From assembly GCA_951230915.1 (NCBI GenBank), contig OX579638.1:310001-374000 (forward strand): a stretch of DNA of 64,000 nucleotides, given 5' to 3'. The stretch is from Antitrichia curtipendula (Eukaryota > Streptophyta > Bryopsida > Hypnales > Leucodontaceae). Positions 1-64,000 of this stretch are shown here, in pieces (the stretch's first letter is position 1; every line of letters starts with the position of its first letter). The notes beneath the pieces were generated by a model, which saw nothing but the letters and a program-made list of their open reading frames with translations, was not told where the DNA came from and did not search any database. A program made the translations under genes and the position numbers.

Positions 1-971
1 CACTGCTGTAGAATAGGAGGAGCTAATTCTTCTATGTACTTCATTCGTATTGTATTAATAACCCATATTTAACTAATTATGGACAATTACGCGAAATATG
101 GACAAATTCATAGTTCAGCATGACCTTAAAAAAGAGAAGAACCTGATGAAAATGATGCAAAAGTGTCGGCTGCCCACCCACACATTGATCAGGTGAAGTG
201 CTTGTGTTTAGGACTTGGGTTCATGAAGGACAACTTGCTCCAAAAATGGATTAGAATAAGTAAAACAATTTGTCTGCAAACGTGACATCTTGATTGGAGA
301 AGAGATACCTATAACCGTGAACCCAAAACCGAGGCGGATCCCTCGACTCGACTTCCTTTGATATCCAAATCCTAACCAGAAGACAGGCCCCTTAATTTGT
401 ATAGGCTGGCAGCCGACAAGGAAGTCCATAGTAACGTGTGCAAACATACTAGTGAATCTGAAAGAGAATAGTGAGAATTCCGTAAGCGCAGTAAAGAGAA
501 GCAGATGGAAAATAGTCTCCAGAGGAGCATCATTTAAATAAGAACCACAGAAGTACAAATCCGATGTACGTCCCAGTGAATGGAAGCAGACAACCGTCGA
601 CAACAACTCTTAAACCCGTCTCTAAGACAGCGCTTCTACAAAATGGTAACCGTGTTGGCCGGCAGCCGATATATATATGGTAGAAAACAACCGCACCCGA
701 GTCCTGTATCCCCGCAGCTGAGTACTTGTGTAAATACTACAAAACAAAAAGTATTCTATCGGCTGGCAGCCGGCACCAGCACCCAAGTCCTATTTTCGAT
801 CAATAAAGCAGTAGTGCAAGACCTCATTAACATAAAGAACTCTATCGGCTGGCAGCCGACACCATCCTCAGAGTCCCTTATTCGGATCAGCTGAGCAGTG
901 GTGTAAAACCTCTGAAACATACAGTACCCTGTCAGCTGGCGGCCGACACAAGCCAGAAACTACTCCAGGCC
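1..971. other. Left flank and 5' end of the first large element, no gene
   Basis: I support no coding sequence here. The reading frames at 208-606 and 580-894 have no recognisable domain and run through copies of the palindromic repeat, which translate to phrases such as VGCQPI. The stretch holds the left inverted repeat (67-86), a second TATGGACAA motif just inside it near 97-106, and palindrome copies near 405, 653, 759, 844 and 931. These lie downstream of the minus-strand transposase gene, so this is probably its 3' trailer plus the transposon end. Confidence 0.5.
67..86 (+). repeat. Left terminal inverted repeat core
   Basis: The 20 bases ATTTAACTAATTATGGACAA are repeated exactly, in inverted orientation, at 13,810-13,829. 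A related TATGGACAA word follows about 15 bases further in, as expected for subterminal repeats. Confidence 0.7.
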
Positions 972-3900
972 TTAATCATCTCCTTCATCGTCTGCATCTC
1001 TGTCCATAGCTGCGCCCGCGGCCTCCAGATTCGCAATCGCAGCAGCAACCGAGGCCTCCGGTATCACATGAGACAGAGGAGGTCCTCTCTTTGCATGCGA
1101 GGGCATTCTGTGTGAGTACAGGACAATGTTAACATGAACCACCTGCGGAAGACGAAGTTCCTTCTGCCATCTTCGGGTCCAGCACTCTCTCGCGACCAGC
1201 GCCTTCCCCTCCTTCTTGGATTTCATCGGAGTCCACCATTCAATTTTGAAATTTCCGTAGGATGGCCCTGGAGTCATGACCACACACTCCAGGACCCGCC
1301 CTAGCCAAACAGGAAGGTAGTTGTTGTGACATGGACGACAAAGAACAAAGTCGCCTAGCAGGACATCCCTGAAGGGATTAAACGTCAATCTGGGCCTGTC
1401 CTTGGCAGGTCCACAGTATGGAGAGGGCTCTGCTTCGTCCTCCGGAGTGATGTCCAGTGGATTATTTGTGTCCACCCCGTCATCCTGAAATGCAGGTCCG
1501 TGATCCCTTGTCTAGTCTGAGAGTGGCCATAATCCCTCCCGGAGCAATGTTGGTGATAAAGGGAGCGGCGCATTAATCTCCGAGTGAATTCTTTCCCAGT
1601 AAGCCAGAATACCTGCCATTTCCTCTGCGTATCTCTTGTTTCTGGCCATTCCCATTTTCCAGAATTCTATGTACTTTGCTATTCCGTTTTTGATGAAGCT
1701 CTGTTTCTCAGAGCATTCGCTAGCCCTGGCCACTTCCTTGTCTGCATTTCTCTTCTTATGATTAATCTCGACCTTCCCCCAGAGTGCCTTGAATGGAACA
1801 GGTAGTGGGTCCCCCTGCGGAATTTTGGGATTCCCATCATCGTTTGCTGTCCACATTTTGACGGGGGGCCCCGAAGGAAGCCACGAAGCATCCGTGGTCC
1901 TCTTCTTGTATCTCATGAGCGGCCACCCTCGGTCCTCTCCCGCCTCCTCGACGTAGAACTTGAAGAGGTGTTTATCCCCAAGCCCGACGATCTTGTTGAC
2001 CCCATCATGATGGAAGCCCTTGAAGTATGATTTGAAGTCCGCCACCTCTTGAACGAACTCCGGTATGAAGGCGACGGTCTTCTGCGAGTCCATAAACGCC
2101 TTCATGAGATCAGCAAGGACGTAAGTGTTCTTCCTCTTGATTAGTTTTGAGAGATAATTGAAGTGCGCGTCAATGTCCTCGTGTGTATGACCTACAATAA
2201 GGAAACCCACAATTACTTCTTTGAATATACGCCTAGCCGTGAGTAACGAGTAGAATGCCATGAGGAATCGATTTTTATTGTCCTTCGCTGAGTTGTCGAG
2301 TTGCAAGAATAGTTTTCTAGGAAGTGGAACATGAGGTCGTCCTTTATTTGGAGTGCTCGTGACCTTGTCCGATGACTGCGGAATAGATGCGATGCATCTT
2401 GATTTTCCATACAGCAGAGCCTCAAAGAAGCTATTCTGGGGTGGAGTTGCAAAGAGAAGTTTGGATTCCCGAACCGGAGGCAACTCGAGAGCTCGCAGGA
2501 CCCTGCATAGCGACGATATTGTAAAATTTGAATCCCCCGGCCAGAGCGATGTGGAATAATGAGCATAGGCGCCATCGCCATGTCCATGTGTGAGCATGCC
2601 AGTACACGAGATTGGTATTTGTCCTAGCCCGGCGGTGGCCTTCGTGATCTGCTGCATCCTGGGAATCGCTGTCTTGGTGGTGTCCATTTTGTCATGAATA
2701 ATGCAGAGGAACTCCGAAGGATTCTGCACTGACTGCGCGGTCCATCTACTATATACATTTCTACAAGCGCGCTGATAATTGAGATGTCTTTCTCTGTCAT
2801 CGACCAGGGCCTGCCACTCATCACAACCTCTCGGATACTTTGCAATGAACTCTATAAGGAAGTCACACTCTGTACATTTCGAGAAATTGCTCCCCACCGC
2901 CTTGACCTCGACATTCTTGAAATGAGCTTTCCGCAGGCGGCTTATTGCTGACTGCGAGACCGGCTTCATATTGCATATTTCGTTGACCTGTAGAGCATAA
3001 CTCGACGGATAAGATCCCATGACGTGTGAGCTATCTGTATCGGCCGGCAGCCGACAGAACTGCAATGCACTGGCGAGACAACGAAGATAGAGCTAGGACT
3101 GAGATGCCAGGCTAAGAGACCGCAAGACTAGATTTGTTCGTATCGGCTGGCAGCCGACAGCAGCATCTACTCCGTCTTGCGGAAGAAGAGAGGAAGATAC
3201 TAGATACTTACATGATTAACTTGTTCGCGCATGTGATCCCAATTCATTGCAGAGGGGACGACCTTGAGATTGTCTACGCGTTTGTTTGCAACCAATCTGA
3301 ACTCGTTAGGCATCTGGTCCGCATTCTTGTTGATGATGGTCATGAGAGTTGCTTGAGCTTGAATCGTTTGCGGCCGTGGTCGTCGAGCCCCCGCGTTTCC
3401 GTGCGACCCGCTAATGGATCCTCCAACTGCCGCGGCCTTGTAAACATGATAGGCTGACCTGGAGACCCCGTGAATAATATACCATGCATTTTCGCATACA
3501 TCCGCATTTGCAAGAGTGATGTAGCTCTTCCCTGGAATCTGACCTGCGTGAAGTTGACTCTGCATCGCATATGCCATCTCCCTCCTCGTCTCGAAAGTGC
3601 AAGCATAGAACTTTCGTCGCAGAGTTCTCGTGGCCTCCCAGGGAAAGGTCTGGCAACATCTGAGCTTGCAGCACTTCTGGGAGCTGACCTTCCGTATGTC
3701 CATCTCCGAGGTCTTCATTTGCAGTTTGGACAAGCTTGCACGATCTCTGGGCATGACTTTCCGCTTGACCGACCGGTATGGATTCTTGGGTACCCCCTGC
3801 ATTCCGTCTTCGTCTGACTCGATGAGCTTAGCCGCCTCTGAGCAGAGCGTGACAATATCTGAGAGCAGCCTTCCCCCTTCCAATCTAGCGTGTATTAGCC

Positions 3901-5146
3901 TCCAGCGCATGGTTGTCATTTGCAGTTCCTCATGATCCGATACAAGCATGACTCCCACATCTGAATCCCCGAGCACGCCGTCGTCGCACGCTTCGTTTGG
4001 GAGGCAGACTTGTATCATCGCTCTTCCGAAGAAAGAGAAATCGTCATTGAGAAGTTCGCAATATTGATTCCTCCAAAGTGGTCTATCCGGAAATGGAAGA
4101 CCCGACTGCAATCCTTCCGCATTGCAATTGACGTCTCCACTTCTACTAGATCCCATGAAGGCGTCCCCGTGAACGAAGCTGTCAGTGGTGCTGGGCTCGG
4201 ATCCGCCATCGCCTGAAGTACTATGACCATGAACATTGCGAAGGTTATCATTGGACTCGCGGGTGTCCTCGTCGGACGAGTACAGCCTATCATCTCGGTC
4301 GTCTTTATCTGATGCGGTGGCAGGAATCCCCCGCAGTGGCGGCTCTACAAATTCCTCCAACACATCGGCCGAGCTTCCTCCACTTTCGCAGTTTACATGA
4401 AGAAGTGGATGCTGCAGATTGGTCCCCGGTAAGCATGTCGGCTGGCCGCCGACATGCCCGGGCGCCGCTATAGAAGACTGGATAGGTCTAACCTTGTAAC
4501 CATTCCAGAGAATTCTGTGCCCAACACAGAGTTTGAGTGTCATGAATTCTGGAATTTCGCAGTAGGCATTCAGATCCTTGAAGTCATCGACGACATGCAG
4601 AAGTTTGACCACCAGGAAGAAGCTGTGTGGAACACGGAAGCCATTCCAGAACCCCTTGGGAGAGCATTCGACAATAACGCCGACTCCCGCATAGAGCAGG
4701 TCCTTGCCCACAGTGTGCAGAAGAGCAACATCCATGTTGACCGTGAGTGAGAGGAACTGTTGTATGGGTTTTTCATCCGCGTTTACTTGTATCAACTGCC
4801 GGCCGACACCGGCGCAAGTTGACCCTTCCGACTCTGCGTAGGGATAAAGATTGTTCGCCCCCCACACGATTGACCTTCCTGTGCATTGGCGGAGGACAAC
4901 TAAGTCTCCGTCAGGAAACGGAATAGGCATGTCAAGATTATCTGGAACATCCAGGACATGGACGCGCACGAGGTACGGATCGCGACTCACCACCCTCTCT
5001 ACGATAGCCCGCCCCGCGTAATAGAGTCCTTCCAAGGTAAGAGCGACGACTACACCCTTCCGCAGCATCAGTCTTCCGGAACCTCCATTTTTTGTGAACG
5101 CTTCGATAGCCGTGGCATCCAGTTCCAAGTCAGTAGATGAACTCAT
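972..5146 (-). CDS. DUF7869-type putative transposase, two or more exons, internal TAG
   Basis: The protein resembles the eukaryotic family labelled DUF7869, from memory of its motifs. I start it at the ATG at 5146, since the upstream frame lacks an ATG. The model is exon 5146-3212, a GTAAGT donor, an intron 3211-3060 holding a palindrome, then exon 3059-972. Near residue 530 lies a cysteine-rich CCK..CCQ segment, followed by an 'ENAWYIIHGVSRSAYH' stretch. The second exon has a C..C pair, then three acidic blocks typical of an RNase-H-fold nuclease: HDKMDTTKT, LQLDNSAKDNKN and GHTHEDIDAHF. The C-terminal 170 residues (GDFVLCRP, VWLGRV, WTRRW) resemble the small beta-rich tail of this family. 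A single in-frame TAG (1512-1514) separates that tail from the rest, with no usable splice pair to remove it. The catalytic role is inferred, not shown. Confidence 0.65.
1512..1514 (-). other. In-frame TAG inside the DUF7869 gene
   Basis: Reading on past this stop, the same frame stays open for another 179 codons to the TAA at 972. The continuation encodes the expected C-terminal domain. The only GT donor nearby on this strand (about 1612) does not restore the frame with any nearby acceptor. The stop is a nonsense mutation, a readthrough site or a real end with a relic behind it. Confidence 0.75.
4412..4492 (-). other. Possible 81-nt intron carrying a palindrome copy
   Basis: On the minus strand a GTTAGA donor follows AAG at 4493, and CTGCAG ends at 4412 before CAT. 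The segment is 81 nt, in phase 0 and without a stop, so it could be exon or retained intron. It contains a near-palindrome copy at about 4438. I list it because all other modelled introns of this element carry the word. Confidence 0.35.
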
Positions 5147-5479
5147 GATTTTCAATCGGCGGGCAGAATCAACGATGATGGACCGTCTGTATCTGAGACC
5201 CCGCAAACCGCTTATCGGCTGGCAGCCGATACGACAAAGAACCCCCACCGAGACGACCTCTTAAACGTGATGGCGCTCCTAGTATTCTCTCACTGACGCC
5301 TAGTTCAGCTGGTATCGGCTGGCAGCCGACAGTGAGACCTGTACGGACAAACTATGGACCCTAAACCGCGCAGATCACATGGCATAACTCATTCAGGAAG
5401 CTAGATTTCAGCTGAACTAGTCCGACCTAGGCAGTCGGAATCCTGGAAAAGCAGAAATGACCCTGAGCGAGTCCTGATC

Positions 5480-5765
5480 CGTTAACAGCAGTCCACTGCA
5501 TTCCAATCATCACTGCAGTGCACTGCAGAACCATTAATCTCTTGCAGTGCTGTAAATTCTACTACGCATCAACCTGCATCTCTCTGCATCCCAGAAATCT
5601 ACTCCATCGCTCTAAATTGCCCCTGCAGCAACCTGCATTCCTCTGCATTGCCAGAATCTATTCCACTGCCCTACAATGCCCTGCCATCCACTTGCAATCT
5701 TCTGCATTCCAGTAATTTACTGCTCTGTCTTACAATGCACCCGCATGAACCTGCAATCCTCAGCA
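5480..5765. repeat. Degenerate ~60-bp CTGCAT-rich tandem repeat
   Basis: Four or five diverged units of about 60 bp share the theme 'CTCTGCATTCCAGAATCTACT' in scrambled forms (no two units identical), with recurrent CTGCA and TACAATGC words. It lies in the divergent promoter region and does not encode a protein. Confidence 0.5.
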
Positions 5766-6563
5766 GTCCACTCCATCCTGATGCTTCTTGGACGGCCTGA
5801 CCTTGTGCAAGAGGGAAACGAAATTAAAAGAATGAAATTCTCCCAAAACTGAAGCTAAGTGAGAAGGCCAGGGAAGCAATTTGGCGCTTGAAATTTGAAT
5901 TTGGAGGAGGATGTTGTTGTGGTGATTGCAAAAGAGACAGGTACGTCCGTTTGGGGATCGTGTTGGCAAACGTACGCATCTTTTTGCAATGAGTATTCGT
6001 CACTTTGATGTCCTTGGCCGTTAGTGGAGTACTTGTTTTGGATGAAGAACTCTAGATGGATGAAATGACTGGATGAATGTTCATCTTTTCGCCTGCCGGC
6101 TGGCAGCCGTCACATCATTTTGGGGGGGGGGTATACTCCCCTGGCCACTTTCATTTTCTCTCATTTGCAATCTGCCATTTGCTGGAGCTCTCTCTTCCTC
6201 TCTCTCTTCCTCTCTCTCCCTCTTTCTCTATTCCGGCTTGCGGCTGACAGTGCGTCGAAACCTTGAAGAGCAGCCGCCCCGCTGCCGTATTTTTTAGGGC
6301 ATCCTATATAGTTTTAGGTCAGCCGAGAACGTTTCTGGAGCAGCCGATATAGTTGGGGTCGGTGGCGCGCGAGTTTCTTAGCAGCCGACAGGAGACACAG
6401 CCCAGCCGATACTCGAGCAAAGTCTGCGGCGATGGCATCTTCCGAAGTCGCTCCTCAGAGGTAAATTCCTCATCCCATATCGGCTGGCAACCAATACAGT
6501 TTCCCCCACTTCGCATTATTGGTCTGTTCGCCTTTAGAATTGTAGTCCAGAATTGTCATTCTA

Positions 6564-6804
6564 TCGGCTGCCAGCCGACAGTAATTGCATCTGTCGATTA
6601 GTTTAGGGTACAGGAACTATGTCGGCTGGCAGCCGACATAGAGTTTCACCAGAGATCCATCAATTATTCAGGACGTGTCGGCTGCCAGCCGATATAGTAT
6701 TTCTTTAGAGATCCTTCCATTTTCTAGACGTATCGGCTGCCAGCCGATACATTACTCCCTTCCTAGTAATCATGTGCGGTTCAGTTCTGTCGGCTGCCAG
6801 CCGA
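6564..6804. repeat. Regular array of five palindromes at ~56-bp spacing
   Basis: Exact TCGGCTGNCAGCCGA copies start at 6564, 6622, 6678, 6733 and 6790, so the spacing is 58, 56, 55 and 57 bp. The second and third spacers share an AGAGATCC word and similar flanks, so this is a diverged ~56-bp tandem repeat in which only the palindrome is strictly kept. It sits 230-470 bp upstream of the start of the plus-strand gene, a position suited to a multi-site operator. Confidence 0.8.
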
Positions 6805-7030
6805 TACCACTAGGTCAAGCACTGAACATCTGGGTTCGCTGTGCAGGAAACCGACCCTCCTGGCCAGACTATTAGGCGAAGAAATTCCGCCCTCCGGGAT
6901 ATTGGGAGACGGGATTCTGCCTCGCGCAACCTGGAGAGCAAGCCCAGCAATCCAAGAGTGGGGACTCTGCTGGAGGGAGTCTCCTGACAAACTAGTGGAG
7001 ATTGCGTGTTCGTTCAAGCTGAAGGGGAAC

Positions 7031-10000
7031 ATGACTCCCGGCAAAGGCAATGTCATGTCAGTGATGGCTGTTGGTGATGACGTTCACGTCATGATCTGCC
7101 TGCCACCAGTCGGAAACCCAGGCGGCTCTCCGGACTACTTTGCGATTGAGTTGCCCGTCAACAAATGCACGGAGGAGGTGTGCGGTGAGAAGTCCATGGC
7201 GATGGGCATGACATTCGTGGGAAACACGCCAGCCGATGCCGATGACCTCGTGCAGGGATGGCAGTGCTTGGACACGGAGAGGGTGGAGCACAATGCGCTG
7301 GTCCAGCGAGAATTGCAGAAGGGCAAGAAGAAGGTGCCGGCGGGAAGAAAGAAAGTGCCCAACACACCGACTGAGGAGACCCAAACTGCTGTGGTGGAGA
7401 CGGGGTCTCCCAGCAAACCTAAGAGGAAGGGGAAGGGAAAAGACGATCCCGATAGGCCACTGACGCTGACCTTGGACGAGGCACTCCGTCGTGGGAATCA
7501 CCTAACCACAAAGACGAAGGAGAACGAAGTGAACGCCATTTATCAGGCGTTGGAAACGGGGCTGCTTCATGCCTTTCCTTACAAGAAGCAGAGACTTCCA
7601 GGTGTCATACCTTCGGAGAAGCTCCACATTGCACCTGACGAGCTGAAGTACCGGAAGATTGCGAGGGACCGCTTGGGTCAGGTAATTCCACTGAAATCTC
7701 TTGGTTCTGCTTGTTTCACTCTATCAACTTGTATTCGTTCTGTCGGCTGGCAGCCGACATATTTCTATAACTCTGAATTCCATTTCCCCTGTCATTGCAG
7801 GTGAAGACCATGTACAAGGGATACGGGTCCATCCGGAAGAAGCCCGAAATCCACGGCATTCCACTGAAGAGGGAGCCCCTGGAATCGGACAAGGGGCTGG
7901 ACGCGGTGATGGACGAATGTCCAGCGGAGAACGCTACTGCAATTATCGATGGCGTCCGTATGCCGTGGTGGAAGGCGCCTTATGTCCACTGGTACATTAT
8001 TGGCGGTCAACATACTGTCACTGCTTGCCGGGAACTTGCCGAACAACACCCCGACGGCTTAGATGCGAGGAAAGAATTGCTGGAGTTCGAGGTCATACCC
8101 GTCTTCAGTCGGGACCCAGACACACTCGTTCGGGTTTCAAACGCGTTGAATCTCAACATCGCAGAGAAGGTGGCCAAGGAAAACTTTTGTTCCTGCACAG
8201 AGATGGGGAGGGCGGCTTGGGTGAAGGCTGGATGTCCGGAACCACATCTCGGAGGAGGAAAGCCGTCACCAGAGTTTGAGGTATTTATCCATCATGTTGC
8301 ATCAATTTACAGATTGATTAATCTTGTGCTTCTCAGGTCTGGCTACTGTGTCGGCTGCCAGCCGATACAAGTCTTCCTTCTCTCGGTTTGTCTTTGTGGG
8401 CTGCCAGCCGATACATATTTCCTAATGAATAACTGTTGAGGACTTGCACTTATGCAGTTAGCAAAGATGAAAGTCATGGCGCACTTCGTCGATGAGAAGG
8501 TGTCATCTAAGCTGCCGCTCATCTTCATCAAGGAGGCGACCTGGACACTCTGGACGGAGGTGTTCGATGCGTGGGAGAATGGGGAGCTCATCGGTGATGA
8601 CGGGACCGTTCCGAAATCAATCGTCAATCGGAAACCTCTGACGCACATCACCAAGACAGATCTCACGCCAACGCTAGGGCTACGCGATTCGGACTTGTGC
8701 GAACGTGTGGATGATATCGTGAAACTGCGTGTGAGCATCAAGAACACGACCAAGGCCAAGTCCTCTGGGAGGATCACACTCTTCGACTGGTGCAGGGACA
8801 GGAAGCTGGACAGGGTCATCATGAACGAAATTATGTGGACCAGGAAGAAGTACCCCCTTCCCTGCAAGGATGCGGCTTGGGTCCCGTACCCAGACGAGGA
8901 CTGGCAGGAACTCGCGGACAAGGAGGGGTATTCTGCTGCAGTGGTCAGGAACGTCTGGAAGGACGTGAAGAAATTCACGGAGGGCAACAATTGGTTGAAC
9001 GGGCGCGTCAATCCGATGAATCCGACCACGGACAAGTCGGCTGACGGAAAGGCGCCGGGGGTCTTCTTCACCACCCTGAACAGCTACATCACTGCTCCAA
9101 TCCCTCCCCCGCTAGGGAGTCAGTCCGACCTGAAGTACCAATGTCGACTCGGGCAGAACATCCCGGAAGTGCTGGAGTCTCTTCGACAAAGCGTCGGGTC
9201 AGAAGGCCTTGAACCTGGCGACAAGAAATTTGTCGTGATCTTTGGCTACACAGAGAACGGCACACCGGTGACTGTCAACAAGAACAACTTCCTCGATATA
9301 TCGGAGATGGCTGAAGTGCCCGATGAAGAAGAAGGCTCTGACAATCCAGCCCGGGACTCGTACCTTCCACTTCCCATGATCTTCATCGGAAACTTGCGCT
9401 TCAGGGACTCCGTCGCCTTGGCCGCGTATTCTTCATCATCATCGTGGTACTATCACACGATTTACTACAACCCCTCGTCTCGGGGAGGCTTTCTCAAGGC
9501 AGACATTGAGGGGAGTCCCTTGGTCACTCTATCGCTGACCTTTCCGAAGCCGGAGGACAGATCTGAGATTTTCCCAGTCTTCAAGAGGTTCACTGGTATC
9601 AACAGGCCGCTCGAGTGGTACCAAAATGATGTCGAGGAAGAGGTCGATTGGAATGGAGGAATGTGCGGGGTTGGACATGGACTACTCGAGCAACTGATGA
9701 AGCCGACGCTCAAGTCCAAGGACGCCATCGTCATCAACGTCTGGGGCGGTGGAAACGTCACAGAAATCGCTCTGGTAAGACAATCTGGCCTTCGCTTAGT
9801 AGGAGAATCATGTTTAACCTTAATGTCTATCTGTCGGCTGCCAGTCGATACATCAACGTACTAACTTAAGTTCCTTGGGTCTGCAGAGGAATGGCCGTCC
9901 CGTTCTGGAGTTCGTTCGTGAGGAGGATGGACTGGCGAAAGCCAATGAGCGCGTCAAGGGAATGAACCTCGTCAGCGCGGCGTATGTAGTACCGCCCGCG

Positions 10001-10612
10001 CGTCCGCTCGCATTACCGGAGCCAGAGACCGGTGCCGGTTCGGGTCCCGGGACGACGTCGCCTAAGGCGTTTCCACAGCAGCCTACACCGTTGTCATCAC
10101 CATTGTCTCCCCGAAATCCGGGAGGCTCTGCAGGTCCATCTCGACCTGAGCTGCTGACCGGGACAGTCGATATACCGAAGCCCACCGCGCGACCCATACT
10201 CTTGGAGGAGTCGGATAGTGATGAGGACGATGTCGAGATGCTCGTTCGTAAACCGCGGAGACGGAGACCTGACTCTCCTCTCCACAATCGGACGCCGTCG
10301 CCGGAACCAAGGGAGGACGCGCATCCCACGACTCCGACTCCGATCAACTCGGACGCCATGGTTGTGGATCTCCACGCCGCTCCACAATCCGAGGAGATCC
10401 TGCGTGCGGAAAGGGCACCCGTGAACCTCTACGGGGCGGAGACTGTCACAGCCGTAGGTAGGCCAACGACCTTGGCTGATGTCGCTGTCGGCTGCCAGCC
10501 GATACAGGACGAGGCTTCACAGGGTGAGCTGCGACGCGGAAGGAGCAAATCTGCGACAGAGAAATCGAACTCCACTTCGGTAGACTCACGCCGCTCGGGA
10601 CGGATCAAGTAG
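7031..10612 (+). CDS. ParB-like plus DNA-methyltransferase-like protein, multi-exon
   Basis: Model: 7031-7681, 7801-8280, 8458-9774, 9887-10612. All junctions are phase 0, with GT..AG introns of 119, 177 and 112 bp, giving 1057 residues. I use the first ATG; the frame is open upstream without one. After a lysine-rich linker (near residue 130), exon 2 has YIIGGQHTVTACREL followed by a conserved-looking NALNLNIAEK. This matches the ParB/Srx-type box (DGQHR-like). Near the exon 3/4 junction, VINVWGGGNVTEIA then NGRPVLEF and ANER resembles motif I and its sequel in beta-class N4/N6-adenine methyltransferases, with the usual DPFxGSGTT changed. ParB-methylase fusions are known in phages and bacteria. 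I see no clear DPPY motif (only YYNP), so activity is doubtful. The C-terminus is proline/arginine-rich with basic clusters. An in-frame TAG ends this model; see the next exons. Confidence 0.6.
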
Positions 10613-10733
10613 AAGCGGAACCGAGCGACCAGGGACTCAGACGAGGGAACGGCTTCCAGGGACATGCCGGAGCAGGACTTCCCAAATGAGAGAATGTCTC
10701 CTGAACCAGCATCTAAACGGACGCGGATTAGAG
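10613..10733 (+). CDS. Open continuation after TAG, basic tail
   Basis: After the TAG at 10610-10612 the same frame stays open for 40 codons, opening KRNRATRDSDE and ending KRTRIR before a GTTTGT donor at 10734. That donor is phase 1 and joins in frame to the acceptor TTGCAG at 10969. The ParB/methylase-like gene may therefore once have read straight into the FCP1-like exons. Confidence 0.4.
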
Positions 10734-10969
10734 GTTTGTAGGCGATAGACATGCTCAGGGATTGGGGGGGACTATCTACAAGAGCTCGTTCGATGTTAGT
10801 GGTGTTGGGCTCAGACTTGTTCGTAGGAACTTGTCTGTGGGAGCCTCCATGTATGCAGTCTAGAGGACGTATGTAGTGTGTCGGCTGCCAGCCGATACAT
10901 GCGAGTCATGTTGTCCGATTGCTCACTAAATTGCATCTCATGCGCTCTATACTTCATCTTGTATTGCAG

Positions 10970-13185
10970 ATGATGATTCTCGTCCTTCTGATTTTTCTGA
11001 GGACAACGTGTCCGGAGGTGGTGACGAGTGTGACCAGCCGGCTCTCGATTCGAGACTAAACCCCTCGATCATTGATCCGCCACAGGTAGCGTCCCCAAAA
11101 TTGTTTCTCTTCTTAGAGCTCCAAGGAACTCTAATGTACTATGAGCCGCTCATTATCAAAGGGGCGAGTATGCATCAGAGGTCGCAAATAAGGGAGAGGC
11201 CTGGACTTAGGGAATTCTTGCAATTCTGTCAAAGGCAAGACATTGTAATCATTTTCTGGTCGGATCTACCCCTTCACATTCTGAAGCAGCGTCTACACAA
11301 TATGAAGTGGAAGGTGCCGGAGATCGATGACGATTGCAATGCCTTCGGACAGGAATGCTGTGACGAAAGCGCGTATCGAGATCCAAAAAGTCCAGGCCGT
11401 CCGATTTACTTGAAACGTCTTGCTCGAATTATCGCATCCCAACCGCTGCTGTACAACAATGGGGCATCGATCTACAATTCACTGATTGTAGATCACATAC
11501 CCTTTAGGAACGTCTTGAATCTGCCTTACAACGCAGTTCATCCAGCCGCTTGTACAATGTACTCGGAGAAATCTAAAAAGGCTGGGACACTCCCATTCCT
11601 CCAGTCTACGATGATATCGTTCATCGAGAAGTTTCTCTCGTCAGGACTCTCGGTCCCGGATTTCTGTGAAAGAAACTTGGCCATCGGGCTTCCGCGATGC
11701 ATGCCGAACTCTCCCTTGCATAATCTCTACGTCAAGGTTACGCCTGAGTGTCAGAAGGGATTTGAGGTGCCCTATTCGGAGGAGGAAGTACGTGCCATGG
11801 GAAGTACTAGCTGAGGACGCCCAGCAACCTTGCGGAGGAGGGCGCTTCGTCTATCGGCTGGCAGCCGACACAGATGTTGTAAATAGTGTATATGCTCTGT
11901 AGATATAGAATTTCTCTTCTAGACTTTGTAAATTTTTTGTGAAGACATTTTTGTAAGCCAAATACCTGTAATAAAGACATTACAGGTCGGGAATCCGGCT
12001 AGACAAGGCGGATGTCCCTCTCGCTCTCGAAGCATTCCAATGTTTCCTTCGAGAGTTTGATAGTTTGGCCACGGACATTGGAATCACGTGTCGTGGTTGT
12101 TTCAGGTGTAGGTGTTGAATCTCCACTGCACAGTCCATGCTACACGTAATGCCAGTTCAAAATGGTAGGTGGACGATTTCAGATAATGATTACGTGTAGC
12201 ATTGATTGTGCAGTGGAGGTACACCGCTTACACCCGGACTTCGGCAGTACAGGATTACAGGGTTGCTCTGTGACTTTGAACTCTCGAGGGATACATGGGA
12301 ATGCTTCCGGAGAGAGCGGCTCTGCCATGTTTGGCCGGGGATGTCTCCGTCTTTTTCAAATTTTGAACTCTCCAATATCTCGGCTACAGTTGAATGGATC
12401 ATGGAATGCTTGCTGCTTTACTGTTTGGGGTCAGGACTGCATATCGGCTGGCAGCCGATATAGTAGCTGCATGTATTCTCTGCTCTTTATATCGGTCTCT
12501 TAATCTTCGGGCTTCACATTTCTGTTCTGTTCAGGAGTCTACTAATGGTCAACCACATTCATTCAAGAAATGTGTCGTTCTTTGCGTCACGGGACTGCTT
12601 TGTTTTCTCGACACAAAGATCGAGGTGGACAAGTGGGACCCGCACAGAAACGTCATCAAAAGACCAGGGCTCGTAGCAATGTTCTCTACATTGTTTGAAA
12701 AGTTCCACGTTGGAATTTGGTCAAAGATGCCAATGAAACAACTTAGACCGTTGCTGGCGCACCTACTTCCAAAACATGTCATAGAAAGGATAGCATTTAT
12801 ATATGGCAGAGAATATTGTGTAGATAGTCAGAAGTTCCCGTGGTCATACAAAATGCTCGATACGCTTTTCAGAAAGGGACCATCCAAGGAAATCTGTTCA
12901 GCCGACCAAGTGCTCATGGTCGACGTTTGCCCACTTTCGCTCAGGAGGACACCGGATACGGCGTGCTACATTCCGCTGCCTTTTAGAGGAGATTTGGACT
13001 TCCCAAATGACAGTAGAGTTATTCCAAATATTTCAACAGACATTATACCATTCATTTATCCCTTGGAGGAGTATGAGTCAGTCTCGGAATACCTCAAAGT
13101 CGCAAAGAGGCCGGGACAGTTACACTATGAAGTTGCACAGTCCATCAAGTATGGGAAGCCTAGGTGGAAAGGGATTTTCTGGTAG
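10970..13185 (+). CDS. Tandem FCP1/HAD-phosphatase-like exons, catalytic motif degenerate
   Basis: Model: 10970-11787, intron 11788-12534 (GTACGT..TTCAG, phase 0), 12535-13185. The first half has LFLFLELQGTL where FCP1/SCP phosphatases carry DxDGT. It then has RPGLREFLQFC, IIFWSD and VDHIPFRNVLNLPYNA, in the family's order. The second half repeats the plan: LCVTGLLCFLD, KRPGLVAMFSTL, GIWSKMP and LMVDVCPLSLRRTPD. Both lack the nucleophile aspartate pair, so these are probably non-catalytic domains. If the first exon is not spliced it ends at 11814. An AATAAAG signal near 11,972 could then end a shorter transcript. The intron holds palindromes at 11854 and 12444. Upstream joining to the ParB/methylase-like gene is possible through the phase-1 junction at 10733/10970. 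Confidence in the fold is moderate; no function is claimed. Confidence 0.5.
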
Positions 13186-13809
13186 GAAATTCTACACTGT
13201 CAGTTGGCGGCCGATACACTTCTACAGGCGGGGCTCAGTTCTATGACATTTTCATATGTCATTTATCATCTGCTGGAGAGACTTCAGCTGCTGGAGGCAC
13301 TTCATTATATTTTTCACACGTTCCAGGTTTTTCGGCTTCATCGACATCCTAATTTTTTCGGCCTATGCTCAGGATTGTCTTGGAAGGTCACTAGGATATT
13401 CCCGGACACCGGATACTCATAACATGAACCATCATACCGGATGTAGGCAGTATGTTAGACTGATCTATAGTGAATTGCACTTCTTGCTGCAGATGGTTGT
13501 TTTTGCTGCCGGTGTAGATAGTTTAGGAATTCTACCTAGTTCAGACAATGAGTTCTGGCTTGCTTTGGAGTATCGGATGGCAGCCGACAATTGGCCCAGA
13601 ATTAGATCCCGTCTTTTTAGGAGCTTGTATGATAAGGATTTCTGTTGGTTACTCAACTGTTTATAAACTGGGTACTCTTATTCTTCATATCTTGTGGTGT
13701 TTTATTTCTCTGCATGCTGCTTTTATTTGTGTTCAATGCTTATTACTGCACTCAGAATATTGAATTCTAGTTTATCGGCTGTCTGCCGATTTAATTCTGG
13801 ACTGTGGAT

Positions 13810-13829
13810 TTGTCCATAATTAGTTAAAT
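13810..13829 (-). repeat. Right terminal inverted repeat core
   Basis: Exact reverse complement of 67-86. The last palindrome copy (degenerate, near 13,773) lies just inside it. AT-rich sequence without the palindrome follows immediately outside. Confidence 0.7.
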
Positions 13830-14133
13830 TTCTGTTTAATATACATTTTGTACGTTTGAAATGATTTGAAGCATATGGAATGAAAAATGTATGCATTCAT
13901 GAAGTTTGGAAATATGTATCATTTCTCAAATGTTTTGAAGTAAGAAGGTATGAATGGCCAAGAACTACAACGTTGACCTGAAATGTAGTAACGCATGTAT
14001 GAATATGAAAACATTTTTTTCTAATTCTTATTTTTTTTCCATTTCTGCCCCATCTTTTTTATGTTTTTACTTTTCCATTTTTTTGAACTTCCTTTTTCTA
14101 TGTTTTTTCGTTTTTTTTTCTTTTCGTTTTTTT

Positions 14134-14192
14134 TTCCTTTCCCCATTTTTTTTCCTTTCCCCATTTTTTTTCCTTTCCCCATTTTTTTTCCA
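14134..14192 (+). repeat. 18-bp pyrimidine tandem repeat
   Basis: About three copies of an ATTTTTTTTCCTTTCCCC unit follow one another inside a longer T-rich tract (14,020-14,210). Confidence 0.8.
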
Positions 14193-14234
14193 TTTATTTA
14201 TTTATTTATTTTTGGAGACATCTTCTGCATTTTA

Positions 14235-14440
14235 TATTTATTTTTTCTCAAAGAGTGATCAGTCCTTTGGATTGGAGTATATTTGTGAAAGGTCAATGAA
14301 ACTAGAAGGTAATGGACCGGGTTCAAATCCAGTGAGGCCCTGAATTATGCCAGTGGGGGCATTCTCTATACTTAGCTAAGTGTTCAGAGTTGATGTAGAG
14401 CACCTGTAGTGGAGGCTAGGTAATATCCAACTTTTTTTAG
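14235..14440 (+). repeat. Possible tRNA-derived (SINE-like) fragment
   Basis: GGGTTCAAATCC at about 14,313-14,324 matches the Pol III B box (GGTTCGANTCC) and is followed by AGTGAGGCCC. No good A box or T-stem/acceptor pairing was found, so this is not a tRNA gene. A SINE or tRNA-derived relic is possible; a chance match cannot be excluded. Confidence 0.25.
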
Positions 14441-16524
14441 GAGTATTCTTTGCTCAATGAATTATATTGTGTCCTACAGAGAATTTGTAATTGTGTATAC
14501 AGTAGAATTATAGTGGGTGAAAAAAGTCCTAAACTATACATACAAGTATCCAGGTCTTATCTTGTAGGAAATGCCAATTGCTAGTGCAAAAAAGTTTTAT
14601 AAATAAAATCCACGGTCATAGGGATAGCGGTAATAGGTCTCAAAATTTACTATAAATAGTAAGTCTTCTATCTTTGGACAAAATAATTGTTGATTTTTTT
14701 TTTGAGGGAATAAATTATCAACAAAAAAGTTTTCTAGGCTCAAGGCTCGCAAGCTCCACGCTCCATGCTCACATGCTAGCGTCGTTGCTACAAATTTAAA
14801 GACATTAGCATTAGAAGTTGACAATTTTTTATTCCAATAATGGTTTGCAATTTCAAGGTGACTTTAACCACCATTTGTGGAAAATTTAGGCACTAAAAAT
14901 CTTAAAGTTAAAATTTTTAACCTTGAACATCTGAATTGAGACTCTCCAAAAAAAATTTAGAAAAAAGGTTTGCATTCATTATAAACTTGTAAAATAGAAG
15001 TAAGTCAAAGATTGGACAAAATTCTAAATTGTAAATAGCTCTAACATGGAATTAAATCATTGTAATCCCAATGGTGAGATTATTTTGCAAACAAATTAAA
15101 TCCTATTATAAAAAATTAGAAAAATTAGAAAATTGCATGCAAATATGATTCTTCAAGGTTTTTTTAAAAAGATGCTTTGGTTGCCCCAAAAGCAAAATTG
15201 TCTATAATTTTCCACATTATCAGTCCAAATTCAATGAATCAAAGATTCACATATATACAAAAACGTTATCTTCCACAAAAATATGAAAAGCAAAAGAATT
15301 CAATTTCTTTTATTTTTTTTAAATGTGCCTACAACATTGCTTCTTAGACTTATAATGGCATAACTTTTATACCTATGCACCAATTGAAATAAAAATATAT
15401 TTTTGAAAAAGCTAATGTGGTTTTTTAAGTTTCAAAAAAATTTCAAAAAGTTTGGTCAAAATTTGAGGTCACACAAGCTTACTTGAAATTCCTATAGTCC
15501 CCCAACGGGACTTTTGGTCCTTTTAAAGTGCTACAATCTTCATGTTATATAAACTACAAAAAATCCAGAAGGAAGTTTACGCAAATTTTTTTTAAGCCTA
15601 GATTATATTTTAATATGTTTTCTAAACTTACAAAAATTATTATATTTAATTAAAAAAATTACATATGTCAATGAAATTTAGGATATGTTGTGGTACAAGT
15701 AACACATTTATGTAAAATTTCCTATTCGGAAATAGTTCCACAGCTTTTCAATAGTTGTTAGCAATTCCAAAAAAGCATCCCAACCTAGAAATGGGACAAG
15801 TCAACACCATTTCTTACTTCTTTTAAATATGTACTTAAAACTATTAAAAAAATATAAGTAATATGTAAAGAAAGATGATTACATAAAGTATTATTTCTAT
15901 TCATTTTACTTTATTGAATCATTTTACATATATTTTTTATTTTTATTTTTGTGTATTACTTTTATTTTTGGAATACTATTTTTACGTTAAAATAGTACTT
16001 TTACATTGGAGAATTATTTTTTTTTTTATTGGCTATCTATATATATGGAAGTTTGTAGTTTCTTTTTTATATGTTCTCTTTATATTTTTTTTAATATTTT
16101 GCACCCTTATCATTATACAAAGTATATATTTTCTTTGGTTGGTTGTTGATCAATTTTAATATAAAATGGCTTCTTTGTCAAATTCCAAAAGACAAAATCA
16201 CAAAAATTTGAAGAGTCATACAAATCCTAAAACACAAGAGTATGCCAAAGTGGAAGGGAGGAGACTTTTGGAAGATGAGAATCTATATGAGTTGGATTAT
16301 AAAGAAATGGGATCTATTGGCCAGATACACTTATTTTGCTCATCGTAAGCGTCAACGCCATTCTATAATGTATGTTATTCCTTTTGAATTCACATTAAGA
16401 AATCAAACTTTTAGGAAATTATTTGATGGAGAAGATGTTGATCTCTCTAAAGGTACAACTATACATGATTGTCATTGTAGTCTAGTTTTTTGGCTTTTAT
16501 TACTACTTTTTTGTTTTTTTTAGA

Positions 16525-16527
<3 letters not shown>

Positions 16528-16555
<28 letters not shown>
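16528..16555. repeat. TA dinucleotide microsatellite
   Basis: An uninterrupted run of about 14 TA units. Confidence 0.9.
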
Positions 16556-19092
16556 CTCATTCTATTTCTAGTATATAGTGGAAATAGAACTATATTTTAC
16601 CATATAAGTGTGAAATGGGTTAAGTAAGTAGTAATTAGGGGAAGGAATTAGTAATTAGAAAGATAAAGAAAAAGCAATAAAGAAAAAGAAAAAGAACCTA
16701 GGGTTTCAGGAGGCGTGCGAGAACGTTGCGTCGATAGCGAGTGCTGCGACCTCTCTGATCACCTCCAAAAATTCGACATTTATCTTCCTCCTTCTCTCAT
16801 TTTTCTCCCTGGCATGCTGTTCATCATTTTTCTTTTCCCTCCTACGCTGTTTTCTCGTTTTCATTTGTGCGTAATTTGGCGCTGTAAATGCATGATTTTA
16901 ATATAATCAGTGTGCGTTTATTTCAGTGCTGTGAATTTGGACGATTGTTGTTTGGGGCATGCAATTCGTGTTTGCTGAATGCATGTGTGTATTTGAAAGA
17001 TTGTATGCCTGTTGTTGAATTGTTTGGCTACTGTGTACACTGTAAGTTCCAGTGTTGGTGCCGAGTGGAAGATTGTGTGTTGCCAAGCGGATCACAGATC
17101 AAGTTATTACGGTGATTGCGGTGGGGAAAATGTTGATTAATTCGAAAACCTGTGGATGCTGGTGAAGAATTCTGTGCAGTAGATTGGTCGGAAGGTACCG
17201 ATGCAGGTTGGAGGAAAGTCCGCATAGGAAATTTGAGAGGAAAGGTCACATACAGTGTGTCAAAGTAATTTTGAATTAAGATTGCAGGTTCAAAATTCAG
17301 ATACCCAAAATCTCGACCAATGTCTTGAGATTTATGCTGTGAAGGTGAGAGAAGACACTAAGATCGATCAAGCTTCTACATGTGTGCACAGGCTGGTTTT
17401 AATTGGTTGATCAAATAAATTGAATATGATTACTTTGCTAGGATGCATTGTTAGAAGTTGATATGAGTGTGCATTGCGTTAGAAGTGGCTGAATTCAATT
17501 GGAATTTGTAGCCAGGTTGTAGATCAAAAATGTTACAGTCATAGTTTTGCAAAATCAGTGAATTTAGAACTGGAATAACTTCTTGTGTATAAGGAATCAG
17601 GAAGTGTAAATCATACTGTTGGAAAGAAGAAAAAATTTCAGTCAAGATAGACTCAAGAAATTCTCAAATCGGGCAAAAATTGCATGTGATATTAGACGTC
17701 GAAATCCAGTCTGTGCATACTGCGGGAAAGCATTAGGTTTGGGATTCAGGTCCCAAGTTAGAGGGAGGTGCCCAACGAGGACCCAAGTTAGAGTTGAGAC
17801 CTTGGGTGGATATCAATTGAAGTGTCGAAACCTCAATTGTCACCTGGTTCTTGAAACGAGTTGATACCTGACTAGAAGCCGGGGTCTGCCGAGTATCAAC
17901 CGATGTAAAAAATTAAAAAATTAAAAAATTAAAAGATAAAAATTAAAAGTTTAATAAAATATTTATGAAAAGAAAGACATATTGTCAAAAGGACTGATTA
18001 TTTGAGATTTCTTTAAGGTTTTGGTTGTAGGTTTAGGTGTTAGACCTAGATTCTAGTGTTTTTTTTTAGGTTGGTATTTAATTTTAGTAGACTTATTGTC
18101 CTAAGGTTGAGAAAAAGTGTGTTAGGAGTTTTGGTGGGTTTTGGGGTAAAATTACTAGTAACTTACTAATAAAGGGTAAAAACTAGTATAGAAAGAATTT
18201 TGATTGGATGGTTGTAAGTATAATGTTAAATGTGCTTGTATCGATTTGGGATTGTAGGTCGTTGCTAACCCTTGATATTGGCCATATTGGCCATATTGTC
18301 CTAGAGCCTTGAGGTGATTTATTGTAAGCCTTTCCAAACCCTTAAATCTAATTTGTTTTGAAATATTAAATACATATATTTGTACTATTTTCAAAGTACT
18401 ATAGTGGGCTGTACTAAAGTCTAAGTCCTGCAATGCATTCACTACAAGTTAGTCCACATTGAACTATTGTCCCAGAACTATTGTCACGAGCCAGTAGCAC
18501 ACTAGACAGGACTGTGACTGCATACATCAGTCAATAGCATCTACTAATGGACAGCTTGAGTATTACCTTGGGTTTTAGTGGGATTAAGAATGAATGTCTC
18601 TGAATTTTGCTCATTTATATATTGTGACCTTTAAACACATTACGCTAGCCTTACATAGTTCATTCCTTGGTGTTCGAACTCGGATTTAATTGAATAAGAT
18701 TAGATTCCGAAAAACTGTACTACTGTCATAAAATATACAATGATTGCCTTGATAGATATAAAAATGAAGGGAAGAGGTGTAAAATATGTTTAAATTGTGG
18801 GAGTACGAAAACCACTAAAACAACGCATTGACTTAGAAACAGGCAGGGTAGATTAGAATTTTTCAAAATTTTCGGATAAGATAGGACATTTAGGATCGGA
18901 AAGTAGAAATTCCGGAATAACCAATTTAGATAAATCTAAATTGATTACGGATGGTAAAGATCTGGGGTAGAATCGGAACCGGAATCCGGAAAGCCTAGAG
19001 GCTAGGATCCGACCTAGCCGAGTAGCGTACCGTTCGCGGGAACGGAACCCTAATCGCGTTCCCATCACAGGAACGTGAAGGCGGCGGGTTCG

Positions 19093-19101
19093 GGTATTTA
19101 A
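19093..19101 (+). promoter_or_regulatory. TATA-like box before the 19.2-kb ORF
   Basis: GTATTTAAGG lies about 160 bp upstream of the ATG at 19258, in a drop from GC-rich to mixed sequence. Placement fits a core promoter; no other element was identified. Confidence 0.35.
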
Positions 19102-19257
19102 GGACCACTGTTATCCTAATCCTCATCATTTGTCTTGCTAACTTTCAAGAACGCATAGTTGAGAGAAAGAGTGGTGAGATAGAGATCGGATAGGGAGTGA
19201 ACAATGAGGTCGGTGCCGATTGCACCGGATTAGGTCGTGTTCTGTTGTCCACGGACG

Positions 19258-21295
19258 ATGGCGGAAAGTTCAGATCCGAAAGCGGCGAAGTCGTTGGCGA
19301 TTTCCCGGATGGTGTACCCTGTCATTCCAACCGATGTAATCCACCGCAAGGAGTTAGAAGAAGATCTGACGCGGATAGGATGCATAGGATTACTGAACAG
19401 ATCGTGGAATATCAAGAGTGACAAACTGATTGAGGAGTTGGTCGTAGGAGTTCCCAATCAGTACGAGTTGACTGTGAGAGGTCGACCCGCGGCCTGGATT
19501 GATGAAGTCTGGACGGAAGTATACTCGTTTGGGAGAATCGGTTACGGATTAGCCGGCCGGAACGATAAATTCTGTCACGGAAAGTTTAGAGGTCCAGCCA
19601 ATCCGAAAGACGGATTCGCTGTTACGGAGTGCGCAGAACGAGAGGCATAAACAACTCCTGGAGTTTTTGATTCCGATCATGTATCCGAAAAAGCCTACTC
19701 GGGTTACCGTCACGGTGGCCAACACCATTTTCGGAGCATTAGAGGAAAGAGCGGTGCATTGGGGGAAGGTCATCGGGGGAGTCGTTTCCAAACTAGCGGA
19801 TCATGTGACGAAGGTTAAGTACAGTCCGATTAGCCCCTATCTATTCCATCTTTACCATCAGAAGGAGATCCTCACAGCGGCGGAAGTGGTCACGTATGAT
19901 ACCGGGTGCGAGATCCTTAAGTACGGTCTCACAGGAGAGATGGAGCCGGATCATTCGGATTCGGAAGAAGACGATCCGCCGGAGAAGAAGGAGGAGATCG
20001 CGGAACGGAAGGATAAGAGGCGGAAGTCAACCGACCCGGACTCGAGGGGGAAGGTGGTTTCACCGGATCGGGGAGAACCAAGCTTGAATCCGATGAGTGG
20101 AAGCAGTGGATCAGAGTTTTTCGACGTGGGTAGGGAGTGGATGAAGGAGGCTCGGCAGATGTATGATAACTTGGCAAAATATGTCGCCAAGATTTCCGAG
20201 GAGTTGAAGGTGAACCTGGAGGAGATCTTCGAAGAAATCCGCCGACGACCGAATCCGGAAGCATTGCGGGAGAAGGACAAGCAGATCCGGACCTTGGAGA
20301 AGGCCCAGGATAACTTTCAGTCACGGGCGAATTGGGCAGATGTGGAGTGCTCCAGCGCGAGGCAGAGAGAGAAGGAAGCACTTCAAGTGGTTCGGAATCT
20401 CAACGCGCTGATCTCGCAGCCCGCGGATACCATAACTAAGGCTTCTCTGTATGATGCCCAAGTGGTGAGCGAGAGTAATTTAACCGCATCGAAGATGCTG
20501 ATGATTCTCGTAGATTTTACAGCCCGGATTGAGAAGACGTTGAAGGAAATGCGCCAACTGGTGGGACGGGTTGATTCGGAACGCGCCATGGATTTCTCAG
20601 AGTTTCCGGAAATTCTCACTAATTTGTATTTGCAGACTTCAATCCGGGAAACCATGGGGATTCCAGCTCAGACGCAGTCTGTAGGGTAGGGGGCTTTACT
20701 TAAGCCACTGGATAGCTCCATCAGTCAAGGACGGATGCAGCCAATAAATCTGAATCTGGTACTTCAATCCGAGGGACAACCGAGCATTCTAGTGCAGGAG
20801 ATCAGTTCCGTTGAGGGAAGCGTTCAGTCGTCCCGACCAAGCGAATCGATGGCGGCTCTCGCATCCGGTTTAGCGACATTCTTCGCTTCCAGATCGGTAA
20901 CAGCTTTATCACCAAAACCAAGAGAGTTTGCAGTCCCTACTTCAAAGGCTCGGAGCGATTTGATCGAGAGAATTGGAGCGATGGCAAATCCGGCTCGTTC
21001 ACATCCGGAGGGTTTTACGCACATGCAACAGCCGTCGCCAAAACCGATTAGGGAGCCAGTTGCAATGGATGTGACCACACCGGAAACGGAACGAGAGATC
21101 GAAGAAATCAGCGAGTCGGAAGAAGAGGAGTTCCAAATGGATTCCGGATCGGATGAGGATGAGGATTCTCCTCTGAGAAATCGGCGTCCTCAAACGCGGG
21201 CTTTGGGGAAGACAACTCCCGCAAAGAAAACTGGTGGCAGGACACCTGCAAGTCAAAGTGGGAGCAGCGCGAAGAAACCAAGGAAGAAAAAATAG
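19258..21295 (+). pseudogene. Broken plant-transposon-type (Transposase_32-like) ORF
   Basis: The gene starts at the ATG at 19258. The first frame runs to a TAA near 19650, but the match continues one frame over. There, DSLLRSAQNERHKQLL flows into EFLIPIMYPKKPTRVT, TIFGAL, HWGKVIGG and SPYLFHLY. This order recalls the 'putative plant transposon protein' domain found as an extra ORF in plant LTR elements. So there is a frameshift (or an unrecognised small intron) at about 19,600-19,640. An acidic/basic linker and a coiled-coil-like region follow. A TAG at 20687-20689 is again followed by the same open frame to 21295, ending in a KKPRKKK nuclear-signal-like tail. The TCCGG-rich composition resembles the gypsy element further right. 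Confidence 0.5.
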
Positions 21296-23772
21296 TTAGC
21301 GGTAGTTTAGGATTTTTGAATCCAATCCGGGTTTTCCGAGTGTGGGACCCTGGATCCGGATTCTTAGAGATAAGGGGGTGTTGACTTTAAGATGCCTCGA
21401 TGTATAATTGTGTGGACCCCCAGGTTTTGGGCGTTTTTTTTTGTTTTTTTTGCTTGTGGTTTTAAGGGGGGGGCAGAGCTGTTATCCTCTCATTCCCTCC
21501 AATCCCATTTTGAGTATTCTGTGTTATGTACTTGAACTTCCTTTAATTCCAAGCCCTTAATGGACTTTTTCGCTTCCGTCTTGAAGTACGGGTATGTCGT
21601 TCTTGTTTTTGTAAGGGTAATGCGGAAGGAGGTCGGGTGAAGAGGAATCCAGATTGTAAGTGAGCGGAATCTGGGTGAAGGCAACGTGTGAAGAACGGGT
21701 TCTGGGTTTGCAAGAGAGGTAGAGCACTATGCTTTTAAAACCACTGAGAGAGTATTCCGGTTAGGAAGAGAGGACGCAAGTCCGGAACTCAAGAAGAGTT
21801 CTGTACGGAGATAAGCAACCGTTAGCGGAATGTTTCCCCCACCTTGCGGAAGGCCTGCCAACTAAGGAGTGAGATCAGCTACCAGTAAGCGAGGACTACA
21901 TCCGGTTCCGACTTTTTCTTTGATCTGTCGTTGTAGTGGAAGTGATAGAATGCGGTTCTGAGTGACCTACTTTCCGGATTGACGAACCCGGAAAGTTGTG
22001 AGGATTGTATCTCTTCCGTCACTATTACAACAAGTGATACTGTGTGAGCCCCCGATTTGTCACTCGGAACTCACGCTTTTTTTTTTTTTCATTATTGTAA
22101 TTTTAAGTGTAGTTTAAACGTAAATAGACCTAAAAAGAGTGTAAGACCAAAATAGGTGTGTCACATACCAATATAGCATTTGGTCACTTATACCTATAAT
22201 TCCCTTAGACTAAACCCAATTCCCATTGTAAATAGACTAAAACCGGGATTCCGAGTGATTAAAACGGGTTTTTGGTAAATAGGGCTTAAACTGCCAAACC
22301 GAGGACTAGGTAACCTCTTAGGGTTAGATTTGGTCAGAGAGAACACCGTTGAGGTCAGATAATCCATTCCCGACGATAGGTTTCACTTTCCCCATTTTAT
22401 CGACAAAATAGCAAAAAACCCGAATTGTTAGTCTGCAGGAGTTACAACCTCACGACCGACGCTTGCGAGGAATCGGAGGATGCCGCATGTCATTTTGGGA
22501 TGGAAATTGCATTTGGAGATCAACGGCAAAATCGGTTTGCCAAGATTCCCCCCGACAAAGAAGATTCCCTGGTGGCCGGATTTAAAAGGAGAAGACAAGA
22601 TTTGATTCTCCCCCGACCCTTGTGCAAAGTAAGAATGTTAGCTTGCACATCCTTTGTGGAATTCCATGAGAGGTTCCATAAAAAGTTTCGAAATTTTTCT
22701 AACTTGCAGAAAATGCCTTTCCGGACGGTCAACCGCCAAAACCTACGATGGGAAATTCTTGGGAATTACCTAGGTTGCGATAAAATCTCACTAAAAATTA
22801 GAATAGAATCTTTTAAGTTAATAAGATGCCCCAACAAGTTTCAAGACATTCCGATAGTCAGAAGTACCCAAATCGGCGAGAATCCCCGGAAATTGACAAA
22901 TTTGAAGAATGCGGGAAAGTTGACCGGCGTCCCAGGAGCATACGGAATCGGAATGAGGTCAAAATTGGGTCTTTTCTTACTCCCTTATACCTTTTAGAGA
23001 AATTAGGCTAGTTACTTTTCTCAGAAAAGTCAAACTCCAAAAAATAGGTTTTTACCTTAATTTGGTGTTCAGTTAGTGCTAAATTTTGTTGAGTTTTTAG
23101 CGTTAAAATAGGGGGTAAGCGGACGTTTGGACTAAAAATGGCCTTCTGAAGCCAATGGCGCAATCCTTTTGAGATTTGGAGTAAGTCTCCAAAAGTTAGA
23201 ACTTTTATCCAGCGTAGAAAGTGAAAATCTAGAAGATTAGGATGAAAATCTTAATTGATAAGATTACCATGTAGGAAAAGAGAGGGGGGTGAGGGCCTTG
23301 GAAGACTATATAAGGGCTCTCATTTTCCTCTCATTTCACCCCTTAGGTTCATTTTGAACTTCTTTTCTAAGTTTTGGGTCCATTTAGTTGGATTTTGGCC
23401 ATTTTAGGCCACGTTGCCAAACTTGTGTGTTTTTGGAGCATTTTTAGCTCCATTGTCTCTATTTTTCAAGCTCTCTTTAAAGGACATTGGGGTCCCTTCA
23501 AAGATTGTCTTGGTTTCTTGTATTTCTTGTGTTTTTTTGGAGTTTTTGTTGAATTTTGAAGTCCTTGTACTAATCCTAGGAAACCCTCCTTATGTCCGGC
23601 TTACCGCTTGAGGAACCTCTAGTGTCTAACCTTGAGTTGTTTTTTTTGGTGGATTAGAGAGTGACTAACTTGTGTGTGGAATACTATCGTACTAACCGCT
23701 ACTAAAACGTGTAAGTAGGTGTGTTTTGTGGAAACTAACCCTTGTTGCCTTTGTCCCCGTATTTTCTTTTGC

Positions 23773-23965
23773 ACGGCAAAGCTTTGAACCTCCTTTGTTT
23801 TAATTTGTGTCAGTTTGGAAAGAACGGCGAAGCTTTGACTTACATGTTTAGAAGTCATTAGTATTTTTAGAGAAACCAAAACTATGGCGAAGCTTTGACT
23901 TTAGATGTTTAGGAGTTATTAGTATTTTTGGAGAAATCCAAAAACACGGCGAAGCTTTGGCCTTA
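23773..23965. repeat. ~61-bp tandem repeat with GGCGAAGCTTTGA
   Basis: Four occurrences of ACGGC(A/G)AAGCTTTG at about 60-bp spacing. The middle two share an extended unit including TTAGTATTTTT and GAGAAA. Confidence 0.75.
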
Positions 23966-24476
23966 CTACCCCCAAAACAATTAAGAGTTTCTTTGAACAA
24001 AGGTCTCTTAAGAATTTGAGAGAAAATTCCCACCAAGGTGTATTTTTAAATACATCAAGTTTAGTCTCCTAACGCGTGTTTGGAGAATTCAAGTTTAGCC
24101 TCCAAAGTTAGAATTTAAACCTCCCTAGTTGAATTTGGAAGAAATTGTGAAAGGCTGTCAATCTTATAATTTAAAATGTAAGCATTTAGGAGAAGAAAAT
24201 TGAGTCCAAAAGTCCAGAAATTGCATTTGGAGGTCCCAACATTTCTCTCGAAGGACCTGGATTGACATGGAGACCAGAACCGAGAGCCCCTAGATCGGAA
24301 GTCCAACTGAAACGAGGCAATGGAGCCCCCGGGGTCTGGCCAGTCACGGCATGCCACGTGTCGACACCACCCCAGCAAGCCAGTGACGGGACGGGTCCCA
24401 GCGAGTGCCGAAGCGCCACGTGGCGACGGGGAAGGGGAGCGCTCCGCCTTGTGCTGCCTGCTCGTGTGGTCTGATC

Positions 24477-24538
24477 GTTCTGGACTGTCGTTCTGGACTG
24501 CCGTTCTGGACTGTCATTCTGGACTACCGGTCTGGCCT
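24477..24538. repeat. 13-bp tandem repeat (GTTCTGGACTGTC)
   Basis: Four consecutive 13-bp units with small changes, followed by a fifth partial unit. Confidence 0.8.
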
Positions 24539-26488
24539 TATGTTGGTCTCTATATGCTGGTCGGTTGGCCTCCAAACTGAAAAAAATTGAGTATCCAGGC
24601 ATACCTTGGGACTCAGGAAAAAAATTGATGTTCTTCCTTCGAAAGGAAAATTGAACTTCAAAAACAAGTAGGATTTAGGAGAAGAGACAAATAGAATTTA
24701 GAAAATAGGCCAAAGGGTAGAATAGAAACAGATGGGAATATCTTAGAGGTAGCGTTTCCATTACCAAAAAAAGCCCAAAAAACATCATAGAAGAAGAAAA
24801 CCACTTAGAAACCTCATAGTACTCTTCAAGCTCTTGAACCACAATTGAAAAGTGCGTTGAGAATGGGGAGTTAGAAGCTTGAAAGGAAATTAGGATTAGG
24901 AGGATTTGCTAAAAAATCTTGAAGAGTCGTTTTGGACCATTAGTTTTTAGATAGAATAATAATTGACTTAGAAGGTGATAGGAGTCAATTATTATTTAGA
25001 AGTCAAGAGTCAATTATTTATTCCAACTAGTCAACTTTTGGAATAGTTAAATAATTGAGTGAGAATAGTGTAGAAAGAAAAAGAAAGAGTAGAGTTAGAA
25101 AGAAAAGGAAAAGATAGGAAAACATGTATTAAACTACAAACTTTAAGCGGTGAGCAAAATTATAAAAGCATTCTCAACTATGGCGGACCAAGAATATTTG
25201 GAGGAGCTCCTCTACAACACGGCGGATGAAACGCAACTCGAGGTAAATTACTAACTTTTATCCTTTCCTTACAATTGTTTAGATTAGCAACTAAAACACT
25301 TAGCCGAAACTTCAAGGTCGATTTAGAGAGTCTAAAGTAGGATTTTTTTTTTCCAAGTTTATTAGTCAAAGTTGGTAGATTAGGATTAGAGCTTTCCGAA
25401 AACATCTTAAACTTAGAATTCCAACTCAAAATAAAGAAATTAGCTTCGGATGAAGTTTAGAGTCAAAATTGGATGAAAAATATTTAGAAGTGTCCAAGTG
25501 GAAGTTGATTAAAAACTTAGCAAGTAGAGGTAATCTGGATCATAGGAACATAATTAGAAGTAAATTTGAAAAGCAAGATTAGTAGTAATCGACGGATGAA
25601 GTTTGAAGTATCGATTAGCGGTCAAACTTCATCCATCAATAACTTTTGCTAGGATAGGTTTCAAATCAAGTTAGAGACCATTTTGGAAAGCTCAAATTAG
25701 CCTCTTTAAAGAACAGTTTTCAAAATACTAAAAATAGTAACTGACCAAAACTCATTCCAAACTTCAACAAACAAGGGGAGATAGAATTAGGGTGTCTAAC
25801 CGTACTTAAAGAAGAAAGTCAGCATTAGGATGTTAGAGTAGCAACTTCAAGTGTCCTAACAATAGTGCAAACTCTAGGAAAGACCTATTTACCTAGGAGA
25901 AATAGAAGGATGAAGTTTAGACTAAGAAATGGATGAAGTCAACTTAGATTAGTCAAATCCAGACCAGACTTAGGGTTTAGGTGAAGTATAACTATCCTAG
26001 ACTAGGGTTTAAGTTTCATGATTAATTGAAACCAGGAACAAGTTTAATTGCATGGATGAAGTTAATTAGCCCCGGAAAAGGCTAAACTTCATCCGCCTAT
26101 ATCTTTTGCTAGGAAAAGGGAGTAGGGTCGAATTTTATGTTTTTAGAAATGGCATGAAATTCTCTACAACTTAGGAATTCTAAAGTTAGACTGTAGCAAG
26201 GTTCGTCCAAAACCACCGTGGCCTCTTTCAATTGAAGTAGTTGAAGTAGAAATTGTAATTGTTGCATTTTGTTGAGTTTCATTGCAAATTGTGGGTATTT
26301 AGGAACATAGAAAAGATCCATTGCTTAGAAGGCACAATGGACCGACGTTAGGCACCCTTAGGACTGCACATGGTTGTCATACTGTACGGACGTCCGGTTC
26401 GCCCGTCCGTCTGTCCGGGACGTCCGTTAGAGGTCTCACCCGCCCGATACAGTCAACACAAAGTTGACTTTATGAAACCAAAAAAGTA

Positions 26489-26533
26489 GGCCACGTGGAT
26501 GCCACGGGGACGCCACGGGGACGCCACGGGGAT
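26489..26533 (+). repeat. Short GCCACGGGGAC tandem repeat
   Basis: Three to four units of about 11-12 bp, immediately upstream of the GC-rich promoter-like array. Confidence 0.8.
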
Positions 26534-26545
26534 TTAGGAACATGC

Positions 26546-26800
26546 AGGGCGGGGACTCTAGAGTCAGGGCGGGGACTCCATTGAGTGGGGGCAAGGACTC
26601 CATCTTGTAGGGGCGGGGACTCCAGACAGTGGGGGCGGGTACTCCAGTGAGTGGGGGCGGGGACTCCAGTGAGTGGGGGCGGGGACTCCAGTGAGAGGGG
26701 GCGGGGACTCCAGTGAGAGGGGGCGGGGACTCCAGAGAGTGGGGCGGGGACTCCAAAGAGTGGGGCGGGAACTCCAGCAACTGGGGCGGGAACGTGAGGA
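26546..26800 (+). promoter_or_regulatory. GC-box minisatellite upstream of the kinase-like gene
   Basis: About ten units of roughly 22 bp carry GGGGCGGGGACTCCA with a variable tail (GTGAGTG, GAGAGTG and similar). It ends about 50 bp before a TATATAAAG box. The core contains an Sp1-like GC box. The same word in inverted orientation forms arrays at 39,888-40,170, 59,262-59,435, 61,978-62,170 and 62,480-63,110. Confidence 0.75.
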
Positions 26801-26853
26801 GGACGGGGCGTGGACGGCACGTGTCGGGGCGGGTACTTGAGGAGCGGGGGAAC

Positions 26854-26862
26854 TATATAAAG
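26854..26862 (+). promoter_or_regulatory. TATA box of the kinase-like gene
   Basis: TATATAAAG directly downstream of the GC array. A GTGAGT..TTGCAG pair at 26936-27018 would be a 5'-leader intron, leaving the ATG at 27046 as the first start in the mature message. Confidence 0.6.
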
Positions 26863-27045
26863 CGAGTCCCCACCCTCATTTCTTTGCCAAGTCCGCGCCC
26901 TACGCCTCACACACTAGTTCGTCCCCACGGCCTATGTGAGTGAGTTTGGTGGGTGGTGGGCTTGGCCCTCATATGTGATCCGGTTTTTTTCAAATTTTCG
27001 AGGCTTTTGTGCTTGCAGAGGCCCATTGAACAATTTCTTTTCGTT

Positions 27046-28132
27046 ATGGCGGGGGAAGGGAGTGCATCGGCGGAGAAACGTCCTATGTTTGTAGATTTAG
27101 ATGATGTCGGTGAGATGGTAATTCCATCCACGGACACCTTGATGGCCTCAGGTTCATCGAACCCTTCTTCATCAAGCCAAAAGAAACGCAAGAAAGCACT
27201 CAATCCCCATATGCCTCCACATGAATTCATAGTTGAAGGGAGAGCAATAGTTGTGGTGTTCTACACTCGTCGCAGTACGACTATGTTGACCAGGGAGTAT
27301 GTGGCGCTCAAAGAAGAAGGGTACCACAAACTCACGAGGGACCTGCGAACGGAGCTGGAGTCAAAGTTTGAAGCATCTGAGAAATTCAACAATTTCTCCG
27401 ATTATTGGTTGCACCAAGACTGGCTGGATAAACAGGTGGTTGCCTTCACAACCAATATAGTGTCAAATTGGTGTTACCACATGGGGAAGAAAGAAGATGG
27501 TAGCGATTGGGACACACAAAATAAAGAGGTGGTTGCAAAGTTGAAAATCATTCAAAACTTTGCTCAACAATTTTCTTCATCACGTAAGAAAAAACAAGCA
27601 CCTTGGAAAGCGACAATTGAAGACACCATAACAGCTCATTGTGTTAGTGGAACATTCAAGTGGCTTGAAAGATCAGTAAAAGTCATCCCCATGCCGGAAC
27701 AGAGTGCCGTTGGTTCATATGGGACCGTGAGGAAGGTGATGCTTACAAAACTTCAGAGCATTCCTAGTTGGATATTTTTTGCTGGGAAGAGCTTGAAAAC
27801 CACGAATGAAAAGGAGAAGCGCCAAGGAATCATCAATGAGGCGGGCGGGTGTCCAGTGAGACATCCTGGCATCATTCGAATTGCGTACCTCCACCCTAAA
27901 ACGATGGAAGGCTACACGTTATGGTGGAATGGAGGCTCTCTAATTTCTTTCTTATCCAAATACAATTCGAAAGTAAGCGAAACATTGGATGTCGATGAGA
28001 TTAAGCATGAACAAGGTACATGGTTGACAAAAGAGGAGCATACATGGGTTGCAACTTACCGACAGAACCGAGTGAACTTGGCACTCTCTTTGCTTGTCAT
28101 TGTGGGGAAATGCCACGATGCGCAGTACATGC
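27046..28132 (+). pseudogene. Pseudokinase-like gene, 5' part, cut by the gypsy insertion
   Basis: The 362 codons start at ATGGCGGGGG and run open to the target-site duplication CATGC (28128-28132). The remaining 494 bp resume at 37552. The join is in frame (1581 bp in total, 526 residues) once one duplication copy is removed. The N-terminal 200 residues match nothing I recognise. The C-terminal part follows the protein-kinase plan: a glycine loop GSYGTVRK near residue 222, a candidate lysine in AGKSLK near 247, a candidate glutamate in INEAGG near 264, then RHPGIIR. The gene has its own GC-array/TATA promoter. The insertion almost certainly abolishes the full-length product. Confidence 0.75.
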
Positions 28133-29890
28133 TGTCGCAGCACAGGATAAGCAATTTCCCAGTTATGCTTCCAAAAATCACTCTAGAGCATAACAAAGTG
28201 ACTCTAAAGATCGAACCCACGAGATTCTGTGAAGTATTTAACCTAATTTAGTTTCCAAGCTCTTGTCAGCATCTAATTCTCCTTTCCCGGTTTTAGATCT
28301 CGCAAACCGGAAAACACAACAACACGGAAATTATACGGATACTCTCGTACTCTTCCGGTTTATACCATTACCGGATCTCCAGGATTCCCACTATTCCTAG
28401 ATCTTCTCTCTTCCGGTCCTGGTCTAGTAATCCGTTCACACTCATCTATCAAAACTCTTACTTTCCTCCGGTTTAGTTTTGCCTCTGTTTTACCCTCAGA
28501 GGGTTCGCCGCTTGATTTTGAGAGTGGCAGGCCCGCCGCTCCTTCCGCGAATTATAGTGGCTGAAGACCCACTTTCAACTCTCTCGCTCCCTATGCTAAA
28601 CTGGATCCGGTTTGGTCCTTCACAGCATTCCGGGTCAACACCCGGTTTGCAGGTCACACAAAGACCCCCCGTACGATCCTCTCATACTACAACGACCTTG
28701 GCGCTCGATTCCAACCGTACGAAGCTTGGCGGTTGCAAGTGTACCCGTCCGTTCCAACGACAACTAAAATTATTCCGTTCGCCCAAATCGGCAATGAGAC
28801 CTCACAGAAGTTCAGACACTCAACCGGATTTCCCACCCAAGAGTTCTAGCGCAACTAAGGAATCCATCCCTATCCGCCTAGCCTAGCAACGGCTTTCTCA
28901 ACCGGAACATCAACCTTAGAGACGCTGAGGAACTGGAATCCACTCCCAACCTTTCACCACCCACTCACATGTACTTTACAATTGAAAACGAAAACACCAA
29001 GGGGAGAAACCCGCTCCCAACCAACTTGTGTCCGCCTAACTCCTTATCATGCAACCCTGCCAAAACACACGCGGGAGAGGTACAAAACAAGAAGAGAATG
29101 GAGAAGACAAAACTAGATTGGATGCAAAGACTCTCTCTCATCTCCTCCCCGGAGACTGGTTTATATATATTTTCAAATTTACAACGGCAAAAAGAGCGCC
29201 AAAAATCCCGCGCAGAAAATCCGGTCTCATCCTATCCGACCGGTTTCCATTTCCGGTCCGGTCCTTCCTCCTATTTTACAGATTACCACTCCTAAGATAT
29301 TTTACAATAAACAACTCCTAACTATTCTGCCATTCCCTCAGCAAGCGTAGGACTCTTGGGTTCCGCCTCCAACTCGTCAAATACTTCCTGCAAGTTCCGG
29401 TTCCGCTCCCCCTCAACAGGATTCGAGGCGACAGACTCCGGTGCGGAAGTCAGCTGAATTGGGTTCGTTGGGTTGGTCTTACCCTTCTTAGACTGGGGAG
29501 TCACGTCCTTACCCGTCTTCGGAATGGGTACATCCGGAAAAGATTCCGGCAAGGAGATATCTGAAAGATTAATCTCCTTGTACAAGGACCCGGTCAGCTT
29601 CTGACTGCTCTCCTCCATCTGCTTGGCTGCTTCTCGCGCCCCCACCAGTGTCGTCTCCACCTGCTCGGAGAAATCCGTCAAAATCCGGACCAACCCTAAT
29701 CCACGTCAGCACTTTTCCGTTCCAGATCGAATCCGTTCCAAATACTTATTGGACTGATCGATCCGCTACCCTCTTTCTGTAACTTACTTTCAGCTTTTCC
29801 TTACTTCTTATACGGATCCGGTTACCTAATTTAGATTTCCGCTCCAATATTTAAGGTAACCAAAAACAACAAAAGATTCTTATTGCGACA
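28133..29890 (-). repeat. 3' LTR of the gypsy element (left in window)
   Basis: 1758 bp, near-identical to 35789-37546 at a constant offset of 7656. It carries a minus-strand TATATAAA (29160-29167) and, on the plus strand, an antisense open frame (28,479-28,886) kept in both LTRs that I regard as incidental. Confidence 0.95.
29322..29693 (-). pseudogene. LTR-embedded ORF fragment related to the 19-21 kb ORF
   Basis: The 123-codon open stretch on the element's sense strand lies in U3, without an ATG at its head (TTG, preceded by TGA). Its start, VRILTDFSEQVETTL, resembles MILVDFTARIEKTL of the broken ORF at about 20,490. That similarity suggests the LTR engulfed the tail of a related accessory ORF. 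The same stretch recurs at 36,978-37,349 with a few changes. Confidence 0.4.
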
Positions 29891-29893
29891 TTA

Positions 29894-29902
29894 CCCCCTC
29901 CT
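29894..29902 (-). other. Polypurine tract
   Basis: On the minus strand AGGAGGGGG lies 3 bases from the start of the 3' LTR, the position of the plus-strand primer in LTR elements. Confidence 0.8.
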
Positions 29903-29928
29903 CATCTGTGAGCGTCCCCGCGAACACA

Positions 29929-31650
29929 CTAAACTTCCTCGGATGAGGAAGCTTCAGCATACATCTTTACTCTCGATCCGTTCACCCGGGTGTCAAGCCA
30001 TTGTCCCTGCAGATTTTCAAGCTGCAAGGATCCGTTCTGGAACACTCGATTGACTCGGAAGGGCCCCATCCATCGTGTATGCAATTTACCCGGAAAATCC
30101 TTGTGACGGTTGTCGTAAAGAAGAACTAATCCGCCTTCTCGGATTCCGTGATCCATCGGAAGCTTCCGATCGTAGTCTTGCTTGCGCTTGCTCTGAACTC
30201 CCAAGGTTCTTTCTAGTGCCATGTTCCGGATTTCTTCCAGTTCCTCAATAGCGAGGAGACGTGGAAGAGTATCCAGTCTCGATTCCGCATTCCGGGCAGC
30301 TATCACTCGGAATGTTTCCACCTCCAACTCCACTCCATGTACGGCTTCCTGTCCAAAAACCAAAAAATATGGTGTTTTTCCGGTTGTCGACTTCTCCGTG
30401 GTGTTGTACGCATGGACTGCTGAAGGTAGCTTCCGGTCCCAATCCGTCTTGTGAGCGGAAACCATTTTGTTCAAGATCTTGCCTACAATTCCGTTCGCCC
30501 GTTCCGTCAATCCGTTCGCCTTGGGATTGTATGGAGTTGTCTTCCGGTGTTTGATAAGATACTTGTTGGTTAGGTCCACAATGACATCATTGAGGAAATG
30601 GGTCCCTCGATCACTGACCAGCTCCAAGGGATGACCAAAACGCATAAGGATTTCTTCAAACAAAAAGTTTGCTGAAGTTTCCGCATCATTCTTCCGGGTC
30701 GCCTTGGCCTCCACCCATTTGGTGGCGTAATCCGTGGCTAAAATAATGTATCTCTTCTTCCGTGCACTGACCGGAAGAATAGGTCCAATAAAATCGATTC
30801 CCCATTTTTCGAACGGAGCAAGGGGAATAATAGGAGTCAGTGGCCAGTGATTCCGGAAGGATGGCGCTCCTGTCCGTTGACACTGATCACAACTCCGATC
30901 GAAATTTCTAACATCTCTATGTAAATACGGCCACCAGTATCCGGCAGACCGGATCCGGTTTACTGTACTGACAAAGGCAAAATGTCCTCCTGAACTTCCG
31001 GCATGAAGGGCTTGGATCACCTTCTTCCGTTCTGGAGGTTCTAAACATCGCCTGAGAATGTCATCCGTTCCTAATTTAAACAGGACTCCTCTAATCAACG
31101 TGTAAGGAGCTATTTTTCGTTGAAAAATTTCCTTTTCCTCCCGGTTCATCCCTTCCGGATACCTAGAGTTAGTAAGATAATCTATGATATCCTGGAACTC
31201 GGAGATAGATTCTTGGCTAAGGTGAAAGACCGCAGTCAAAAGAAGATCCGGGTCATCTTTGACTACTGACTTTTCTGTTCTATCCGGGAACTCATCCGGA
31301 AACTCAGCGAAGATATCCGCTACTAATTTCATTCCCCTTTGTCTTGACAGATAATCCGCATTCACATTTGCTTTTCCGGATTTTACTACCACTTCGTATG
31401 TAAACTCTTGTAACAGCAAAATCCATCTAGCAATCCGGCCTGACAAATCCGGTTTGTTCACAAGGTACTTTAAGGAATCATGATCCGTATGAAAAATTAC
31501 CTTGTATCCAAGTAAGTAATGTCGGAACTTCTTACAGGAGTACACCACTGCTAACGCCTCTCGTTCTGTAGTAGTGTAATTCCGTTCCGCCACACTCATT
31601 TGTCTGCTGGCGTAGTAAATCGAATTTTCCCGCTTCTCTTCGTCATATTG
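29929..31650 (-). CDS. Gypsy pol, second part: RNase H and integrase
   Basis: This continues the pol frame after the TGA at 31651. It opens QYDEEKRENSIYYASRQM and runs through AERNYTTTEREALAV and FHTDHDSLKYL (RNase H). An H..C..C region (SCDQCQRTG) is the integrase zinc-binding domain. The integrase catalytic acids sit in KWGIDFIGPI, LVSDRGTHF and KANGLTERANG (D, D, E). It stops at 29929 shortly before the polypurine tract. No chromodomain is visible. Without bypass of the upstream TGA this part would not be made as a fusion. Confidence 0.9.
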   Translation of the reverse strand, partial: QYDEEKRENSIYYASRQMSVAERNYTTTEREALAVVYSCKKFRHYLLGYKVIFHTDHDSLKYLVNKPDLSGRIARWILLLQEFTYEVVVKSGKANVNADYLSRQRGMKLVADIFAEFPDEFPDRTEKSVVKDDPDLLLTAVFHLSQESISEFQDIIDYLTNSRYPEGMNREEKEIFQRKIAPYTLIRGVLFKLGTDDILRRCLEPPERKKVIQALHAGSSGGHFAFVSTVNRIRSAGYWWPYLHRDVRNFDRSCDQCQRTGAPSFRNHWPLTPIIPLAPFEKWGIDFIGPILPVSARKKRYIILATDYATKWVEAKATRKNDAETSANFLFEEILMRFGHPLELVSDRGTHFLNDVIVDLTNKYLIKHRKTTPYNPKANGLTERANGIVGKILNKMVSAHKTDWDRKLPSAVHAYNTTEKSTTGKTPYFLVFGQEAVHGVELEVETFRVIAARNAESRLDTLPRLLAIEELEEIRNMALERTLGVQSKRKQDYDRKLPMDHGIREGGLVLLYDNRHKDFPGKLHTRWMGPFRVNRVFQNGSLQLENLQGQWLDTRVNGSRVKMYAEASSSEEV

Positions 31651-31653
31651 TCA
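31651..31653 (-). other. In-frame TGA between reverse transcriptase and RNase H
   Basis: GSIL is followed by TGA and then QYDEE, in a segment where gypsy RNase H proteins read straight through. The frame is unchanged on both sides. Probably a nonsense mutation in this copy (CGA to TGA would suffice). Confidence 0.85.
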
Positions 31654-34041
31654 TAGAATCGACCCCAGACACCAACCGGATGCATCGATCGTAACGTGGA
31701 ATTCCTTCCCCCAATCCGGAACGGATAGGATCGGAGCTTTGGCCAGCTGGGTCTTCAAATCCTCGAAGGCCTGCTGTCTCTTTCCGGTCCAAACAAACTC
31801 CGTATCCTTCTTGAGTAGTTCCGTCAATGGGATAGCTCTCTTGGCGTATCCGTCAATGAATCGGCGGTAGTAGCCTACACATCCAAGAAATCCACGAATT
31901 TCTTTCACACTTGTTGGAGGTAACAGGGTAAGCATTACCCTGACCTTCTCCAGATCCGCCTGTAATCCGGTCCGGCTTACTATGTGACCGAGTAAGATTC
32001 CGGATCCCATCCCAAAGAAACACTTTCCCGGATGTAGTTTTAAACTCGTTTCACGGCATTTCTGGAACGTCTTCCGCAAACACTCAAGATGAGTTTCCCG
32101 GTTGCTAAAAACCGCAAAGTCATCAATGAAAACTTCAATGAAATGTCGGAGAAAATCCTTGAAAATATCCATCATTAGGCGTTGAAATGTTCCGGGCGCA
32201 TTGCAAAGACCAAATGGCATCCGGGTGAACGCAAAAGTTCCCCACTCCGTAGTGAATGTGGTCTTCAGCTGATCGCACCACCGAATGAACACCTGGTTGT
32301 AACCGGAAAACCCATCTAGGAAGCTGTAGCACTCGTGTCCGGCTACATGATCCAAGATGATGTCCGTAAATGGTAAGGGAAAGTAATCCTTCTTCGTGGA
32401 GGTGTTTAACTTCCGGAAATCTTGACAAACCCGGATCTTGACTTTCCCATCCGCTCCAACCTTCTTTGGAACAACTACTATGGGAGAAACCCACTCGGAA
32501 TTATGGACTGGGTAGATGAATCCCGCTTCCAATAACCGATCGATTTCTTCTTTGACCATCAACGAGTATTTCGGATTGAGCCGATACTGCCGCTGTCGGA
32601 CCGGAACGGATCCTTCCATTAGGTCGATATGATGCTCTCCTAGGTGCGGAGGTATTCCCTTCAAGTCAGATGGCTCCCAAGCAAAGACGTCGAGATACTC
32701 CTGTAGAAGTTGAATGTAACCGGATTTCTCCGTTTCCGTTAGGAGTTTGTTAAGATAAAAACTCCTGTCCGGTCTTACATTCACTTTTTCATAGTCAGTG
32801 GGTGATACAACCGGTTTGACCTTTTCCGGATACGTTTCCTCTGGATGGGACGCTAAATTTCCCCAACCGGATTCTCCCATTTCCGTCCCACCAAACGGAA
32901 GATTTCCGATCTCGATTTGTCGAGCGATCCACTCGTTTGTCAGCGGAACACTTGACTCCCCCAAAGATCGATCTTCCACCACCGGTTCCTTAGCTCCTTC
33001 TGGTTCATGCTCAACCACAGCATTGGAAAATCCATAGCATACCTCAGATTGATGTTCGAATGGATCTATAAAATAGCTAGTGACGGAATCTTCCGGTTCT
33101 GACCAATCCGTGGTATAGCCATCCGAGTCGCTGGTTTCTCCTAAATGCTCCTCCGTCGTCCAAGGAATCCGGATGGGAGGTTTCCCTATCACCAACTCCT
33201 TGGCTCCCCAATCTACTAATACTTGCGCGGAATATAACCAAGGTCTACCGAGTAGCATAGGGAAGGGTCTACCTTTATGAACACGGATAATCACATAGTT
33301 CAACAGATAGTCTTTTCCACCAATCCGGGTTGGTACTTGTGAAAGCTTACCAACCGGATTCACTCGGGACTGGTCCGCCATCCGGAGCACTTGTTCCGTG
33401 GCTTCAAACGTGGTGAATCCCAAGTCGAATGCTGTATCCTCCAGCATCAGGTTGACTCCAGATCCGCCGTCAATGGGCACCTTCGGAATCGAACAACCCT
33501 CAATCTCCACAGTGACTTCTGGGGCTCCGGCATCTTCCGGTTGAGAGAAGTTGACGGCGACTGCCGGAAGCTTGACTCTCTTCTTCCGTTTCCGGGTCCA
33601 GGCGTCTCGGATAAGCTTCTGGTACGTCATGTTGTCATGTAGAAGTTGTCCGATTGTCACATTCGCCTTTTGATCCTTAATATCCTGAATGATGTTGTAC
33701 TCATGTGCACTCACATCCGGATTGATAAACACTGGGGTGTTATTGAAACTCACCCTCTTCCTAATAGGAGAAGCATCCGGTCCAGAAATTTCCGTCCGGA
33801 TCTCCGCACTAATGTCAATCGGAATTCGGTTCCTGTCTACCCCTTCCTCGGTGTGAACATTCTCCATTTCCACTTGCTGATGTCGAGGAGGTGAAGTAGA
33901 ATCACTACTCGTTTCTGGTTTCCTCCTATTCTTCTTCTTTCTTCCTCGAGTAGAATGTTCGGGCTGGTTCCTCGTGGAACTACGGGTGGATACTCGGTTG
34001 ACTATATTTTCCGTTTCCACCGGCAGCACCACTTCGCGCCG
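31654..34041 (-). CDS. Gypsy pol, first part: protease and reverse transcriptase
   Basis: Same frame as gag, opened directly by the gag TGA, with no ATG near its start. The protease shows DGGSGVNLM near residue 190 and a LLGRPWL flap-like segment, a plant gypsy form. The reverse transcriptase has VCQDFRKLN, FSGYNQVF, RMPFGLCNAPGTFQR and the catalytic FIDDFAVF, then HPGKCFFG and FLGCVGYYRRF. It ends at the RNase H start IDASGWCLGSIL. Absence of an independent start and frame identity with gag argue for expression as a gag-pol fusion by stop-codon readthrough. Confidence 0.93.
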
Positions 34042-34044
34042 TCA
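34042..34044 (-). promoter_or_regulatory. gag stop TGA in TGA-CGG context, likely readthrough site
   Basis: The gag frame ends AAA TGA CGG CGC and pol continues in the same frame. UGA followed by CGG is one of the established efficient plant-virus readthrough contexts. A downstream hairpin may help but was not computed. The alternative is a simple nonsense mutation in an originally fused ORF. Confidence 0.6.
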
Positions 34045-35649
34045 TTTTTCAGGATTCTCCGTTCCTGCCGAATGACCATAGTTGAGAGCGGTTTGCTCTC
34101 TTGGAAGGATTTGAACCTGTTTGTAAACCGGTCGCGGCTGCGCCGGTTTTGGACACTGATCCTCCTGATGTCCATACTCCTGGCAGTTCTGGCATGGAAG
34201 CATCCGGGGTGCCCCTTGTACTAGTCCCTTGTTCGGGCAGGAATTGGCATAATGCCCCGGTTCCCCACAGCCATAACAAATCACTACTTGTCTATCCGGA
34301 TACCCAGGTACTCGCAAAGGTGGTTGCATCATCATACCTTGGCTTGATCCGGGCAGAAAGTTCCGGTTCAACATGTTTGAACGGACCGGAACAGCAATCC
34401 CCTTTCCCCTGGCGTAAGTCGGCTGGATCTGATAGACGTCCTCCTCCTCCTCTGCTGCCATGGTGTAGTAGATCTCCTCTTCCGGGTACACGTAGTGAAC
34501 ATGTTTCGGATTGACCTTCTGACATTCGCTCGGGTAGTGACCCGGTTCTCCACATCTTCCGCACCAGACATTGGATCGTGAGGTCGGAACGACCCTCCTT
34601 GGTTTCCGGTTCTCTGCAAGGTTGACCTTGATCGCCTCCAGAGACTCCTGGATACTCTTCATCATCTTCTTCGAATCCGTGTCTTCCGTCTTCACCTTCA
34701 CAACAGTCTTTTCCCGCGGCCTCCTCTTAGATGAACGTCGGGGTGGGGAAGCACTCCTTTCCTCTTCCGAGCTTGACGAACTTAGATCGGAAGACTCTGA
34801 TCTGGATGAACCGGAAGAACTCTCCGATTCCGATATCTTCTTTCGATGTCTCGACTTCCGGTCGCTCTTTCGATTCTTCTCCTTTTCGTATTTCTCGCTT
34901 CTTCTTAAGGACTTCCGGAGTGACTGCGCCGAATTCTCGTAATTGGTGGCAGCATCCATAGCCTCTCGGAGCGTCCTTGGTCTCGTTTGCCGGATCAGGA
35001 ATCCCATAGATTCTGGCAATCCGGCTACGTACCACTCCACTTGCAGATTAGGAGCAATCTCAGTGGTCAATTTCTGCATGAGCGCTTTCACCCTCTGTCC
35101 ATACTTACGTACGGATTCAGATGACTTCATCGTAAGCGTACTCAGCCGGCCCAAAGCTCTAGCTTCTCCTCCTACTTCCCGGAATGCTTGCAAGAATTCC
35201 GTTCTCAACTGGGCCCAGTTATTCCGGATCAAATCCGGAATATCTTGGTACCATTTGAGAGCTTCTTCTTTCAGCAATCCTTGAAAAATCCTTCGTTGTG
35301 CTGCCTCATTCTCCTGGTTGGCAAGTGCAGTTGACTCAAACTCGCACAACCACTCGTCCGCATCCTGGCTTCCATTGCCCTTGAAGCGCTTGTACCTCAA
35401 CCGGGTCATGATGACTTCGTCTTCTGGCTGCAGATCTTCCGTCTCCGGTTCCGATGCGTGCTCAGAAGTTGAGGCTGTCCTTCCCGATCTTGGACTTTCG
35501 ATTCTTCCTCCAAGTGCTGGTACGAAAGTTCGTGAGTCTTCCGGATTCGAGATATCCGGATCACTGAAATCTCGCCCCGATGATTCTCCCTTCTGCTGGC
35601 TCCTCGTTAATCGACCAGTCCCTCTCTCGTTCCTAGTCCTTCTTCTCAT
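34045..35649 (-). CDS. Gypsy gag with three zinc knuckles
   Basis: ATG at 35647-35649; 535 residues. After an acidic N-terminus there is a capsid-type gag domain (DADEWLCEFE, FQGLLKEEALKWY, LRTEFLQAF, YVAGLPESMG), then an SR/ES-rich low-complexity linker. Three CCHC knuckles follow: CGRCGEPGHYPSEC, CYGCGEPGHYANSC and CQNCQEYGHQEDQC. The protein packages element RNA. It ends at the TGA discussed separately. Confidence 0.93.
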
Positions 35650-35760
35650 CAGTAAGAGGTCCGGATCGAAACTTGTTTATCAAAAAGAGGAAGTTCTAGA
35701 AATCAACACAACTACTGACTGAGCTACCGGAAACCACTTTCAAGTTAAATAGCTTTAGAA

Positions 35761-35778
35761 TCCCCGGCAGCGGCGCCA
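35761..35778 (-). other. Primer binding site, tRNA-Asp type
   Basis: On the minus strand TGGCGCCGCTGCCGGGGA begins 10 bases after the 5' LTR. It is complementary to the 3' end of plant tRNA-Asp (TCCCCGGCAACGGCG plus CCA) with one mismatch. Confidence 0.85.
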
Positions 35779-35788
35779 GATTTTTGTA

Positions 35789-37546
35789 TGTCGCAGCACA
35801 GGATAAGCAATTTCTCAGTTATGCTTCCAAAAATCACTCTAGAGCATAACAAAGTGACTCTAAAGATCGAACCCACGAGATTCTGTGAAGTATTTAACCT
35901 AATTTAGTTTCCAAGCTCTTGTCAGCATCTAATTCTCCTTTCCCGGTTTTAGATCTCGCAAACCGGAAAACACAACAACACGGAAATTATACGGATACTC
36001 TCGTACTCTTCCGGTTTATACCATTACCGGATCTCCAGGATTCCCACTATTCCTAGATCTTCTCTCTTCCGGTCCTGGTCTAGTAATCCGTTCACACTCA
36101 TCTATCAAAACTCTTACTTTCCTCCGGTTTAGTTTTGCCTCTGTTTTACCCTCAGAGGGTTCGCCGCTTGATTTTGAGAGTGGCAGGCCCGCCGCTCCTT
36201 CCGCGAATTATAGTGGCTGAAGACCCACTTTCAACTCTCTCGCTCCCTATGCTAAACTGGATCCGGTTTGGTCCTTCACAGCATTCCGGGTCAACACCCG
36301 GTTTGCAGGTCACACAAAGACCCCCCGTACGATCCTCTCATACTACAACGACCTTGGCGCTCGATTCCAACCGTACGAAGCTTGGCGGTTGCAAGTGTAC
36401 CCGTCCGTTCCAACGACAACTAAAATTATTCCGTTCGCCCAAATCGGCAATGAGACCTCACAGAAGTTCAGACACTCAACCGGATTTCCCACCCAGGAGT
36501 TCTAGCACAACTAAGGAATCCCTCCCTATCCGCCTAGCCTAGCAACGGCTTTCTCAACCGGAACATCAACCTTAGAGACGCTGAGGAACTGGAATCCACT
36601 CCCAACCTTTCACCACCCACTCACATGTACTTTACAATTGAAAACGAAAACACCAAGGGGAGAAACCCGCTTCCAACCAACTTGTGTCCGCCTAACTCCT
36701 TATCATGCAACCCTGCCAAAACACACGCGGGAGAGGTACAAAACAAGAAGAGAATGGAGAAGACAAAACTAGATTGGATGCAAAGACTCTCTCTCATCTC
36801 CTCCCCGGAGACTGGTTTATATACATTTTCAAATTTACAACGGCAAAAAGAGCGCCAAAAATCCCGCGCGGAAAATCCGGTCTCATCCTATCCGACTGGT
36901 TTCCATTTCCGGTCCGGTCCTTCCTCCTATTTTACAGATTACCACTCCTAAGATATTTTACAATAAACAACTCCTAACTATTCTGCCATTCCCTCAGCAA
37001 GCGTAGGACTCTTGGGTTCCGCCTCCAACTCGTCAAACACTTCCTGCAAGTTCCGGTTCCGCTCCCCCTCAACAGGATTCGGGGCGACAGACTCCGGTGA
37101 GGAAGTCAGCTGAATTGGGTTCGTTGGGTTGGTCTTACCCTTCTTAGACTGGGGAGTCACGTCCTTACCCGTCTTCGGAATGGGTACATCCGGAAAAGAT
37201 TCCGGCAAGGAGATATCTGAAAGATTAATCTCCTTGTACAAGGAGCCGGTCAGCTTCTGACTACTCTCCTCCATCTGCTTGGCTGCTTCTCGCGCCCCCA
37301 CCAGTGTCGTCTCCACCTGCTCGGAGAAATCCGTCAAAATCCGGACCAACCCTAATCCACGTCAGCACTTTTCCGTTCCAGATCGAATCCGTTCCAAATA
37401 CTTATTGGACTGATCGATCCGCTACCCTCTTTCTGTAACTTACTTTCAGCTTTTCCTTACTTCTTATACGGATCCGGTTACCTAATTTAGATTTCCGCTC
37501 CAATATTTAAGGTAACCAAAAACAACAAAAGATTCTTATTGCGACA
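35789..37546 (-). repeat. 5' LTR of the gypsy element (right in window)
   Basis: 1758 bp; starts and ends with the TGTCGCA/TGCGACA inverted pair. A minus-strand TATATAAA at 36816-36823 is the likely promoter. This puts roughly the first 730 bp, including the embedded ORF fragment (36978-37349), in U3. Confidence 0.95.
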
Positions 37547-37551
37547 CATGC

Positions 37552-38045
37552 ACAACGTCATCACTCCATCCAATATTTTGCTCCATTTTGATGATTATAA
37601 AGAGCACACGGTGTATATAGGGATATGTGATTGGGGACTTTCTAGCCGAGCTGTAGAGAAGGAGCCGTCAAGGTATGGCTTTCCCAACAAGGACATCCTA
37701 GTGAAGAAGAAGAGAATGCGAAGGTTTGCAGCCCCTGAATTGTTTTATATATACGGAGAGCAAGGTTCAGCAAATTCAATTGAGGCCATGCAAAAAATGC
37801 TTTTGTATTCCATGGCAGCTGATGCATATGCGGCCGGATGGATAGCAGCACAAATTTGGAAGGAAGAGTGGGACTCCAAATACTTTACAACGAAGAATCT
37901 AGAGCAGTATCAAAACCTCAGGATCAAATTGGAAAGCCTCGTAAAAGAGGATGTGAGTGAAAGGGCGTCAGTGCCAGATGTTCTCGACGCATTGAAGAAG
38001 GCCCCCCACTGTTGGACTATGCCAGAATGTTGTTATCGTATATAG
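37552..38045 (+). pseudogene. Pseudokinase-like gene, 3' part
   Basis: Resumes in frame after the duplicated CATGC. The junction codons give the kinase catalytic loop as HNVITPSN where active kinases have HRDLKPSN: the catalytic aspartate and the lysine are replaced by valine and threonine. Further on are GICDWG in place of DFG (residue 389) and FAAPEL in place of APE. It ends CCYRI at TAG. This points to a non-catalytic kinase fold. The neighbours downstream are AT-rich repeats and then the RING-H2 gene. Confidence 0.75.
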
Positions 38046-39887
38046 TATTTAGTTTTTTTACTTTTTGTAGCTTAGCATATAGTTCAGGCATAGAAGGTAA
38101 ATCATCCTCATAGAGGACCATGTGTATGTACTTCGCAATTGCCGAACACCTCAAATATATATGAAGTCGGATGCATTGTACATTCAAAATCTCATGTGAA
38201 TATATTAACCTGCTATGTCATTGTTCTTTCTCATTGCATATTTATGAGTTCTATGAATTGATGATAAAACTTTTATAAAAATAGTGAATGCAATAGTTTG
38301 GTATAAAAATACATACACTTTATCTTTTCACTATGTCTATGTTTTACAGTTTTAGAAGTTAATGAAGCCCTCCCAAAATAAAATAAATGATCCAACAAAA
38401 AAAAGAATAACATTGAAGTATATTGGGATAATTTTAATCATGAACACAAAAAAAGGTTCAAAAAAATTATAAATTATAAAACGAAAAAAAGAAAAGGAAA
38501 GGGAATGATGGAACCCAAAAATAAGATAAAACAAAAAAAGATAATCATCCAAGCCAAAAGGAATGGCATAGAGTTGGCATGGGAACTCCTTTGTTCATTA
38601 ATGAAAAAAAAAATAGGAAAGGAAATCATGGAACAAATCCGAAATGGCTTGGGGTTGGTATGGAATAATTTTGTGAGAGACATAGACCCACAAAAAATAG
38701 TGTGTCAAAGTGATTTCAACTAACACCCCAAAAAATTTATCATTTAGTTCGGATAGATTTGCGTTACCACAAAAAGTAAATGGAATTTCCTTTAGATGAA
38801 AGAGCTTGGCTAATAAAAGCAAAAAATGACATTAATAGGAATGATCATTCAAAAATAAATGGCCTCGAGTTGGGATGGAACAATTTTGCTAATAGCGGGA
38901 AAAAAAAATCATTCCACCTTACACAAGTGGCATTGAATTCAAATAATTTTTTTTGGTAATGATGCCCACAAAATAGGGAAGAGAATGAAAACACCAGAAA
39001 AATTATGGCAATCACTTGAAATGGAAGTGTGCTTTAAAAATCAATGTCTAAAAGGGGAGATGGAGTGACCAAAGCTTTAGAAAAGCATACCAATTTATTT
39101 TAGGATTTTTAGCGGGGGGAATTATTTTTACGGACTTAAATAATCTAACATTAAAAGAAATATGAATGGTGGAGTGCTTTCTTATATGGAAATGATTTGG
39201 GTGTCAATATAAAATAATGTAACATCCAAAAAATCTATGGAATAGTGGAGTGATTTGGACATATAAGTGGTTTGGGGGTTACAAACTTATAATGAAGCAA
39301 TTTAACACCCAAAAAAAATATGGAATGGTAGATTGATTAGGATATGGAAATTATTGGGGTGTTAGAGTGATATGATCTAACATTAAATCTCAATATGGAC
39401 TGCTAGAGTCACTTAGAACATGGAGTAATGTAGAAGGCTCAGAAATCACTCATCTAAGGGCTGGTTCGCATTTCTACAGTATTTCTTTACATGGGAATAT
39501 TTTTAAGCTCATCCTTGAAACCAAGAAAAATTGATGAGGAATGTAGCCCAATCGGTTTTATATTTTTTTAAACATTATTGAATTAATTATAAATTTTCAA
39601 AGGAGATGTGTCCTAGGTCCCTATTTATATTCTTACGTCCTTCATATTGCAATTCTAAAAAAAAATGGGGATAGCAAAGACAATGATTGGCTCTTGTGAT
39701 AAAAAATGTTTTTTTCCTTCCTTCCTTTTTGTCTTTTGAGGTCAATTTGAAAACTGCATCATGTTCATTCTACAACCACTTATAGGGGCAGTTCTTAATG
39801 CCAAAACTCTTTTCGAGCCTTCTACCTTAGGAAATGAAAATATGTCTAAGCACATTAACTTCGTATATTTAAATCATGTCCGCGCCC
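38046..39887. repeat. AT-rich spacer with degenerate A-tract repeat family
   Basis: No gene is present. From about 38,480 to 38,960 diverged copies of a theme recur: AAAAATAGGAAAGGGAATGATGG, split by substitutions, then GGCAT(T)GAGTTGGGATGG and a TTAGGAATGAAGC-like word. The same theme fills 57,260-58,800 and 60,780-61,760. At 39,100-39,420 a variant (ATATGGAATGGTGGAGTG) recurs. Confidence 0.6.
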
Positions 39888-40170
39888 ACTCTCTGGAGTC
39901 CCCGCCCCACTCTCTGGAGTCCCCGCCCCACTCTCTGGAGTCCCCTCCCCACTCTCTGAAGTCCCCGCCCCACTCTCTGGAGTCCCCGCCCCCACTGTCT
40001 GGAGTCCCCGCCCCCACTGTCTGGAGTCCCCGCCCCACTATCTGGAGTCCCCGCCCCACTGTTTGGAGTCCCCGCCCCCTCTCGGTAGAGTCCCCGCCCC
40101 CACTCGGAGGAGTCCCCGCCCCAACTCGGAGGAGTCCCCGCCCCAACTCGATGGAGTCCCCGCCCTGGCG
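39888..40170 (+). promoter_or_regulatory. GC-box minisatellite upstream of the RING-H2 gene
   Basis: About thirteen units of 21-22 bp, CTCTGGAGTCCCCGCCCCA and variants. This is the reverse complement of the word upstream of the kinase-like gene. It ends about 20 bp before a TATA box. Open frames across it (SLESPPH repeats) are translation artefacts. Confidence 0.75.
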
Positions 40171-40185
40171 TCCCCCAACTGCAAC

Positions 40186-40192
40186 TATATAA
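40186..40192 (+). promoter_or_regulatory. TATA box of the RING-H2 gene
   Basis: CTATATAAGG about 130 bp before the ATG at 40322, in the same relative position to the GC array as in the kinase-like gene. Confidence 0.6.
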
Positions 40193-40321
40193 GGCCGTCC
40201 CCGAATCATTTGTCCCTGCCCTGCATACTCTCAGCCTTCCATCTCTTCATTGAGCTGGTTGTGAGCGTTGTGCGGGGTCTACTTGATTGCCACGTGGAGG
40301 ATTTCGCTTTTTTCTACAAAA

Positions 40322-42161
40322 ATGGATACACCACCACGAATGATCAAGGAAGAACGAGATAGGACCCGACCACGAGCCGGAAACAAACATCGTAAGCGAC
40401 TACATGTTCTACAAAACCCTGACAAGCTTGCATTCAGGGGGTGGGAGGGCGTGCTTGAACCATGGACATATGATGACTGCGCCAATTACATTGAATGGTG
40501 CCACATAGACAAGTTGTTCCCGGAAGAGCGACACAACTGTCACAGACGCTTCCACAAGGCAAATTAAAAATATTGCCTGGACGAAGAGTTTACAAACCGA
40601 TGCATTGAGGTGTACCAAGTGTTGTATGCTCTCTCAAACGTTATACGCAATGAAGTGCAACTTTTCCTTGCACGAGGGGTCTATGCGGAGCTGAAGTTGA
40701 ACAAGAGAGTGGATTGGTCAACTTTGAAGCAAATGGGAGAAAATGTCAATATTCCTACTCCAGCAAATGGATTCATTCCAAGGGGGGTAAAAAGATACCC
40801 GGAAGGTGGTCTAGGGAAAACAAATATGCAGGTTCAAGCACCACGAAGATATGACACTGAAGACTCATCTACGAACGACGACTCAGATGGATCTCGTGTA
40901 CCAGTTGTAGTCAGCTATAGAACTCAACTACTATGAGCTAAAAAGAGGAGGGCTTCGCGTCTAATTGCTGAGGTTTTACACGAAAATGTTGTGGAGGAAC
41001 AGGTGCCACCTATTGACGAACCAGTGGTAGGAATTGTGGATGTTACAGCTGCTACAAACCGAATCCAGGGTTTGTTGATTGAAGTGAATGAGAAGAATGA
41101 GGAATTGCATTCTTTGTATAATGATGTTAACAAAATGAGAGAAGACATGCAGGAGAAGGACAACATTATCAATCAACAACAACGTGAGATGGAGGTACTT
41201 CGGCACGCTCTTGAGGCAGCAACATTGGCCAATCGTGGTCAAGATCCACGAGGGGAAGCGCAAGGGCCTTCAAATAATTCTCAAATTCCATTGGAACCTA
41301 CAGAAGTTGGTGCAACAATGGATACTCAGGATGATTCTTTGTCCTTTGGAGAATTACCCGCAAATGTAGGTGCAGCAGGGCCAGTGGACCAAAGCATCCA
41401 ACTGACGGACGCGCTTGCAATGAATTTGACATTGAAAAATCAATTGCATGCATTGATGGAGCAATATTACCAATGGAAGCTGGCATGTGTCTTCAGTGTT
41501 GACAGGACTAGGCAAATGGTGGAGGAATTCAAAAAAATTGACCACAATTACGGCGCACACAATCAAGAGAGGGTTTTTGGTTTGACATCGTGGGCCCTGG
41601 TGGATGATCATTTCAACATGGATGAAATGGCAACCATTGACATTGCTGGTGGACAAACAACCATCGACTGGTCCAAACATGATTGGGATTTCAAGAATGA
41701 AGTTGGCTCTGCCGTGGACCATGAAGGCAATCCATTACTACTGTGGCCAAACCTTTCAACCTTCGTGCACGATGGAACTACATGTCCCATTTGCCTTAAT
41801 CCATTTGGCCCGGAAGGTGGAATGCACTTAGGCACGTGTGAACATTTGTACCACCCATTCTGCCTAATTAGCTTGATGATTGTCCGCCGACGTTGTTCAC
41901 TATGCAAGGCTCCTTTCCATAAGCGCTTGTATGAGTTGTTTGGATTAGTTCCCTACATGCCACCGCATTGGGAATTCAATGCTGAAAATGCCCCTGATCA
42001 TTCTCAGAAGTGGGGAACAGACTTGGTGTGGAGTTGGAAATTGAACATCCATTCGTTGGGCAAACAACAACTTTGTACCGAATGGGGTTGGGAAAAAGAT
42101 CCGGCTCAAATTGTGGAGGTGTGCCACCACTTGGTTCCATTGAAGGACAACTTTAGCCAAG
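40322..42161 (+). pseudogene. RING-H2 gene, 5' part, cut by the CACTA element
   Basis: One reading frame runs from the ATG at 40322 to the target duplication AAG (42159-42161). It is interrupted only by TAA (40565-40567) and TGA (40934-40936). The frame resumes in phase at 56399. The complete frame would be 2298 bp. The N-terminal part is basic and unrecognised. Residues about 245-300 are heptad-rich (coiled coil). Residues about 488-525 form a C3H2C3 RING: CPIC, then GTCEH, YHPFC and RRCSLC. RING-H2 proteins act as E3 ubiquitin ligases; that role here is family knowledge, not shown. Two stops plus a 14-kb insertion mean this copy is very probably dead. Confidence 0.7.
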
Positions 42162-42186
42162 CACTAGAAGGAAAAGGGGGGTTTCG
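42162..42186 (+). repeat. Left CACTA terminal inverted repeat
   Basis: CACTAGAAGG..GGGGGGTTTCG; about 22 of 24 bases match the inverted right end. Confidence 0.9.
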
Positions 42187-43080
42187 TAACCCGCTGTGAT
42201 GCAACTACGAGCCTATGCAACTGAATTTCAACTAACATGCAACTAATATGCAACTGCGTCCCTCTGTATTTGCACCTAGTTGCAGTATTAGTCGCGAAGT
42301 AGTTGCATAACGAACAGTGGGGTTACGAAGAAGTAACAGAAGGTATTCTACATCCGCTAGTTCTCTACGTGGACAACTACTTTTTGCGTGGACTCCACGC
42401 TGTCAAACGGCAATCGGACCAACTACACCTGAACTAACAAATGACTGCACTGCAACTAACAAATGACTGAAATGCAACTAACAAACGACTGCACTACAAC
42501 TAACAAACGACTGCACTGCAACTAACAAATGACTGAACTGCAACTAACAAGCGACTGGACTGCAACTAACAAACGACTGCACTGCAACTAACAAGCGACT
42601 GGACTGCAACTAACAAACGACTGCACTGCAACTAACAAGCGACTGGACTGCAACTAACAAACGACTGCACTGCAACTAACAAACGACTGCACTGCAACTA
42701 ACAAACGACTGCACTACAACTAACAAACTTCTGGGCTGCAACTAACAAATGACTGGACTGCAATAGACTACAACTACAAAGCGACTGGGATGCAACTAGA
42801 AAACAATTGTATTGCAATTGCCATGTCAACTAGAATGCAATTAGAAGTTCACTGAAATGCAACTAGGAAACAACAAGAATGCAACTGCAGAATGACTACA
42901 CTTCAACTACAAAATCACTGAAATGCAACTAGGAAACAACAAGAATGCAACTGCAAAATGACTACACTTCAACTACAAAATCACTGAAATGCAACTAGGA
43001 AACAACAAGAATGCAACTGCAGAATGACTAGAATTCAACTACAAAATCACTAAAATTTGACTCCAAGACAAACGTAGTAG
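42187..43080 (+). repeat. Left subterminal arrays with TGCAACTA
   Basis: Scattered TGCAACTA/TGCAACTG words (42,198-42,310) lead into about sixteen ~21-bp units of the GCAACTAACAAACGACTGCA type (42,424-42,760). Three ~66-bp units with ATGCAACTAGGAAACAAC follow (42,840-43,060). In En/Spm elements TnpA binds short subterminal repeats; this word is the obvious candidate here. Confidence 0.85.
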
Positions 43081-43437
43081 TCTGAGTTCAGTCGAAATGC
43101 TGTGGAACTTGCTGTTTATAAATTGTAATCAAAACCTCGTTTTGCCATATAGTTGTGACCAAATGTTCACCATAAGTTCATTGTGGGATGCAACCTAACA
43201 TGTGCATGCATGAAGATCATCCACAACTAGTTACTGCATACACTTGAATAGACCAAAGAAGTATGGCTTTATAATATTAGAAGTTCTACAATCTGTAATG
43301 GTCTGTTTCATTTCTAGTAGCCTAAACCCATTAATGGAGAGTATGCACATATGCATGCAGTTGTGCACTAACTGTATTTGAATTGAAAAACACTGCAAAG
43401 CTAGTTTCAAAGTAGGAAACATTTTCTACTAATAATT

Positions 43438-46400
43438 TCAATATCCAGCTGCTGCTAAGAGATTGTCCTCTTCCGATAACTCTATGGCTCCGACTAAAGA
43501 CGGGATAGTAGGTAGAGGAGGCACATCCTCTGGAGTAGCTAAACCAGAAGCTTGTACAGTGGTGTTGACGAACACATCTGATGTGTCCACAAATTCTCGT
43601 CGAGCACGGGCTTCTTTATGTAGTACTACTTTCCAACCCTCTTTCTTTACATCATCAGCAAAAAAAACTTGGGTTGCCTGGCTTGAAAATATAAAAGGAT
43701 CCAGCATCCTGCTCATTTTGTGGCGGAAGTTTACTACAAGAAATCTAGCCTCATCTCTAATGTATGTCGGATTTCCTCGATTGTCTGTTTTCTTCACCCA
43801 TTCACACCGCATTAATATCACAGGGTTGCTGACAGGCCCATAATCTAGTTTCAATATATCTTTCACCACTCCAACATAGGAGTCACTAGAGACATCTCTA
43901 AGATCAGAGGCTGCAATTTGGAACACAGATGCAACACCACAATCATATGTCTGCAATTGGTTGGAGGCGTTGTCTTCCACTCTGAAATGGTTTCCAAAAG
44001 CTTTCATACGAGAATATCGAAGTGCCTTCTGTGATGGTTTCCTGGCTAATAACATCCTATCTCTGTCCTCAGGAGTCTGTGCACCGTTGTCATTGTTGCA
44101 AACAGCCGTTTGTATCCACACCTCAAGGGGTGCTGTGTGTGGATCTATCTGACATTCTTCCTTCCACTTCCTGCACGCGTATGAAAGAAGTTAAAGCCAA
44201 CACTATCAAAATTTGACATGTAGGAATTACTGCAACTCTTCAAGCATTTTGTTCAAGTTACCTTTGATTACCTCAGACATTTTGGTCGGCTGTGATAAAT
44301 TATGACTACCTCAGATATTGTGTACTCACAATAGTTGCACAAAAGAGTCGCAGTGTCCTTGTTGCGGTTTTAGTTGCACAGTACTTGCTTTCTAGTTCCA
44401 CTGTAGTTGCATTATAGTTGCATTATAGTTGCATTGTAGTTGCATTGTAGTTGCATGTTAGTTGTATTGTAGTTGCATTGTAGTTGCGTTCTAGTTGCAT
44501 TGTAGTTGCATGTTAGTTGTATTCTAGTTGCAATGTAATTGCGTTCTAGTTGCAGCATTGTAGTTGCATGTTAGTTGCATTCTACTTGCCTCTGTGCTAC
44601 TGAAAGCAGTTGCGGCAAACACTTACATAACTTTGTTCCACGTATTGGGTTGTATAAGATGATGATACTACTGCAACTTACTTGATGAGTGGCTCCAAAA
44701 CGGCAACGTTGTTCAACACATAATTGTGCGCTGTATCCCGTAGCGTAGTAGGCATCACGAACTGCCGACCTGCACCTTCTAGAACTTCTTCAGCATCGCC
44801 AAACTCTTCTTCTGCATCCCACACGCGTCTCTTGACCAAATCAAATCTTTGCAAATACTCTGTCACAAAGCCCAGACCTTCTTCCTTCACGTATCCTTCT
44901 GCCATGCAAGCCTCTGGTCTAGCCATGCTCCGAACATAATTCTTCAATGTTTTCATATACCTTTCAACTGGGTACATCCACCTTGTACTGACGGGCCCAC
45001 ACAAGTCAAGTTCTTGAACCAAGTGATATGGAAGGTGTGTCATCATGTCAAAAAAAGACGGTGGGAATTCCATCTCTAATAGTGCCATAGTCTCAGCCAC
45101 ATCTAATTGAAGGGACTCAAAATCTGCTGGATTATAAGCTTTTGTGCATATTCTCCTAAACACCTTGCACATCCGCATGATGGCCATACGTGGCCCAGGT
45201 TTCAATAAACCCCTCATAGCCAATGGCATCAATTGTTGCATTAACACGTGATAGTCATGCGATTTGAGGCTTCCAAATTTTTTAGCCTTCATATGCTTAC
45301 CAAATGCCGAGGAGTATCCTGAAGGAAGCTTCACAGACGCAATAATGTCTGCAAACTGCTCATACTCTTTCTCTGATAGCACATACCCTGCACTTGGTTT
45401 CAACATCTTATCAGCTCTGCGAGGGTTTGGTGTCAACCACAAATGCCTTCGTATACCTCTTCTTTGAAGATCTCGTCACACCTTCACAGTATCCTTTTTC
45501 CCGCTTATTGTTTTTAAGAAATTCTTTGCAAGATTCATCTCGCAATGCATGACGTCCAGCGTGTAGCGGATAAGAAGGCTCTGGACACATGAATAGTACT
45601 CTGCAGTTAGTTTTGGATTGACAGAAGACAAAGACAAACAGTGTGTAGACATATCTCCATCCCAGATGTTTTTCTAATCACTTTAAATCTTCCCAAAAAA
45701 ATGCTTTGCTACTTTGGTAGGATATCACATTTATTGAAAGTTGAATGCAGATGCTTCAATGGCGACTACAGACGCTCATGACAAACACTGTGCTACCACT
45801 GTTCAAAACCAATGCAGCACAATTTCTATGCGAATATTGCACGGCTGCTATGCGACTACAGCACAACTAATATGTGACTACAACACAACTGATATGTGAC
45901 TACAACACAACTGATATGTGACTATGACACAACTGATATGCAACTACGGCACAACTGATATGCAACTACGGCACAACTGATATGCAACTACGGCACAACT
46001 GATATGTGACTATGACACAACTGATATGCAACTACGGCACAACTGATATGCAACTACGGCACAACTGATATGCAACTACGGCACAACTGATATGCAACTA
46101 CGGCACAACTGATATGCAACTACGGCACAACTGATATGCAACTACGGAACAACTGATATGCAACTACGGCACAACTGATATGCAACTGCATTACAACTAA
46201 TATGCAACTATAGAACACTTGACATCCCACTATTCTACTGAACACTTTCACTTCGAGAACATAGGTTGCGAGTAACCCACGGTTGCCTTTTAGTCCTTTT
46301 ACTTCAAAGACTTCAGGATCTCACCTTCCAATAAGGCAATTTGAAAAGAATGCTAGTCCGCTTTACTCCATGCAATTTGGACGGATCCCCTGGAGCACCT

Positions 46401-48160
46401 TCTCTGTTCCCTGCTGCCTTCCATGACTTATACTGCTCCGCATATTCCAGTTGTTCCTCCACAGATACAACTTTGGGTTTTCCTCGTGTTTCCAATCGCC
46501 CATCAAAGTGATCTTTCATATGCTCCGAGCGATAAGGATGATCAGCAGGTAACCATCTACGAGTCCCTTGATAAATTTCTTTACATAGCTCCGTCAAATG
46601 CTCTGCTCCTAAGTCAACACCACACCATGCACACCCTGCATATCCTTGGTGTGCAAATCCTCCTACAGTGCCGTATCCAGGATAGTCATGTATTGTCCAC
46701 ATAAGAACTGCTCTAAGGTTGAAAGAACGAGCACCAACTTCTTGTACAACATCATATGCTGGCACTCCTTTCCACAATTCCAACAATTCATCCACCAAGG
46801 GCTCTAGATACACATCAAATACTTCCGCTGTTACAGATTGCTTTCCAAGAATCAACAAAGCTAACATCATGAAGAATTTTTTGGTGCACAACCAAGGGGG
46901 CAAATTATAATTTAGCAAGGTTACTGGCCAAGTAGACCAACTTGACTTGGTCTGCTTGAATGGATTCACTCCATCTGCGGCCAGAGCAAAATGGACATTT
47001 CGAGAGTCTTCATCAAAGCTTGGATCCACATTGTCGTGAAAGTGGCGCCATGCTTTTGAATCGCATGGATGTCGCACTAAATTGTCTCCCCCTGGACGAT
47101 TACTTCCATTCTCTGAATGCCGCAGTAACAATTTCGAGAGTTCTGGGCTACGAAACATGCGCTGCAATCTTGGGATGATAGGGAAGTGCCTCAACACTTT
47201 CACTGGGAACTTCTTCCTAATCTCATCCCTGTATCTTGGACCATTGCACTTTGGACAACGTGTAAGCTCTCTAAAATCGCCTCTGAAGAGTACACATCCT
47301 TTCTCACATGCATGGATGCTATTATAACCCAATCCTAATTTCCCTGTTAGTCTTTGAGCTGCGTAGTAATTCTTAGGCAACGTATTGCCTTGTGGCAGGA
47401 TGTATCCTTCCAAAAGAGTAAACAATTCATCAGCAAAGTTGTTACTCACCCCATGGACAGTACACACATTAATGATAAGAATGGTGGCTGCCAATTTAGT
47501 ACATTGAGCACCTTCATATAGTGGATGCAAAGCCTCTTCCAAGATGTGAGCATCAAAATTGATTTGACCTTGAAGCTCTGGCTGCTCACTGGTATCACCT
47601 ATGGGTTCTTCCTGTGGCAACGCATTTTCGACCTCCGCTTCAGCTCCTTCATTTTCAGCAGAATTTGCTGCACCCCCACTTGCTCTACAAATGCATTCGT
47701 TGTTTACGCGGTCTGCTACTGTAAAGGCCTCCACTACTGTGTCATGTAGTCGTTCTTCCATAGCCTCTGTGTCATGGACCTGTTCTTCCATGGTCTCTGA
47801 GTCTCTGAAGTCTTGGAACACATTGGAGAGCATGTTTCTAGTGTCCACTTCATTATCAATTTGTACTTCTTGACTTCCTGTTGAATTCCAGAAATCAGCC
47901 TCCCATTCTTCATCTGATGTCTCCCTACTCCCAGGTCCTCGCCACACCCTAAAATTTGAATTCCTCCCATATCGAAGTAGATGCTGCCCCACTTTGGAAA
48001 CACTGAACTTCCTGCCGCCCTTACATTTACAACACGGGCAATTCAATCTTTGCAAATTTAACAACGTAGCTCGGCGATATTCTCTCGCCCAGAGTCTATC
48101 ATCACGTAGTTTCTGTCGCCGCTCCTGTGCAACTAGTACGTGGTCATTTCTTGTATCCAT
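43438..48160 (-). CDS. CACTA transposase (Tnp2 / Transposase_21), three exons
   Basis: Model: exon 48160-46325 (ATG, MDTRNDH), 45598-44682, 44170-43438. Splice sites are GTGAGA..GCAGAG (phase 0) and GTAAGT..GTGCAG (phase 2). Exon 1 carries the plant N-terminal zinc cluster (CPCCKCKGG) and Tnp2 hallmarks: CPKCNGPRYRD, ADGVNPF, LTEL and LPYWK. Exon 2 opens RYTLDVMHCEMN, the family's conserved LDVMH motif, and contains DUF4218-like GPRMAIMRMCKVFRR and FFDMMTHLPYHL. Exon 3 is the DUF4216-like tail (KKTDNRGNPTYIRDE). An in-frame TGA at 45476-45478 falls after GKKDTVKV, where relatives have a basic residue. Both introns are long and filled with GTTGCA-type arrays. The gene probably supplied the cut-and-paste enzyme; this copy has at least one nonsense codon. 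Confidence 0.88.
44390..44600 (-). repeat. TAGTTGCAT array in transposase intron 2
   Basis: Roughly fifteen copies of TTG(T/C)AGTTGCAT-type units of 11-13 bp, wholly within the modelled intron 44171-44681. Confidence 0.85.
45476..45478 (-). other. In-frame TGA in the CACTA transposase
   Basis: KKDTVKV, then TGA, then RDLQRRGIRRHLW. Frame and homology continue across it. The position normally holds arginine or a related residue, so CGA to TGA is the simplest origin. Confidence 0.8.
45850..46210 (-). repeat. 22-bp array in transposase intron 1
   Basis: About fifteen units of GATATGCAACTACGGCACAACT or close variants, wholly within the modelled intron 45599-46324. Confidence 0.9.
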
Positions 48161-50856
48161 CCCCCTTGATAGACCTCCAATCTTGCGCAGTGACTACAGT
48201 TGCTTCAAGAATGCAGAAGTACCCTAGAGATGGAGTACTAAACTAACATAAGAAGACACCCAAGTAAGGTAGCCTTCTATTAGAAACCCTAAACCTTCTC
48301 AAATAGCCTTGAATCTTTAGAAGAACACAGAAAATCATGACACAAAATGAGAACGAAGCGCATAATGTTACTTCTTCTGCTGTGAAAGATATGAGTCGCT
48401 TTCGGAGGTTGCCTACAGCAACGCCTCGAGCGAACTTCTCTCCAAGAGGCGGCCTGCCCTTCTCCGACGGTGCTCTGGAGTCTTCAGGGGGAGAAGCGGT
48501 ATTTCCATGATGTTTCATTCATGCCCGTGGATGAAAGTTGGCTCATCACGCCAGTGAAAGATCCGGCGCTTTCTTCCTTCACTAACGTAGATGAAATGAA
48601 TCAAACCCTGCTTGAGCCCGTCTAAATTCAGTTAGCAAGGAACGAGCTCTCTCAAGTGCCGGCCTGCCAAGGTCAGACTCCCTTTTCTTGTTTCGCCGCT
48701 ACTGGAGCGATCATCCACTTGGGGATTTGGATGCTTGTGTTTCCTGGGAATTCGTCAGTTTTTTGTTAATTTCTTGTCAACTTCTGGAATTTCTTTGAGA
48801 ATTTGGCCGCTCCTACGACGAAGAATACAGATCAACCCAATGGTGGTGCAAACGGTTTAAACTGAAACCTAATCTCTCGTTGTCGTGAATTCTCGTTCGA
48901 TTCGAGGCTGTCCTTTGCCGGGATTCTCGGATAAGCAAGGGTTCGGGGCTTGCGGTGCAGGACAGACACCATTTTGAGGGGCGCAGAGGATTCATGGATC
49001 CGTGGATTTTAGAACTTCCAGTTCTGTTGTTGTCACTCAAGGCCTCACCTAAACCCTGGATTCTTAAAACACCGTTGTTTTCGTGCGAATTGTACCGCAG
49101 CTGTACTGCCCGAGTGCTCCTGGAGAAGATCATCAAAACCCTGAAACACCGTTGCAGGGTGCGGCTGCAGTACTCAACCTCGACTGTAGAAATCGGGGCT
49201 TAAGGTTGGTTGGTTGGGTCTCGCCATGTCGTCTCCCTCCCAGATCTACCTGTCCACTCGCTGAGTCTCCACTGTCAGGTAAGCCGAACTTCCACATTTC
49301 AATTCCTCACTGCAGCATGATATATTTTTTTGTACATTGAAGTTAAATTTGGAAGTTCTTTGGATATGTTGAAAGTTGTGGGCGTTGTGGGTTGAGGGTT
49401 TCTGCTGGAGTTGGAGGTTTACTCGATTGGAGGGGGAAGCTCAGATATTGGGGTTTAGGGTGTGCGATGTTGTGGTTTAGGTTTCTTGTTTTTCATGAGT
49501 TGCAATATCTGTTGCAGCTTTCTTGCTGCCTTTAGAAGAGTGTGTACGGGATTAGAGAATATTAGAGATTGATACTTTCACATTTGAGGGTTTAGGGGAC
49601 TCCGTTCCAGTCCAGTTTTCTGAATCTGAAGTCATTTGAAGTTGTTGAATAACTTGAGGTCAAGCGCTGCAGTTGTTCTTTCCTTCGTGCTTGGTGGCTT
49701 GTTTGTTCCGGGTTGAGCAGTGTGATGAATCGAGTAGACATAGATGCAAGGGAGCAGAAGGCCATTATTTTTTTGACTGAAGCTAAATATTAAGGCTCCA
49801 TACGTCGGCGGTGGTTGATGCAGGGAACTAATGAGTGTTTTTTTCTCTCAGAACCGTCAGGGCTGGGCAATTTGGAGGGGGTTCCAAAAAACAGGAGGAG
49901 ATTATTTTCAGTTAACGGGGAGCGGAAGATCTCAAGACAAGGATACATACGTGGAACTTTTGTGTGGACTGAATTGAACTTCTTCTCTCTAAAATTGGAA
50001 GCGGCAGACCTTGGAATTATTGGTGCTGAAGGCCGGGAAGGAGGTATGAAATCAGACAAGCAATTGGACAAACTTGAGGATATTACCAGTCATACATGAT
50101 TTTTTGTGTCTCTGCTGAAGTTGAATTTCGTTGTGTTCATTGGACGTTGCTGATGTTGAGGTTGGGGTTGGTGAGCCAAACTGGAATTTCTCTTCCTGCC
50201 TTTCAGTTTAGCAAATGCTCAGAACTAAGTCTGCCTGACATTGGGGCAAGCAAGTTCTGATCGGTTGTCATGCATCTTGTTGATTTCCGTTGTCTTAATG
50301 AGTTGGGTATATAGTATAGGGCAGGAGGCTTAGCCAATTTGCGATTTACGATTGCCTTGCCATGGGCAAGTGATCTAGTGCGCCACAACAACGGCTTGGG
50401 TTCTTGGTCTCTCTGTAATTATTGCCTTACGGTAACAGCGTCATGTGAATCATTTGCGAAGAGGATTGCTTAGCTCGTGGATTTTAGAACTTCCAGTTCT
50501 GGTATCAATCAAGGCCTCAAGGGATCCTTGGATTCTCAAATTCGAACTATCTGCCTTCATGTACAACAGCTGTCTTGAGGCTCCTGAAAAAGACTATTTG
50601 AATCCTAAAGTGCCGTTGCAAAGTGCGACTTGCACTGCTCAGCCTCGACTATAGAAATCGGGTCTTAGGGTCTTAGGGTTGGTTGGTGAGGCTGACGCTT
50701 TTGGTGTCTCGCCATGTCCTCTTGCTGCACCAGATTTACCTGTCCGCTCATTGAGTATCCACTGCCAGGTGAACCAAACTTTCAGAGCATAAGTCCTCCC
50801 TGTGGTAGATAATCCTTTCTCTGCAGCATAGTTAAATTTTGAAGCCCTTTGCATAC

Positions 50857-51056
50857 GTTGAGAGCTCGTGGATTCTCTTCGTGCTTGGAGGTTTACTCGA
50901 TTAGGCGTTGAGAGCTCGTGGATTCTCTTCGTGCTTGGAGGTTTACTCGATTAGGCGTTGAGAGCTCGTGGATTCTCTTCGTGCTTGGAGGTTTACTCGA
51001 TTAGGCGTTGAGAGCTCGTGGATTCTCTTCGTGCTTGGAGGTTTACTCGATTAGGC
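50857..51056 (+). repeat. Four perfect copies of a 50-bp tandem repeat
   Basis: GTTGAGAGCTCGTGG begins at 50857, 50907, 50957 and 51007. The units look identical, so the expansion is recent. Confidence 0.95.
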
Positions 51057-51744
51057 TTTAGCAATTCAGAGAGAAGCACGGACTGAATTGTTCGCAGACT
51101 GAATAACTTGAGGAGAGCGATTCTTGCATGATACTTTGAGTCTAGATTGAAGTCATTCCTTTCATTGGCTATGGATCCTATGGAGCTGCTTTGAGGGAGC
51201 TATTCTTTCTGTACTTAGGGTTCATCAATTTGGAGCTGAGAGCAGAAACAGCTGAAAGGTAGCTCAAGAACTCTCAGAGATTGATTCATGTATGATGGAC
51301 TGAGGTTAGAGTGAAGTTAGATGACGGAACTTGTTGCATATATCGGTCGTTGTTCATGTGAAGCTGTTTAGGGTGATTAAGTCTCCATAGTTAGGGTTTG
51401 GCAATTCGGTGGGTAGAGCAGACGTAGTTGCCACGGGAGGAGCATATTTAAAAAGTTTGACCTCACACGATGCTTTGCGTCTAGATTGAAGTCAATTTTT
51501 TGGAAGCTGAGATATTGGGCTTGTTCATGTGGCGACGTTGTGATTTAGGTTCCTTGCTTTCATGAGTTCCAATTTTCAGTAGAATTTTCAGCAGAATTCT
51601 TTGTCTGCAAGTGCCAGTATTTGCTGCAGGGTTCTTGTAAGGGATGGAGAATCTTAGAGATTGATACTTTCACAGTTCAATTTTCCCTGTCTACGTTCCA
51701 CTTAAGTTTTGCTGAGTCTGAAGTCACTTGAAGTTGTTCATGTA

Positions 51745-52110
51745 GTCGCAAGTCGCAAGTTGGTTGCATTGTAGTTGTAGTTGCAAGTTGGTTGCATTGC
51801 AGTGGCAAGTTGGTTGCATTGCAGTCGCAAGTAGGTTGCATTGTAGTCGCAAGTTGGTTGCATTGCATTCGCAAGTTGGTTGCATTGCAGTCGCAAGTTG
51901 GTTGCATTGCAGTCGCAAGTTGGTTGCATTGCAGTCGCAAGTTGGTTGCATTGCAGTCGCAAGTTGGTTGCATTGCAGTCGCAAGTTGGTTGCATTGTAG
52001 TTGTGACTTAGTTGCAAAATGGTTGACCCTGAGTTGTATATCACTAGTTGCAATGAAGTCGCAAATTAGTTGCAGTGTAGTTGCAGCTTACGTTAATTTC
52101 AGTCGCAAAG
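51745..52110 (+). repeat. 22-bp GTTGCA array upstream of the TnpA-like gene
   Basis: About twelve units of GCAAGTTGGTTGCATTGCAGTC end roughly 65 bp before the ATG at 52175, placing them in its promoter or leader. Frames through it encode only MQPTCDCNATNL-type repeats. Confidence 0.9.
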
Positions 52111-52174
52111 TCTGAGCAGTTGTTCAACACATAATTTCAACGTTCTAACTGTTCATTCCTTTCAATAGAGTGAA

Positions 52175-54898
52175 ATGGACAGAGGAGCTTCAATAGCGGG
52201 GCAGAAGAAGACGAAGGAACGGCAAACTACTGGTTTGCCATTGGCCACTCGTAAGAATGTAGAAGTTGTTAGCAAAGACACAGTACCTACCATTGTTCAT
52301 GGAAGTTCTGAAGATATCACTTCTGAGTATGAGCACTCCAAACCAAGTGATTGTGACAGCAGCAAAGAAGGTGAGTCAAACACATTTTATAGAAATGAGT
52401 TTGCTTTACAGAAAGTCAAACTTTCAATGACTATAGTATTTACTGTTTTATACATTTTGTGTCATTCTACTAATTTTGTTGTTTTTCTAGGGAATGAAGA
52501 GGACCTATTTGGAAAGGATACTGAAGAAGCATTGGGTAGCTGTCGAAAACGTCAAAGACGTCAGTCAGACAGCAGAGAGCGTTCAGCAAGGCGCAACAAA
52601 TCCCAGAAATCTGAGAAGACTTCAGCAGAGAGAAGCGGGAGTGCCCGCAAACCGAACGAAGTCCACGTGAACTCAAACGGTGAAATCAGTACCTCTTCTG
52701 CCGGGAAGAGTGCGTGGGATCAAGGCATGAGTGCGTATGCTCCCTTGGTACTTGATATGAGTGTCATCAACTGGAATGACCACAAACCTCAAACTTTGCA
52801 AAAACTCCGCACCATTTTGGACTGCGACTTTGAGTATTTGGAGCACCCCCTTAATAGTAAGGGTTTCCGCATTGCAGTGCAAAGATTTTTGAAGGCAGAA
52901 CGTCACCGGTTGAAGAAATTATTTGATTCAGGAGAAGATGCTGAATGCCCAGTGCATATTTTTCCTGAGCAATGGAAGCGGCTGAAGGCATACTGGGAGG
53001 GAGGTGCCTACGTGAAGAAGTCTGAGCAGATGTCCAATATGAGAAAACAAGTGCAGAATCCCTCTAAGCACGGTAGACGAGGAAAGGCAGGCGATCTCGT
53101 TGATGTGGTGAGCCTCTAATCGAAGAATTTTTGTAGTCTTGCATTTCAATCAATTTGTTACTGCTTTGTTCTATCTTTTCCAATCATTCTAACAACAGTG
53201 TGGCATTGTTGACGTTATATCAGTCAGGAAAAAGGGCAAGAAGTCCAGGACTCACAGAACCATCAGGATCATCGGTAAGTTTTGGTAATTTGTTATTGGT
53301 CGCTGAAGTTGCAATTTTAAGATGAAGAAGTCATAGGAGTCCTGGAGACGCATGGAAGTTGTACGTGTAGTTGTAGAGCCGTCTTTAGAAGCTCTTGCAA
53401 CTAGTATGCAACCGGTATGCAATTGGAATGCAATTAGTATGCAACTGAGATGTAACTAACATGCAACTGGTATGCAACTAATATGCAACTGACATGCAAC
53501 TGAATTGCAACTGAATTGCAACTAGTATGCAACTTAATTGCAACTAATATGCAACTGACATGCAACTAATAATCAACTGGTATGCAACTGAATTGCAACT
53601 AGTATGCAACTAGTATGCAACTAACATGCAACTGGTAGCCACGTTCACAACGTTGCGGCTCTTATATTATGTGTTTGCATTTGTCATGTCTAATCATTGT
53701 TCTTATGTGTGTCATAGGTGGTGACTTCAGGCTTGCAAGGAAAATTAAACGCCATGGAAAGCAGATTACTAGATATGGAGAAGTTTAGGGTTGAAGTCCT
53801 AGCTAGTACAGATCGCAATACGAAGGCTGTGGAAGGGTTGCAAGAGACACTGTTGAAGTTTCTGCAGAAAGGAAACACTGTTGAAGGCACCCACGAAGTA
53901 TTAACCAACCTTGTTGAAGACATCAAGGATTCCAGTGATCCATGGGAGTTCGATGGATCCCCTACTTTAGAGCCTGTTGTTGACCCGGTGTTGAAATCAA
54001 CTGCTCCTCCTGACCTGCAGGTTGAAGAACACGAGCGGGCATCTTCTGAAGACAACAACAAGAACAATAAAGAGAGGGATCCAAAGGAGACAGATGGAGA
54101 GCAAGAGCAACCTCTTGGAGATCCACAAAAAAAAGATAGTGGAGAATGCGGTGGGAACAATGACACCTTCACACTTCAACCCGAAGTTCAAGGCACAGCT
54201 AATGCCACAACTAAACATACAGAATTTTCTATGCAACTCCGGAGAGGGAAGGATCGAGAGGTGAGGGAAAATAACGTAATATGTGTTTTATACTTTTCCA
54301 AGTTCTTATAAGTTTTTACATGCCTCTAATATGGAGCATAACTGTGGTATACAGGTGCAGCAGCCATTTGCCAAGAAGGAGATCTTAAGGAGGACGAAGC
54401 AACCTATTCAAAATTGGAAGGTGAAACCTCCACCAAAATTCAAAGTGAGTAACCTACATGTCTAATCTCTTGCAAATGTCCTTGTTGACATTGTTTCCTT
54501 CACTCATCACAGAATTTGTTGAATAAATGTTATCCTTTACTCATGAATGTTTTGGTTTTATGTGATGGCAATTTGAGGTTGGACAACGAGTTTCACTTTT
54601 GAATCCATCAGCCCCAAAGCAAGTGGTGGCATCCGGAACAATTACTGCTATTGATGGTGGAGGTGGCCCACAGATGTATCATGGGTCCCAAATTCCAAAG
54701 GGATGGTACAGACTTGACATTGCACATGCACCAGGAGGGTTTGTTGACTTGATGCATCCAAATCCAGCTGGAGATGAATACAAGTTGAAAGATGTGGTGG
54801 GAAGTAGTACACTTTGGGATGAGCAATTTGTAGTCTTCATTGCCCGTGTTGCAGGCGAGATTCCTTCAGATTGCCAGGGGAAAGTTGGAAGCAAATGA
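52175..54898 (+). CDS. CACTA second protein (TnpA-like), six exons
   Basis: Model: 52175-52370, 52491-53107, 53224-53274, 53718-54260, 54355-54444, 54578-54898. All junctions are GT..AG and the total is 1818 bp (605 residues) without a stop. After a basic, serine-rich region, FPEQWKRLKAYWEGG and MRKQVQNPSKHGRRG recall the plant Ptta/En/Spm (Transposase_24) domain. SGKRARSPG links to a coiled-coil segment (ESRLLDMEKF). The last exon (VASGTITAIDGGGG, GWYRLDIAHA) resembles the TNP1/En/Spm tail domain (Transposase_23). In En/Spm the TnpA protein binds subterminal repeats, helps transposition and regulates the promoter. Intron 4 contains another TGCAACT array. Unlike the transposase gene this one has no nonsense codon. 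Confidence 0.8.
53405..53640 (+). repeat. TGCAACT array in TnpA-like intron
   Basis: About eighteen copies of a roughly 11-bp TATGCAACTGG-type unit, inside the modelled intron 53275-53717. Confidence 0.88.
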
Positions 54899-56370
54899 TC
54901 ACCAATTCTGTTTATCCTAATTGTGCAAGTAGTTTGTTCTTCCTATAGTAGTCGTAGTGGATGCAGCATAAGATGCAATGCTGCCGACTTTATGTTTCTT
55001 TCATCTATTTGTGTTGTTTTGTAGAAAATCAACATTGTTGATGCTTGTATAGGAGTAGTTAGAGTTGCAAGCCATAGCCAGACAGTTGCACATGAGTTGC
55101 GTAGACCAGTTGTATATGATCTGCAGCACACTATGTTTTATAGTTCATACAGCAAATCTGTTAGTTGTATTCAAGTCGATTATAAGTTGCATGTAAGTTG
55201 CAAACCAGTTGCAAAGAAGTTGCTCATCAGTTGCAAACTAGTTGTATGCGTGTCGGCTATAAATTGCATATAAGTTGGAAACTAGTTAGAAAGAAGTTGG
55301 TGATTAGTTGCATATGAGTTGCAAATCAGTTGTATGCAGGTGGTTGTGAGTTGCATATTAGTTGCACAACAGTTGCATAGAAGTTGATCCTAAGTTGCAT
55401 ATTAGTTGCAAAATAGTTGCACAGTAGTTGCACAGTAGTTGCATACCAGTTGCATAGAAGTTGATCCTAAGTTGCATATTAGTTGCAAAATAGTTGCATA
55501 GAAGTTGGCCATAAGTTGCACAGTAGTTGCACAACAGTTGCATAGAAGTTGATCCTAAGTTGCATATTAGTTGCAAAATAGTTGCATAGAAGTTGGCCAT
55601 AAGTTGCACAGTAGTTGCACAACAGTTGCATAGAAGTTGATCCTAAGTTGCATATTAGTTGCAAAATAGTTGCATAGAAGTTGGCCATAAGTTGCACAGT
55701 AGTTGCACAACAGTTGCATAGAAGTTGATCCTAAGTTGCATATTAGTTGCAAAATAGTTGCATAGAAGTTGATCATAAGTTGCGTATTAGTTGAAAAATA
55801 GTTGCACAGAAGTTGATCATAAGTTGCACAGTAGTTGCACAGTAGTTGCACAACAGTTGCATATCAGTTGAACATAAGTTGCACAGTAGTTGCACAACAG
55901 TTGCATATAAGTTGCAAATTAGCATTCTGTGACCAACGATGCGGCGTGAAATGAAGGTCGATCCTAGATTTTTGAAATCTACAACTTCCCTAGATATCTG
56001 AAATCTATAAATTTCCTATATTCTGTAAATCACATGGTCTGAAATCTAAACTTGTCATAGATTTTTGAAATCTACGAATGTTGTAGATCTCTATAATCTA
56101 TATTAGTTGTAGATGTCACTTTGTATATGAAGTTGAACATATTCCTCAATATCCCGCGCAAATAATACCACGTAGGAAACCACGTAGGAAGAATTCATCG
56201 ATCATCGTCCTCTGGCAATCCAAAAATGTGACGATTTATGCAACTACGATGCAACTGAAAAAGTGTCCGGTTGAACTACGGGCTCATCCGTCCCTCTATC
56301 ACTATCACCCAATTGCATCGCAGTTGCATAAACCCATTCCCGACTAAAAACGCAGTTGCACTGTAGTTGG
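54899..56370 (-). repeat. Right subterminal arrays with AGTTGCA
   Basis: From about 55,160 to 55,920 AGTTGCA words occur every 10-20 bases, in inverted orientation to the left-end arrays. Three 88-bp higher-order units start with TAGAAGTTGATCC at about 55,455, 55,543, 55,631 (and again at 55,719). A block at 55,970-56,110 repeats TAGATTTTTGAAATCTAC. More TGCAACT words precede the right end. Confidence 0.85.
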
Positions 56371-56395
56371 CAAACCCCCCCGTTTTCTTCTAGTG
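56371..56395 (-). repeat. Right CACTA terminal inverted repeat
   Basis: Ends ..CTTCTAGTG at 56395, followed by the AAG target duplication. Confidence 0.9.
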
Positions 56396-56398
56396 AAG

Positions 56399-56856
56399 GA
56401 CGACGGAATTTCTTCTTCCAATGCTTCAATGGGCATTGGAATGAGGCACAAGAATACTTCCAATTTGGACCTCATCCTCTTGGATGGTTGTGGGGCGTTG
56501 ATGGAGTTCGCATTACTGACGACCAAGGGATGCGGAGGGGGGAAGACATTGACATGCCAGACCCTGCTGAACTTGCACAACTATCGGAGTCAGAGTGGCG
56601 AGAAACCTTTCGAAATGATGGGATGGACTTCTTGTTGGAACAACATAGCCCGGGAACTCTCCAATGTCTTCAAAGCCTCAAGCAATCACAAATATTGAAG
56701 GCTCTTTTAAAGGAAGACGGACCAGCGAGGAGAACTCGATCCGCAGTTCGTAGACTTCGTTTGGGAACAGATGAAGACCTTCCAATTCGCGCCGGGACAC
56801 ATGACAATGAGGCTGGACCAAGTGGCAGTGCAAGTAGTCCAATGAACATGGACTAA
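56399..56856 (+). pseudogene. RING-H2 gene, 3' part
   Basis: Continues the RING-H2 frame after the CACTA insertion (phase kept through the single AAG). It encodes about 152 further residues: an aromatic segment (NGHWNEAQEYFQFG, GWLWGVDGVR), an acidic stretch and a low-complexity end, stopping at TAA in 'NMD'. No domain was recognised in this part. Confidence 0.65.
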
Positions 56857-59054
56857 GTATAGTTTTGAGTATTTTAGCTAGTGAACTTAGGTTTTCTTAG
56901 AAGACTTATTTTCCTAACACTATAATATTATATAGGCTTATATACTTTCCTACTTTGTATTACACTATGCATATGAAATATATTTGATTTTGTTTTGAAT
57001 GATTTTGCCCAAAGTGACTTCATTTATTTTTTGCACGTACTCATTTGAAATTTGAATGGACTTGTGGACTTCATACATATTAAAATTATTTATACCATGA
57101 AATGAAATGTCATTGAATTGGAGTACAATTCATTTCCAATTTCCACTCAATGAATAGAAGTAGGGAAGGTTGGACGGACCACGAAGGCACGAAGTGGTCC
57201 AAACTTGAAATTAGGGGAAAAAACGCTTTTCAAATGTCATTAATGCCTTGATGGAAATATATATATGCAAAGGAATGATGGAACTCCCCCCCAAAAGAGA
57301 TTGAAATAGGTAAAAATTCACTTGCAAAATAGGCAAAGGAATGATAGAGAAATGCAAAAAATAGGGAAGTAAATACCTACTTAAAAATGAATGGCATTTA
57401 GTTGGGATAGAATAACGTGACAAATGAAGCCCAAAAAAATTAGAATGGGTTTAGAGAATACAAAATTTAAATGGCCTTTGATTGAGAATTTTAGATGGAG
57501 CAATTTTGCTAATGAAGCACAAAAAAAGTAGGAAGGTAAACTGAATGCCAAAAATTGGCATTGAGTTGGAGAAAAATTAGGAAGAGAATAATAATGCCAT
57601 TTAGTTTTTATATAACTTGGGATGTAACAATTTTGCTAATCAATCTAAAAAAAATTGGAAAAGAAATGAATCCAAAAAATTAGGAAAGGGAAAGAATCCC
57701 CCCCAAAAAGGAAAGGGAATGAATCCCAAGAAACATTTGATAAGGGAATGAATCCCAAAGAAATAGGAAAGGGAATGATATACAAAAAATAAAGGGCATT
57801 GGCCATTGGGATGGCATGGGATAATGTTGCAAATGAAGTTCAAATAAAATTAGGAAGTAAATGATATACCCAAAAAAAAGGCATCTATTTGGGATACAAT
57901 AATCTTGCAAATCACTAACAAAAAATAAGAAGGGCTTAGGTAATACAAAAATTAAATTATTTAAATGGCCTTCGCGCTCATGATGGAATGGAGCCATTTT
58001 GGCATTTTGCTAATGAATTTTACAAAGATTAGGAAGGGAAAGAAATGTAAGTGCATTTTAAATGTTGCTAATAAAAACAAACAAATGTGAAAGAAATATG
58101 AAACAAATATTGTTTCACATTACCTCTTATGTCATATGAAAAATGGGAAGTGAATGGATAGACTTCAATTTCGTACCATAAAGAAAAAAATTTAGGGAAT
58201 CCCTTAGGATGGAATAATTGTGCTAATAAATAAAACAAATAGGAAAGGAAATAAGCAAAAAAAAAATGCTTACCGTTGGATTAAACCATTTTAGGAATTA
58301 ATGAAGAAAAAAAATAGGAAAGGAAGTGAGTTGGATGAATAAATATTGGCATGGAGTTCACATAAAAGAGTTCTATGAATTAATGAAGAAAAAAATGGTG
58401 TCTTTGAGTTGGGGACTTGGGGTGGGATAACTTCAGGAACTAAGCGAAAACAAAATAGAGATGGAAATGATTCAACAAAAAAAGATGAATTGAAAATTGG
58501 GATGGAAGATTATTAGGAACAAAATAGAAAAAGGAATGATTCAACTAAACCAAAAAAATTAAATATAATTTGGGATGGGAGAGTCTTACGAATGAAGCAT
58601 CTACAGAAAAAGAAGACAAAATGATCCAACCCAAAAAGAATGCCATACAATTGACAAGTTGGGATGGGAGACCTGTGCTAATTCCTGGAAAAAAATAGGA
58701 AAGGGAATGATGCCCCCCAAAAAAGGACAGTGACTTAGAATGGAAGACTTTTAGGAATGAAGCCCGAAAAATTAGGAAAGGAAATGATGGAATTAAAAAT
58801 TGCAGTTGCATATTGAAGGCCTAGAATTTTAAATAACTCCCCTACTATTTCTTTCATTTCAAATACAATGCAGTTTTATCCTTTTATCTAGTACACTACA
58901 TTTCAAAAATATTGATTAAACATTTACTAAATATTTCCTCAAAGTGTCCTAAACATTTCCTAAATCAAAGAATTTACATTGTTTTTTACAACCTAAATGA
59001 TATGTTTGTTCAAAGTAGTTTGAAGTGTTAGAAGAAGTAAGGAAAAACATTTCT
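56857..59054. repeat. AT-rich spacer with the A-tract repeat family
   Basis: No gene is present. From 57,260 to 58,800 there are many diverged copies of the ~70-90-bp theme (AGGAAAGGGAATGAT, GGCATTGAGTTGGGATGG, TTAGGAATGAAGC) also seen at 38.5 kb and 61 kb. It is followed by AT-rich unique sequence. Confidence 0.6.
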
Positions 59055-59441
59055 CACCACAACAAAGGAGACATCCTCTTCCATGGATTTTCTTCCAAAT
59101 CTTAGGCCATGGACCTCTTTATTCGGCATCTTGCTTTCATTGTCTTGTTAGAATCCAAAATAAGTTGTTGAGGCTAAATTAATGCTTCCCACTCTCCAAG
59201 GAAAAGGGCGGTTCAAGGATGTCGCATTTCAAAGTCTTGCTTCCTGTGCTGGACGAGTTAGTCCCCGCCCTGGAGTCCCCGCCCTGCCTTCGAGTCCCCG
59301 CCCTGGAGTCCCCGCCCTGCCTTCGAACCCCGCCCGGGAGTCCCCGCCCTGACTTCGAGTCCCCGCCCTAGAGTCCCCGCCCTGACTTCGAGTTCCCACC
59401 CTTATTTGAAGTCCCCACCATGAAGTCCCCGCCCTATTGTA
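59055..59441 (+). promoter_or_regulatory. GC-array promoter-like module, copy 1 (disrupted)
   Basis: About 220 bp similar to 61,768-61,980 (shared CTCTTTATTCGGCATCTTGC and GCTGGACGAGT), followed by a GGAGTCCCCGCCCTGCCTTCG array (59,262-59,435). No gene follows directly; a Tc1/mariner relic is inserted at its right end. Confidence 0.6.
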
Positions 59442-60676
59442 CAGTACCCTCCAAAAAGTCTTGCAACCCCATTATGAAGTCCTTCAAATTTTCCTTTTTA
59501 ACTCCATTTTAAGAACATACTATGAAAAGTATCCTATTAAATCTATTGCTTTATGGAACCTTCACCAACATATGAAATTTCAATGTCTAAAAATAGAAAT
59601 TCCATTTTTGGTGAATTATTTTATTTATTTTTCACGATATTACATAATAATTAATTAGAAAATGTGTATGATGATTTTTTAAGATCTGATTGCATATATA
59701 TTTAGGAAACATCATTGTTCACATCTTTCATATTACAAAGATGCACACTATGTAGGTAAATTTTTTGTCTATTTGGCTTTAATGTATTTTGCAATTTCCT
59801 TTCATACATGTTCAAGGCAAAGGTCATGTATTCAAAAACATTTGAATAAATATTGTCAAATAGGATATCATTAGGAAGCTATGGTATTGTAGAAGCCTAC
59901 TATATCATGAATTTTACAATATGTCTCGCTGACTAGCAACGACTTTGCAACAAAGTGTTACACCTACTACCATCAAGTACTACCACCTTGAGCTGCTATC
60001 TTAGCTTTGATTTGGTTTGGCATCGTAGAAATTGACTTTTGAATACTTTCTTGAGGTATATCCTTGCATGCCATATTCACTAATGTCCACATTTAGTCAT
60101 TGTTGTAGGATCTACATCTTTTTTGTACTCGATCTTTGACTTGCTTCTATAAATTCTCTATAGGATTGAGGTCAAAAGAATTTGGTGGCCACTCAATGAA
60201 TTTTACATTATGTCATGGTGCAAAGTTGACCAACATTGCTTAGAACTTCACAAGTTTGCTTATAGAACTTCTAGCAACATCATATATACAATATTTTAGA
60301 CAAACATTAATTTTTTCTCACAAAACTTCTAGGCTATGTCTACAAACAACAATCACTAGAAGCATGCATGCACTAATGTTGATCCTCTCAACCGCAAAAC
60401 CGGTTGAAATCCACTACCTATGATCTTCTACAATGAAATTTTCAAATTAGCATTGTCCCTTTAAATTTAGCTTAGTGTTTTCAAAATCAACCACCTTTCA
60501 CAAAGAAAGATTTTTCTAAGAAGTGGAATGAGTTACAACAAGGTGCATGACTCACCTAGTTTGGGGCAAAAAATCTCAATCAAATATCTAAATTTACCTA
60601 CCATGAGTTTGATTTGTAATCAAACTACTCGGATGAGAACTAGACATGGGGTTGCAAGAGTTCTTGGAGGGTACTG
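59442..60676 (-). mobile_element. Degenerate Tc1/mariner element, 1.2 kb
   Basis: Ends CAGTACCCTCCAA..CTTGCAACCCC and its inverted copy (two mismatches in about 30 bases), flanked by TA on both sides. On the minus strand near 60,150-60,200 the frame reads VKFIEWPPNSFDLNPIENL, the Tc1/mariner catalytic-region signature (WP..SPDLNPIENLW). A stop stands where the final W is expected, and another stop interrupts the preceding FAP-H stretch. A dead copy. Confidence 0.85.
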
Positions 60677-61767
60677 TACATTCAATTAAAAAAGAGTCCC
60701 TTGTGCCAAGTATTCCAAAAAATGAATCCCTTTACATGAAGAACAAACTATAACTTGTAACTTCTCATTGTTCTAAGACAAGAATGAAATAAAAAATCAA
60801 TAGGAATATGAATAATGGATTAAAAAACAAATGGCATTGAGTTCGGAACTTCGGATGGAAGAATTTGTTTATGGATGAAGCAAAAGTGATAAGAAAGGGA
60901 ATGATTCAACAAATCAAGAATGGCAATGATTTAGGATGGAAGAGTTTTTGGAATGAAGCAAAGAACAAATATAGGAAAGGGAATGACTAAATAAAAAAAG
61001 ATTGGCATAGACTTGGAATAAAAGAGTTTAGGAATTAAAGAAGGAAAAAAATAGGAACGTATATAAAAATAGAGAATCGAATGATTCTACATATAACTAT
61101 TGGCATGCAATTGGAATTAAAGAGTTTTAGGAATTAATGAAGCCAAACAAAATAGGAAAGGGAATGGTGGAACAAAAATAAAATGGCATTGAGTTGAAAA
61201 CAAAGTGCTTAAGGAGTTCATGTAGCCAAAAAAACTAAGGGGCATTGAGGTGGAATGGAAGAATTTTAGAAATGAAGCAGAAACAAAAACGAAAAAAAAG
61301 AGAATGATGGAACAAATAAATTATGGCTTTGAATTGAGGTGGTAGAACTTCAAGAAATAAGCAAAAATGAAGTAGGAAAGGGCATGATTCAACAAACAAA
61401 GATCGGCATGGTGTTGGAAGAATACTACAAAAGAGACCTGCTAAGTTTTGAAGCAAAACAAATTAGAAAAGGAGATCATTCAACAAAACAACCCAAAAAA
61501 TATGAATTGGGATGGGAGAGTTTTAGGAATGATCCAAATAAATAGGGAAAGGAATGATGGAACCAAAAATGAACATTTGGCTTTGATTTGAGATGGAAGA
61601 GTTTTAGGAACAAAATAGAAAAAAAGAATGATTCAACCAAAAGAAAAAAAATTAGAATAAGTTGGAATGGGAGAGTTCTAGGAATGAAGCCCAAAAAAAA
61701 GGAGAGAGAAAGATCCGACCTCGAATGAATGGCACAAACTTGGGATAGGAGAGTTTTCCTAATACCT
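60677..61767. repeat. A-tract repeat family, third block
   Basis: From about 60,780 the same GGAATGATGGAAC / GGCATTGAGTTGG / GAGTTTTAGGAAT theme recurs with a period of about 70-90 bp and heavy divergence. No gene seen. Confidence 0.6.
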
Positions 61768-63170
61768 TTCATCACAACGAAGGGGACATGCTCTTCCATG
61801 GAGTTTCTTCTAAATCTTAGGCCGTGGAGCTCTTTATTCGGCATCTTGCTTTCATTGTCTTGTCAGAATTTGTTGAGGCTAAAATTAATGCTTCCCCCGC
61901 TCTAAGGAAAAGGCGGTTGAAGGATGTCAAGCACAAGCGCATTTCAAAGTCATGCTTCCTGGGCTGGACGAGTACGTCCCCGCCCTGGAGTCCCCGCCCT
62001 GCCTTTGAGTCCCCGCCCTACCTTCGAGTCCCCGCCCTACCTTCGAGTCCCCGCCCTGGAGTCCGCGCCCTGCCTTCGAGTCCCCGCCCTGGAGTCCGCG
62101 CCCTGCCTTCGAGTCCCCGCTCTAGAGTCCCCGCCCTGCCTTCAAGTCCGCGCCCTGACTTCGAGTTCGCGCCCTGACTTTGAGTCCATTCCATGGAGTC
62201 TGAGATTGAGCTGCGCTCTCTCAAGTTCCTCCATTTGTGTGAATTGTCCGCCCCGGAGTCCGCGCCCTGCGTCCGCGCCCTAGCACAATCCATTCAGCAA
62301 AAACATTGGGGAGTGAAAGCCATTTTCTTTGCCCACGAATTTGGGGGCGTGACGACATTTAATGTTCCCCTTTTTCCATGAAAAGGAGGGACACAATCTT
62401 CCCAGACCATTAAGGATGGCGAAGGTCAACGTACTTTTCGATGCATCCCCGTGAGCACACCTGCATTTCTGTACTGGAGTCGCGCCCTGGAGTCCGCGCG
62501 TTCGAGTCCCCGCCCTGGAGTCCCCGCCCTGTCTTCGAGTCCCCGCCCTGGAGTCCCCGCCCTGCCTTCGAGTCCTCGCCCTGGAGTCCCCGCCCTGCCT
62601 TTGAGTCCTCGCCCTAGAGTCCCCGCCCTGCCTTAGAGTCCGCGCCCTGACTTTGAGTCCATTCCATGGAGTCTGAGATTGAGCTGCGCTCTCTCAAGTT
62701 CCTCCATTTGTGTGAATTGTCCGCCCCGGAGTCCGCGCCCTGTGTCCGCGCCCTAGCACAATCCATTCAGCAAAAACATTGGGGAGTGAAAGCCATTTTC
62801 TTTGCCCACAAATTTGGGGGCGTGACGACATTTAATGTTCCCCTTTTTCCATGAAAAGGAGGGACACAATCTTCCCAGACCATTAAGGATGGCGAAGGTC
62901 AACGTACTTTTCGATGCATCCCCGTGAGCACACCTGCATTTCTGTACTGGAGTCGCGCCCTGGAGTCCGCGCGTTCGAGTCCCCGCCCTGGAGTCCCCGC
63001 CCTGGAGTCCCCACCCTGCCTTCGAGTCCCCGCCCTGGAGTCCCCGCCCTGCCTTCGAGTCCCCGCCCTAGAGTCCCCGCCCTGACTTAGAGTCCCCGCC
63101 CTGACTTCAAGTCCGCGCCCTATACTTTGGTGACGAAGACGTCCGCGCCCCCTAAACCGCTAAGTATAGA
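61768..63170 (+). promoter_or_regulatory. GC-array promoter-like modules, copies 2 and 3
   Basis: Copy 2 (61,768-62,170) matches copy 1 and ends in the GAGTCCCCGCCCTG array. A following segment is present twice, about 62,164-62,530 and 62,637-63,003 (offset 473), nearly identical. Each carries a GAGTCCATTCCATGGAGTCTG block, an ACATTTAATGTTCC block and more GC arrays. A TATA-like TAAGTATAGAAAAG (about 63,161-63,174) follows, and then the hAT-like gene. Confidence 0.6.
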
Positions 63171-63432
63171 AAAGAAAGGAAGACCCAGCATTCCCCACAT
63201 TTGTCACCTGGCCTCTATTTCTTGGACTTCAATTCATTTTGAGCTCCTTGTGAGTCTACTTGGGTGGCAGATGGCCCTAGTTTGCTGCTGAGGTGATGTC
63301 AAAATCAGTTCAAGCAGTGGAGTAGCGCTAACTGCTGTTACTGATACTGTGTTTGGTATATCTTGGATCCTTTTAACTTCAATATAAAGGAGGAGGAAGA
63401 CGGAAGAAAATATCCTTGGATCGTTGAACGCA

Positions 63433-64000
63433 ATGGCAAGTCAAAGGAAGCAGACCAAGGAATGGGAGCCGTGGCTTCAGTTTACGGAGAATGGGGTTAA
63501 AGTGACTTGTGTTTTCTGTGCTGGGACCTTCAGTTACAAACGTGAGCGTGCTTTTGCACACTTTGGATATGGCTCCAAATCGGAGAGGTCAATTTGTCGA
63601 AGTATGCCTCGTCCAGTGCGACATAGATTTGCCAATTGTGCAGGATTTGTCCCACTACGAATCGATGTCGGGGACATGTATGAAGGAGAACCAATTCAAA
63701 GTGCGCCATCTAGAGCAACTCCTCTTGCAAGTTCAAGTGAAGCCACTGAAAATGAGGTGACGGGTGGGATCAATGGTGGAAGAGCGGAAGAAGGGGCAAA
63801 CGTTTCAGAAGGAATTGATATTCTACAAACGTCAAATAGTCTTGCTGGATCCAATTCTACGAGATCTGGATCATTACGTCAACAACGCATGGCGGACGCA
63901 TTCAACATTGCAAAGAGGAAGGAGTTGGATGAGAAGTGGGCAAGTTTTTTCTATGAAGCGAATGTGCCATTTAATGTGGCAAGGCATCCAGCCTTCATTG
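63433..64000 (+). CDS. BED/hAT-like transposase, 5' part, runs off the window
   Basis: ATG at 63433 opens a frame with no stop to the window end (189 codons). Residues 20-50 (VKVTCVFCAGTF.., AFAHFGYGS) look like a BED-type zinc finger, C..C then H. After a low-complexity linker, RMADAFNIAKRKELD leads to WASFFYEANVPFNVARHPAF, which resembles the DUF659 start of hAT-type proteins. The catalytic and dimerisation parts lie beyond the window, so whether this is an active transposase or a domesticated gene cannot be told. It follows the GC-array modules in the same orientation as the kinase-like and RING-H2 genes. Confidence 0.65.
   Translation, partial: MASQRKQTKEWEPWLQFTENGVKVTCVFCAGTFSYKRERAFAHFGYGSKSERSICRSMPRPVRHRFANCAGFVPLRIDVGDMYEGEPIQSAPSRATPLASSSEATENEVTGGINGGRAEEGANVSEGIDILQTSNSLAGSNSTRSGSLRQQRMADAFNIAKRKELDEKWASFFYEANVPFNVARHPAFI

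Follow-up and report, generated by a model that had tools for sequence, protein, structure and literature searches.

The closest described counterparts of the transposon reported here are the VANDAL elements of Arabidopsis. Both are long, multi-gene plant DNA transposons that encode an accessory protein in addition to the transposase, and both have a short, nearly private motif that is dense in non-coding parts and replaced by other motifs in related families (PMC5735166). The accessory protein VANC removes methylation and binds motifs that lie in VANDAL introns, between genes and in terminal regions; the motifs differ between related families (PMC5735166). They are 9 bp long, non-palindromic, of one orientation and arranged in tandem repeats, whereas ours are palindromes, a difference that counts against the explanation we prefer (PMC5735166). 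Fungal TET/JBP DNA transposons also carry an accessory gene that possibly counters silencing, but they combine an active-type dioxygenase with KDZ, EnSpm, hAT and other transposases (PMC12730594), in place of the degenerate domains and DUF7869 protein found here. Methylase-type genes are carried by transposons of charophytes and dinoflagellates, partly within the green lineage; these are retrotransposons with captured cytosine (C5) methyltransferases, unlike our element (PMC5890265).

Phages supply a further comparison. ParB-N6/N4 methyltransferases such as gp207 of Gordonia phage Stormageddon have a ParB-like box followed by a beta-class amino-methylase, the order that our models suggest for one protein of the element (gene B). 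The two boxes compare as GNHTVKAIRNLAEKYPDD against GGQHTVTACRELAEQHPDG. However, gp207 has DPPY and a Pfam N6_N4_Mtase match, whereas gene B has no such motif and no sequence similarity in the methylase part.

CACTA/EnSpm transposons are likewise long plant elements with terminal inverted repeats (TIRs) and two proteins. They differ in using Transposase_21, in having CACTA ends and in making 3-bp duplications; here we find DUF7869, AAC ends and 4-bp duplications. VANDAL transposases are of MULE type, again in contrast to DUF7869, and VANC consists of DUF1985/DUF287 rather than ParB-like, methylase-like and FCP1-like parts. No Pfam match to DUF1985 or DUF287 was found in the gene B exons scanned. 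We found no paper naming DUF7869, and no title or abstract describing such an element; Repbase and subscription journals lay outside this search, and a prior name is possible.

Ends and copies of a mobile element

The initial annotation of the window (the whole 64-kb stretch of DNA analysed) had proposed a transposon bounded by a perfect 20-bp inverted repeat. That repeat is real (67-86 on the plus strand, 13810-13829 on the minus strand), with two matches at up to three mismatches in the window against 0.02 expected. Its outer end is not yet the edge of the element. Comparison of copies places the termini at 60 and 13836, 7 bp beyond it, so that the 20-bp repeat forms the inner portion of a 27-bp TIR. 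Both ends were sought in 13 copies; in five the right end lay outside the stretch guessed, leaving eight readable. In each of the eight, the same boundary is flanked by a 4-bp target duplication (TAAT, GATA, TTAG, AATG, TTGA, ACAA, GTAG and TTGT). None of 56 crossed pairs of left and right ends agrees in its 4-bp repeat, and moving the boundaries by 1 to 4 bp gives no duplications. The common termini are AACCCATATTTAAC... on the left and AAC(A/G/T)GA(A/T)ATTTAA(C/G)... on the right. A fixed boundary with a private 4-bp repeat in each copy therefore defines a 13,777-bp DNA transposon at 60-13836 (Table 1). It has moved in the past, and its TIRs and fixed-length duplications in several copies are those of a DDE/D cut-and-paste transposon.

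The ends separate the element from several known groups. AACCCAT... termini with 4-bp duplications do not fit CACTA/EnSpm, and eight different 4-mers, none of them TTAA, do not fit piggyBac or Kolobok, which target TTAA. A separate CACTA/EnSpm element of plant type lies at about 43-48 kb of the same window. Rfam (gathering cut-offs) and tRNA scans of the window returned nothing.

The window corresponds to C6:310001-374000 of a 400-Mb genome, which contains the exact 20-mer at 57 places, against none for the reversed control. Twenty-nine of these lie within 25 kb of an entered gene A or gene B match, whereas random placement gives a mean of 0.3 and a maximum of 3 (1000 draws). The other 28 have no such match within that distance, and short or decayed copies are therefore common. 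Conversely, 19 of the 26 entered gene A copies have an outward-facing exact TIR within 6 kb on their 3' side. Among eight 3-kb loci fetched around TIR matches on contig C1 (L011-L018), two (L016 and L017) contain a further TIR in inverted orientation at a distance of 244 bp. At the boundary used by the full copies, L016 is flanked by the duplication GTGG; in our reading of the end alignment, L017 has none there.

Table 1. Features of the element in the window.
Feature	Position	Strand	Basis
Left 4-bp target site duplication, TAAT	56..59	.	copy comparison
Left terminal inverted repeat, 27 bp (includes 20-bp repeat 67-86)	60..86	+	repeat search, copies
Gene A exon 2: DUF7869 RNase-H/DDE core and BAH/SH3-like C-terminal domain (predicted)	972..2987	-	ORF, Pfam, model
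Gene A intron, palindromes at 3040 and 3143	2988..3211	-	gene model, site scan
Gene A exon 1: N-terminal part, Cys-rich and HTH-like region; start codon at 5146	3212..5146	-	gene model
Upstream region common to both divergent genes, palindromes at 5215, 5315, 6096	5147..6431	.	
Gene B exon 1	6432..6460	+	gene model
Gene B exon 2	6847..7681	+	gene model, copies, selection
Gene B exon 3: ParB-like box	7801..8280	+	gene model, weak ParB matches
Gene B exon 4: helical part, then region modelled as beta-class amino-methyltransferase	8458..9774	+	structure model
Gene B exon 5	9887..10457	+	end inferred: open splice, copies stop aligning
Gene B exon 6: first FCP1-like domain, without DxDxT	10970..11814	+	Pfam, gene model
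Second FCP1-like domain; further gene B exon or separate gene	12535..13185	+	Pfam, gene model
27 palindrome sites TCGGCTGSCAGCCGA, up to 2 mismatches; starts 402, 655, 759, 845, 932, 3040, 3143, 4438, 5215, 5315, 6096, 6480, 6564, 6622, 6678, 6733, 6790, 7743, 8351, 8397, 9834, 10488, 10881, 11854, 12444, 13573, 13775	402..13789	.	site scan
Right terminal inverted repeat, 27 bp	13810..13836	-	repeat search, copies
Right 4-bp target site duplication, TAAT	13837..13840	.	copy comparison

Two divergent genes and their predicted proteins

The element has two divergent multi-exon genes, as first described. Gene A had been likened to an RNase-H-fold transposase because of three acidic blocks (HDKMD, LQLDN and HTHEDID). 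These are present and nearly invariant in a 67-sequence alignment (A2): D101 is found in 48 of the 50 rows that cover this position, D233 in 66 of 67 and E272 in 61 of 66, with D in three more. DUF7869 is the sole Pfam family above cut-off in gene A exon 2 and seven relatives, the families compared by profile being CACTA/EnSpm, hAT, MULE, mariner, piggyBac and KDZ, to which a distant link is conceivable. Structure prediction supports folds for the element's proteins, and gene A is confidently modelled as an RNase-H fold with an ordered D-D-E/D set and a BAH/SH3-like tail. Foldseek alone gave no match to gene A under 0.001. The HTH-like character of exon 1 is our own reading. The best explanation is that gene A encodes a transposase of the DUF7869 superfamily, predicted to catalyse excision and insertion. 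The copy in the window is broken, with an in-frame stop inside exon 2 at 1512-1514, which counts against our overall explanation.

Gene A travels with gene B. A gene B match lies within 50 kb of 19 of the 26 entered gene A copies, and 17 of these 19 pairs are divergent, as in the window. The two exceptions are a tandem copy on contig C5, where another gene B match about 7 kb away is divergent, and two matches 35 kb apart on C10. Seven gene A copies have no gene B match within 50 kb. These counts refer to 26 of at least 88 gene A matches (one row per place at 68% identity or more) and to 33 of 101 gene B matches (same-place pieces and most weaker matches left out).

Both genes are under purifying selection. 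dN/dS is 0.07-0.12 for gene A exon 2 and 0.02-0.24 for gene B exons 2-4 and the FCP1-like parts, so that selection extends to domains that look degenerate; three of 13 gene A and five of 10 exon 3 comparisons gave no value or an extreme one, owing to saturated synonymous sites.

The initial annotation saw a ParB-type box, a methyltransferase-like motif I and FCP1-like domains in gene B. The ParB (weakly) and FCP1-like assignments hold by sequence; the methylase holds by predicted structure and not by sequence profile. Exon 3 contains WYIIGGQHTVTAC, which we take to be the ParB-type box. The box is strongly conserved (79-80% in most copies) and its resemblance to ParB is weak (tblastn E 8; hhalign probability 21%); Pfam gave no family for exon 3 at E up to 10. 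Exon 4 ends with NVWGGGNVTE, presumably a motif-I-like glycine loop, and this loop is retained in most copies. The 50 fold matches listed for exon 4 are all amino-methyltransferases. They support, at low confidence, a beta-class amino-methyltransferase fold, in which motif IV would come ahead of motif I; the model itself is poor (pLDDT 56), a point against our explanation. The exon 4 profile did not match eight phage ParB-methylases, and a PDB search by sequence gave nothing meaningful for this exon. The catalytic D/N/S-PP-Y/F/W is not recognisable in the 10 copies read there or in the relatives' alignment; the place taken for it reads F-(A/G/E)-Y.

The FCP1-like domains show a similar picture. 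The ORF at 12397-13182 matches NIF/FCP1 above the Pfam cut-off of 21.8 bits (32.8 bits, E 7e-8), and that at 10933-11811 falls under it (15.9 bits, E 0.011). The nucleophile motif of FCP1/NIF is DxDx(T/V), and its catalytic aspartates are missing in both domains: the first has LELQGT, IEVSGT, LEVQGT and similar at this place, the second VVLCV(T/A)GLL. There was no PDB match for the FCP1-like ORFs or for profiles of genes A and B, and nothing convincing in PHROGs or NCBIfam. By their motifs, the methylase and phosphatase domains look catalytically dead, and DNA modification is therefore an unlikely activity for gene B.

No relatives were found in viral contigs. Among the 120 relatives listed, the only named organism is the liverwort Riccia sorocarpa; with the plant type of the neighbouring CACTA element, this leads us to guess at a bryophyte host.

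Family-specific palindromes in non-coding DNA

The palindrome TCGGCTGSCAGCCGA had been reported to be confined to the element. Indeed, all 30 sites at up to three mismatches in the 64-kb window lie between 166 and 13789, inside it. Of the 27 sites at up to two mismatches, 26 are outside the modelled coding sequence, which makes up 63% of the element (binomial 1e-10); a longer exon 5 would make a second site, 10488, coding. Genome-wide, the exact palindrome occurs at 217 places against 4 for the reversed control, and 48 of 50 places listed are in copies with TIR matches, the other two standing alone. The 244-bp TIR-only copies L016 and L017 have no palindrome at up to two mismatches.

Metagenomic relatives carry the palindrome too, translated in introns at the same positions: after gene B exon 4 in P0121, P0123 and P0131 (37-49% identity) and before gene A exon 2 in P0001. 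Strict peptide matches number eight in five of 139 proteins (the four named and P0126, whose 5-residue match is weak), against a shuffle mean of 0.31 and maximum of 3. Two of an original 10 matches (P0030 and P0038) were set aside as ordinary coding sequence.

The palindrome is specific to its family. Sixty-one of the at least 88 gene A matches score at 52-54% identity, and we compared 30 loci: 25 at 68% or more (L019-L043) and five at 52-54% (L044-L048). The palindrome is present at up to two mismatches in 24 of the 25, and the 25th, the intermediate L040 (68%), has a symmetric change, with TCGGCTAGTAGCCGA three times in the gene A intron. Since other copies also have the same ends, neither of the results named in the initial annotation as refuting it was observed. 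None of the five distant loci has it. Instead, L044-L047 (family 2) have a CATCGTGAGATCTCACGATG-like palindrome, four to six sites each, and L048, the one locus on which family 3 rests, has four sites of a CTGGAGSSCTCCAG-like palindrome. Their positions correspond between families: some sit in the intron that precedes gene A exon 2, others 3' of the gene. No family 2 site is present in the 26 other loci; single family 3 sites occur in each of two family 1 loci, and one more among 11 control pieces from the window. An element on contig C218, whose sites were matched at up to six mismatches and serve as a check from another copy, has dyads of the family 2 type in the gene A intron (CATCGGGAGATTTCCCGATG, CAACGGGAGTTCTCCCGATG) and adjoining a gene B exon (CAACGGGGGATCTCCCGCTG); of its three pieces, L096, which lies across that exon from this last site, has none. 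A family-private, non-coding motif that differs between families, as in VANDAL, is thus present here.

Two observations count against our explanation. Symmetry in family 2 is imperfect (five to nine of 10 pairs, against an average of 2.5 for L044 20-mers). Moreover, a blind dyad scan found five sites in family 1 loci (window controls up to four, shuffles two) and did not find the palindromes of families 2 and 3. The latter rest on repeat searches and the cross-family table, and their consensus was read by eye from, and fitted to, their own loci, so that shuffle means of 0.01-0.015 overstate significance.

A proposed role for the palindromes

On balance we favour a DUF7869 transposon with an accessory protein that reads family-specific dyads against silencing. 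Gene A would be the cut-and-paste transposase, and its BAH/SH3-like tail may read chromatin. Gene B would be a large accessory protein with a ParB-like box, a helical part, a pseudo-amino-methyltransferase and pseudo-FCP1 domains. Dyads that are family-specific and non-coding, and that persist in otherwise diverging introns, suggest that the element encodes a dimeric DNA-binding protein, which would recognise the sites spread over the element's non-coding DNA. This protein is probably the product of gene B. The dyads would be a family-specific address tag through which it acts on copies of its own family, and its most likely action would be to keep them open and transcribed, as VANC does for VANDAL. 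We hold the anti-silencing effect to be possible rather than probable.

Alternatively, the transposase could bind the palindromes, either to recognise the ends or to assemble a transpososome, as with the subterminal repeats of CACTA elements. A long plant element with two genes invites this comparison, and the outermost 1 kb at either end holds several sites (402-932; 13573 and 13775). However, sites extend across 13 kb, through introns of both genes and the common upstream region. L016, palindrome-free and yet with a 4-bp duplication at the usual boundary, speaks against the palindrome being required for transposition as such. End recognition, suggested at the outset as one possible role, is thus not favoured, and we consider the transposase-site reading unlikely.

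The boldest reading makes gene B a eukaryotic ParB/parS-like system, carried by a transposon and derived from a ParB-methylase of phage type. It would load on family dyads and spread over kilobases, its dead methylase and phosphatase modules would shield the copy from silencing marks and machinery, and dyad and protein would co-diversify. We regard this as unlikely. A plainer analogy, in which gene B loads at dyads like ParB at parS, spreads, and coats or segregates the copy, seems improbable. The box followed by a helical part is the order of ParB itself, the sites are palindromic and numerous, and the box is conserved; against this stands the weakness of the ParB match, and we know of no phage ParB-methylases of gene B's kind that bind parS.

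It is very improbable that gene B is an active DNA amino-methyltransferase marking the element's own DNA at the dyads: fold matches and the retained glycine loop would suit it, but the missing catalytic motif would not. RNA hairpins in introns and untranslated parts are more improbable still. Relative to transcription, the centre base is oriented the same way in all 10 sites on the gene A side (402 to 5315), but on the gene B side orientation is mixed (nine C, seven G and one T of 17). With a 1-nt centre the inner bases could not pair within an RNA hairpin; they are nevertheless symmetric, and their change in L040 is symmetric as well. That gene B and the palindromes are functionless passengers, as the seven gene A copies lacking gene B might suggest, has almost no credence given purifying selection on gene B, where dN/dS already disfavours it, and palindromes kept at like positions across families while introns diverge.

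Our preferred explanation, dyads read by an accessory protein, bears on several questions. DUF7869 gains a likely role, as the transposase of elements with 4-bp duplications. Alongside VANC, to which it is unrelated, the element would be a second example of transposons marked by a private sequence tag specific to their family, and transposon self-recognition would therefore look like a recurrent strategy. That a protein of seemingly dead ParB-methylase and phosphatase domains is so strongly selected is a surprise. Families with different dyads would be natural specificity swaps.

Palindrome orientation and short copies

The family-specific palindrome of the DUF7869 transposon has its centre base in a single orientation at all ten sites between 402 and 5315 of the window; at the sites to the right of 5315, which reach 13775, the orientation is mixed (9 C, 7 G and 1 T). 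Two 3-kb loci on C1, a sequence of the same genome, carry TIR-only copies of 244 bp without the palindrome (L016 and L017).

Other repeats and transposons

The Ty3/gypsy-type element has one and the same 151-residue open frame at either side, and these two frames probably lie in its two LTRs.

Features in the window and elsewhere in the genome
Feature	Position	Strand	Description
Inverted repeat, MITE-like	window 12105-12234		within last gene B intron; 46 nt, 85% complementary, 38-nt spacer
Ty3/gypsy-type element	window 28431-36542	minus	gag, RT, RNase H, integrase
CACTA-type transposase gene pieces	window 43441-48193		Transposase_21, DUF4216, DUF4218
Tandem arrays, 12-bp and 19-bp units	L040:715-1076 and 563-703		adjoining a gene A (transposase) relative
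Gene-B-like open frames	C1:88548, C1:56347927, C2:41868, C8:176646, C8:25603250; many unplaced contigs

Gene-B-like frames in the genome

Open frames resembling the accessory gene B encode 460-486 residues at 27-29% identity. Many are on small contigs, and several lie close to chromosome ends. Perhaps they represent a further family with a preference for chromosome ends or small contigs.
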